Source: a virus. From it: a stretch of 38,173 bases of DNA. Positions 1 through 38,173 of the stretch are shown here, piece by piece (positions within the stretch are counted from its first letter, which is position 1; the number at the start of each line of letters is the position of its first letter). The stretch is taken from positions 1 to 38,173 of IMG/VR virus record IMGVR_UViG_3300046530_000143, one strand, 5' to 3'. The translations under genes and the position numbers were made by a program. Below the pieces are notes generated by a model. It did not search any database. It worked only from the letters and a program-made list of their open reading frames with translations, and was not told where the DNA came from.

Positions 1-567
1 ACTGATGAACTGCTCCGTCAGGGCATCATTGGGCGAGTTGAAGGCTTTGACGTAGGTCAGTCGGCACAGCTTAAGCCCATCACCAAGGGCACTGGCGCTG
101 GCTGGCTGGTTAACAGCACCGGCCTGGTCATCGGATCAGTGTCGATTCCTGTAGACACTGGCACCGGCACCATCTTGGCCGGCGACGCCATCACCTTTGC
201 AGGCGATCCGAACGTCTACATGGTGACCGGTGCGCTCTCGGGCGGCGTTGTCACGATCGGCGGTCCTGGCCTGCTGACTCCAATCGCTGATAACACCGCG
301 ATTACTGTCGGCAACAGCTATCGCCCAAGCGTGGCATTTGCTCGTTCCGCGTTGGTTCTGGCTGCGCGTCAGCCGGCCATGCCTGTTGGGCTGGATGGTA
401 AAGCCATCGACGCCGCCGACGACGTGATGACTGTCACCGATCCAGTGTCGGGCCTGAACTTCCAGCTGGTGCAGTACCGCCAGTATCGCCAGATCTACTG
501 GGAGATCGCACTGGCTTGGGGTGTGAAAGCCGTCAAGCCAGATCACATCGCGGTCCTGCGCGGTTAA
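1..567 (+). CDS. Major capsid protein, P22 coat-like (5' partial)
   Basis: The reading frame is open from base 1, so the gene begins outside the window; 188 C-terminal residues are present. The end of the protein (FARSALVLAARQPAMPVG, then a stretch ending in WGVKAVKPDHIAVLRG) resembles the C-terminus of P22 coat (gene 5) family capsid proteins, in which a strand-rich tail follows the HK97-like core. It would build the icosahedral shell. Its place just upstream of head-completion genes supports this. The alternative is another HK97-fold capsid protein. The opposite-strand frame here is a shadow. Confidence 0.8.
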   Translation, partial: TDELLRQGIIGRVEGFDVGQSAQLKPITKGTGAGWLVNSTGLVIGSVSIPVDTGTGTILAGDAITFAGDPNVYMVTGALSGGVVTIGGPGLLTPIADNTAITVGNSYRPSVAFARSALVLAARQPAMPVGLDGKAIDAADDVMTVTDPVSGLNFQLVQYRQYRQIYWEIALAWGVKAVKPDHIAVLRG

Positions 568-634
568 CTCACCGCAATCGAGTGTGCAGCGGGTTCGCTC
601 GCTGCCGCCTCTGACATCATTCGAGGAAATGAAA

Positions 635-1054
635 ATGACCAAGAAGACTACCGAACAGAAAGCCGCTGATGCTCAGCAGGTTGCTGACGACCTGCAAGCG
701 AAGGCCGACGCTGCCACCATTTCGCCGGAACAGGCCAAAGCAGATGACGCGGCGCAGAAGGCCGATGATCTTCTGGCTCGAGCCCAGGAAGAAACAGGCA
801 ACGACGAGCGTACTGCCGATGAAACGCTGGCCGGCGAGGTGAACGTCATCGATCCGAAGCTACCTGCGGGTGATCACGATGCCCAGGTATTCGGCAATGT
901 GCCTCAGAATCCGGCCCCTGCGCCGGGTCTTGAACCTGCGGTCGAAACAGTCCGGATGGTCAACGACAAGCCAGACGGCACGCAGGCATTCGCCGATGTG
1001 CATCCGGAAATGACTGGCGACTATGCCCGGGCTGGCTGGCGCCTTGCAGAGTAA
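635..1054 (+). CDS. Small acidic head-region protein, unknown function
   Basis: The protein has 139 residues. The start at 635 is chosen because GAGG at 623-626 lies about 8 bases upstream; an ATG at 629 is also in frame. The first half is rich in Ala, Lys, Asp and Gln (KAADAQQVADDLQAKADAA) and probably forms a coiled coil. The second half is Pro- and Gly-rich and ends in YARAGWRLAE. Genes in this position between coat and connector often encode accessory head or decoration proteins, but no family is recognised. It is co-directional with the morphogenesis operon. Confidence 0.7.
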   Translation: MTKKTTEQKAADAQQVADDLQAKADAATISPEQAKADDAAQKADDLLARAQEETGNDERTADETLAGEVNVIDPKLPAGDHDAQVFGNVPQNPAPAPGLEPAVETVRMVNDKPDGTQAFADVHPEMTGDYARAGWRLAE

Positions 1055-1109
1055 AACAAGCCCGCGTTGCTCTTAGCGGCGCGGCACTCAAATAAAAGGG
1101 AGGTCTGCT

Positions 1110-1604
1110 GTGTCCTTGATCATAGAAACGGGCGCAGGCCTACCTGACGCCGAGAGCTTCGCCACTGCTGCGGAGCTGTCGGATTACGCTGCCAAGTTTG
1201 GCAAAACTATTCCTGCGGACGAGCCTGGGCAAGAGGCGGTGCTTCGACGCGCCGCCCTCCAGATGAACGCTCTACAGTGGAAAGGCTGCGCGATCAACCG
1301 TGATCAGGCGCTGGCCTGGCCGCGACTTGGCGTCTGCCGGAATGGCTTCGACCTGCCATCTGACGCAATCCCCGCGCAAGTGAAGGCCGGCCAGATGGCT
1401 TTGGCGGCGGAAATTCATGGTGATGACCTGGCAGATCCTGCAACCAAGCAAGGCGCGATCACGGAAGAGACTGTCGGCCCCATCACCACCAAGTTCGCGG
1501 CAGCCAGCGCCGTCATCACCAAGGCGGCCGCCATTCGGCAGTCATACGCCCAATTCACCGGGCTCGTTCAGTCGAGCGGGCAGGTCAAACTGAGTCGATC
1601 CTGA
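1110..1604 (+). CDS. Head-tail connector / DnaT-like head completion protein
   Basis: The protein has 164 residues. It starts with GTG preceded by a strong AAAGGGAGGT ribosome binding site. The N-terminus (SLIIETGAGLPDAESFATA) and the helical body with ALAWPRLGV match the phage family annotated as putative DnaT-like ssDNA-binding protein. In siphophages that family sits where the gp6-type connector belongs. The likely role is an adaptor ring between portal and tail. Its stop overlaps the next start (TGATG), so the two are translationally coupled. The DnaT name is historical and the function here is inferred from position. Confidence 0.7.
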   Translation: MSLIIETGAGLPDAESFATAAELSDYAAKFGKTIPADEPGQEAVLRRAALQMNALQWKGCAINRDQALAWPRLGVCRNGFDLPSDAIPAQVKAGQMALAAEIHGDDLADPATKQGAITEETVGPITTKFAAASAVITKAAAIRQSYAQFTGLVQSSGQVKLSRS

Positions 1605-1993
1605 TGGCCGATATCTACGACCGCGCGAAAGCTACCGTAGCCCGCAACTTGAGGCCTCGATCGCAAGGTGGCAATGGGCTGGAGCTGACGCTGGTCAAGA
1701 CAACGCAAGGCGAGTACGACCCAATCACCGGAGGCAGCACGCCAACGATGCAGAATTACGACGGGTCGGGCTTCCGCGAGAACTACCAGCAGTCCGACAT
1801 CGACGGCACCCGGATCAAGCAGGGTGACTTCAAGATTCTGATTTCTCCGGTGCTGCTGAATGGCTCTGATATGCCAAAGCCCGAGAGTCAGGACAGCATC
1901 CTCTTCGATGGCGACATCTACACCATCCAGAACGTCGACCCTTGGGATTACGCAGGGCTGGCGGTCGGATACAGCGTGCAGGCCCGAAAATGA
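1604..1993 (+). CDS. Head closure (stopper) protein
   Basis: The protein has 129 residues, starts inside the stop codon of the preceding gene, and its own stop overlaps the next start (ATGA). Its size, a strand-rich C-terminal half (FKILISPVLLNG, SILFDGDIYTIQNV) and its place between connector and neck genes fit the small beta-barrel head-closure proteins of siphophages, which plug the portal and dock the tail. No diagnostic motif is seen, so the call rests mainly on order and fold impression. Confidence 0.6.
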   Translation: MADIYDRAKATVARNLRPRSQGGNGLELTLVKTTQGEYDPITGGSTPTMQNYDGSGFRENYQQSDIDGTRIKQGDFKILISPVLLNGSDMPKPESQDSILFDGDIYTIQNVDPWDYAGLAVGYSVQARK

Positions 1994-2625
1994 GCTTCAG
2001 CCTTGACCTCAAAGCGTTCGTGGAGAAGGCCAAGGTCAACGCCGAAACCGTGGTAAAGAAGGTGTCGTTGGATCTGGTCTACTCGGTCATTGACCGATCG
2101 CCTGTCGGCAATCCTGAATTGTGGGCGGCGAACCTTGCCTACCGCGAGAAGAACACCCGAGAGGCTGACAACTACGACTTCAAGGTCGCGGCACGCAATA
2201 CGGTGATCAATCTCTCCGAGTCCAATTTCACCAAGTCTGGGAAGCTGAGAAAGGGCGTCAAGTACGCCAAGCCACTGACCAAGGCCGAGCGGGTCCAGAA
2301 CTTCGATGTTAACGGGCTTATCTCCGGCAAGGGATATACCGGCGGCCGGTTCAGGGGCAACTGGCAGGTGACTTTCGATTCACCGGCGACTGGGCAACTC
2401 GATCTGATCGACCCGCGCGGCAGTGAAGCGAAGGGGGATGCCTCGGCGCTGATCCAGTCCTTCAGCAGCGAGGTCGGCACCATCTGGCTGATCAATAACT
2501 TGCCCTACGGCCCGCGCCTTGAGTACGAAGCCTGGTCGAAACAGGCGCCGGCCGGGATGGTCCGCGTCTCGGTTACAGAATTCCAAACCTACATCAACAA
2601 CGCCGTCTCGGGACTTGAGAAATGA
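1990..2625 (+). CDS. Neck / tail completion protein, HK97 gp10-like
   Basis: The protein has 211 residues. ATG at 1990 is chosen because it overlaps the upstream stop, rather than a longer in-frame start at 1942. The N-terminus has a helix (LKAFVEKAKVNAETVVKKV) followed by a DRSPVGNPELW segment, and the middle holds GGRFRGNWQVTF. The DxSPVxTGxxRxNW pattern is common in HK97 gp10-type neck proteins. The role would be joining tail to head. It overlaps the tail terminator gene by 4 bases. Confidence 0.7.
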   Translation: MSFSLDLKAFVEKAKVNAETVVKKVSLDLVYSVIDRSPVGNPELWAANLAYREKNTREADNYDFKVAARNTVINLSESNFTKSGKLRKGVKYAKPLTKAERVQNFDVNGLISGKGYTGGRFRGNWQVTFDSPATGQLDLIDPRGSEAKGDASALIQSFSSEVGTIWLINNLPYGPRLEYEAWSKQAPAGMVRVSVTEFQTYINNAVSGLEK

Positions 2626-3041
2626 GCGACAGGCTGATTCGTGCGGCATTTGAGAGCCGCCTCAACACCTGGGCGAATGCCAGAACACCCAAGCTGCCAA
2701 TCGCATTCGAGGACGTGGCATTCACGCCGCCGGCGGATGGCGGGACCTACCTGCAGGCGTACCTGCTGCCCGCCGCCGTCGACAGCATCGACCTTGAAGG
2801 CGTGCATCGACTGTTTCAGGGCGTGTTCCAAATCAATGTCGTCACCAACGCCGGTAGCGGCCGGGGTGCGGCTTCTGGAATCTCCGACGAGATCCGCGCG
2901 CTGTTTCCGAACAACCTTGGCGTGACTCAGGGGGGGCTGACGGTATTCGTCATGACGCCGCTCTCAACGGCGGCAGCCATCCAGGGTGATACCACCACAT
3001 CACTGCCGACATCGTTCCGATACCGGGCAGACACCTTTTAA
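2622..3041 (+). CDS. Tail terminator protein (DUF4128-like)
   Basis: The protein has 139 residues and its start overlaps the preceding stop. The sequence fits the DUF4128 / phage tail terminator family (lambda gpU-like): an N-terminal helix (IRAAFESRLNTWANA), strands around YLQAYLLPA and FQGVFQINVV, and a C-terminal TSFRYRAD. This protein caps the growing tail tube and joins it to the neck. It closes the first co-translated block; a strong stem-loop follows before the tail tube gene. Confidence 0.75.
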   Translation: MSDRLIRAAFESRLNTWANARTPKLPIAFEDVAFTPPADGGTYLQAYLLPAAVDSIDLEGVHRLFQGVFQINVVTNAGSGRGAASGISDEIRALFPNNLGVTQGGLTVFVMTPLSTAAAIQGDTTTSLPTSFRYRADTF

Positions 3042-3061
3042 CCCGCCCATTGGGCACACCC

Positions 3062-3091
3062 GAACCCTGCCAAGTGCAGGGTTCTTCATTT
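3062..3091 (+). terminator. Stem-loop before the tail tube gene
   Basis: A perfect 9-bp stem (GAACCCTGC at 3062-3070, GCAGGGTTC at 3076-3084) with loop CAAGT is followed by TTCATTT. It could be a partial terminator or a processing site setting tail tube mRNA levels. The U-tract is short, so termination is probably leaky. Confidence 0.55.
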
Positions 3092-3113
3092 CTGTGAAGA
3101 GGAAAACAACCCC

Positions 3114-3776
3114 ATGGGCTACAAACTCCCCAACGGCGCAACGATCCAGCACGCAGCGACCTACGCTGCCGAATTGGCGTTCAGCGCAATCACGAATGCC
3201 TCCGAGGCGGTGGCCACCGTGACTGGCGGTACCCTCTCGGCAGGCGACATCGTTCTCGTCACCTCCGCATGGTCTCGACTTAACAACCGCGTCGTTCGAG
3301 TCAAGGCTGCGACGACCACGGCAATCACTCTGGAAGGTGTTGACACCACTGACACGCAGCTCTATCCAGTCGGGAGTGGCGTGGGTACTTTGAAAAAGAT
3401 CCTCACCTGGGTCGCTGTACCGCAGGTAGTCGATGTGGCCTATTCCGGGGGCGATCAGAACTACACCGACGTCGTCTTTCTGGAAGATGACCAGGGACGG
3501 CAAATTCCCACTGACAAGGCGGCATCGAGCATGGCGCTCACCATTGCTGACGATCCAGCGCTGCCGCATAACGCCGTACTGTCAAAAGCCGACTCCGGCA
3601 AGCAGATCCAAGCCGCACGAATGAACCTGCCGGGCAACGACACCATCTTCTACGGCACCTACACCTCGTTTTCCAAGCAGCCAACCATCACTCGCAACAA
3701 CGTGATGGCCCGCACGGTGAACTTGGCGCTGCAGGCCGAGCCGACCCGGTACACCACTGTAGCGGGCGGGGCGTAA
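3114..3776 (+). CDS. Major tail tube protein
   Basis: The protein has 220 residues with AGAGGAAAAC upstream of the start. It is strand-rich throughout (ATVTGGTLSAGDIVLVTSAW and following) and has a C-terminal region like the Phage_tail_3 tail-tube family. It forms stacked rings of the non-contractile tail. It lies between the tail terminator and the chaperone genes, the canonical place. It has its own leader with a stem-loop and probably very high expression. Only 3 bases separate it from the chaperone gene. Confidence 0.8.
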   Translation: MGYKLPNGATIQHAATYAAELAFSAITNASEAVATVTGGTLSAGDIVLVTSAWSRLNNRVVRVKAATTTAITLEGVDTTDTQLYPVGSGVGTLKKILTWVAVPQVVDVAYSGGDQNYTDVVFLEDDQGRQIPTDKAASSMALTIADDPALPHNAVLSKADSGKQIQAARMNLPGNDTIFYGTYTSFSKQPTITRNNVMARTVNLALQAEPTRYTTVAGGA

Positions 3777-3779
3777 TCC

Positions 3780-4169
3780 ATGGCGAGGTTCAAGATTGCC
3801 CAAAACCCGACCTTCAAGGCGGACGTGGACATTCCTCGCGTTGGCGGGACGGTGCAGGCTGTTCCGTTCGAGTTCAAATACCGCGACCGCGAGGAACTCG
3901 CGGAATTGTTCGCGAACTGGAACAAGGCGGCCAGGGATGACCAGGAACGGCTGAAGGATCTCGGTGATGACATCACCATCGTGGATGTGACCCTGGCTGA
4001 CATCGACCGCCAGGTAAAGCAAGTCAGCGAACTGGTCGTGGGCTGGGGCTTCGATGACAAGCTGTCGCCGGAGACCATCCGTGCTCTGGTCAACACCTCG
4101 GCCGGCGCGGCTGATGCAATCGTCAAGGCATATCAGAACGCTTTTGCTGTGGCTCGCCTGGGAAACTGA
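3780..4169 (+). CDS. Tail assembly chaperone (lambda G-like)
   Basis: The protein has 129 residues. The sequence (FKIAQNPTFKADVDIPRVGG near the start, then charged helices to the end) resembles the Phage_TAC family of tail assembly chaperones. It would bind the tape measure protein and recruit tail tube subunits. Its last codons contain the slippery heptamer GGGAAAC just before the UGA stop, so a fraction of ribosomes should shift -1 and add the downstream frame, giving a 236-residue GT-type product. See the separate frameshift entry. Confidence 0.8.
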   Translation: MARFKIAQNPTFKADVDIPRVGGTVQAVPFEFKYRDREELAELFANWNKAARDDQERLKDLGDDITIVDVTLADIDRQVKQVSELVVGWGFDDKLSPETIRALVNTSAGAADAIVKAYQNAFAVARLGN

Positions 4170-4206
4170 AGGAGGTATCGCAGGCGCTGCACCAGCCTGC
4201 GATGCC
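4160..4206 (+). promoter_or_regulatory. Programmed -1 ribosomal frameshift site (G/GT type)
   Basis: GGGAAAC at 4160-4166 is in the correct phase: zero-frame codons are GGA and AAC, immediately followed by UGA at 4167. After a -1 shift the frame reads CUG AAG GAG and stays open to 4489. A 12-bp stem (4174-4185 with 4195-4206, one G-U pair, 9-base loop) starts 7 bases after the heptamer, the spacing typical of stimulatory structures. Lambda uses GGGAAAG for the same gene pair. Confidence 0.85.
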
Positions 4207-4489
4207 GCAAGATCAGATGGCGCTATTTGGCGTCACCGCTGCTGACTTCGACGACGTTGTCGAGGTTCTTCCTGACAACTGGCCAGCGTTCGTCGTCATG
4301 GAGGCCATGGGTACTCAGTGGCGCACCGGCATGGGTGGCGCCACTGGCCTGGACTATGCCGTTGTGCCAGCCGTCATGTCGCTTGTCGGCATCCCCAAGA
4401 AAACCACCAACCAGGTATTCCAGGATCTTCGGATCATGGAGGCTGAGGCCCTGGCCGTGATGGCTGAAGCCCGAGACACAAGCCCGTAG
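4202..4489 (+). CDS. T domain of the tail assembly chaperone fusion (DUF1799-like)
   Basis: The sequence from 4202 gives 95 residues. It resembles DUF1799 (ALFGVTAADFDDVVEVLPD, then an AMGTQWRTGMGG segment), the usual downstream partner of this chaperone. It lies in the -1 frame of the upstream gene, and the frame is open back to the slippery site, so the natural product is probably a fusion with 107 residues added after the shift. The ATG at 4202 sits within the 3' arm of the stem and lacks a properly spaced ribosome binding site, so independent initiation is doubtful. Confidence 0.8.
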   Translation: MPQDQMALFGVTAADFDDVVEVLPDNWPAFVVMEAMGTQWRTGMGGATGLDYAVVPAVMSLVGIPKKTTNQVFQDLRIMEAEALAVMAEARDTSP

Positions 4490-4509
4490 CGGCATATCAA
4501 GGTGAATCA

Positions 4510-7500
4510 ATGGATATCGCATCGCTCGGCATAAGCATCGATACGTCGGACGTTGCAAAGGCATCCACTGACCTCGACAAGCTGGTCGACGTCGGTGAGA
4601 AGGCAGAAAAGGCAGCTGATGATGTCACCACGGGGTTCAAGAAGACCGCTGACGCCGCTGACAAGCTGGCAGAGGCAGAGGCCCGTGCTGCGCAAGCAAC
4701 CGCCGATGCCAAGGCCCGCCTGCTGGAAACAGCCAAAACCTCCCTGCAGAACAGCGAGTACTATCAGCGCCTGACCACCAGCGTCGCCAGCACTGCCGGT
4801 GCGATGGACGTCAGCCGCGATTCGACTGCGAGCCTGCTCGCGCTCCAGAAGCGTATGCAGGCAGAGTCGGACGCTCTTGTCGGCACAACTCAGCAGCAAG
4901 CCAAAGCCGCCAAGGAAGCCGCGGCGGCTACTGGCGTCCAGGCTGAGGGGTTGCAGGCGCTGCTGGGCAAGATCAGCCCTGCATTGGCGGCGCTGCAAAA
5001 GCTGGACGATCAACAGGAGCTGCTGAACAAGCACCGCGCCGAAGGCAACATTGGCGAGGATGATTTCAAAACCTTTTCCGCATCTATCGACGCCGCCCGG
5101 CAGAAGGTCAAAGGCCTGGGCGACGAGACATCGAAGTTCAGCCTGAACACCAAAGGCGCGCGCGAGAACGTCCTGCAGTTGGGCAACGCCCTGGCCGAAG
5201 GCAACTTTCGTGTGGCCGCTCACAATCTGTTGGAGATCGGGACCAGCGCCGGGGCGTCGGCACTGCGAATCGCAGCCATTGCCGCACCCCTTGCTTTGGT
5301 CGCAGCTGGCGTCATTGGTCTGGCCGTTGCTTACGAAAAGGGCGCTGCCGAGTCAGATGAGTACAACAAGCAACTGATCCTGACCGGCAACTACGCCGGC
5401 ACGAGCGCGGGTCAGCTTGCAAACGTGGCTCGGCAAGTGAGCACCACGGTAGGCACCACCGGTGCTGCCGCTGCAGCTCTGGCGCAGTTGGCAGGGTCCG
5501 GCAAGATCGCCAGCGGTAGTTTCCAGGAAATCACAGAAGCGGCACTGGAGATGGAAAAGGCGACCGGTAAGTCGGTTGAATCCACTATCGCCGAGTTCGT
5601 GAAGATCGCCGATGACCCGGTAGCTGCCGCTAAATCGTTAAACGATCAGTACCACTTTCTTACCGCGTCGGTTTACTCGCAGATTGTCGCGCTGAAGGAG
5701 CAGGGCGATTCGATCGGTGCGACAAAGCTGTTGACCGACACCTACGCGGAAACGGTATCAACGCGCGCGGGCGAAATCACTAAGAACCTCGGGCTGATTG
5801 AACGCGGCTGGAACGCAATCAAGGGCGCGGCGGCGGGGGCGCTGGATGCGACGCTTAATGTCGGGCGCGAACAAACACTGGAACAGCAGATAGCCATTCT
5901 GCAGAAGCGGATTAACACACCGTCCAGCTACGATGCAATTCCGATCATTGGCGAAGATAATCCTGACCTGACGAAAACCGGCTCCACTAAAGAGCAAGAT
6001 CAGTCGCGGCTCAATTTCCTGCTGTTGCAGCGTGATGCCGAAGCATCGAGGACCAAGTACGTTGGTGATAGGGTCAAGGCAGAGCAAGACTCCATCGAGG
6101 CGATGGGCAAGGTTGACGCCCTTGCCAAGTCGTCATGGACCAACGAGCAAAAACGCGTCGAGGCGGTCAAGGAGTACAAAAAGTGGCTGGACGACATCCG
6201 GAAAACCGATCCGAATGACTCCCGGCTCAGTCAGGCGACCGTCGACAAGAACATCGCCAATATCAACAACAAGTTCAAGGACCCGAAAGGCCCGGCCAAC
6301 CAGCTGAACCTGACCGGGTTCAACGATGCTCAGAACAATCTCAAGTCGATCACCGGTTACTACCAGAACCTCGAAAAGGAACTGGACTCGGCGCAGAAAG
6401 CCGGGCTGGTCTCGGCTGAGTCGTACAGCAGCCAGCGCGTTGCGATCGTTGAGCAGGAGAAGGGCGACCTTACCGCCGCCTACGAGGCTGAAATCGCCGC
6501 CCTACAAGCAGTGCGAGACAAGTCGTCGACAACTGGTGAACAGCGCATCCAGTTGGATCAGAAAATCGCTGACGCCCGGACTAGCATGGTCAAGGCGCAG
6601 AAGGATGCTGACAGCCAACTTGAGGTGCTGGCCAACAACGAAAAAGGCCGGATCGACAAGCAGACCCGCTCGATCACCCAGTACGTGCAGGCACTGGATC
6701 AGCAACAGAAAGCCCTTGAACTTGCCGGTCAGCGTGCGGTGCTCGGTGTCGGTCGCGGTGACCGGCAGAACGCACTCGATGCCCAACTGAACAGTCAGCA
6801 AGACCGGTTCGCTCAGCAGGCACTGGACCTGGCGAACCAGAAGTCAGACCCGTCGCGGAACATGTCGGATGAGGAGTTCGCCAAGAAGTCCCAGGCGCTG
6901 GCCGATGCCAACAAAAAGGCGACCGACCAGATTCGGCAGAACTATGCCGATGTACAGACTGCTCAGGGTGATTGGACCAATGGGGCTACCTCCGCATGGG
7001 AAAACTACCTCGACAGCGCCAAGGATGTTGCGGGACAGACCAAGAGTCTTTTCGGCAATGCCTTCAGCTCCATGGAAGACGCGGTGACGAACTTCGCGCT
7101 TACCGGGAAGCTGTCGTTCGCCGACTTCACGAAGTCTGTGATCTCTGATCTGGCACGGATTGCGGCGCGCAAAGCGACGGCGGGCATCTTCAGCTCGGCT
7201 TTGGGGTTGGTGTCGTCTGCTGCGGGCTCGTATTTCGGCGGCAGCGCGACAGCAGGCTCATCACAGTCCGATTACACCGGCTCAGCATTTCAGGATTACG
7301 TGGCTGGCCAGCGCGCTACCGGCGGCGATGTTGCGCCGAACTCGCTGTACCAAGTGAACGAATTGGGCCCCGAACTCTTCAGTCAGGGCGGGAAGTCCTA
7401 CCTGATGACGGGGGCGGATGGCGGCAGCGTCACTCCGCTGGGGTCTGGTGGGGGCTCGGTCTCTGCCGGTTCTGGAGGGTCTTCCCCCATCACGGTCTCG

Positions 7501-7668
7501 ATCCAGATCAGCGGCGACGGAAACTCTCAGGTAAGCAGCAATACCTCCGGCATGGAGCAGTTCGGCGCCGAGATCGGGCGATTTGTCGAGGCTCGCTACA
7601 AGCAGCTGGAAGCGAAGTCGCTAGGCCCGCAAGGGAATATCCGCAAAGCCATCAATGGGAGGGCGTAA
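4510..7668 (+). CDS. Tail length tape measure protein
   Basis: The protein has 1052 residues. It is alanine-rich and coiled-coil-rich for the first 230 residues. A hydrophobic stretch follows around residues 248-275 (ALRIAAIAAPLALVAAGVIG), as is common in tape measures of the lambda gpH type. The later region (SLFGNAFSSMEDAVTNFALTG) matches the lambda tape measure C-terminal family, and the extreme C-terminus is Gly/Ser-rich. It sets tail length and helps DNA pass the envelope. It is preceded by the chaperone pair and its stop overlaps the next start (TAATG). Read-through of one long frame without breaks argues that it is intact. Confidence 0.92.
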   Translation: MDIASLGISIDTSDVAKASTDLDKLVDVGEKAEKAADDVTTGFKKTADAADKLAEAEARAAQATADAKARLLETAKTSLQNSEYYQRLTTSVASTAGAMDVSRDSTASLLALQKRMQAESDALVGTTQQQAKAAKEAAAATGVQAEGLQALLGKISPALAALQKLDDQQELLNKHRAEGNIGEDDFKTFSASIDAARQKVKGLGDETSKFSLNTKGARENVLQLGNALAEGNFRVAAHNLLEIGTSAGASALRIAAIAAPLALVAAGVIGLAVAYEKGAAESDEYNKQLILTGNYAGTSAGQLANVARQVSTTVGTTGAAAAALAQLAGSGKIASGSFQEITEAALEMEKATGKSVESTIAEFVKIADDPVAAAKSLNDQYHFLTASVYSQIVALKEQGDSIGATKLLTDTYAETVSTRAGEITKNLGLIERGWNAIKGAAAGALDATLNVGREQTLEQQIAILQKRINTPSSYDAIPIIGEDNPDLTKTGSTKEQDQSRLNFLLLQRDAEASRTKYVGDRVKAEQDSIEAMGKVDALAKSSWTNEQKRVEAVKEYKKWLDDIRKTDPNDSRLSQATVDKNIANINNKFKDPKGPANQLNLTGFNDAQNNLKSITGYYQNLEKELDSAQKAGLVSAESYSSQRVAIVEQEKGDLTAAYEAEIAALQAVRDKSSTTGEQRIQLDQKIADARTSMVKAQKDADSQLEVLANNEKGRIDKQTRSITQYVQALDQQQKALELAGQRAVLGVGRGDRQNALDAQLNSQQDRFAQQALDLANQKSDPSRNMSDEEFAKKSQALADANKKATDQIRQNYADVQTAQGDWTNGATSAWENYLDSAKDVAGQTKSLFGNAFSSMEDAVTNFALTGKLSFADFTKSVISDLARIAARKATAGIFSSALGLVSSAAGSYFGGSATAGSSQSDYTGSAFQDYVAGQRATGGDVAPNSLYQVNELGPELFSQGGKSYLMTGADGGSVTPLGSGGGSVSAGSGGSSPITVSIQISGDGNSQVSSNTSGMEQFGAEIGRFVEARYKQLEAKSLGPQGNIRKAINGRA

Positions 7669-8006
7669 TGGCTGACACATTCACCTGGCGCCCTGACAAA
7701 TCGGCGCCGGGCACATTTACTCAGCGCATCCGTTCCGCCCAGTTCGGTCAAGGCTACAAGCAGCGGGCGGCGGACGGGATCAATAATGAAACCCAGTCAT
7801 GGAACTTGACGTTTACCGGCGAGAAGGCACGGATCGCCGCGATTCTGGCGTTCCTTCGGGCCCAGAAGGGGTACAAGGCCTTCATCTGGGCAACGCCGTT
7901 CGACGGCCCCCTTTACTTCACTTGTGACAGCTTTGCCCCGACGGATCTGGGCGGCAACGCATGGTCGCTCACTGCCACCTTTGAACAGACTTACCAGGTG
8001 ACCTGA
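7668..8006 (+). CDS. Minor tail protein M-like
   Basis: The protein has 112 residues. FTWRPDKSAPGTFTQRIRSA followed by FGQGYKQR and, near the end, LTATFEQTYQV is the signature of the phage minor tail (lambda gpM) family. It belongs to the tail-tip complex together with L, K, I and J. Start and stop overlap the neighbouring genes by 1 base each, so it is translationally coupled to the tape measure and L genes. Confidence 0.88.
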   Translation: MADTFTWRPDKSAPGTFTQRIRSAQFGQGYKQRAADGINNETQSWNLTFTGEKARIAAILAFLRAQKGYKAFIWATPFDGPLYFTCDSFAPTDLGGNAWSLTATFEQTYQVT

Positions 8007-8704
8007 TGGCCGAGAGCATTTACGAAGATGTCCAGAAGCTTGAGGCAGGGCAGTACGTTGAGCTGTTCGAGTTGGACCTCAGCGCGATCGCTGGCGACAT
8101 CTACTACTTCCACGGCTACACCAAGCTTGGTGGCATCACTTGGCAGGGCGTGGAGTACTCGCCCTGGCCTATCAAGGTAGATGGCATGGGCATGACCGGG
8201 GAGGGGCAGCAAAGCAACCCGACACTGGCCGTAGGCAATGTCACCGGATTCATCACGGCTCTGTGTGCTACGTATCAGGATTTGATCGACGCGAAGGTTG
8301 TTCGCCACCGGACGCTGGGGCGCTACCTCGATGCCGTCAACTTCCCGGGTGGAAACCCTGAAGCGAATCCGGAGGAGCATTTCACGGATGACATCTACAC
8401 CATCGACCAGAAGCAAGCAGCGGACGCGTCGAACGCGACCTTCATTCTCAAGTCTCCGCTGATCGCCACCGATCGGAAGCTGCCAGGGCGCCAGATCGTT
8501 GCAAACTGCTGCCAGTGGTTGGTGATAGGCGGGTACCGGGGTGCCTACTGCGGCTACACCGGTTCGGCATATTTCACCGACAAGGACGTACCGACCGACG
8601 ATCCTGCCAAAGATATGTGCTCCGGCACCCTCCTTGGCTGCAAGCTGCGCTTCGGCGCGAACAACCCATTGCGCTATGGCTCATACCCGAGCGCTGGATA
8701 TTGA
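8006..8704 (+). CDS. Minor tail protein L-like, Fe-S cluster protein
   Basis: The protein has 232 residues. The N-terminal part is strand-rich, and the C-terminal domain holds cysteines at about residues 168/169, 182, 205 and 212 in a pattern like lambda gpL, whose C-terminal domain binds a 4Fe-4S cluster. The contexts are GAYCGYTG, DMCSGTLLGC and NCCQW. It is a tail-tip component between the tube and the J hub. The next gene starts 8 bases after its stop. Confidence 0.9.
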   Translation: MAESIYEDVQKLEAGQYVELFELDLSAIAGDIYYFHGYTKLGGITWQGVEYSPWPIKVDGMGMTGEGQQSNPTLAVGNVTGFITALCATYQDLIDAKVVRHRTLGRYLDAVNFPGGNPEANPEEHFTDDIYTIDQKQAADASNATFILKSPLIATDRKLPGRQIVANCCQWLVIGGYRGAYCGYTGSAYFTDKDVPTDDPAKDMCSGTLLGCKLRFGANNPLRYGSYPSAGY

Positions 8705-8712
8705 GGTGTTGA

Positions 8713-9480
8713 ATGAGGCTCTCGAAAGACACCGTTAAAGCAATCTATGACCACGCGAGAGCGTCGTGCCCCCAAGAGTGTTGCGGATTGATCATTCGGT
8801 CCGGTCGGTCGAACAAATATGTGCCGGTCTCAAACTCCGCCGAGAAGCCGGAAGATGATTTCAAAATCAGTGCTGAATCTTGGGTGCTTGCCGAAGATCA
8901 GGGCGAGATCATCGCCATCGTGCACAGCCATCCCGGACAGTCGGCGCGGCTCAGCCATGCAGATCGAGTATCGATGGAAGGTACTGGGCTGCCTTGGATG
9001 ATCATTGAGGTCCGCGAAGGGGTACCGGTCAGCCATTTGATACATGAGCCGAGTGGATATCGGGCGCCACTGATAGGGCGCCCATTCAGGCATGGGGTTC
9101 TCGACTGCTACTCATTGGTGCGCGATTACTACCGGCGCGAGCTGGGCATCACGTTACCGGAGTACGACCGCGAAGATGGATGGTGGAACGAAGGGAAGGA
9201 CCTTTACACCGACAACTTCGAAGGTGCTGGGTTCGTCCAGGTAGGGCCGGCAGACCTGCATCAAGGTGATTTGATCCTGATGCAGGTTCGCTCGCCGGTC
9301 CCGAATCACGCAGGAATCTTTCTTGCAGATGGCATGCTCAAGACCGAGCCTGATCATCATCCAGTTCCCGGATCCATCCTGCACCACCTTTACGGCCGTG
9401 ACTCTAAGCGAGATGTCTACGGCGGGTACTGGACCGAAGCAACACGCCTGATCCTCAGGCATAAAGACGCGAAACAGTGA
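8713..9480 (+). CDS. Tail tip protein K-like: JAMM protease plus NlpC/P60 domain
   Basis: The protein has 255 residues and two domains. The N-terminal MPN/JAB domain shows HSHP at residues 71-74 and Asp84, the zinc-binding H-x-H-x10-D pattern. The C-terminal NlpC/P60 domain shows the catalytic Cys in DCYSLV (about residue 132) and His in NHAGIF (about 199). Lambda gpK has the same layout. It helps tail-tip assembly and may cleave peptidoglycan during entry. GAGGTG precedes the start. Tail gene I, which normally follows closely, is 5.3 kb downstream, behind an accessory block. Confidence 0.92.
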   Translation: MRLSKDTVKAIYDHARASCPQECCGLIIRSGRSNKYVPVSNSAEKPEDDFKISAESWVLAEDQGEIIAIVHSHPGQSARLSHADRVSMEGTGLPWMIIEVREGVPVSHLIHEPSGYRAPLIGRPFRHGVLDCYSLVRDYYRRELGITLPEYDREDGWWNEGKDLYTDNFEGAGFVQVGPADLHQGDLILMQVRSPVPNHAGIFLADGMLKTEPDHHPVPGSILHHLYGRDSKRDVYGGYWTEATRLILRHKDAKQ

Positions 9481-9504
9481 GCGGCGATGCCGCAGGAGCA
9501 ATCA

Positions 9505-9702
9505 ATGAATCAGCCTTTTGAATTAACAGAAGAAGGAGGAGTGCGCATCAGCGGTGCTAGCGCCATTGACGCTGAGGTGCATGCCAAGTCAAGCCGTGAC
9601 GAATTGCTTGAAATTCGCCTGCAGCGCATAGAGGCGGCGCTCGGCTTCAGTGAAAACCCTGAGCAAAATGACGCGATCAGGGCTGTCATAGCGAGCCTCT
9701 GA
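9505..9702 (+). CDS. Small hypothetical protein
   Basis: The protein has 65 residues. ATG at 9505 has CAGGAG 6-7 bases upstream and is preferred over the 9487 start. It is acidic with an amphipathic helix (RDELLEIRLQRIEAALGF) in the second half. No family is recognised. It directly follows the K gene and probably rides on late transcription. Its stop abuts the stop of a convergent minus-strand gene with no terminator between. Confidence 0.55.
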   Translation: MNQPFELTEEGGVRISGASAIDAEVHAKSSRDELLEIRLQRIEAALGFSENPEQNDAIRAVIASL

Positions 9703-9963
9703 TTAGGAGATCGCAGCCTTTACTTCCTTGGCCGTCTTGAGCGCTAGCTCGATAGGCGCCTTGTAGTTCTTTTGGACTTCGGCGCTAGCGTTGGCGAACG
9801 GACCAGGATGTAGAGCTGCTTCCAACGCCTGGATGACGACGTTACTGTCCTTTCCGGCTAGTTTTTGCACTGCCTGTGTCAGTGCAGTCAGAGCCGCTAA
9901 CGTACCCAGCCCAACCGGCGAGCTGAGTCCTTCCAAAGGGTTCAGTTTTCCATCAGTTGACAT
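9703..9963 (-). CDS. Small hypothetical accessory protein
   Basis: The protein has 86 residues and is helical. A very good ribosome binding site (AGGAGGT) lies upstream on the minus strand, which supports a real gene. The sequence (LGTLAALTALTQAVQKLAGK) has no signal peptide or known motif. Its opposite orientation inside a late operon is typical of a moron, a gene inserted with its own promoter. A candidate promoter is at 10112-10138. Confidence 0.6.
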   Translation of the reverse strand: MSTDGKLNPLEGLSSPVGLGTLAALTALTQAVQKLAGKDSNVVIQALEAALHPGPFANASAEVQKNYKAPIELALKTAKEVKAAIS

Positions 9964-10111
9964 TTTGACCTCCTAGGTCACATTGCCCCGGTCCATGGGC
10001 TTGCAGGCAACGGACCGAGGCGGTTCGTTGGAGGCGCAACGCTACTACGGCGTGATTCTGTGCGGTACTGATCGTTTGTCCACCGCTGGATGGGTAGACA
10101 GGGAGGGCGCT

Positions 10112-10163
10112 TCTATAGATGTCGGTAAAGCGTGTCAAGACTAATTTGACAGTATCTCTTGAC
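10112..10163. promoter_or_regulatory. Divergent control region with inverted repeat
   Basis: On the minus strand TTGACA (10133-10138) and TATAGA (10112-10117) are 15 bases apart and face the 9703-9963 gene. On the plus strand TTGACA (10146-10151) faces the peptidase gene, but its -10 is unclear. GTCAAGA (10134-10140) and TCTTGAC (10157-10163) form a 7-bp inverted repeat overlapping both -35 regions, so one regulator could control both directions. Confidence 0.4.
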
Positions 10164-10219
10164 TTCGGCAGACTCCCGCCTCATTTTTGAATAACGAATC
10201 AACGAAATCAGGAGGCCGT

Positions 10220-10699
10220 ATGGAGTACCGAACTGCAAACGACGTCCTTGACGCTCACTGGGATGGTGGCTTGCCCGTTGACCCTGAAGCCATCGCAAAG
10301 GCTATGGGGATCGAGGTTTGTGTTGTGACGCCATTTGACGATGACTACACAAACGAGAGTGGGCATTATCAGCGTAGACCTGGCGAACGCCCTCTCATTA
10401 CCTACAACTTTGGCGAGGCACCTGTTCGTCAGCGTTTCACAATTGCACATGAGATCGGTCACCACGTTCATGGCGATTTGGATGCTCCACGCGACACTTC
10501 CGAGCAATTCAGTGCAAAATCTCGCGATCCGAGAGAAATCGCAGCGAACCGGTTTGCCGCTGCATTGCTGATGCCTGCTGCGGTTTTAAAGCAAGCGGTT
10601 TATGGCGATGGAACTACCGACCTGAGAGATCTGGCCAAGAAATTTGGAGTCTCTACCGCGGCAATGGAATTCCGTCTGAAAGCGTTAGGGCTTTTATGA
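10220..10699 (+). CDS. ImmA/IrrE-type zinc metallopeptidase
   Basis: The protein has 159 residues. ATG at 10220 has AGGAGG 5 bases upstream and is preferred over a TTG at 10187. HEIGHH at about residues 77-82 is the zinc-binding motif. The following EIAANRFAAALLMP is the downstream glutamate helix typical of the IrrE (DUF955) family. Members cleave repressors, as ImmA does with ImmR and IrrE with DdrO. No HTH domain is present. It overlaps the downstream membrane protein gene by 4 bases, so the two form an operon. It is accessory DNA inside the late tail operon. Confidence 0.82.
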   Translation: MEYRTANDVLDAHWDGGLPVDPEAIAKAMGIEVCVVTPFDDDYTNESGHYQRRPGERPLITYNFGEAPVRQRFTIAHEIGHHVHGDLDAPRDTSEQFSAKSRDPREIAANRFAAALLMPAAVLKQAVYGDGTTDLRDLAKKFGVSTAAMEFRLKALGLL

Positions 10700-11115
10700 C
10701 GGAGGACGATATCAATAATTTAGCCGACGGTGACGCTAGGGACTTTAGTCTTGCTCGCCGTACGTTGGATGCAGAGAAATGGCGTTCGGACTGGCAACGG
10801 ATAATCACTATTCTTGCTTCTGTGGTGATCGTGGTTTTCTACGCTGCTTTGCTGGGCTTCGTCTTTTTTGGCAATGGTCGGATGACGTTCGGCGAGCACT
10901 ACTGGTTCGTTTCATTTCGACCGCATACCACGGCCGATATTCCAATTGTGGTGTCGCTGGCCGCTGTGCCAACGTTGCTTCTGATTGCCTTGCTTCGATA
11001 TTTCAACCATCGGCCTAAGGAAACGGAGGACGAACTTACGCCGAGCGGCTCGGCCAGTCTCGATCTGGCTAAAGAGCTACTCAAGACAGCGGTTGATCTG
11101 ATCAAGTCGAAGTAG
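10696..11115 (+). CDS. Two-helix membrane protein partner of the peptidase
   Basis: The protein has 139 residues and is co-translated with the peptidase gene (ATGA overlap). Two hydrophobic segments are visible, around IITILASVVIVVFYAALLGF and IPIVVSLAAVPTLLLIALL, separated by a short polar loop; both ends are probably cytoplasmic. The C-terminus is charged and helical (DLAKELLKTAVDLIKSK). Its function is unknown. Pairing with a peptidase suggests a regulated membrane effector or sensor, but that is inference. Confidence 0.7.
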   Translation: MTEDDINNLADGDARDFSLARRTLDAEKWRSDWQRIITILASVVIVVFYAALLGFVFFGNGRMTFGEHYWFVSFRPHTTADIPIVVSLAAVPTLLLIALLRYFNHRPKETEDELTPSGSASLDLAKELLKTAVDLIKSK

Positions 11116-11139
11116 CCCAGCCTCGAGCCGGGCTTTTTG
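11114..11139 (+). terminator. Terminator after the peptidase/membrane operon
   Basis: AGCCCAGC and GCCGGGCT (one mismatch) form a stem around loop CTCGA, followed by TTTTT. The stem begins in the stop codon of the membrane protein gene. Confidence 0.75.
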
Positions 11140-11202
11140 ATTCAAGCGGGCATCTCTTGCGCCGATAGCCTAGAACTGCATTCCGCAGTGCAAGGAGGCG
11201 TC

Positions 11203-11334
11203 ATGAAGAAAATAGCAATTGCAGGCCTGGTAGCTTTGTTGTCGATCGTTTCGTTGTCAGCGTCAGCCTGCCCCAAAGGCACGCATCCAACAGGCGGAAC
11301 AGGGTCGCATCACAAGGGCGGCACCTGCGTCTGA
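11203..11334 (+). CDS. Small secreted peptide with terminal cysteines
   Basis: The protein has 43 residues. AAGGAGG lies upstream of the ATG at 11203, so longer in-frame starts are rejected. A signal peptide (MKKIAIAGLVALLSIVSLS, ending ASA) precedes a 21-residue mature part that begins CPKGTHPTGG and ends CV. It contains HHK and many Gly and Thr residues. The two cysteines near the ends could form a disulfide; a lipoprotein with an atypical lipobox is possible. It has its own leader and terminator. Its function is unknown. Confidence 0.7.
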   Translation: MKKIAIAGLVALLSIVSLSASACPKGTHPTGGTGSHHKGGTCV

Positions 11335-11339
11335 TAAGG

Positions 11340-11364
11340 AGCCCAGCCAAGTGCTGGGCTTTTT
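11340..11364 (+). terminator. Rho-independent terminator
   Basis: A perfect 8-bp stem (AGCCCAGC 11340-11347, GCTGGGCT 11353-11360) with loop CAAGT is followed by TTTT. It ends the small secreted peptide transcript. Confidence 0.85.
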
Positions 11365-11394
11365 GCATCCGAGCATTACGGCAACTGGTCGATC

Positions 11395-11865
11395 CTAACG
11401 AAGACCGCGACGCGACGGTTTCACCTTCGCACGCAATTTAAGCAAATCGTCGACCTGCGAGGAGGCTCGCAGCCATGCGATCTCAAAGCCTAATGCAGGG
11501 ATCGCAGCGAATATACCTACCACAAAGGCCGCGCGCGTCGATCCCATCCTTGGTGGCAACATCAAAAGCATAATTATGGTTGCGATGCCGACTACCATGA
11601 AGAGGGTCAACATGGCGTAGCTGAAGGCAATGCGTCTGTGTATGGCGACGCTGTCAAATCTGAGAGCCCCGGCCCTTTTGAGGCGCTTCAGTTTTAAGGA
11701 CTTGTAAGTTCGGTGAATTCGTCCTCGCGTTTGGCTCATCAGCGCCCGTAAGACTACTGTCGCCCTTCGATAAAGTGATGGAAGGGCGGCGGCCAGCAAA
11801 ATCCCCATAAGGGTCGAGACTACGTTACTGAGCCACCATTGAGGGTTAGCTGCCCATTCTTCCAT
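11395..11865 (-). CDS. Multi-helix membrane protein, unknown function
   Basis: The protein has 156 residues. Hydrophobic segments lie near the N-terminus (VVSTLMGILLAAALPSL), in the middle (IAFSYAMLTLFMVVGIATII) and after it (AAFVVGIFAAIPALGFEIA). Between the first two is a strongly basic linker (RIHRTYKSLKLKRLKRAG). TAAGGT precedes the start on the minus strand. No family is recognised. Its leftward orientation in a late operon marks it as accessory. It may act at the host envelope, for example in superinfection exclusion, but nothing in the sequence proves this. Confidence 0.6.
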   Translation of the reverse strand: MEEWAANPQWWLSNVVSTLMGILLAAALPSLYRRATVVLRALMSQTRGRIHRTYKSLKLKRLKRAGALRFDSVAIHRRIAFSYAMLTLFMVVGIATIIMLLMLPPRMGSTRAAFVVGIFAAIPALGFEIAWLRASSQVDDLLKLRAKVKPSRRGLR

Positions 11866-11904
11866 GAAATGACCTTACTGCTGGTTTAGGGGATGAGGTA
11901 AAGG

Positions 11905-11919
11905 CCCAGGCTGGCTGGG
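11905..11919 (-). terminator. Weak stem-loop after the 84-residue gene
   Basis: CCCAG and CTGGG pair around a 5-base loop directly after the minus-strand stop at 11920, followed on that strand by CCTTT. The stem is short and the U-tract weak. Confidence 0.35.
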
Positions 11920-12174
11920 TTACTCTAGGGTCGCTGCATATCGCGGATCTAGCATCTCAAGCACCATCTGATCATGTTCTTTTCGCGTCGCCCTGTAGAA
12001 CATGCATCGATTTAGCAGCAGGGTTTTCATGCAGCGAGCGGAGGCGAGATGCTTTGGCTCAGCAGAGATCGTCACGGTCCTGTGGCTGCTCGTGTCCGTC
12101 ACTTCCAAGTGATAACGCCCAATCAGGCCGTCGTCCCGCTTGGTGTGACTGAGGAGTTTGAAGGTGATGAGCAT
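11920..12174 (-). CDS. Hypothetical protein co-transcribed with an Arc-like regulator
   Basis: The protein has 84 residues. Its ATG directly follows the TAA of the Arc-like gene, so the two form an operon with the regulator first. The sequence begins MLITFKLLSHTKRDDGLIGR and looks strand-rich at first, with a helical Lys/Arg/Glu-containing C-terminus. No family is recognised. A small phage gene tied to a DNA-binding autoregulator resembles anti-host gene modules, but no direct evidence of function is present. Confidence 0.55.
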   Translation of the reverse strand: MLITFKLLSHTKRDDGLIGRYHLEVTDTSSHRTVTISAEPKHLASARCMKTLLLNRCMFYRATRKEHDQMVLEMLDPRYAATLE

Positions 12175-12543
12175 TTATTTCCGCTCGTAGCTTTTCACGA
12201 TGTTTCCGTGCTCATCGGCTGTGATTGCGTGTTCGCCTGTCTTCTCGTCGTAGAGGCGCTCGATTTTCCTAATACCATCTTCAGCGTTTGCGAGAAGAAA
12301 TCTGAGCTGACTCAGCGCTAGTACGATGCTCTGGTCGGCAGGCTCGACAGAGTTCTCTTTTGCCCAAGCTTCGTATGACTCTTGGTCGAGGATCGCTTGG
12401 TCGTGAGCATAAGACTCCTCAAGCCGAGCAATGATTTCAGCATTGAGACTTCGCTTCGCATGCTTGGCAGATGCTTCAAGCATTTCCCGTAGGTCGGCCG
12501 TCATGCGCAGGGAATATGGAGGAAGTACGTGCCGGTCTGACAT
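12175..12543 (-). CDS. Arc-like ribbon-helix-helix regulator
   Basis: The protein has 122 residues, starting at MSDRHVLPPYSLRM; a longer frame back to 12621 lacks this family's start. Residues about 8-45 (PPYSLRMTADLREMLEASA, then a KRSLNAEIIARLEES helix) form the Arc-type ribbon-helix-helix domain: a DNA-contacting strand followed by two helices. The C-terminal 75 residues are helical and acidic, of unknown role. It is divergent from and paralogous to the 58-residue protein at 12681. It probably represses its own promoter. Confidence 0.75.
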   Translation of the reverse strand: MSDRHVLPPYSLRMTADLREMLEASAKHAKRSLNAEIIARLEESYAHDQAILDQESYEAWAKENSVEPADQSIVLALSQLRFLLANAEDGIRKIERLYDEKTGEHAITADEHGNIVKSYERK

Positions 12544-12559
12544 GGGTATCCACGATTTG

Positions 12560-12576
12560 ATGATATGAAATGATAT
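12560..12576. promoter_or_regulatory. Candidate RHH operator (10-bp-spaced direct repeat)
   Basis: ATGATAT occurs at 12560-12566 and again at 12570-12576, exactly 10 bases apart, in the AT-rich gap between two divergent Arc-like genes. Repeats on one face of the helix are what paired ribbon-helix-helix dimers bind. The site would overlap the promoter of the leftward gene. Confidence 0.4.
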
Positions 12577-12680
12577 TTTGTCCATGACGGCAAAAAGATT
12601 CAAGAATCCACTTGACGGCACTGTGTGGTGAGATCAGTATTTAGTGACTGCATTATGAATCCACATGCGGAGCGGAAACG

Positions 12681-12857
12681 ATGACGGATAGGCACCAAAC
12701 CCCACCCTATAGCCTTCGAATTGCCGAGGGACTTAAGGAGAAAGCTCGTGACCAGGCTCATGCAAATCGTCGCAGCTTGAATGCAGAATTCGGGCTGCTC
12801 ATTGAGGAGGGCCTGAAATGGCGGGAAATGCAGCAAAGCAAGCAGGCCGTGGCCTGA
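12681..12857 (+). CDS. Small Arc-like repressor (58 residues)
   Basis: Arc itself is of similar size. GGAG lies 8 bases before the ATG. The N-terminus MTDRHQTPPYSLRIAEGLKE parallels that of the divergent 122-residue regulator, and the second helix also carries RSLNAEF. These are the features of an Arc-type ribbon-helix-helix domain with almost nothing else attached. It sits directly upstream of the Rha-like and KilA-N genes and may regulate them. A 12-bp stem-loop follows its stop. Confidence 0.75.
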   Translation: MTDRHQTPPYSLRIAEGLKEKARDQAHANRRSLNAEFGLLIEEGLKWREMQQSKQAVA

Positions 12858-12864
12858 AAACGAA

Positions 12865-12894
12865 GAAGCCCCAGTGCGGGAACACTGGGGCTTC
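12865..12894 (+). terminator. Strong stem-loop in the leader of the Rha-like gene
   Basis: GAAGCCCCAGTG (12865-12876) and CACTGGGGCTTC (12883-12894) form a perfect 12-bp stem with a 6-base loop. There is no U-tract after it, so it may act as an RNA barrier or attenuator rather than a classic terminator. Confidence 0.5.
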
Positions 12895-12928
12895 GGGAAA
12901 CGAGATCAACTTCGGAGAAGAAATCGTC

Positions 12929-13774
12929 ATGAACGATGTTAGCACAGTAGTAGACATGCGCAAATTTGTGGAGGCCCGCAACGGCGAGGCTTTCACTAGC
13001 TCACAAAATGTTGCTGCGGCGTTTGGCAAGCTGCACAAAGATGTGCTGCGCAAGATCGACGGTCTGGAGTGCTCGACGGAATTCACTGAGCGCAATTTTA
13101 CGCTCAGTGCCTATGTCGACGGCTCAGGTCGCAGTCTACCTCAGTGGGATATGACCAAAGACGGCTTCATGTTTTTGGTCATGGGCTTCACCGGCAAGAA
13201 GTCGGCAGCGACCAAGGAAGCGTACATCGCTGCGTTCAACTGGATGGCGGATCAGCTTGGTTTGTCGAGCGAGACGCTCGTGGCGAAAGCGGTGAACGAA
13301 GCTCTCGGTGCAGAAGGCGCGCGCACGATCAGAAATGTCATCCGCTGCCGCATAGCCTCGCTCCCCACCAAGAACCAGCGCAGCGCTAAAATGAAGATGT
13401 CGTCGGCGCTGCACGCTCGCTTTAGTGTCCCGCGAATTGAGCTGATCCCTGCCGATCAATTGGATGCGGCCTGCAACTTCGTCGCAAGCTATGGTATTGA
13501 AGGCGAATACATCCAGCGCCAAGCGCACCTGCTTCCGGAGAAACTGGGTCAGGACGAACGCTACTTGGTCAGCGCCGACCCCCTCGGCAACAAACAAGTG
13601 ATGCCAGTCCCGATGGACGCCTACGTGCTGAATCGCCGTGAGTTCATGAAGTCGATGCTAGTGGATGAAGACATGCCGGTCTCGACTGAAGAAATGTTCC
13701 AGTTCGTGGTCTGGGCGACTGAGAACCTGCGTCGTCGCTCGTTGTACCAGGCTTCGCGGAGGGCAGCGGCATGA
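12929..13774 (+). CDS. Rha-like phage regulatory protein / antirepressor
   Basis: The protein has 281 residues, starting at MNDVSTVVDMRKFVEAR. Residues about 5-95 match the phage Rha domain: TSSQNVAAAFGKLHKDVLRK, then NFTLSAYVD, and an MTKDGFMFLVMGFTGKKSA segment. This is the arrangement in antirepressor-like regulators. The C-terminal part contains RIELIPADQLDAACNF, resembling C-terminal domains of P22-type antirepressors. It overlaps the KilA-N gene by 4 bases. A longer frame from 12818 covers the leader stem-loop and is not favoured. Rha proteins interfere with some phages' growth; the target here is unknown. Confidence 0.75.
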   Translation: MNDVSTVVDMRKFVEARNGEAFTSSQNVAAAFGKLHKDVLRKIDGLECSTEFTERNFTLSAYVDGSGRSLPQWDMTKDGFMFLVMGFTGKKSAATKEAYIAAFNWMADQLGLSSETLVAKAVNEALGAEGARTIRNVIRCRIASLPTKNQRSAKMKMSSALHARFSVPRIELIPADQLDAACNFVASYGIEGEYIQRQAHLLPEKLGQDERYLVSADPLGNKQVMPVPMDAYVLNRREFMKSMLVDEDMPVSTEEMFQFVVWATENLRRRSLYQASRRAAA

Positions 13775-14271
13775 ATTCCGCAATCATCCCTTTTCATTAC
13801 GAAGGTCAGGCCGTCCGCTTTAACAGTGACGGCTGGATCAATGTCACCGATGTTGCAAAGCGCTTCAATAAGAAGCCGGCGGAGTGGCTGCGCCTCCCCG
13901 AAACCATTAAGTACATGGATGCCTTGGCACGACATCTAAATGTGGGGGAATCCCACCTTTTAGTGCAAACGAGCAAGGGAAGGGCGGGTGGGACTTGGCT
14001 GCATCCAAAAATGGCAGTCGGATTCGCTCGCTGGCTCAATGTCGATTTCGCTGTATGGGCGGACCTACATATCGACGCACTTCTACGCGGCGAGCTAAAC
14101 GAGAAACAGCAATTCGATCGCGCCTGCAGGATGTACAGCGAAGCGAAAGACATCGCGAGCTTGGGAGGACGCGAACTCGCCAAGTGGAAAACGAAGAAGC
14201 CCGGACTTGAGCACCAAGTCGACTATTGGCGCGATCAGTTGCAGATGACTCTCGGCCTCGACGCAGCCTAA
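13771..14271 (+). CDS. KilA-N domain protein
   Basis: The protein has 166 residues, in an operon with the Rha-like gene (ATGA overlap). INVTDVAKRFNKKPAEWLRL, followed by YMDALAR, TSKGRAGGTWLHPKMAVGFA and RWLNVDFAVW, is the KilA-N DNA-binding domain over residues about 5-110. The C-terminal helix is rich in Lys and Glu. Such proteins are common in phage regulatory or accessory loci. A terminator follows. Confidence 0.85.
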   Translation: MNSAIIPFHYEGQAVRFNSDGWINVTDVAKRFNKKPAEWLRLPETIKYMDALARHLNVGESHLLVQTSKGRAGGTWLHPKMAVGFARWLNVDFAVWADLHIDALLRGELNEKQQFDRACRMYSEAKDIASLGGRELAKWKTKKPGLEHQVDYWRDQLQMTLGLDAA

Positions 14272-14290
14272 CTCGAAGATCAACGAAGCA

Positions 14291-14311
14291 CCCCGCCTAG
14301 GCGGGGCTTTC
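14291..14311 (+). terminator. Terminator after the KilA-N gene
   Basis: CCCCGCC (14291-14297) and GGCGGGG (14300-14306) form a tight stem with a 2-base gap followed by CTTTC. The flanking AGCAC/GTGCT also pair across the structure. Confidence 0.7.
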
Positions 14312-14377
14312 GTGCTGGCGTTTCGTATGTCTCATTGCTGGTGGTAGAGTTCGCGCAAACCACAATGAGGGATCATC

Positions 14378-14728
14378 ATGCGAATTTTGATAGGGGCGCT
14401 GGCAGTTGTCCTGATTGCTGGGTGCGTGTCCCCGACGATCAGCCAAATGCGAGAAAAGGGCCCGGCGGCAACTTATACGTCGGCGAAGTCAGAAGGCGAT
14501 TTGTCTAAATGCGTGCTCTTTGCCTGGCAAGATACCAGCCTTGCCGGGAGTGCGCCGGCGGTGAGCATTCAACCTGGCCGGGATGGCGGGACTACAGTGA
14601 CCACAGGAGGCAACGAATATTTCGTTGACCTGAAAAGCGTTGGTTCAAAAACCTCAGCTCGGTATTACGAGGTGGGCGACACATGGATATCACGAAAGCT
14701 TCAGCCCGAGTTAAAGAGTTGCTTGTGA
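14378..14728 (+). CDS. Phage-encoded outer-membrane-type lipoprotein
   Basis: The protein has 116 residues. The N-terminus (MRILIGALAVVLIAGC) is a lipoprotein signal with a clear lipobox (LIAGC), giving mature Cys16. The rest is polar with three further cysteines at most (SKCVLF, ELKSCL), perhaps one disulfide. It has its own leader and terminator, as morons do. Position upstream of tail I/J recalls lipoproteins that block superinfection by binding receptors, such as Cor of phage T1/phi80-type elements. Equivalence is not shown by sequence. Confidence 0.75.
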   Translation: MRILIGALAVVLIAGCVSPTISQMREKGPAATYTSAKSEGDLSKCVLFAWQDTSLAGSAPAVSIQPGRDGGTTVTTGGNEYFVDLKSVGSKTSARYYEVGDTWISRKLQPELKSCL

Positions 14729-14747
14729 GAAGCTGACCGACAAACAC

Positions 14748-14772
14748 AAACCCGCTACGGCGGGTTTTTTTA
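14748..14772 (+). terminator. Strong terminator before tail gene I
   Basis: AACCCGC and GCGGGTT form a 7-bp stem around TACG, followed by TTTTT. Late transcription must pass this signal to reach I and J, which fits with a Q-type antiterminated late transcript. Confidence 0.85.
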
Positions 14773-14784
14773 TGGGTGGGAAAA

Positions 14785-15411
14785 ATGGCTGAACGACTTC
14801 GGACCGTTAGGCTTTACGGGAAACTTGGTGCCAGATTCGGCCGCGTACACCGGATCGCGGTCAGTTCAGCAGCAGAGGCTATTCGCGCACTTGGCGTTCT
14901 GCACAAGGGCTTCAACGAATTCTTGTTAACTTCCAAAGATATGGGTCTGGATTTCGCAGTTTTCTATGGGCGCCGAAACTTGAGTCAAGGCGAATTACGA
15001 GATCCGCCCAGCCACAACGACATTCGTATAGCTCCAGTAGTGCAAGGGAGCAAGAGCGGCGGGGGGCTGCAAACTGTCATCGGCGTCGTACTGATCGCCG
15101 TAGCAAGTTATTTCTCAGGTGGCCTGGCTGCAGGAGGTGCCACCTTGTACGGCTCTGCGGCGGGGGCTGCGGCTTGGACGGTAGTGGGCGCAGTCGGCTT
15201 TTCTCTCGCCATCGGCGGCATTGCCCAAATGATCACGGGCACCCAAACAGGCATCGACAGCAGCGAAGCTGCGGATAACCAGCCGAGCTACAACTTCTCA
15301 GGCATCAAGAACACCGTCACCCAAGGCAACCCGGTACCGCTGTGCTACGGCGAGATGACCGTGGGTTCCGCCATGATTTCACTGGGAATCGTCGCCGAAG
15401 ACGAACAGTAA
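14785..15411 (+). CDS. Tail assembly protein I-like
   Basis: The protein has 208 residues, starting at MAERLRTVRLYGKLGARFG; a GTG at 14776 is an alternative. The N-terminal ubiquitin-like region (RTVRLYGKLG, AIRALGVLHKGF) and the following hydrophobic Gly/Ala-rich segment (VIGVVLIAVASYFSGGLAAG) match lambda tail protein I. It acts in tail-tip assembly with J and K. J starts 10 bases downstream. Its separation from K by 5.3 kb is unusual. Confidence 0.88.
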   Translation: MAERLRTVRLYGKLGARFGRVHRIAVSSAAEAIRALGVLHKGFNEFLLTSKDMGLDFAVFYGRRNLSQGELRDPPSHNDIRIAPVVQGSKSGGGLQTVIGVVLIAVASYFSGGLAAGGATLYGSAAGAAAWTVVGAVGFSLAIGGIAQMITGTQTGIDSSEAADNQPSYNFSGIKNTVTQGNPVPLCYGEMTVGSAMISLGIVAEDEQ

Positions 15412-15421
15412 GGGCTTTCCA

Positions 15422-18400
15422 ATGACCGACACCATCGTTCGCGGCTCCAAAGGCAGCGAAAGCAGCCACACGCCTGTAGAAAGCCCGGACAGCCTGATCA
15501 ACACCAGTTACGCGAACATTTTGGACGCCGTCAGCGAGGGGCCTATCGTTGGATTGGTTGACGGCCTCCGCTCCATTTACTTGGATGAAACACCGATTCA
15601 GGGCACCGACGGCTCCATGAACTTCACCGGGGTCACCTGGGAGCAGCGCTTTGGCGAGCACGATCAGGATTACATCACCGGCTTTCCGTCTGTAGAGACC
15701 GAACATGCGGTTGGAGTTGAACTGAAAGCCTCTCAGCCGTGGACGCAGAGCCTGAGCAATCTGCAGTTGTCGGGTGTGCGTCTGCGACTCGGCGCGTCTG
15801 CGCTCTTTCAGCAGAACAGCGACGGTGACACCAACGGCTTTACTGTGAACTATGTGGTCGAGCTTTCAACGGACGGCTCTGATTACGTTCCGATCATCAC
15901 CACGGCGTTTAACGGCAAGACCACCACCGGTTATCAGCGCTCTCATCGGATCGACCTCCCGGCTGCCGAAGAAGGCTGGTCTATCCGCGTCCGTCGCACC
16001 ACGCCCGACTACACCGATGCCAAGATCGGCGACACGACGACTGTCGTCAGCTACACCGAAGTCATCGACGCCAAGCTGCAATATCCCTACACCGCTTTGG
16101 TTGGGATCAAGATCGATGCGAGTCAGTTTTCGAACATCCCCGAGCGCGCTTTCCGTATCAAAGGCCGCATCATCCAGGTACCGAGCAACTACGCGCCGGA
16201 ATCGCGAACCTATACGGGTACTTGGGATGGCACGTTCAAACTCGCATGGACCGATAACCCGGCGTGGATCTACCGCGACATCATTATCAATGATCGTTAC
16301 GGGCTGGGCCGCTTCATCAATAGCGACAACGTCGACAAGTGGGAGCTGTACCAGATCGCGCAGTACTGCGATGCGATGGTCTCGGACGGCAAGGGCGGGC
16401 AGGAGCCTCGTTTCACCTGCAATCTCTACTTGCAGTCGCGCGCCGATGCGCTCCAGGTCCTGCAAGATCTGGCCAGCATTTTTCGCGGTATGGCCTATTA
16501 CGCCGGGAGCGAAGTAGTCGCGTCCGCGGATATGCCAAACGACCCGGTGTACACCTACACCAATGCCAACGTCATCGACGGCTATTTCAGCCGCCCGGGG
16601 TCGTCCGGGTCTACTCGCTTCAGCGTTGCGAAAGTAAGCTGGAGTGATCGGGACGACTTCGGCGCACAAAAAGTCGAGTACGTCCCAAACACAAAGGCCA
16701 TCGCCCGCTACGGGATCCGCGAAACCGAAATCACGGCGTTCGGTTGCGTATCGCAAGGACAGGCTCAGCGCCTTGGCCATTACACGCTGCTGACCAACCA
16801 GCTGGAAACCGGCACCATTCAATTCAGTGTTGGATTGGACGGCGTGCTCGCGCGGCCTGGCCAGATCATCCGTGTTGCCGACCAGCACTACGCAGGCAAA
16901 CCAATCGGCGGACGGGTCAAGGCTTCGACCACGAGCAGCGTCACAGTGGACGACGACCTGACTGTCGCCGCCGGCGATACGTTGGTCGTGATCCAGCCGA
17001 ACGGAACAGCGCAGACACGCATCATCAAGACCGTTACTGGTCGCGTGATCACGGTCACCGAGAACTTCAGCGCGGCTCCGGTAACCGAGTCGGTCTATGC
17101 GATCGAGACCGCCGAGGTCGTGCCCGAAACCTATCGAATTCTGACCATCACCGAGAACTTCGGGGACGACAAGCTTCAATACGATGTCGTCGCGGTTCAG
17201 CACAACGCGAGCAAATTCGCGGCTATCGACAGTGGGGCGCAGATAGTAATCCCGCCAACCACCACGCTTCCGAATGCGGCACAGGCGATGCCGACCAATA
17301 TCCAGCTGTCGACCTACGAGGCCGTTAAGCAGGGTTTGACGATCGCAACCATGCGTATTACCTGGGAGCCCGCACGCAGCGCACAGAGCTATCAGGTCTG
17401 GTGGAAGAAGGATTCGGGCGATTGGGTCTATGCAGGGATTACCTACACGGCGTCGATCGAGGTGTCGGGGATATACACCGGCACCTACACGGCTCGGGTA
17501 TCGGCTGTTGGCGTCAATGGAAACTCGTCGCTGTGGGCGTATTCCGAGCCGACACTGCTCAACGGCAAGGTAGGTTTGCCGCCTGCGGTGACATCGCTGA
17601 CAGCTACTGGACTGCTCTTCGGCATCAAGCTGAAATGGACATTTCCGCCAGGCGCAGAAGACACCCAACGTACAGAAATTTGGTACAGCCCTGCGACTGA
17701 TCTTGCGGCCGCGACAAAGCTCAGCGATCTGGCGTATCCGCAATCCGAATACACCCTCCAAGGGTTGCGTGCGGGCGTGCGTTTCTACTTCTGGGCACGT
17801 CTGGTCGACCGCACAGGCAACATTGGTCCATGGTATCCATCCAACGGAACTGTGGTCTCGGCTATTTCCAGCACTGACGCTGAGCCGATACTCGATCTGC
17901 TCATCGACGAATTGACCAAGGACCAATTCGGGCAGGATCTGAAATCGGAGATTGATGGCAAGGCCACGCAGGTGTACGTCGATCAGCAAATCTCTGACCT
18001 GGAGGGTCAGATCGATGACATCGTCAGTGGGGGAGTTTACGACCCCAACGCGGCATACGCTCGATACAACACCGTGCGCGTCGGCAACAACCTGTGGTCA
18101 GCGATTCAAGCAGTTCCGGCCAAGGCGGACGGCACGAACGGACCACCTAATGCCACGTACTGGAAAAACGTTGGCACTGTCACGAACGACTTCGGCGCCG
18201 TAGCCGCGCAGGTTCAGCAGAGCAAAACTGACATCACCAACATCAACGGGACGTTGTCTTCGCAGGCGAGCACCCTGCAAGGCCTCCGTACTGACGTTGA
18301 CACTAAAGCCAGTTCGACCACAGTTCAGCAAATGGGGTCGACCGTCACCCAGCAAGGACAGATCCTCACTGCCCAGGGTCAAGCCATAACGTCGATCAGC

Positions 18401-19249
18401 AACAAGATCAACGACCCGGCCACGGGGTTGGATGCTCAGGCGGGCGCGATCAACAGCCTGAGCGGCACGGTAAACAACCAGGGAAACCAGATCAACGCCA
18501 ATGCTCAGGCGATCAATGGTGTTTATGCGCAGGTCAACCCGACAATGGCGGGGGAGACAACATCGTATGCAGGTTCTGAACAAACCTACGTCGGGGTTTA
18601 CTCCGTTCAGTCAGCGATCATTGAGGGGGATTACGCCCAAGGCCTGAGAACCGACACCATCGCAGTTCAGGTGGGGCAGCAAAGTGCGGCTATCCAAGTC
18701 ACACAGTCTGCAACTATCGTGGCCCAGAACACCGCTAACACGGCCAACAGTACGGCGAATGCGGCGAACACAACGGCGAATACCGCAAACGGCACCGCCA
18801 CTAACCTGAAGAACCAGGTTGATATCTCGTATCAGGTCAAGCTCCAGGCCAATAACGCTGGCGACTTCACCTGGGCGGGGTTTGGACTTGGGTTGAGTAA
18901 CGCTAGCGGGGTGTTTCAGTCTCGGTTTGTCATCGCAGCTGACCAGTTTGTGATCGCAACAACTCAGGGGGCGGATTACGCAACATCACCATTTGCCGTA
19001 GTAGGTAATCAGACATTTATCCGAGATGCCTTTATCAGCAAGCTGGCCGTCGTTAATGGCGTGGTCGGTTCCACCCTGTATTCCCAGACCCAGACTACTT
19101 ACGGGACCCCACGGATGACTATCAACTTCAATCTGGGAGAGATGCTTATCAGGAATAGCGCCACAAATGGTAAGTACCTCCAGATTAACGAGGGTGGGCT
19201 TTACATGGTTTCCGGCTCTGTCACGGTGATTGAGCTGAGCATGGCCTAA
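15422..19249 (+). CDS. Tail tip attachment protein J (central hub, host specificity)
   Basis: The protein has 1275 residues. The N-terminus (VESPDSLINTSYANILDAVS, then EGPIVGLVDGL) is typical of the TipJ hub. Domains I read in order are hub domains (to about 600), two fibronectin-type-III-like repeats (about 620-810), a small YDPNAAYARYN...LWSAIQ module near 880-920 of the kind that binds carbohydrate, a Gln-rich coiled coil, and a TAN/NTA low-complexity repeat near 1098-1128. The C-terminus has DUF1983-like sequence. It contacts the receptor and is intact. The long minus-strand frame beneath it is a shadow. Confidence 0.93.
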   Translation: MTDTIVRGSKGSESSHTPVESPDSLINTSYANILDAVSEGPIVGLVDGLRSIYLDETPIQGTDGSMNFTGVTWEQRFGEHDQDYITGFPSVETEHAVGVELKASQPWTQSLSNLQLSGVRLRLGASALFQQNSDGDTNGFTVNYVVELSTDGSDYVPIITTAFNGKTTTGYQRSHRIDLPAAEEGWSIRVRRTTPDYTDAKIGDTTTVVSYTEVIDAKLQYPYTALVGIKIDASQFSNIPERAFRIKGRIIQVPSNYAPESRTYTGTWDGTFKLAWTDNPAWIYRDIIINDRYGLGRFINSDNVDKWELYQIAQYCDAMVSDGKGGQEPRFTCNLYLQSRADALQVLQDLASIFRGMAYYAGSEVVASADMPNDPVYTYTNANVIDGYFSRPGSSGSTRFSVAKVSWSDRDDFGAQKVEYVPNTKAIARYGIRETEITAFGCVSQGQAQRLGHYTLLTNQLETGTIQFSVGLDGVLARPGQIIRVADQHYAGKPIGGRVKASTTSSVTVDDDLTVAAGDTLVVIQPNGTAQTRIIKTVTGRVITVTENFSAAPVTESVYAIETAEVVPETYRILTITENFGDDKLQYDVVAVQHNASKFAAIDSGAQIVIPPTTTLPNAAQAMPTNIQLSTYEAVKQGLTIATMRITWEPARSAQSYQVWWKKDSGDWVYAGITYTASIEVSGIYTGTYTARVSAVGVNGNSSLWAYSEPTLLNGKVGLPPAVTSLTATGLLFGIKLKWTFPPGAEDTQRTEIWYSPATDLAAATKLSDLAYPQSEYTLQGLRAGVRFYFWARLVDRTGNIGPWYPSNGTVVSAISSTDAEPILDLLIDELTKDQFGQDLKSEIDGKATQVYVDQQISDLEGQIDDIVSGGVYDPNAAYARYNTVRVGNNLWSAIQAVPAKADGTNGPPNATYWKNVGTVTNDFGAVAAQVQQSKTDITNINGTLSSQASTLQGLRTDVDTKASSTTVQQMGSTVTQQGQILTAQGQAITSISNKINDPATGLDAQAGAINSLSGTVNNQGNQINANAQAINGVYAQVNPTMAGETTSYAGSEQTYVGVYSVQSAIIEGDYAQGLRTDTIAVQVGQQSAAIQVTQSATIVAQNTANTANSTANAANTTANTANGTATNLKNQVDISYQVKLQANNAGDFTWAGFGLGLSNASGVFQSRFVIAADQFVIATTQGADYATSPFAVVGNQTFIRDAFISKLAVVNGVVGSTLYSQTQTTYGTPRMTINFNLGEMLIRNSATNGKYLQINEGGLYMVSGSVTVIELSMA

Positions 19250-19258
19250 GGAGGAACT

Positions 19259-19555
19259 ATGCCAGGCTTAAGGATTCGTCGCCCCGACACCGGGGCGGTC
19301 ATTCTGGAATTGACTGATCGCATAACCCGGCTTTTCGGGACAGTAGTTATTACCTCGGCAAACAAGACTGGCAGTTACACGTATCCGGGGAGCGATGGTA
19401 TTCCCTGGTATCACATGAGATTGCCGCCCGGAGTGCAGGACCCGGCCACCTCCCAGAGCACCTATCCGCCAAGCGGAGACGTGACTCGTTCCGGGCGGGT
19501 TTTAAGCTGGACTAACGTGCCAGTTGGAACTCAAATAGTTGTTGGGGTCTATTAA
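19259..19555 (+). CDS. Small tail-tip associated protein, unknown
   Basis: The protein has 98 residues with AAGGAGG before the start, 9 bases after J. GLRIRRPDTGAVILELTDRI near the N-terminus resembles a segment in the middle of the next protein (KLIVKNPNTGEVIFDSRLRY), which suggests a shared domain. It has no cysteines. It probably decorates the tail tip or fibre base. Codon use is somewhat AT-richer than J, as in the two following genes. Confidence 0.65.
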   Translation: MPGLRIRRPDTGAVILELTDRITRLFGTVVITSANKTGSYTYPGSDGIPWYHMRLPPGVQDPATSQSTYPPSGDVTRSGRVLSWTNVPVGTQIVVGVY

Positions 19556-20254
19556 ATGCCCACGGTCAGATTCAGAAATAACACGGGAAACGTCTTAATT
19601 GACGATACCTATCAAAACCTTGCCCTCCGGGCTTCTGGGCAGGTAACAACTGCCCCCACCTTTGTTCCAAACCTATCACAGGTTTTTCTCACACTGCCCG
19701 CTGATCAGGCCGTATTAGCTTTCCGATGCGCCAACCCGTGTTCTATCTTTTCCGTAACCTACGCTAACGGGAACGCCACCTACCAAATTTGTACCGCTGG
19801 GGGGAACGCCGTTGTTAGCTATTGGCAGTTTGATTTGCCGAAATATACAGGCGGTCCCGCTGACTGGCCTAAGCTGATAGTCAAGAATCCCAACACCGGC
19901 GAAGTTATCTTTGACTCTCGCCTGCGATATATGAGGATTGTAGATTTCATTGAAAGGTCAATGGTTGATAGCAACCCGGACCCATATCAACCAGTTTACG
20001 CGGGCAAGACAGTAGCGGTGGTCGAGTCCAAAAGGGCTTGGAACATGGTAAGTCAGTTGGTGCCTGGCAACCCTCCTTATGCTGTTGGTGGTTATTCCGG
20101 AAGCTTTGCCTCAACACCATCTGCCACACAAGTCAACGTGTACAAGAATAGGGGTTATTACGATTACAGCGAGCAGCCAGCTAACTCAAACGGCTACCCC
20201 GCTGGCTATTCCTACCAGTCCTCCTACATGGTCCTCGACGTTTCTAACTTTTAG
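19556..20254 (+). CDS. Tail-tip / fibre-associated protein, unknown
   Basis: The protein has 232 residues, starting directly after the previous stop (TAAATG). The N-terminal domain begins PTVRFRNNTGNVLIDDTYQN. A second domain near residue 100 carries KLIVKNPNTGEVIFDSRLRY, a repeat of the motif in the 98-residue protein. The C-terminus is Tyr/Ser/Gly-rich. It is predicted to be beta-rich and to belong to the virion's distal tail. The family is not recognised with confidence. Confidence 0.65.
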   Translation: MPTVRFRNNTGNVLIDDTYQNLALRASGQVTTAPTFVPNLSQVFLTLPADQAVLAFRCANPCSIFSVTYANGNATYQICTAGGNAVVSYWQFDLPKYTGGPADWPKLIVKNPNTGEVIFDSRLRYMRIVDFIERSMVDSNPDPYQPVYAGKTVAVVESKRAWNMVSQLVPGNPPYAVGGYSGSFASTPSATQVNVYKNRGYYDYSEQPANSNGYPAGYSYQSSYMVLDVSNF

Positions 20255-20262
20255 GAAAAGAA

Positions 20263-20952
20263 ATGGCACGGCAAAATATTGAACTAGGCACCGCACCCTC
20301 GGGTGTTGGTGGAGATACCCCCCGAAGCGCCAACATAAAGATAAACGCCAACTTCTCGGAGCTTTATAACGCTCCGGCCATCAATAGTTTGCGGGTCTTG
20401 GCCGGCGCCACCTATGGAAGCGGGCAGGGCGGGTATATCGGGTGGAACGATGCCGGAGATGGCAGTGGCTTCTCGGGCCACATGGCGTTCACTTGCAACC
20501 GAGGCGGCGGTAGCGGCGGATTCAGTTTTCGTTCTGTTCTGAGCGACAACAGCGCTGGCGGTCCACCAATGACCTACAGCTATGGCGGGGTCTTGAACGT
20601 TCCAGTCGGGATCCAGCTGGCGGGGCGGAACATTGTCGAGAGCGGCTCCAACGTGAACGGCAGCTATGTGCGTTTCGCGGATGGCACGCAAGAGTGCTGG
20701 CTGCGCAACCTTGGCTTCGGTCCGGCGGGTGCGGGGGCAACTGCCTCTGCCTTCTGGACGCCACCCATCGCTTTCCTGGGCAATACCGCCACGGTCATGG
20801 CGACCCTGCAGTTTGCAGAGACGACTGATGCGTTCACTTGTTCTCGACTGAGCGCAAACCTCGGCGCTAACGGCGCCGTGACCGTAACGGCAAACTTCAG
20901 CGTGAACCAGGTATATCGAATCGGCTTGCATGCCGTAGGCAGGTGGTACTGA
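20263..20952 (+). CDS. Tail fibre protein
   Basis: The protein has 229 residues. MARQNIELGTAPSGVGGDTP and SANIKINANFSELY form an N-terminal attachment module that I associate with Pseudomonas phage tail fibres. The remainder is Gly/Ser/Asn-rich and beta-prone (GGYIGWNDAGDG, FADGTQECWLRN), ending in VYRIGLHAVGRWY. It is short for a fibre, so it may be a compact receptor-binding tip. Its stop overlaps the next start. Confidence 0.75.
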   Translation: MARQNIELGTAPSGVGGDTPRSANIKINANFSELYNAPAINSLRVLAGATYGSGQGGYIGWNDAGDGSGFSGHMAFTCNRGGGSGGFSFRSVLSDNSAGGPPMTYSYGGVLNVPVGIQLAGRNIVESGSNVNGSYVRFADGTQECWLRNLGFGPAGAGATASAFWTPPIAFLGNTATVMATLQFAETTDAFTCSRLSANLGANGAVTVTANFSVNQVYRIGLHAVGRWY

Positions 20953-21293
20953 TGATCATCAATCTTTCTCCGTTTCGCTCCGATGAGACGCTCGCCGTCA
21001 TCAAGTCGGGCGACGTCCTCACCGTGAATGGTGAAGCCTTCGACTTTTCACGCATGGCCGACGGCGACACGCTGCCGATGGGCGCCATCGATTCCCAGTG
21101 GTTTGGCGGGCCGGTCGACCGAGTCGGTGCTGATCTGCTTCTGACGCTGCGGCTTCCACTGCCCATCAACTACAGCCAGGAGCAGGCCTTTCCGGTGCCA
21201 CTGACCAACGTCCCGGATGGCGAAGTGAGCTTGCCGCAGCCACTGCCGCTGCCCGCGGTTGAAGAATTCCCAATCATCGAGGCCCAGCAATGA
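20952..21293 (+). CDS. Fibre-linked small protein, unknown
   Basis: The protein has 113 residues. ATG at 20952 overlaps the fibre stop (TGATG), which supports this start over one 9 bases earlier. The sequence MIINLSPFRSDETLAVIKSG and a Pro-rich C-terminus are seen in proteins between fibre and chaperone genes of Pseudomonas phages. It also overlaps the next gene (ATGA). It may assist fibre folding. Confidence 0.6.
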   Translation: MIINLSPFRSDETLAVIKSGDVLTVNGEAFDFSRMADGDTLPMGAIDSQWFGGPVDRVGADLLLTLRLPLPINYSQEQAFPVPLTNVPDGEVSLPQPLPLPAVEEFPIIEAQQ

Positions 21294-21655
21294 ACATCGA
21301 TTGGAGCCAACTGATCACCAAGGCCATGAAAGATGCTGCTGCTGCCGCGCTCGCACTGGACACCGCCAAGGCTGAGCTTTCATCGCGCAACGCATCCGCT
21401 GCCGCTCAGATCGCGCGCATTCAGGATCGAGTGGAGACGCTCGGTTACGGCGTGGAGAGCGGCGAGGCCACCGAAGAGGATGAAGCTGAGCTTGCTGCGC
21501 TGACTGTCAGCCTGAAAGGCTGGAAGGCCTACAAGTTCCAGCTGGGCAAGGTGGCGACTCAGGTTACATGGCCAGCGGCACCTATCTGGCCGATCGCGCC
21601 TGCCATCCCTGACATCTCCGCAGACCCCGCCGCGCTGGCGCCCGACACTATCTGA
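21290..21655 (+). CDS. Tail fibre assembly chaperone-like protein
   Basis: The protein has 121 residues. The N-terminal half is helical and Ala-rich. The second half (LKGWKAYKFQLGKVATQVTW, followed by PAAPIWPIAP) resembles the W-x-x-Y-R/K and proline-rich ending of tail-fibre assembly proteins of the Caudo_TAP type. Its position after the fibre genes fits a chaperone for fibre trimerisation. A terminator follows. Confidence 0.6.
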   Translation: MNIDWSQLITKAMKDAAAAALALDTAKAELSSRNASAAAQIARIQDRVETLGYGVESGEATEEDEAELAALTVSLKGWKAYKFQLGKVATQVTWPAAPIWPIAPAIPDISADPAALAPDTI

Positions 21656-21672
21656 TCGCAGCACGCGACCGG

Positions 21673-21698
21673 ACCCGCCATTGAGCGGGTATTTTTTT
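21673..21698 (+). terminator. Terminator before the endolysin gene
   Basis: ACCCGC (21673-21678) and GCGGGT (21685-21690) pair around CATTGA, followed by ATTTTTTT. Confidence 0.8.
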
Positions 21699-21713
21699 GC
21701 CTGGAGAAAGCTG

Positions 21714-22139
21714 ATGGAAGTGACTGAAAAAGATCGCGATGTGCTGGCGCGCACGCTGTGGGGCGAAGCACGTGGGGAAGGACTGGCCGGAATGGTGGCC
21801 GTGGCTTGGTCGATCCGCAACCGGGTAGACGACGGCAAGGATAAATCGTGGTGGGGCGAGGGCTACACCGGTGTGTGCCAGAAGCCATACCAGTTCAGCT
21901 GCTGGAACAAAAACGACCCTAACTATCCGTACCTGAGTGGCGCGAAGCCGATCCCTGCGGGTGAGTTCGTAATGTGCCGTCTTGCGGCTGAGCAGGTCAT
22001 TGGCGGACTGAAGCCTGATCCAACCGGCGGCGCGACCCACTATTACGCGACCACCATGCCGAAGCCTCCGGTCTGGGCTGCCAAGGCGAAGCAGACGCTG
22101 AAGCTCGGGCACCATATCTTTTTCAGGCACGTGCCATGA
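21714..22139 (+). CDS. Endolysin, SleB-like cell wall hydrolase
   Basis: The protein has 141 residues. ATG at 21714 has TGGAGA upstream. DRDVLARTLWGEARGEG, then VAWSIRNRV and a later ATHYYAT segment, match the cell wall hydrolase SleB (Hydrolase_2) family, with the catalytic Glu in WGEARGE. It would cleave peptidoglycan at the end of infection. It has no signal-anchor segment, so it needs a holin, which is not seen in the window. It overlaps the Rz gene by 4 bases. Confidence 0.85.
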   Translation: MEVTEKDRDVLARTLWGEARGEGLAGMVAVAWSIRNRVDDGKDKSWWGEGYTGVCQKPYQFSCWNKNDPNYPYLSGAKPIPAGEFVMCRLAAEQVIGGLKPDPTGGATHYYATTMPKPPVWAAKAKQTLKLGHHIFFRHVP

Positions 22140-22648
22140 CCGAAGCCCAGATCAAACTGATCGGCGCCGTCGTGATTGCCGCCGCGTTGTTCCTCGCCGG
22201 CGGGGCGGTTGCATGGTTCTGGCAGGCCAACGCCTACGGTCAGATCATCGCCATCAACGAAGCCAACCGCCAGGCCGATCTGACGCTGATCGCCAACGCC
22301 GGATCAGAGCAGGCGCGCAAGGCGCTCGCCAAGCAGCAGGATGCCGAGCAGAAACTCGCCGCCCTGGACAAAGACGCCACAGAACAGAAGGAAAGGGCCA
22401 ATGCTGAAAATGAAATATTGCGCCGCGCTGTTGCTGACGGCACTCGCCGGCTGCGCATCTCGGGAAGTTGTAGTGCCGGTAGCGGGAACGTGTCCGGTTC
22501 CGCCAGCGCCCCCGGCGTGGGTGATGCAGGCTCCGTCGAACTCAGTCGAGAAACTGGACAAGCTGTTCTCGATCTCCGCAGAGACCTCATCTCCGACCGA
22601 GCAGCCTTGAAGGCGGCGCAGGCCTACATTCGCGACGTGTGTCGCTGA
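22136..22648 (+). CDS. Rz: Inner-membrane spanin, Rz-like
   Basis: The protein has 170 residues. One N-terminal membrane anchor (LIGAVVIAAALFLAGGAVAW) precedes a long periplasmic coiled coil (RKALAKQQDAEQKLAALDKD). ADGTRRLRISGSC and the DLRRDLISDRAALKAAQAYI ending are typical of Rz. It joins with Rz1 to fuse inner and outer membranes at lysis. The Rz1 gene lies wholly inside it in another frame, as in lambda. Confidence 0.88.
   Translation: MTEAQIKLIGAVVIAAALFLAGGAVAWFWQANAYGQIIAINEANRQADLTLIANAGSEQARKALAKQQDAEQKLAALDKDATEQKERANAENEILRRAVADGTRRLRISGSCSAGSGNVSGSASAPGVGDAGSVELSRETGQAVLDLRRDLISDRAALKAAQAYIRDVCR
22401..22610 (+). CDS. Rz1: Outer-membrane spanin lipoprotein Rz1, nested in Rz
   Basis: The protein has 69 residues. 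GGAAAGG lies just upstream of the ATG at 22401; an ATG at 22410 is also possible. The lipoprotein signal MLKMKYCAALLLTALAGC has a clear lipobox (LAGC). The mature protein is Pro-rich (PVPPAPPAWV), as Rz1 proteins are. It is entirely embedded in the +1 alternative frame of Rz, which is the known genetic architecture of two-component spanins. Confidence 0.88.
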   Translation: MLKMKYCAALLLTALAGCASREVVVPVAGTCPVPPAPPAWVMQAPSNSVEKLDKLFSISAETSSPTEQP

Positions 22649-22654
22649 AACAAA

Positions 22655-22685
22655 AAGCCACCCGACCAATCTGATGGGGTGGCTT
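22655..22685 (+). terminator. Stem-loop after the lysis cassette
   Basis: AAGCCACCC (22655-22663) and GGGTGGCTT (22677-22685) form a perfect 9-bp stem with a 13-base loop. Only CG follows the TT, so the U-tract is minimal. Confidence 0.6.
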
Positions 22686-23015
22686 CGTTGTGGCCAAACC
22701 TTAACGGTTAGGCAGGCTACGACAATGTTGGCACACGTATTCGAGGTGGCCTCGGCGCATACGGGTATAGGCGCAAACGTGTACCGGGCGAACGATTGGG
22801 CACGTCATAGACATGGCATCGACTCCAAGCAGGCGATCGGCAGTTATAGACTCGCCTTTTTCCATCTGCTATCGTCACGATTCCAACGTCGACGAAAGCA
22901 TGTGGTTTTTGCGAGGTAAGCACGTCGCAAACCTTCACGCGCCTACATTCGATCAGTCCCCAGCGAGCACTGGTAATGCTCGCTTGGGGGCTAACCTTCC
23001 AACTATCTCAATGCG
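22686..23015. other. Gene-free stretch with a hairpin
   Basis: Two overlapping plus-strand frames exist here but lack ribosome binding sites and protein-like composition. The clear structure is a hairpin at 22958-22989: CCCC-AGCGAGCA pairing with TGCTCGCT-GGGG, 12 bp with one bulged base. It lies just beyond the stop of the leftward antitoxin-like gene and may end that transcript, although no U-tract is present. Confidence 0.5.
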
Positions 23016-23468
23016 TTAAGCGCATTGCTGGTCAGCTTCCCATCCGCTATTCCCTTCCTTGAAATACAATTCGGTATTTTTCTTTTCAAGGTGGTTTATC
23101 TGTTCGAGCAATCCACGCACTTCGCTTGTAACGTTTTGATTTTCCATGAAAAGTTTTCTCAGGGTGAAATCAGAGGTCTTTTGGATAGGGTTTTCGCCTG
23201 ATTCCCATTTCTTTATAGTCTCTTCCGAAATGCCGAGGACCGCAGCGAGGTTTTTGCGCGTGAGTTTGATCTCGCTTCTGAGAAAACGAAACTCATCCCC
23301 AGTTAGCAACGTGTCTTTTTTGACAAGCGAAAGCCCGATTGTTTTATGCAGACCCTTAACGTCTTCCACATGGAAAACTGGCTTACCGTCACTGGACAAA
23401 CCTTCCGTGACACCATTGGCGAGCCATACGTTATGCAGTCCACAAGCGACATAGTGGAACAGGCTCAT
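23016..23468 (-). CDS. XRE-family antitoxin-like protein
   Basis: The protein has 150 residues. The N-terminal 50 residues (FHYVACGLHNVWLANGV, GLHKTIGLSLV) are of a type seen in MqsA/HigA-like antitoxins. A helix-turn-helix follows at about residues 60-105 (DEFRFLRSEIKLTRKNLAA, then VLGISEETIKKWESGENPI). The C-terminus is a short coiled coil (RGLLEQINHLEKKNTEL). It starts 1 base after the upstream toxin-like gene stops, the toxin-first order of HigBA and MqsRA systems. It probably binds the palindrome at 23827-23841. Confidence 0.75.
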   Translation of the reverse strand: MSLFHYVACGLHNVWLANGVTEGLSSDGKPVFHVEDVKGLHKTIGLSLVKKDTLLTGDEFRFLRSEIKLTRKNLAAVLGISEETIKKWESGENPIQKTSDFTLRKLFMENQNVTSEVRGLLEQINHLEKKNTELYFKEGNSGWEADQQCA

Positions 23469-23469
23469 T

Positions 23470-23799
23470 TCATTTCACCTCGATTGAGGCAGATAGGACT
23501 TCTAGCCAGGTGTCATCCTCGGCAAGAGCAAAGTACAGCGTCACAAGGCCCTCATGGGAGTGATACGAAATATAGCCCCGAATCTCCTCACCCTGATTAC
23601 AGATCCCTGTGTGGTCCACTATCCCTTCCTCTAAGCAATCCCATATCTGCGGCATTGATAATTCTCGGGCGCTAGCTAAGTCGTTTATGTCAACCGAGTA
23701 GGAAATCTTTTCAGAATCCAACCCGATGTCTCGGACACGCCTCGTCAGCAGCTTCGGGTGGTCATTAATCTTGGCAATGTTTGAGATTTCTGAACTCAT
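23470..23799 (-). CDS. Putative toxin of a type II TA-like pair (DUF4258-like)
   Basis: The protein has 109 residues, starting at MSSEISNIAKINDHP. ATGs at 23808 and 23823 are also in frame, but the second lies at or upstream of the predicted transcription start. The C-terminal part (RELSMPQIWDCLEEGIVD, GYISYHSHEGLVTLYFALAE, WLEVLSASIEV) has the helix-strand-strand rhythm of DUF4258/RelE-fold proteins. Assignment as a toxin rests on this and on the adjacent antitoxin-like gene. An active site is not evident. Confidence 0.6.
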   Translation of the reverse strand: MSSEISNIAKINDHPKLLTRRVRDIGLDSEKISYSVDINDLASARELSMPQIWDCLEEGIVDHTGICNQGEEIRGYISYHSHEGLVTLYFALAEDDTWLEVLSASIEVK

Positions 23800-23821
23800 T
23801 ATGACCATCCCGTTTTTCTTC

Positions 23822-23850
23822 ATAATAGGTATTTGATACCTGTTATGCAA
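23822..23850 (-). promoter_or_regulatory. TA promoter with palindromic operator
   Basis: On the minus strand, -35 TTGCAT (23850-23845) and -10 TATTAT (23827-23822) are exactly 17 bases apart. The spacer holds AGGTAT-CAA-ATACCT (palindrome 23827-23841), a perfect 15-base inverted repeat. A repressor bound there would block RNA polymerase, as antitoxins do in autoregulated TA operons. Confidence 0.7.
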
Positions 23851-23863
23851 GAAAAATTGGAGG

Positions 23864-24586
23864 TCAGTTTTTCTGAGCCGTAGCGGACCCCCCGAATAGC
23901 TTTCGAATAAGATTCGGCCCCTGATTCCGCACATTCCCGACATCCTTGCTCACCTCGAACCAGGTGAATTCCTCGGTCGGCCTGCAGCAATCCTTGGCGA
24001 TCTCGGCAGCCCGCTCTGGCGTGGTCTCTGGATCGACCCATTCCCGGGCGCGCTCAGGGCTCAGCACCACCGGGCGGCGGTCGTGAATATCCACCATGCC
24101 CTGATCTGAATCAGCCGTGATGATCACAAAACCGTCCTGTGGATCCTGCTCCAACCCCTGATGCACTTCCGCCAGCGCGGCGAAGAACATCGGACCTTCC
24201 TCCTTCAGCCTGATGAAATAAGGCTGCTTCTTCTTAGGGTCATCCGGATCTTTTACCCATTCAAACCAGCCGTTCGCCGGCGCAAGTGCGCGCCCATTCG
24301 GCCATAGCTGTTTGAAAAACTTCCCAGTCATCACGGTTTCTACCCTGGCATTGATCGGGGCAGGGCGCTTCCCTTCACCTTTCGCCCAGAACGGCGACCA
24401 TCCCCACTTCACCTTGTCGACGCTCAGCCCCTCGGCTGTCCGCCGGATAATCTCAACGCGCGTGCTTGGCGCTACGTTGTAGCGCTCAATAGGCCAGAGG
24501 TCATAGCCGTTGATGATCAGCTGCTGGGGCGCCAGTTCCTTGAGGTAGTGGTCCATCGGTTCGTAGATCGAGTAGCGTCCGCACAT
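23864..24586 (-). CDS. SOS response-associated peptidase-fold protein (SRAP, YedK/HMCES)
   Basis: The protein has 240 residues. MCGRYSIYEP places Cys2 at the mature N-terminus, which in this family forms a thiazolidine cross-link with abasic sites in single-stranded DNA. NVAPSTRVEIIR, WGWSPFWAK, NARVETV, RALAPANGWFEW and a later HDRRPVVL are the family's conserved blocks. A longer in-frame start at 24910 is wrong because it would bury the catalytic Cys. A LexA box lies 61 bases upstream, so it is probably SOS-induced. It is divergent from 24678. Confidence 0.93.
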   Translation of the reverse strand: MCGRYSIYEPMDHYLKELAPQQLIINGYDLWPIERYNVAPSTRVEIIRRTAEGLSVDKVKWGWSPFWAKGEGKRPAPINARVETVMTGKFFKQLWPNGRALAPANGWFEWVKDPDDPKKKQPYFIRLKEEGPMFFAALAEVHQGLEQDPQDGFVIITADSDQGMVDIHDRRPVVLSPERAREWVDPETTPERAAEIAKDCCRPTEEFTWFEVSKDVGNVRNQGPNLIRKLFGGSATAQKN

Positions 24587-24646
24587 GCTGTCACCTGTCG
24601 AAAATCGGCTTATACAGTGTTGACCACAGCACCTCAGCTTAGTTAA

Positions 24647-24662
24647 CTGTACGCATATACAG
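24647..24662. promoter_or_regulatory. LexA (SOS) box
   Basis: CTGTACGCATATACAG fits the gammaproteobacterial LexA consensus CTGT-N8-ACAG exactly. It lies between the divergent SRAP gene and the 24678 gene and could repress both. TATAAG on the minus strand near 24610 may be the SRAP -10. Confidence 0.85.
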
Positions 24663-24677
24663 TATCGAGCGACAACC

Positions 24678-24971
24678 ATGCATTTCCTTGTAACCCCTCG
24701 CAGACGCCTCGGCGTGGCACTGACTGCGAAAGAGGTCAGAGACGCCACTCCTATAAAGGGTGACGTGCAGATGAATGAGTCGGGCAACACCAACCTTGGC
24801 CGCGGGACGGTTGAGGCGTTCATCATGAAGACGGGGGACGGACCCGACATTCTCCCGCGACTGCTGGACGCGAAGGTAACCGGTCTGGGGACGACGGGCT
24901 TGAACATCACCGGTGTAGAAGAGGTAGACGGGGCTTTCTATTTCCAGTCGTGGTGGTGTCGCTTTGGTTGA
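24678..24971 (+). CDS. SOS-linked hypothetical protein
   Basis: The protein has 97 residues. Its start lies 15 bases after the LexA box, so induction on DNA damage is likely. The sequence MHFLVTPRRRLGVALTAKEV followed by RDATPIKGDVQMNESG and ending in AFYFQSWWCRFG is not assigned to a family. The order with a divergent SRAP gene and the next gene, overlapping by 8 bases, suggests a DNA-damage role, by context only. Confidence 0.65.
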   Translation: MHFLVTPRRRLGVALTAKEVRDATPIKGDVQMNESGNTNLGRGTVEAFIMKTGDGPDILPRLLDAKVTGLGTTGLNITGVEEVDGAFYFQSWWCRFG

Positions 24972-25242
24972 GAACCCGCTGGCCGATTGGCGGACGGCGA
25001 TCAAGGCTCGCGATGACCTGGTCACCTACCCGGAGGCTCATCGGCGCAAGCTGGTCGAACTGGCGATGCTTGCCCGCCGGCGGAAACAGGTCAGCGCCGA
25101 GGAGTTGAGCGAAATGCTCGAGCTTTCGGACGCGGCCAAACTCTGGGGCTTGCTCGAATGGGAGGAGGCCGAACTCATCGGTCTTTTCGATGGCGGTGCG
25201 CGCACGGAGGATGGCATTCAAATAATAAGAGGAAGAGGGTGA
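24964..25242 (+). CDS. SOS-linked hypothetical protein, second gene
   Basis: The protein has 92 residues with a TTG start at 24964, overlapping the previous gene by 8 bases. The frame is open upstream only to 24928 and offers no ATG or GTG. It is helical and charged (RRKLVELAMLARRRKQVSAE, then ELSEMLELSDAAKLWGLLEW), and the middle could be a winged-helix-like DNA-binding unit. It is the last gene before the prophage's right att site. Confidence 0.6.
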   Translation: MVENPLADWRTAIKARDDLVTYPEAHRRKLVELAMLARRRKQVSAEELSEMLELSDAAKLWGLLEWEEAELIGLFDGGARTEDGIQIIRGRG

Positions 25243-25265
25243 ACGTCGGCAGAACGCCGGAGACA

Positions 25266-25306
25266 TGGCTAAAAAGCCATAGTGACTTTCCGAGTGACAT
25301 AGTGAA
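25266..25306 (+). other. Hairpin and AGTGA repeats near the prophage end
   Basis: ATGGCT-AAAA-AGCCAT (25266-25281) is a 6-bp stem. AGTGA then occurs at 25281, 25293 and 25301. Short direct repeats 90-110 bases from the att core are where integrase or excisionase arm sites would lie. This is weak evidence, and the rest of 25243-25391 shows nothing else. Confidence 0.35.
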
Positions 25307-25391
25307 TTACGGTAAAACGCGGTTAGGCATCGTTGCAGCGAGCGCCAAGCCGGAGAGCCTTATGTTATGCGGGCTGTAGGCCAGTCCGCTT

Positions 25392-25442
25392 GCATGGGGT
25401 GCTAGGGGTCGAGTGTTCGAATCACTCCGTCCCGACCATATT
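25392..25442 (+). repeat. Attachment site: 3' half of tRNA-Pro(GGG), left copy
   Basis: The 51-bp segment matches 36007-36057 except for one base (T at 25409, G at 36024). It encodes the 3' half of a tRNA: anticodon loop ATGGGGT with GGG, the end of the anticodon stem GCTAG, T-arm GAGTG-TTCGAAT-CACTC, acceptor strand CGTCCCG, then ACCA. The 5' half is absent here, so this is a junction copy and not a working tRNA. Confidence 0.85.
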
Positions 25443-26091
25443 TTGTAAAGGGAATCAGCCACTTACAGGTTTGATTCCCTTTTTTATTTCTGCTCGGCGC
25501 AAAATCTGCGCAAAACTGGCGCAAAACTATCCTGCGATTTCCCTGATATCCAGGTCGGGTACGGCCTCGGACCAGACCACTTCTGCGTGGTCCTTCTGAT
25601 AGTTTTTGGTCATCTCCTCGCTGGCGTGGCCGGCGCTCTTTTGCCCGTCCTTTCCGGCTTCGGTCGGAGATGCGCAGGACTTCTTCGAAAGCGGCAATCA
25701 GTTCGTCGCGCTGCTGTGTAAACGCCACCGGCTCAGGCGGATAAAACAGGTGCCGCATATTGGCCACGTTCACGATGTCGGCGTCGGCTGGGAAAACTTC
25801 CAGCGCATCGCGATCGTCACGGCCAAGCTCGCGCTTCAGCTGCATCAGCTTGGCCCAAGTGATCTGGTCGACCCAGCTGTCACCGTTGTGGAGTGCACGG
25901 CAAACGCTCATGCGTTGAAATCCGCCAGCCTCGCTATAGACCTGGACAAGGAAACCGCCCGAGCGCCAGACCTCCGTCAGGTTGGATGCCCTGATTTCCG
26001 GCCACTGATCCTTCGGCACCTGGCGCAGGGTGCGCGGCTGCTTGCTGCTCTCTTTGGCGAGCAGTCGGCGTTGGTTGCGATCAAGGCTCAT
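25402..26091 (-). CDS. DUF7694-like phage protein with an aberrant fused C-terminus
   Basis: The open frame gives 229 residues. The authentic part, from MSLDRNQRRLLAKESSKQPR to about AAFEEVLRIS (26091 to about 25668), resembles DUF7694-type phage proteins: VPKDQWPEIRASNLTEVWRS, GFLVQVYSEAGGFQRMSV, then ITWAKLMQLKREL. After that the frame runs out of phase through the integrase remnant and into the att site, giving a basic tail with no family likeness. Its start overlaps the upstream stop (ATGA). It is best viewed as a 3'-truncated gene; function unknown. Confidence 0.65.
   Translation of the reverse strand: MSLDRNQRRLLAKESSKQPRTLRQVPKDQWPEIRASNLTEVWRSGGFLVQVYSEAGGFQRMSVCRALHNGDSWVDQITWAKLMQLKRELGRDDRDALEVFPADADIVNVANMRHLFYPPEPVAFTQQRDELIAAFEEVLRISDRSRKGRAKERRPRQRGDDQKLSEGPRRSGLVRGRTRPGYQGNRRIVLRQFCADFAPSRNKKGNQTCKWLIPFTKYGRDGVIRTLDP
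25446..25490 (+). terminator. Terminator just inside the left att site
   Basis: AAAGGGAATCA (25447-25457) and TGATTCCCTTT (25472-25482) form an 11-bp stem with a 14-base loop, followed by TTTATTT. It would terminate transcription reading through the tRNA-Pro segment. Confidence 0.8.
25497..25526 (+). repeat. Three GCGCAAAA repeats at 11-bp spacing
   Basis: GCGCAAAA starts at 25497, 25508 and 25519, exactly one helical turn apart, between the att core and the integrase stop. A fourth copy is at 35882-35889 near the right att. Such phased repeats are the usual look of arm-type integrase binding sites. Confidence 0.65.
25527..25667 (-). pseudogene. Tyrosine integrase remnant (C-terminus only)
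   Basis: Reading the minus strand in the frame ending at TAG 25527-25529 gives TEAGKDGQKSAGHASEEMTK, then NYQKDHAEVVWSEAVPDLDI and a final REIAG. The GH-x-S/D-x-x-M-T-x-x-Y pattern is the C-terminal active-site region of tyrosine recombinases and includes the nucleophilic Tyr. Everything upstream, including catalytic Arg and Lys regions and the arm-binding domain, is missing. The frame breaks into the DUF7694-like gene near 25667, so a deletion has removed most of int and whatever lay next to it. Confidence 0.8.
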
Positions 26092-26807
26092 GGCGTCACC
26101 CGCTTGAACTCCACGACCCAGAACCATGGGTTGGCGTTCCAAGACCCGGCGCCATTGATCGATACCCACAGCTCCCGCCAGGCATCGAAAGGATCGCCCC
26201 AGTTGCCTGGGCCGGGCTCGTCTTTGAAGGGGTGGAAGTAATAATCACCGTCACCGTGGTGTATGCGGTGAATTCCTTCTGCGACGTAGCGACTTTCGGA
26301 CGCTGTCTCCCCTTCTCCTGCCTGCAGGCGCTCGACGCGCACGTTGGTGATCTCCAGCAGGATACGGCTCGCAATACGGGGCATATGAATACTTGGCTTC
26401 CATGCGGAGCGATCATCCCCGCCGCCATCATCGTCACCGGCCCATGCCGCTTCGCCGTCGGCGCGGTAGATTACGTGCCCTGTGTAATAGCCGCGGCCGA
26501 ACCGCATCTCGCGGATTTCTTGAGCCGGCCGGTCGGGCACCCAATCGACCATGTTGCCGTGCTCATCAAAGTCATGGCTGATGACGCCCCATGTCTCGCG
26601 CACCCACAGTCCTTCGCCGGACTGGCCGTAAGGACAGAGATCAGAGTTCCCGGGCAGTGCCAGAAACGCTGGCTCGAATCCGGTGGCCAAGCAATCGAGT
26701 GCTGCCAGCTTTCTAACTTCACGACGCGTGACGGTCTTACGACCCTCCACGATGGCACGCACCATCGGCGCCGAGAACAGGATTGGGCGTTCTTTTATTG
26801 CGCACAC
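26088..26807 (-). CDS. ASCH-domain-like phage protein
   Basis: The protein has 239 residues from the GTG at 26807, which has GAGGAG 5 bases upstream; an ATG at 26825 is in frame too. ERPILFSAPMVRAIVEGRKT followed by VTRREV is the typical start of phage ASCH-like proteins, and later GEGLWVRETWGV and PSIHMPRIASRILLEI conform to the family. FDAWRELWVSING and WVVEFKRV end it. ASCH domains are RNA-binding folds; the phage role is unknown. It belongs to an operon with genes on both sides. Confidence 0.8.
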   Translation of the reverse strand: MCAIKERPILFSAPMVRAIVEGRKTVTRREVRKLAALDCLATGFEPAFLALPGNSDLCPYGQSGEGLWVRETWGVISHDFDEHGNMVDWVPDRPAQEIREMRFGRGYYTGHVIYRADGEAAWAGDDDGGGDDRSAWKPSIHMPRIASRILLEITNVRVERLQAGEGETASESRYVAEGIHRIHHGDGDYYFHPFKDEPGPGNWGDPFDAWRELWVSINGAGSWNANPWFWVVEFKRVTP

Positions 26808-26871
26808 ATGATCTCCTCGCCGCATACGCAGCAGGCAATAGGGATAGGGTGGGGCCGAACGGGCGGCGGGG

Positions 26872-27198
26872 TTACTTGTTCTGGCGCAACGCTTCAGCAG
26901 CGCACTGGGCGCCGTATTCCTTCATCTGCTCAAGCGTGTAGCCGGGGACCTTGCGCCCTGGCTGAAAGAAGCCCCAGTGGCGCGGTGGGTGCGGAAGAGC
27001 GGTGTGGTTAGGAAGAAGTCTTGATTGTGTCGGCAGTACTGCCCGGACATCCTCGGGCGGGGCGGCGAGAATCTCATGCAGCAATTTGTAGGCGGCAATG
27101 TAGTCGGCGCGCACATGATGTTGTGGGCAGGCCAGTAGGTCATAGATCGCGTTAGCAAGCTCGCGCGGCACGCTCACCTGTTCGGTTTTGTTGGTCAT
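26872..27198 (-). CDS. Hypothetical phage protein
   Basis: The protein has 108 residues. The N-terminus (MTNKTEQVSVPRELANAIYD) and LLACPQHHVRADYIAAYKLL suggest a helical early-region phage protein; a Pro-rich middle precedes the C-terminal helix. The start overlaps the stop of the 43-residue gene upstream (ATGA). No family is named with confidence. Confidence 0.6.
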   Translation of the reverse strand: MTNKTEQVSVPRELANAIYDLLACPQHHVRADYIAAYKLLHEILAAPPEDVRAVLPTQSRLLPNHTALPHPPRHWGFFQPGRKVPGYTLEQMKEYGAQCAAEALRQNK

Positions 27199-27326
27199 GG
27201 CTTCAGCCCCGCTGCTTTATGCATTGCCTTCAAACATGCAAGCTCATAAAGCCCTTGCTCTGTTCCTCGCTTAAAGGCTGCGAATACAAGCCGTTTTTGT
27301 CTGCGAATTATCTCGGACCATCCCAT
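27195..27326 (-). CDS. Small basic protein (43 residues)
   Basis: The sequence starts MGWSEIIRRQKRLVFAAFKR and ends KAAGLKP. The ATG overlaps the TAA of the upstream Lar-like gene (TAATG), and the TGA overlaps the ATG of the next gene (ATGA). Overlap at both ends is strong support for a translated cistron. It is basic and helical, of unknown function. Confidence 0.65.
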   Translation of the reverse strand: MGWSEIIRRQKRLVFAAFKRGTEQGLYELACLKAMHKAAGLKP

Positions 27327-28081
27327 TAGTGTTCACCCTTCGCGGCTGGCACGGATTGTACGGTTTCCACTATTTCTCGCTGATATCCGATTAGTGCCCG
27401 CTTGTATGCAGCCTCGTTGCCATTTAGCCCCATGCCAAAACCAGCCATCAGCCCGTTACGGTAGGCACGGTCATGCGCTACATCAGAAAGGTTGGCGGCT
27501 GGCGCGGATTGGTGGGCGAGGAAGGCATTTATCTTCTTGCGGGCTGATCGGCGTCCTTCGGTCGAACCCATTGACGTGCCAACATCTAGCAGCAACTCCC
27601 GCGCCTTGATCAGTTCGGATTGCGCGTCATTAAGGTTTTCTGTCTGATATGCAAGTGCAATATCTGCCGCTTGGCACTTACTGTTTAACCGACCAACCTC
27701 AGCCTTGAGGGTGTCGCGCTCGGCACCCCACTTCACCTGCGCTTGCCTGTGCATAATCGCCAACGCTTCGCAGTCAGCCTGCAACCGGGTGACGTGGTCG
27801 CGGTCTACCAGTTCGGTGCCGTGCATCGCACAGGAAAGGGCGCCTTCAGTGAAGGTCACACCACCTTCGACGTGTCTATCCAGCAGTGCTAACACCTCCA
27901 CCTCCCCGCTAGCAGGCGGCACAGGGCCGGGGCGGTTGTTCCATGCAGCAATGGCTGCAGCGCTGGGCCTCGTTACTGGCCCGTCAGCATCGCAGCCGTA
28001 GCACATGACATAGGATGATTCTGCGGTGACGTTTAGGTTAGTGCTGCCGCAGAACGGACACGGCTTCAATTCCTGATTCAT
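27326..28081 (-). CDS. Lar-like restriction alleviation family protein
   Basis: The protein has 251 residues. The N-terminus (MNQELKPCPFCGSTNLNV) with a second CYGC pair forms a zinc ribbon typical of Lar-like proteins; AAIAAWNNR is the usual end of that domain near residue 50. The rest is a long helical region with coiled-coil character (AQVKWGAERDTLKAEVGRLN) and a C-terminal NGLMAGFGMGLNG segment. Lar of Rac prophage lowers host restriction; the same role here is only inferred. It overlaps both neighbouring genes. Confidence 0.75.
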   Translation of the reverse strand: MNQELKPCPFCGSTNLNVTAESSYVMCYGCDADGPVTRPSAAAIAAWNNRPGPVPPASGEVEVLALLDRHVEGGVTFTEGALSCAMHGTELVDRDHVTRLQADCEALAIMHRQAQVKWGAERDTLKAEVGRLNSKCQAADIALAYQTENLNDAQSELIKARELLLDVGTSMGSTEGRRSARKKINAFLAHQSAPAANLSDVAHDRAYRNGLMAGFGMGLNGNEAAYKRALIGYQREIVETVQSVPAAKGEH

Positions 28082-28284
28082 AACCCCTCCTGCGGATACG
28101 TGCCCACTTCGCCCTGGTCGGCGGCGTTGGCAATCTCATTGATCTGGCGCGCAAACTCTCGCGCTTGCTTGGGCGTGATGGTTGAAATTGGGAGACGGTG
28201 AAGGCTGATGGCTGTACCGCCTTCGGCGAGCTGGTGGATCGTGGCCTTGATGGTGTGGCGCGCTGCTGGCGCTGGGCCGGTCAT
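28078..28284 (-). CDS. Small hypothetical phage protein
   Basis: The protein has 68 residues, starting at MTGPAPAARHTIKATIHQLA. ATG at 28284 overlaps the upstream stop. LHRLPISTITPKQAREFARQ near the middle is a helix-rich stretch. An upstream in-frame extension to 28380 is in the shadow of the neighbouring gene. The family is unknown; it is common in position next to Lar-like genes. Confidence 0.6.
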   Translation of the reverse strand: MTGPAPAARHTIKATIHQLAEGGTAISLHRLPISTITPKQAREFARQINEIANAADQGEVGTYPQEGL

Positions 28285-28838
28285 TGGTCTTCCCCGGTGT
28301 AGATGCGCCAATCGATCTTCTTGCCTTTCACCAAAAAGCCCCAGTCGCCTTGCCAACGGCTGGTGATGAACAGCGTCCACACTCCGCCGTCGCTGACAGA
28401 GTTGATACGGTGGTACTCGCCGTGACTGAGCTGCGCCGTGTCGCCCCGGTCACGCTTGAGCCATTCGCATGCATCGCGAGTCAGCCATTCATGCCACTTG
28501 GGATCTGCATCCTGAACCAGACAACTCCGTACCGACTCTTTCCACTCGTTGCTGGCATGTCGCTGTTCTAGCAGGCCCTGGCGCATGCCGGCTACGCTGA
28601 ACGCTTGGCAGGGTGTACCGCCGACGAGGACCGGCGGCGCCTTGATCTTCCCGGCGAGTACCAGGGCAGCGAGCTTGGTCATGTCGCCATGGTTCTTCAC
28701 CTTCGGGTAGTGGTAAGCCAGTACCGCAGATGGGAAGGGTTCAATCTCGGCGAACCAGACCGGGTTCATGCCCAGAGGCTCCTAGGCAGCCGAAGCCGCC
28801 TCGATCCCCGAACAAACGGAGCCGTATTCGATCTGCAT
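28281..28838 (-). pseudogene. DNA cytosine methyltransferase (dcm-type), broken and fused
   Basis: From ATG 28838 the minus strand reads MQIEYGSVCSGIEAASAA, then TAG at 28784-28782, then EPLGMNPVWFAEIEPFPSAV in the same frame. The stop replaces the Trp usual at this point in phage Dcm proteins (one base, TGG to TAG). Motif I (CSGI) and the catalytic PCQ of motif IV (VLVGGTPCQAFSVAG) are present. After MRQGL, near 28571, the sequence changes to an unrelated protein C-terminus (EQRHASNEWKESVRSCLV, ending WRIYTGEDQ), so target-recognition and later motifs are lost. An ATG at 28769 could still start a 162-residue hybrid. It has no methyltransferase activity in this form. Confidence 0.8.
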
Positions 28839-28913
28839 AGGATCCTCGCCAGTGGCGTCATTCGTGGAAGTGGGTTATTAAGTGTGAAGACTTTCAAATG
28901 ATGTGGAGCGCTC

Positions 28914-29618
28914 ATGAACGAAGACAACAGGTCACGAAGTAAGCTGGTATTTTGTGCTGCACTAGTTTTCTTGAGCGCGCTTACGCTAGCGTTATTCTTG
29001 CTTTTCAACAATAAATTTACTGGATCTGAATTTACCGTGTTTGTCCTCGCATTCTCGGTAATGGCTTTGATTATTACGTTCTCGCCCGAGGTTCAAGAAA
29101 TTTCCATAGCTGGTAACGTCATCAAGCTTCGCGAGATTAGAAGCAAAGCAGAAAAAACCATAAAGCAGCTTCGTTTAACGCAGATTCAAGTTCTAAAGTT
29201 TCTGCTCGGTGTTGGTGGTTTTTTGAGGCCAGCCCACCCATTCGCCTTGGATAATCCTACGATAGCGCCTGAGTTTTGGAATATTATTGATGAGTGTCGC
29301 TCAATCAAAGGGTTGAAACCTCTCAAAGACGATTTGATTAAAGTCATTGACGGATTTCAAATGCATCTGCTTGTGGAAATTGGTCCGATACGTCCTGGGC
29401 AGCAAACTATATCTATTAACTCCAGCATGTCTAAGGCAGATGTACAATCAGCTGTAGGAAAACCTGACATGGTTTTTCTAAAAGATAAATGGGGTTACAG
29501 CACTGGAGATGGTGAGGAGCAGAAAATTACTCTCGAAAGAATGGAGAGATTTTTGGAGGTAAAATTGTCTGAATATTTAAAACTATCTGAACTGCGTCGA
29601 GAAATTTCTAGGCTATGA
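28914..29618 (+). CDS. Two-helix membrane protein, cargo gene
   Basis: The protein has 234 residues with GGAG 6-7 bases before the ATG. Two membrane segments lie near the N-terminus: LVFCAALVFLSALTLALFLL and EFTVFVLAFSVMALIITF. A cytoplasmic helical region follows (REIRSKAEKTIKQLRLTQIQ), then a soluble domain. DNA is clearly AT-richer than its neighbours and it is on the opposite strand to the phage genes around it, so it looks acquired. No family is recognised. A membrane anchor plus soluble domain is common among defence effectors, but this is speculation. Confidence 0.65.
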   Translation: MNEDNRSRSKLVFCAALVFLSALTLALFLLFNNKFTGSEFTVFVLAFSVMALIITFSPEVQEISIAGNVIKLREIRSKAEKTIKQLRLTQIQVLKFLLGVGGFLRPAHPFALDNPTIAPEFWNIIDECRSIKGLKPLKDDLIKVIDGFQMHLLVEIGPIRPGQQTISINSSMSKADVQSAVGKPDMVFLKDKWGYSTGDGEEQKITLERMERFLEVKLSEYLKLSELRREISRL

Positions 29619-29676
29619 GAAAAACGTGGAAAAAGCCGACGTTGCTATTGCGCTCTCAACCGACGCGCTGGTTTGA

Positions 29677-30450
29677 TCAGGCACTGGCGATGATGTCGGC
29701 TTCGGCCAGTTCGCAGAAAAAGGAGCAGGCGGGAATCTTCTCGTTTCGTCGCACTGGCCCTTCGCCGAGGTCTCTCAGCGAGAACCGCTCGTTGGTGATG
29801 CGGTTTCTGTGAAGGTACGAGCCTGGGCCTAGCAGGTCTTGGACTTGGCAAAGCGATTCGAACTGCGCGGGGAAATCTTCGCGTATGGCTCGAAAATATC
29901 CTTCACCGCCTTTCACGCATCCGATGCAATTGGCGTTGTCGTAGCCCATCCGGTACATGATCGGGATGTCGATGCCGGCGCGCTCGACCATAGCTTTACA
30001 ATCGTCCTTGCCCAACCCGCGCTCGATCAGAGGCGCTATGGCTGGACGATCGGGATTGCGCTCGCAGAAGTCGTCGAAGCGGGTGCGTTCTTCCGCCGTG
30101 AAGCCGAACACCATCACGTCGCCTGGCTGCTTCCATTGATCCAGAACCCGCCGCTTGAGCAGCTTCGTGCAGCAGGCGCCCCAACGGTTCTTGATGTACC
30201 GTTCGCGGTTGAACACCTGGATGATGTCCGCATTGTACTTTTCGTCGCGGAGCACCGTAATCGGTTGGCCAAACCAGCCTTCGCATTCGTCGGCAAACCG
30301 GCGATTGTCCGGGTGCTCGTTTGCCAGATAGGCGTTAACGATCACAACGTCATGGGTGGCGCCGTATTGGGCGATAGCGAGCTTAGTGGCGACAGCTGAT
30401 GCAGCGCCACAGCTGAACTGGCAGACAATCCTAAAGGTCGGGTTGGCCAT
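29677..30450 (-). CDS. PAPS reductase-like PP-loop protein (phage type)
   Basis: The protein has 257 residues. RIVCQFSCGAASAVATKLA near the N-terminus is a PP-loop variant (SxGxxS). Cysteines in WGACCTKLLK and CIGCVKGG may bind metal. The family is the phosphoadenosine phosphosulfate reductase-like group often carried by phages, which may act in nucleotide or DNA sulfur chemistry; the real substrate is unknown. GAGG lies 6-7 bases before the start. The gene appears intact. Confidence 0.85.
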   Translation of the reverse strand: MANPTFRIVCQFSCGAASAVATKLAIAQYGATHDVVIVNAYLANEHPDNRRFADECEGWFGQPITVLRDEKYNADIIQVFNRERYIKNRWGACCTKLLKRRVLDQWKQPGDVMVFGFTAEERTRFDDFCERNPDRPAIAPLIERGLGKDDCKAMVERAGIDIPIMYRMGYDNANCIGCVKGGEGYFRAIREDFPAQFESLCQVQDLLGPGSYLHRNRITNERFSLRDLGEGPVRRNEKIPACSFFCELAEADIIASA

Positions 30451-30500
30451 TTATAACCTCGTTGATTATGATTGGCTCATCAACCTACAAGGATGTGAGC

Positions 30501-31271
30501 ATGGATAAAGAAATTCTGAAACAAGCTTTCACCGAATCAAGCGTTCCAGAGTACAAATGCCCAAGATGCTATAAGGGGCATTTGCGACTTGAGGGGAAAT
30601 TCACTGGGCTTGAAACTGAGGGTAGCGCCTCAGCGCATCACGAGGAATGGTGGGAGCCGGAATATATTGAACTGATCTTCAACTGCACTCTAAAGTGCGT
30701 CTCATGTTCTGAGTTAGTATTTGTTGTCGGGAACGGTGTTGTCGAAGAAGAATATGATGTAGATGAAAAAGGCGAGTGGTCGAGAGATTGGACATCCTAT
30801 TATAGGCCCACCTTCTTTCATCCTCCATTGCAGCTGATTGATTATCCCGCCAAGGCGCCAAAAGAGGTAGTGTCGCCATTATCTACAGCCGGTGCTATGT
30901 TTTTTTCAAGTCCAGCGTCAAGCTGTAACGCTATACGAGCCTCGGCTGAAGAGGTACTAACACATCTCGGAATTCCTGTCAAAGCTGAAGATAAATTCAT
31001 ATCCTTTGGAAATCGAATCAATCTTTTGCCCGAGGATCAGGTTTCAACCAGAAATTTGTTCAACGCCATACGTTGGATAGGTAATCACGGGAGCCATCCA
31101 GGTAACGAGATAGAGTTTGAGGACGCCCTTCATGCTCTGGAGATTATGGAGTATTTACTTGAAGAGGTTTTTGGTGATCGCAAGCAGGCACTAGAAGCGC
31201 TTGCAGCCGCCATCAATGATAGAAGGGGGCCAGTTGGACGATTGTTTAAATTCGAGTCAAACAGCAATTGA
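30501..31271 (+). CDS. DUF4145-domain protein with N-terminal zinc ribbon
   Basis: The protein has 256 residues. ATG at 30501 has AAGGA 7 bases upstream, which rules out the earlier in-frame start. CPRCYKGHLRL and the later CVSC form a CxxC-x(n)-CxxC zinc ribbon around residues 15-70. The C-terminal helical domain (FNAIRWIGNHGSHPGNEIEF, DALHALEIMEYLLEEVFG) is DUF4145, a HEPN-related fold common near restriction and defence genes. R-x-x-G-N-H replaces a clear R-x4-H, so catalysis is uncertain. Codons are AT-richer than in phage genes. Confidence 0.75.
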   Translation: MDKEILKQAFTESSVPEYKCPRCYKGHLRLEGKFTGLETEGSASAHHEEWWEPEYIELIFNCTLKCVSCSELVFVVGNGVVEEEYDVDEKGEWSRDWTSYYRPTFFHPPLQLIDYPAKAPKEVVSPLSTAGAMFFSSPASSCNAIRASAEEVLTHLGIPVKAEDKFISFGNRINLLPEDQVSTRNLFNAIRWIGNHGSHPGNEIEFEDALHALEIMEYLLEEVFGDRKQALEALAAAINDRRGPVGRLFKFESNSN

Positions 31272-31361
31272 GAAGTTTCTAGCAGATGATATCACTGGCG
31301 AATAGGTTGGTGGTGGGCTATACGTGGTGACCGGCATGGGGCCGGGTCAAGGAGTGATGCG

Positions 31362-31871
31362 ATGAAGCGTTTTACGGATAGCTTGCGGTCGTCGGTAGCG
31401 CATCAAGACTGGTATGTAGCGCTTGCCTCGGCGCTTACGCTGCCAGATGTTTGTGGTCGGTTACAGCATCCAAGTCAAGGCAGCGGGGCTAGGTACGCGG
31501 CATGGTTCGATGGTTGGGTTGCTCCCGACTACGTCCATCAGCTTCCGGGAATCGGACATCACTGTTTTCTGACTGGCGCAGACTGCTACGCGCTCAGGTG
31601 CAGCTATCTACATGAAGGAGGCAGCGACATAACGCAGCAGAAAGCCCGCAAGGCACTCGATGACTTTCATTTCATAATCCCACCCAAGAATGGAACGATC
31701 CATAGGAATAAAATCAACAACACACTGCAGCTCCAAGTAGATAAATTCTGTTTAGAGATAGCTGATGCTGTTGATAAGTGGGCGGCCAGCGTCATGGAGG
31801 AGGGTGACATTCAGGAGCGAATGAAGTCTTTGCTGATGATCCACAACTTCGTGCCGGGAATTCAGTACTGA
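31362..31871 (+). CDS. Conserved hypothetical cargo protein
   Basis: The protein has 169 residues with AAGGAG 7 bases before the ATG. Notable blocks are ALTLPDVCGRLQHPSQGSGA, RYAAWFDGWV, FLTGADCYALRCSYLHEGG and NNTLQLQVDKFCLEIADAVD. My recollection is that this is a widespread uncharacterised family, but I cannot give it a name. ALRCSYLHEG (R...LHEG) looks like a helical active or binding site. It probably acts alone; the 90-base upstream gap is short. Confidence 0.65.
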   Translation: MKRFTDSLRSSVAHQDWYVALASALTLPDVCGRLQHPSQGSGARYAAWFDGWVAPDYVHQLPGIGHHCFLTGADCYALRCSYLHEGGSDITQQKARKALDDFHFIIPPKNGTIHRNKINNTLQLQVDKFCLEIADAVDKWAASVMEEGDIQERMKSLLMIHNFVPGIQY

Positions 31872-31906
31872 CGAGGTTCACCTATTCGTCAGCATCTGGA
31901 TCTACT

Positions 31907-32176
31907 TCAGCCATACCGGCTTCTTCCAACTGACGCGTTAGGCTTTCTCAGCCGCCGGGCTTGTTCTTCGCGCGGAGACGCCAGAAACGATAAGGCCAAG
32001 TCCTGCCACAGCTCCTGAATCTGGCTATAGCCGTGATCCTTCATCGCGGTGTTCATGGCCGATCTGGTGCCCGCTGGCGTTTCGATCTTTTGCGTTTCGA
32101 TGCCCAGCTTCGCGGTCTTCTCGCTTTGCCGCTCCCGGTAAGCCGCAGAGTGCTTCGCGGCTGCTGTCTTTTCCAT
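31907..32176 (-). CDS. Small helical phage protein
   Basis: The protein has 89 residues with GGAGA 7 bases before the ATG. AAAKHSAAYRERQSEKTAKL near the start, then ETPAGTRSAMNTAMKDHGYS and IQELWQDLALSF, resemble small phage proteins with a basic YRxRQ helix followed by a ribbon-helix-helix-like unit. DNA binding is plausible. It is the last gene of a leftward pair. Confidence 0.65.
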   Translation of the reverse strand: MEKTAAAKHSAAYRERQSEKTAKLGIETQKIETPAGTRSAMNTAMKDHGYSQIQELWQDLALSFLASPREEQARRLRKPNASVGRSRYG

Positions 32177-32260
32177 TGGGTGGTTCTCCGAACTGATGCG
32201 CTGGCAAGTTCAGCCAGGCTTGCCGGCGACGCTGGTGCACGCGGTTGTTGATCTTGCGCA

Positions 32261-32785
32261 TCAGGTGGGTTCGGCCAGGGTGATGTTGTGTTCTTTGGCG
32301 ATGCGCCGAACGGTCCGGCTGTCAATTCCTATGGCGGTGGCGCTGGGCGATGCGGTGTTGCCCGCGGCGGCCAGCTCACGAACGCGAGGCTCGTGCTTGT
32401 CGCGCCGCGCCTTGAGGTTTTTCGGGTGGTTGCCGATCGCAGTGAACGGGATCTCGCCACTTTTACCTGCCGGAACCAACTCGATGCGGTGACCTGTCGC
32501 GGGGATGTGATTGATCTGGGCCGACAGCTCCGAGATTCTCTGCTTGTGCTTGTGCTTGTGCTTGTGCTTGTGCTGGTCTGGCAAGCTTTCGCCGATCATT
32601 GCAGCACCGCCTGTCTGTCCTGTTGCCGCGATCTGCCTCCGCAAATGATCACGCTCGTCGGTGACGGCGGTTAGCATCTCGACTAATCGCTCAACATTTT
32701 GGCGATGCCGTCCTACCTCCCCCCGCAACACTTCATTTTCAATTTCGATCAGTTGCACATTCTCGGCGTCGTAGTCGGTGGACAC
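32261..32785 (-). CDS. Phage protein with coiled coil, His-Lys repeat and C-terminal HTH
   Basis: The protein has 174 residues, starting at GTG 32785 (GGAG 8 bases upstream). The N-terminal half is a coiled coil (LIEIENEVLRGEVGRHRQ, VERLVEMLTAVTDERDHLRR). HKHKHKHKHK follows at about residues 71-80, encoded by a hexamer repeat. The C-terminal 45 residues (RVRELAAAGNTASPSATAIG, then IDSRTVRRIAKEHNI) form a resolvase/Hin-type helix-turn-helix. It could be a regulator or small-terminase-like DNA-binding protein. Confidence 0.65.
   Translation of the reverse strand: MSTDYDAENVQLIEIENEVLRGEVGRHRQNVERLVEMLTAVTDERDHLRRQIAATGQTGGAAMIGESLPDQHKHKHKHKHKQRISELSAQINHIPATGHRIELVPAGKSGEIPFTAIGNHPKNLKARRDKHEPRVRELAAAGNTASPSATAIGIDSRTVRRIAKEHNITLAEPT
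32541..32574 (+). repeat. Hexanucleotide tandem repeat (TGCTTG x5.7)
   Basis: Five perfect TGCTTG units (32541-32570) and a partial sixth lie inside the minus-strand gene at 32261-32785 and encode alternating His and Lys. Copy number changes would stay in frame. Confidence 0.9.
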
Positions 32786-33014
32786 TTTCAGTTCTCCAAT
32801 ACTGTTTGGACATACAGCAATCAAGACGATGGGAAGACAGCCAGTGTTGCTGACGAGCTGCGGTTGGGAGAGGGACTGGTCGGCGGACGCCGTGAAGGAT
32901 GCGGGGCATTGCGATGTGAGCTGGTCGGAAAGCTCGGGGTATGGATAACTTCGAAACTAGCAATTCCACGCAGTTGAATTGCACGCAGATTTGTACGTGC
33001 AGCAGAAAAACGAA

Positions 33015-33042
33015 GGGCTTGCATCGCTGCAAGCCCTTGTTT
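33015..33042 (-). terminator. Terminator beyond the tRNA-Thr fragment
   Basis: GGGCTTGCA and TGCAAGCCC form a 9-bp stem (extended to 11 with flanking AA/TT) around a 4-base loop. On the minus strand it is followed by CGTTTTT, so it fits as the native terminator of the tRNA-Thr gene from which the adjacent fragment came. TTGTTTG follows on the plus strand, so it may act both ways. Confidence 0.7.
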
Positions 33043-33045
33043 GTA

Positions 33046-33090
33046 TGGTGCCGGCACTAGGAGTCGAACCCGGGACCTACTGATTACAAG
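33046..33090 (-). pseudogene. 3' fragment of tRNA-Thr(UGU)
   Basis: The minus strand from 33090 reads CTTGTAATCAG (anticodon loop with TGT), then TAGGTC, T-loop TTCGACT, acceptor strand TGCCGGC and ACCA at 33046. The T-stem has one mismatch and one G-U pair. The D-arm and 5' half are missing. GCCGGC lies directly before CTTGTAATCAG (33091-33096), so it is either a tRNA with a deleted D-arm or, more likely, an att-type 3' fragment from another element's junction. Confidence 0.75.
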
Positions 33091-33342
33091 GCCGGCGCCC
33101 TTGTGGCTGACAAATGCGGCATCGAGGCGTCCTCGGCACGCGAGGGAAGGGCGTGAGCGCCGTAGTCCGCTGGACTATCCGACCAATGAACGCGACGAAA
33201 TGCTATCAAAATTGTGATGGCCCTATGGATAACTGCCGAAAATGATATGATTTCATCGCAATTCCGTGACTCGCCCATCTTTTTGCCGTCTAACCCGTAT
33301 TGCGCCAACCGGCTCATCAGTTCGCTCATCGGAGGAGGGATC
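33091..33342. other. Gene-free stretch upstream of the IrrE-type peptidase gene
   Basis: After the tRNA-Thr fragment the DNA is GC-rich to about 33180 with no credible gene. A 5' extension of the peptidase frame runs from 33214 but has no ribosome binding site. An AT-rich part (33200-33260), with TATGAT at 33246-33251 as a possible -10, probably holds the promoter of the next operon; no good -35 is seen. The stretch 32786-33014 likewise shows no gene. Confidence 0.4.
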
Positions 33343-34329
33343 ATGACCAATATTCAAAGCATCTACTCTGCCCTGAACACTCACGGACTGTCTAAGAAGC
33401 ATCTCACTCGCATCATGCCTGAATGGTGGTCAGCGGAAGTTGAGGCGTCCCCTGGCGGAGCGCAGCGAGCAAAAATATATCTCGCCAAAGCCCTCAGCCT
33501 ACAGATCAGGCCTTTCAGCGAAGAGCCGCCGCGGATTGCCTTTGACCTGCCTACAGAGAAGCGTTTTAAGCTTTCAGCTAAAACCTCGCCTGAGGATGTT
33601 TCTGTAGCTGTCGCGCTCGCGAGGAGCGCTTCTAGAATAGCGCTCAATGCAATGTCCAGAACATATCAGGCGCCGCCCCAAGGTGCAGCGCAAATTCGTG
33701 AGCATATCCTTTCGACTGGCGCGCCTTGGGTAGGCCTACCTCAGATCTTGGATGCATGCTGGAACAACGGTATTCCGGTGCTGCATTTGGCGTCTCCTCT
33801 TCTTGGCAGAAAGAAGATGGACGGTATCGCGATGTCAATTAATGGTAGGCCGTCAATTGTCCTGTCCAATGTCCGGAAGAATGGCTTTCTGCTATTTCAT
33901 CTCGCGCATGAGCTAGGCCACATTGCTCTAGGTCATCTGACTGCGAACGGTGCTATTGTTGATGACGAGATCACTAAAGGTGAGTCGGACGAAGGCCGCA
34001 ATCCCCAAGAGATTGAAGCTGATCGATTTGCTATAGAGCTTTTGACCGGAAACGCGGACACCCGCCTTACGTTGCCGCGGCGGGTATATGCTCCTCAGTT
34101 GGCTGAAATTGCATTGCGGTTTGGAAGGGAAAGAAAAATCGATCCCACGCATGCTGTGCTGAACGTGGCACACAATAACAAGGAGATCTATCCCTTGTGT
34201 GTTGGTGCACTCAAAGAAATCTCAGGAGCAGTAAGTGACCAGGATGTTGTGTCAGAACGCGTTTTCAAGAATCTGAATGATGGCCTGGATCCAGACAGCG
34301 AACACCTGCTACGGAACCTTATCGCGTAA
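33343..34329 (+). CDS. ImmA/IrrE-type metallopeptidase of a two-gene module
   Basis: The protein has 328 residues. GGAGGAGGG before ATG 33343 fixes the start; a frame from 33214 is not used. HELGH at residues 189-193 and the later EIEADRFAIELL (about 222-233) are the zinc-binding and Glu motifs of the IrrE/DUF955 family. The first 110 residues (SIYSALNTHGLSKKHLTRIM, PEWWSAEVEASPGG, RAKIYLAKALSL) look like a helical sensor or HTH-like domain of the kind found fused to such peptidases. The partner gene begins immediately after the stop (TAAATG). Likely role: cleavage of a repressor or antitoxin when triggered. Confidence 0.82.
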   Translation: MTNIQSIYSALNTHGLSKKHLTRIMPEWWSAEVEASPGGAQRAKIYLAKALSLQIRPFSEEPPRIAFDLPTEKRFKLSAKTSPEDVSVAVALARSASRIALNAMSRTYQAPPQGAAQIREHILSTGAPWVGLPQILDACWNNGIPVLHLASPLLGRKKMDGIAMSINGRPSIVLSNVRKNGFLLFHLAHELGHIALGHLTANGAIVDDEITKGESDEGRNPQEIEADRFAIELLTGNADTRLTLPRRVYAPQLAEIALRFGRERKIDPTHAVLNVAHNNKEIYPLCVGALKEISGAVSDQDVVSERVFKNLNDGLDPDSEHLLRNLIA

Positions 34330-34974
34330 ATGATCGTGCTCGCCGACAATGATGTCTTAGTAGCACTAGCGCAATGCGACTTGGTCGATGAGGCGTTGAC
34401 CGTACTGGGCTGCGGATTTAACGACTGTTATGTGCTTGGCGAGGCTCCCTTCTCCTTATACTTGACCGATGAGGCCAAGTGTTTCGACAAAAGACTGGGC
34501 AATCACGCAGCTTTTGACCGTCTTTGTTACATCGTAGATTCATGCCAAAAGCTGGGTCCAGCAGATGAAAACATAGGGCTTCTGGAAGAGTTGCTTCAGA
34601 TTGAGGGTGTGCATGATGGCGAGCTGCAGCTTACATTGCATGCGGAAAATCTCTATAGGGCTGACATGCCGTTTACTGTAACGACTGGAGATAAAACCTT
34701 CCTTAAGGCAATTTACAACTCCGACTGCATGCATGCCCAAGCAATCCTATCCCAGCGCGTCGAGTGTTTAGAGTCATTGTTGCTTAAGGCGCTAGCGTTA
34801 TATGGGCATGAGTATATAACTCATAAAATTAGCATGGGTAAGAGCACTACTACGAATTTAAAGAAGTTCGACGGTGTACTAAGTATGGCATTCGGTAACG
34901 GTCGCGATATGGAGCACACGACGGCCTGCCTCAATAATTATATGGATCCAGTGCGATATTTCTTGCGACCTTGA
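34330..34974 (+). CDS. PIN-like domain protein, partner of the peptidase
   Basis: The protein has 214 residues and starts directly at the stop of the peptidase gene, so it is co-translated. MIVLADNDVLVALAQCDLVD resembles the first strand and helix of PIN nucleases, with Asp6 and Asp8. Further acidic residues at Glu98 (DGELQL) and Asp121 (TTGDKTFL) are spaced like the PIN metal site. If so, it is a nuclease, perhaps the effector of the pair. The C-terminal 80 residues are unassigned. Family membership is a judgement from motif spacing. Confidence 0.65.
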   Translation: MIVLADNDVLVALAQCDLVDEALTVLGCGFNDCYVLGEAPFSLYLTDEAKCFDKRLGNHAAFDRLCYIVDSCQKLGPADENIGLLEELLQIEGVHDGELQLTLHAENLYRADMPFTVTTGDKTFLKAIYNSDCMHAQAILSQRVECLESLLLKALALYGHEYITHKISMGKSTTTNLKKFDGVLSMAFGNGRDMEHTTACLNNYMDPVRYFLRP

Positions 34975-35166
34975 TAGGTCGCGTCTCACCGGATTATCTC
35001 AAGATCGGCAAACTCAGATGATAAACATTCGTGCGATCCATCCTCGTGACCTGTAGACTGCTGCTGAGTGGCCCGGATGTCCGTTGTGTGGGCGTTAAGC
35101 GAACTCTGAAGTAGCTGATCTACCGGTATATGTGGCGCTGATATGAATCATGATATGGGGAATTAG

Positions 35167-35787
35167 GTGAGCGTCGAGTCTATTGAAAATGAAGTTAGGT
35201 CTTTGGTGGAAGATGAGACCGACTTGTTAAATTTAGTGGTGAAGCTTCACTTTTCGATAGATAAGGCACTTGACAAGGCTTTATTTGAGGCTCTCCCTAT
35301 GGCTAGTGTGATGGAGCTAAGAAGAGTTTCATTTTTGCTGAAGTTTGATTTTCTCTCCGCTTTGAGTGTCTTGAGCAGCGATTTTCGCCAGTTGTTTGAT
35401 TACTGCAATAGCATACGAAATACGTTTGCTCATAACCCATATGCTAAATTTAATGATAAAGACATAGTTAAGGCAAAAAGTTTGTTGATTTCCCACTCCC
35501 GACCAGTTGTTGCTAAAGATTTTAGAGGGGAAAAAGACAGCGTGGAAGTTTTGAAGACCCTTTTTACCGTTTGCTTCTTGCAGGTAGTAGTGTCATATGA
35601 GGCGCTGTGCAGAACCAAGGTTATTAATTTCGTCGCCGGCGAGATGGCTCTAGAAGCCTCCGCCGGTAAAAAACGAAAGTTCCAAGCGGAATTATCTGTG
35701 CACCAAGAGTTTGAACGCAGGTGCGTGGAACGTTTGACTGCACTTTATCCGGCGGTAGCTCCAGGGGGGGGGTCAAGAAGGCCCTAA
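35167..35787 (+). CDS. HEPN-like protein with R-x4-H motif
   Basis: The protein has 206 residues and begins with GTG at 35167; GGGG lies about 7 bases upstream. It is fully helical, with RNTFAH at residues 84-89, the R-x4-H pattern of HEPN ribonucleases, set after IDKALDKALFEALP and FDYCNSI. The C-terminus is basic and ends in a Gly/Arg run. HEPN proteins cut RNA in toxin-antitoxin and abortive infection systems; no antitoxin-like gene is next to it. It is AT-rich like the other cargo. Confidence 0.65.
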   Translation: MSVESIENEVRSLVEDETDLLNLVVKLHFSIDKALDKALFEALPMASVMELRRVSFLLKFDFLSALSVLSSDFRQLFDYCNSIRNTFAHNPYAKFNDKDIVKAKSLLISHSRPVVAKDFRGEKDSVEVLKTLFTVCFLQVVVSYEALCRTKVINFVAGEMALEASAGKKRKFQAELSVHQEFERRCVERLTALYPAVAPGGGSRRP

Positions 35788-35881
35788 CGAAATGATTCTG
35801 CATGCTGCAGAGTGTTTAGGTCTTGCCCCATAGTTGCTGCGAGATTCATTAGTGAAAAGCGCAACTCAGCAGAAAAGACCT

Positions 35882-35889
35882 GCGCAAAA
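35882..35889 (+). repeat. GCGCAAAA copy near the right att site
   Basis: It is the same 8-mer as the three phased repeats at 25497-25526, here about 118 bases inside the right tRNA-Pro repeat. A lone site on one arm and several on the other is a common integrase layout. The rest of 35788-36006 shows only a T-rich run after GCGGGC near 35963. Confidence 0.45.
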
Positions 35890-36006
35890 CCTCCGCTGGA
35901 GGCCACGTGTTTTCGTTTGCGAAATCACAAGAAACGCCGTATTTTGCAGGCTCTGTTGCGGGCTTTTTTCTTTACGAATCAAGTGCTTGCGTGCGTACAG
36001 GCCCCA

Positions 36007-36057
36007 GCATGGGGTGCTAGGGGGCGAGTGTTCGAATCACTCCGTCCCGACCATATT
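36007..36057 (+). repeat. Attachment site: 3' half of tRNA-Pro(GGG), right copy
   Basis: The 51 bp are identical to 25392-25442 apart from G at 36024 in place of T. It has the same orientation and includes the anticodon loop, T-arm, acceptor strand and CCA. The base change falls in the variable-loop region (GGGGG versus GGGGT). Confidence 0.85.
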
Positions 36058-36069
36058 ATTCAATGACTT

Positions 36070-36098
36070 AGGCCAATGTTCGCACCATTGGCCTTTTT
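36070..36098 (+). terminator. Terminator downstream of the right tRNA-Pro copy
   Basis: AGGCCAATG (36070-36078) and CATTGGCCT (36086-36094) form a perfect 9-bp stem with a 7-base loop, followed by TTTT. It takes the same place as the terminator after the left copy. Confidence 0.85.
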
Positions 36099-36103
36099 CA
36101 TGC

Positions 36104-36121
36104 GCGTGACTTTTGCGTGAC
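36104..36121 (+). repeat. GCGTGAC direct repeats at 11-bp spacing
   Basis: GCGTGAC occurs at 36104-36110 and 36115-36121. The layout (att core, terminator, 11-bp-phased repeats) copies that of the left end of the island, with a different repeat unit, suggesting the start of another integrated element. Confidence 0.45.
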
Positions 36122-36191
36122 TCGTCGTTTCTTCTCACCCCTGTCTCTATCCAGAGTCGTCAGCGCTAGTTCACTCGGTTCGGTTGCTACT

Positions 36192-36446
36192 TTACTTGCG
36201 CTTCGATGTATTGATCAGCCTCGCTGCCAAATAGTGACAAACAACGCCTTCCTCTGCAGGTGCGCCGTCGACTCTGCGAAAATGACCGATTGTACCTCCC
36301 ATGACATCGTTGATCAGGCGCATCGCCAATCCAGATGAATCTCGGCTGGATGCCTGTCGCCTTGGCTGTTTTAGTGTGTGCCATGTCGGTTGCCTACGCG
36401 CGGCGGCTATGCGCCGTGAGTGTGGGGACTTGTGCAAGTGAGACAT
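36192..36446 (-). CDS. Hypothetical protein, possibly decayed
   Basis: The protein has 84 residues, starting at MSHLHKSPHSRRIAAARRQP behind a GGGGG-containing leader on the minus strand. The N-terminus is very basic. The later part (GLAMRLINDVMGGTIGHFRR) looks like folded protein. A second minus-strand frame overlaps and could be the real one if a frameshift is present. No family is recognised. Confidence 0.4.
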   Translation of the reverse strand: MSHLHKSPHSRRIAAARRQPTWHTLKQPRRQASSRDSSGLAMRLINDVMGGTIGHFRRVDGAPAEEGVVCHYLAARLINTSKRK

Positions 36447-36568
36447 AGGTATACCCCCGCCCGCGGTCGGATGCAGGCTATAGGCTGCTGTTGTGTTACC
36501 GTTCGTCGGAAACCGAGCACTATCAAGAGGTTGGCTACTCAATGGGATAGCCAAAGGAAATGGAATTT

Positions 36569-36787
36569 ATGCGACCGAAAGTTTGTGAAGCACCTAATGC
36601 GCTCGACCTCGTCAAGGAACTGGATGACGCTACCGAGCAGATGATGGAGATAGGCGTCGACCAAGTCGGCAGCGCCCAGTGGCAGGATGCCTTCGAGCGC
36701 CAGCAGCGGGCGTTCCGGAATTGGCGCGACTACCTTTATCGGAAAGCAGACGAGAAGCCACCAGCGCGACTGCTGAGCATCGTGTGA
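36569..36787 (+). CDS. Small hypothetical protein
   Basis: The protein has 72 residues; ATG 36569 is preferred because AAGGA lies about 11 bases upstream, while the ATG at 36560 is too close to it. It is acidic and helical (ALDLVKELDDATEQMMEIGV), with a C-terminal FERQQRAFRNWRDYLYRKAD. The family is unknown. It stands alone, with 120 bases of gene-free DNA upstream. Confidence 0.55.
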   Translation: MRPKVCEAPNALDLVKELDDATEQMMEIGVDQVGSAQWQDAFERQQRAFRNWRDYLYRKADEKPPARLLSIV

Positions 36788-36879
36788 ATCTCCACCTTTC
36801 GCGGGGGCCATGGGAGAAGTGATCGAGCCCGGACGGCAATGTAGATTCCGGGGACATCAAGTCCTCACCAGCGCCGGAA

Positions 36880-37089
36880 CTAGAAACGATTCAGACGAAG
36901 CCACTCATCTGCCACTTCGCCCATTGTCAGCGACTCATTCGACTTGATCCACGCCATGAACGGCCGGTCGAACTTGAATGCTTCACCACACTGAGAAATC
37001 AGAAACCGCCGAACGTTTTGCGTATTGCGGTAATTCTTGTCCAATGGGGTAGCTCGGGTAATGGGTTCTGAGTGCCAATCGAAAGCCAT
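36880..37089 (-). CDS. DUF6434-like protein
   Basis: The protein has 69 residues, starting at MAFDWHSEPITRATPLDKNY with AAGGA 6 bases upstream; longer frames to 37203 lack support. YRNTQNVRRFLISQCGEAFK, then FDRPFMAWIKSN and TMGEVADEWL, are conserved blocks of a small SAP-like family (DUF6434). The family is possibly DNA-binding, of unknown role. It is common in bacterial chromosomes as well as in islands. Confidence 0.7.
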   Translation of the reverse strand: MAFDWHSEPITRATPLDKNYRNTQNVRRFLISQCGEAFKFDRPFMAWIKSNESLTMGEVADEWLRLNRF

Positions 37090-37197
37090 GGTCATTCCTT
37101 TGATGACGCCGATCTCTTTCGGCGCGCCGGAGAGAATAGCAGCTTGACTCACAATCACAGCGCCGCACGTTATGATGCATATCGACATCGATACTCT

Positions 37198-37228
37198 CTG
37201 CATGTCTGCATGTCTGCATGTCTGCGTG
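37198..37228 (+). repeat. CTGCATGT tandem repeat
   Basis: Three perfect 8-bp units (37198-37221) and a partial fourth lie between the DUF6434-like gene and the GTG-started small gene. The rest of 37090-37286 holds GTGATATCGTCAC near 37248, a short dyad that could be an operator. Confidence 0.8.
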
Positions 37229-37286
37229 GCTAGGTAGCGGGGTTGAGTGATATCGTCACGTCTAACCCAAGCGAAGGAGATGCATT

Positions 37287-37442
37287 GTGGCCGCAGTAAA
37301 AACGTATGTTTTCAAGCTCAAGGCTGGCAATGGGTCAGGCATGAGCAACGTCCTGCAAAATGGTGTGGATCAGCGTGAGGCCGAGCGTAAGATTTTGCAG
37401 AAATATCCGGGCGCGACGATTCTTGATGTGCGCCAGCAGTAA
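37287..37442 (+). CDS. Small hypothetical protein (51 residues)
   Basis: It starts with GTG and AAGGAGA 6 bases upstream. The sequence begins MAAVKTYVFKLKAGNG and ends AERKILQKYPGATILDVRQQ: a strand, a helix and a final strand. The KYPxAxIxD ending matches the 53-residue protein at 37605, so the two may be paralogues. A CCCAGC/GCTGGG stem follows the stop at 37447-37464 with no U-tract. Confidence 0.65.
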   Translation: MAAVKTYVFKLKAGNGSGMSNVLQNGVDQREAERKILQKYPGATILDVRQQ

Positions 37443-37604
37443 AAAGCCCAGCTTCTGCGCTGGGGTCTGTGCTACTGCAACTGTGAGGGCGCTGTGAGTC
37501 ACAGTGGTACAAGCAGCCTCGCTTCTACAGGCAGGCATGTGGACAGATGAAGTGGGTGCATAGCCGTTGAGGCTACGCCATATATGGTTTTCAGGGAGGT
37601 TTGC

Positions 37605-37766
37605 ATGTCAACAAATTATCAGGCGCAGTACAAGTCTTCGGCTACACAGCAATGGCAGACGAAAACCTATGGATCAGAAATGGGGTGCATGCAGGAGCTC
37701 GCGCGCCTTCGAGACAAATATCCATTCGCGCGCGTCATTGATCCTCAAGGCCGTGTCGTAAGTTGA
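37605..37766 (+). CDS. Small hypothetical protein (53 residues)
   Basis: GGGAGG lies 7 bases before the ATG. The sequence begins MSTNYQAQYKSSATQQWQTK and ends LRDKYPFARVIDPQGRVVS. The fold pattern strand-helix-strand and the KYPxAxxxD motif resemble the 51-residue protein 160 bases upstream. The family name is unknown. Both genes are separate, each with its own good ribosome binding site. Confidence 0.65.
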   Translation: MSTNYQAQYKSSATQQWQTKTYGSEMGCMQELARLRDKYPFARVIDPQGRVVS

Positions 37767-37863
37767 TCTAACCCCCCTCAGGACAGGCGTCGTAAGTGTG
37801 CGATCCAGACTGACGGGCACGCCTCTCAGTTGCCGGCGCGATTTCTCGATCTGGTCGACTTTC

Positions 37864-37986
37864 ATGTCGACCAGTACGAAGGACTGCGCAAATCACCCAT
37901 TGCCGTATCTAAATGGTAAGGAGTGCGCGCGCATCGCTCATCAGCTCGCCGTTGAAGCAAGCCAGATGAAATCGGGGCGCCAATGA
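37864..37986 (+). CDS. Possible small protein (40 residues)
   Basis: The sequence begins MSTSTKDCANHPLPYLNGKE and ends QLAVEASQMKSGRQ. The protein looks real (C-terminal helix CARIAHQLAVEASQM), but no ribosome binding site is clear. The ATG lies in the loop of a 9-bp hairpin (37851-37874). A GTG at 37798 would give 62 residues. Confidence is low. Confidence 0.35.
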   Translation: MSTSTKDCANHPLPYLNGKECARIAHQLAVEASQMKSGRQ

Positions 37987-38013
37987 GCATCACTCGCAAC
38001 GCTATCCCGCACC

Positions 38014-38173
38014 TCAACCCTTCGCCACACTGAACCCCGAAAACAGGCTGGTCGCCGGTTGATGATCGCCCTCGTTGCGGTACTGGCCAAACTTGGCGTA
38101 TGAGTCGCTACTGTGGGTGTCGAACATCGTAGAGATGCCTTTCTTGTCGAACACGTTCTCGCCGTTCTTCGTG
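38014..38173 (-). CDS. C-terminus of an unidentified protein (5' beyond window)
   Basis: The minus-strand frame is open from the window edge to TGA at 38014 and gives 52 residues, including NGENVFDKKGISTMFDTHSS, FGQYRNEGDHQPATSLFSGF and a final SVAKG. It seems to be the end of a larger protein. The style recalls C-termini of large type VI secretion lipase effectors (DUF3274), but this is a weak guess from memory. The bases here may belong to the host chromosome rather than to a mobile element. Confidence 0.55.
   Translation of the reverse strand, partial: TKNGENVFDKKGISTMFDTHSSDSYAKFGQYRNEGDHQPATSLFSGFSVAKG

Follow-up and report, generated by a model that had tools for sequence, protein, structure and literature searches.

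Tyrosine-integrase islands and phages are known to use attP sites of the tDNA type, in which a fragment of a tRNA gene carried by the element rebuilds that gene upon integration; in the portion of the Islander account drawn upon here, crossover in the anticodon loop (subsite A) with a 3' fragment is well described (PMC4383910). Orphan tRNA gene fragments are reported, in an excerpt of a second source, to arise from integrating elements (PMC9897764). An attP with a tDNA fragment is a known kind of site, and the instance described here is a new one. No attP relic of this kind was present among the leading matches of a literature search, and the papers on "pseudo-attP" sites among those matches appear to concern genome-engineering tools. 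In addition, the genes beside the new instance can be set next to RosmerTA, in which, going by the part of that report used here, ImmA-type antitoxins are paired with varied toxins (PMC10440598). There, RmrA, an ImmA-type protease antitoxin, lies beside a toxin gene; in our locus an M78 metallopeptidase gene is accompanied by a partner with a predicted PIN fold.

The window, meaning the whole stretch of DNA that was analysed, comes from IMG/VR: it is a virus contig, 38,173 bases long, that holds the 3' part of a tRNA-Thr(UGU) gene and a terminator. With the tDNA sites of the Islander account, as far as it was drawn upon, the window shares a gene-restoring 3' fragment and an anticodon-loop crossover; unlike them, its integrase is a remnant and its attP lies inside an element at another tRNA. 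Whereas the orphan fragments in the excerpt of PMC9897764 mark the ends of chromosomal elements, the fragment in the window is a phage-borne attP. We read it as the decayed attP of a temperate tailed Pseudomonas phage lineage, captured into a tRNA-Pro(GGG) element, with a probability of roughly 0.87. The features around the fragment are the following.

32943..33012, no strand: P arm of the tRNA-Thr attP, with an intact arm-type site TTGTACG at 32991 and a degenerate TTGCACG at 32979
33013..33038, minus strand: phage-borne intrinsic terminator of the restored tRNA-Thr gene (perfect 11-bp hairpin, covariation)
33046..33090, minus strand: att core, 3' half of tRNA-Thr(UGU), in which 33058 is T rather than C on the plus strand
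33091..33342, no strand: P' arm, with two degenerate arm sites and homology to P. petrae locus L024
33343..34329, plus strand: ImmA/IrrE-like M78 metallopeptidase gene (phrog_18577; Pfam PF06114)
34330..34974, plus strand: partner gene (phrog_15597) with a predicted PIN fold (adjacency, conserved acidic residues, AlphaFold)
about 34975..35065, minus strand: frameshifted C-terminal remnant of a tRNA-Thr integrase (DNA-level match only)

The minus strand of 33046–33090 is made up of the last 45 nt of tRNA-Thr(UGU), reading from CTTGTAATCAG to GTGCCGGCACCA and comprising the UGU loop, the 3' strand of the anticodon stem, the T-arm, the 3' strand of the acceptor and CCA. Compared with intact host tRNA-Thr(UGU) genes, this core is identical at 44/45 bases and starts in the anticodon loop. 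Within the window a 41-base part of it has a single match, and with up to three mismatches tolerated none of 100 shuffles yields one; the match is not due to chance. A complete cloverleaf is absent, and neither ARAGORN nor Rfam at its gathering threshold calls a tRNA here. The sequence-only reading had proposed a tRNA-Thr(UGU) 3' fragment with its terminator, and both are real; the limits it gave hold for 33046–33090, while 33091–33096 (GCCGGC), which it had counted in, is non-tRNA sequence. Exact searches of the viral collection with 57-base and 41-base pieces of the fragment returned no match, such searches being unsuited because nearly all relatives have C where the window has T.

The terminator hairpin is followed on the tRNA strand by CGTTTTT and can be folded in all 30 related loci. 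Across the covariation set, which consists of the window and 30 related loci (25 distinct rows), pairing is kept in 99.6% of cells, with two-sided changes at 4 of the 11 pairs. No shuffle out of 500 equalled the hairpin for both paired cells and two-sided changes, and 10/500 were as high for further pair types. The terminator hairpin is conserved as a structure. A query covering 32960–33090 was matched in 296 of 298 Pseudomonas genomes, as expected for a tRNA. Thirty loci were inspected individually, taken from the genomes at the top of the list with one best match each, thus from 30 of the 298. By a sequence rule 28 of them extend into a complete tRNA-Thr; the remaining two, L040 and L047, hold fragments, with P' arm sites after them. 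Arm sites of the type TTGT(T)ACG are found on the terminator (P) side in 22/28 intact loci and are missing there in six, in which the same hairpin may also be the host terminator. Since P-side arm sites occur in 22 of the 28, the terminator comes with the phage in most of the 30 loci, and where it is phage-borne, both the tRNA and its terminator are rebuilt by integration.

A further comparison is with a prophage of P. petrae (genome G011), in which two tRNA-Thr cores lie 41.4 kb apart, one of them within a tRNA-Thr that is complete by ARAGORN, and enclose terminase, tape-measure and J-like genes in a family scan. One end of this prophage consists of P arm, terminator and core, and the other of core, P' arm, M78 gene, PIN-fold gene and integrase. 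P arm, terminator and core of the window (32953–33090) align to the first end with 87% identity over 141 columns; for the P arm the alignment score is 70, against a shuffle maximum of 31 (0/500). No convincing match to the prophage was found left of 32926 near the fragment, which leaves the captured piece with a mere homology limit on its left. The second end aligns to window 33046–33968 with 73% identity over 939 columns, and from the core into the next gene (L024) identity is 79% over 359 columns. Taken alone, the non-coding part 33180–33342 matches at 80% over 164 bp (E 4.5e-30), and the 95 bp immediately to the right of the core (33091–33185) match weakly, one of 500 shuffles being as high. 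By E-value both arms match the P. petrae genome best; other loci are more identical on shorter P-side stretches, at up to 98% for the core alone and 93–95% over 83–98 bases. As the two flanks match opposite ends of one prophage, the arrangement is that of a joined attP (P-core-P'); judged by homology, the fragment is the core of such a site and neither an attL nor an attR scar. In the P. petrae prophage (L069–L071) and in the window, arms, core and gene pair are homologous and follow the same order, but that prophage has a full-length integrase and is located at tRNA-Thr, whereas the copy in the window is joined and decayed.

Phage records point in the same direction. A blastn search with window 32700–34500 matched 20 of them, six of which were examined. 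The best match is UFJF_PfPro of P. fluorescens (PQ412991, Peduoviridae). Its attP contains this terminator and core as well (79/87 columns), the hairpin being the same but for small differences and the core boundary falling at the same base. It differs from the window in its TTGTTACG arm sites, its whole annotated integrase and the single small ORF between core and integrase. The core match ends at 33090 in all five examined records that continue past the core, the sixth (Sirocco) ending at the core itself, and an integrase is annotated beyond the core in all three records with annotation there (UFJF_PfPro, OQ658368 and LPPA56). Several other matched records (D3, PaBG, PA1C and Caulobacter phages) are annotated as phage-borne tRNA-Thr genes, which differ in kind from an attP core. 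The fragment had earlier been described as a scar of integration; in UFJF_PfPro it is a normal part of a phage attP, which is the finding that the sequence-only reading had itself named as speaking against it, and that description finds no support.

The attP fragment is housed in a second, larger structure, whose features are as follows.

25392..25442, plus strand: tRNA-Pro(GGG) att core, copy 1, at the junction of a left phiPSA1-like prophage and the 10.6-kb element
25443..25660, minus strand: P' arm plus the remaining C-terminal part of the tRNA-Pro integrase that belonged to the element itself (up to 92% identity to related loci)
35881..36006, no strand: P arm of the tRNA-Pro element (75–81% identity to 15 loci)
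36007..36057, plus strand: tRNA-Pro att core, copy 2, at the right end of the element
36058..38173, no strand: read as chromosomal flank (downstream of an intact tRNA-Pro(GGG) in Pseudomonas G251)

The two tRNA-Pro repeats had been noticed from the letters alone and are borne out: they are 98% identical and bound the 10.6-kb element around the fragment. To the left of copy 1 lies a phiPSA1-like P arm (89% over 134 bp including the core), and left of 22.2 kb the family scan finds tape-measure, minor-tail, J-like and endolysin genes. The match of the right flank of copy 1 stops at 25660 in the best rows; among its 15 related loci an intact tRNA-Pro(GGG) is called by ARAGORN in 10, and the integrase C-terminal peptide is matched in all 15, in one at just 33%. 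For the 15 relatives of 35881–36006, ARAGORN calls tRNA-Pro in none and the core pattern is present in 12. Right of copy 2, the sequence behind the intact tRNA-Pro(GGG) of G251 is 81% identical up to 37146 and 99% identical over 38007–38173, and a terminator within 36058–38173 resembles that of loci L151 and L157. The same flank contains, at 36239–36307, a 23-aa internal piece resembling the phiPSA1 integrase, so older phage debris may belong to 36058–38173. A tRNA-Pro(GGG) called by ARAGORN at 25370–25438 was rejected as a gene, its 3' part being att core and its 5' part phiPSA1-like P arm. In our reading, two units stand in tandem at tRNA-Pro: a prophage on the left and, after it, the element that holds the piece with the tRNA-Thr attP. 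Window 28850–36010 gave partial matches only against 57 relatives of G251, the longest among the matches listed being 749 bases. It had further been argued that at least two integration events are recorded here. The part that stands is the second att specificity: a tRNA-Thr att within a tRNA-Pro-bounded element means that two or more integrating phages or elements have contributed DNA here. The part left without support is a tRNA-Thr scar at this place, the flanks being P and P' arms rather than host DNA. Nor does the opposite orientation relative to the tRNA-Pro repeats, which had been offered as evidence, carry any weight, because each att type has its own orientation.

Further observations concern this region and its relatives. 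Between 28914 and 35787 the element carries several defence-like genes, the M78/PIN-fold pair included; 29677–30450 encodes a PAPS-reductase-like protein with an SspD match and 30462–31271 a DUF4145 protein with a weak PD-T7-4 match. The ORF at 28281–28769 resembles a cytosine methyltransferase in its first part (residues 2–71) and matches phrog_4786, which carries the label cysteine dioxygenase, in its last (residues 92–161); by this composition it is a putative truncated or fused methylase. Near the att end of the left prophage, 23016–25266 contains an HTH protein with a sub-threshold Aca2-like match and an SRAP-family peptidase, and a Rha-like/anti-repressor gene lies inside the tail gene region of that prophage (12818–13774). 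Elsewhere, in genome G199, a stretch of about 11 kb on contig C1 (approximately 4170–4181 kb) contains three tRNA-Pro att cores, suggesting short tandem elements at tRNA-Pro.

Several other explanations of the fragment can be weighed against this background. The one that fares best, although improbable, is that P arm and P' arm stem from two prophages once in tandem at tRNA-Thr, the joint between them having moved later. Such joints exist: the fragment at L040 (genome G085) has TTGTACG sites on its left and TTGTTACG sites on its right, and L047 (G083), a fragment with P' sites and phage DNA on the P side, is also read as one. In the window, however, both arms find their best match by E-value in the single P. 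petrae genome, the record contains no second tRNA-Thr core, and the location is a tRNA-Pro. Slightly less probable still is an attL or attR scar left by integration at tRNA-Thr and later rearranged into the tRNA-Pro region. attL ends do look like 3' tRNA fragments with a terminator, and core-P' ends with the gene pair exist at L010, L013, L014–L017 and L024. Such core-P' ends have varied, host-like left sides: L014–L017 share nearly one right side and show three left sides (one common to L014 and L015, one in L016 and one in L017), as expected for host DNA on the left. Left of the fragment the window has, by contrast, a P arm that bears an arm site and aligns to the opposite end of the prophage; the right end of the window is a tRNA-Pro flank. 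A scar in the Islander sense would border host DNA on one side, with an intact cognate tRNA gene at the far end of the island; within the record there is no intact tRNA-Thr by ARAGORN, a single core and flanks of phage-arm type.

It is very improbable that the fragment still works as the attP of a complete phage whose circularly permuted DNA makes up the window. The P-core-P' order is indeed that of a circular phage genome, but the right end is tRNA-Pro flank, and the site itself looks worn. Only one intact arm site (TTGTACG) accompanies three degenerate ones, TTGCACG on the P side and, on the P' side, GGCACGCG at 33135 and TGAACGCG at 33187, where P. petrae has TGTACGCG at both; both flanks are homologous to the prophage arms. 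The core has changed as well. In 76 core copies with distinct surroundings, collected with a search pattern that leaves three bases free, T at 33058 was seen in 0/46 intact copies, 1/28 fragments (L100) and 0/2 copies at contig ends, all others having C; as L100 shares it, the substitution is not unique to the window. We take it to break the T-stem pair 50-64 (standard tRNA numbering). The integrase, finally, is truncated. Its remnant lies where an alignment to P. avellanae L010 with 87% identity ends, with a local score of 80 against a shuffle maximum of 46, and is significant at the DNA level (0/500 shuffles against both L010 and P. petrae); the comparison at the protein level was not significant. 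The LPPA56 integrase has full-length tblastn matches in L010, L013, L014, L016, L017, L024/P. petrae and L072 and no match in the window at E 0.01. Without an intact cognate integrase beside it the site is classed as a relic rather than a working attP, and lacking an integrase and with worn sites it is probably inert. PF00589 (Phage_integrase) has no match in G001, G003 and G005, nor on contig C3 of G011; the idea of an unusual recombinase was dropped, the LPPA56 tblastn showing a full-length relative on that same contig.

A tRNA gene without its D-arm, in which GCGCCGGC would form the 5' strand of the acceptor, had been offered as an alternative by the sequence-only reading and can be set aside as exceedingly improbable. 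Although GCCGGC is able to pair with the acceptor 3' strand and agrees with the host acceptor start GCCGGT at 5/6 bases (chance of about 0.0065 for a match of this quality or better at one fixed place), there are 26 copies of it in the window, not only the D-arm but also the 5' half of the anticodon stem is lacking, the T-stem is mismatched at one pair, neither ARAGORN nor Rfam makes a call, and relatives have P' arm DNA in the same place.

For the preferred reading of a captured attP, the following course of events can be proposed. The phage lineage integrates at tRNA-Thr(UGU) by means of a tyrosine integrase, taken to bind the core plus arm sites of the TTGTACG type on either side. In a working phage the attP includes the tRNA 3' half and the terminator and thereby yields a complete and terminated tRNA gene upon integration; in this lineage the ImmA/M78 and PIN-fold pair is located between attP and integrase gene. 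About 2.1 kb of such a phage (32.94–35.07 kb, comprising P arm, core and P' arm together with the gene pair and the integrase tail) would then have been captured by an element whose own integration site was tRNA-Pro(GGG), beside another prophage. The most likely routes are phage recombination and transfer of the attP as passenger of a (selected) gene pair. Since then the captured attP would have decayed, becoming probably inert as an att site. None of the other genomes searched has the same junctions; the capture step is accordingly one that we infer, and the junctions may stem from an assembly fault in the IMG/VR contig.

The gene pair itself is found in other loci too. PF06114 matches the M78 protein at E 4.1e-05 and 23.8 bits (cut-off 22) on a longer frame starting at 33214, and in PADLOC the protein matches the capP, PD-Lambda-2_B and RmrA models, the first two outscoring RmrA (E 2e-6). 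In the partner protein D6, D8, E98 and D121 are invariant across 14 sequences. Its AlphaFold model (pLDDT 90.4) is matched best in Foldseek by PAE2754, PAE0151 and VapC proteins, all PIN-domain proteins, with E 5.9e-3 at best, and the model makes a PIN fold likely, though not certain. NCBIfam has no model for the pair, and a PDB sequence search with the PIN-fold family gave nothing useful. Relatives of the M78 gene were collected from 12 viral-contig loci and 7 species-genome loci (two contigs being in both sets), and in all 19 the partner adjoins it. Nine of these loci, from seven separate contigs, begin with the tRNA-Thr core and P' arm and continue with M78 gene, partner and integrase, so that both an upstream core and a cognate integrase after the pair are present; the other ten have no adjoining core and no full integrase, and two of these ten (L011 and L021) begin inside or at the gene, their upstream side lying outside the sequence. 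At L027 the pair is followed by a C-terminal integrase remnant (57% over 21 aa), with no core within 1.5 kb upstream, and this is a possible second case of a pair carrying an integrase tail. Separately, the viral contig L019 (IMGVR_UViG_3300017792_000012) has a tRNA-Thr core at both ends (1–28 and 36185–36212), an internal ImmA/PIN-fold pair that does not adjoin a core, and no PF00589 match.

A broader and tentative idea, which we consider possible but doubtful, is that the gap between attP and integrase in tRNA-Thr phages is a slot for an ImmA plus PIN-fold pair of putative defence type, from which the pair repeatedly exits with an integrase tail and pieces of attP; the window and L027 would fit such an exit. 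If this were true, orphan tRNA fragments and integrase tails in islands would be footprints of defence-gene capture, and att-proximal gene pairs may more generally drag att debris along. For the tRNA-Thr phages, integration brings a structurally conserved terminator along with the tRNA 3' half. For islands, a tRNA fragment can be an imported attP rather than an insertion scar, and counting such fragments as integration events would lead to an overcount.
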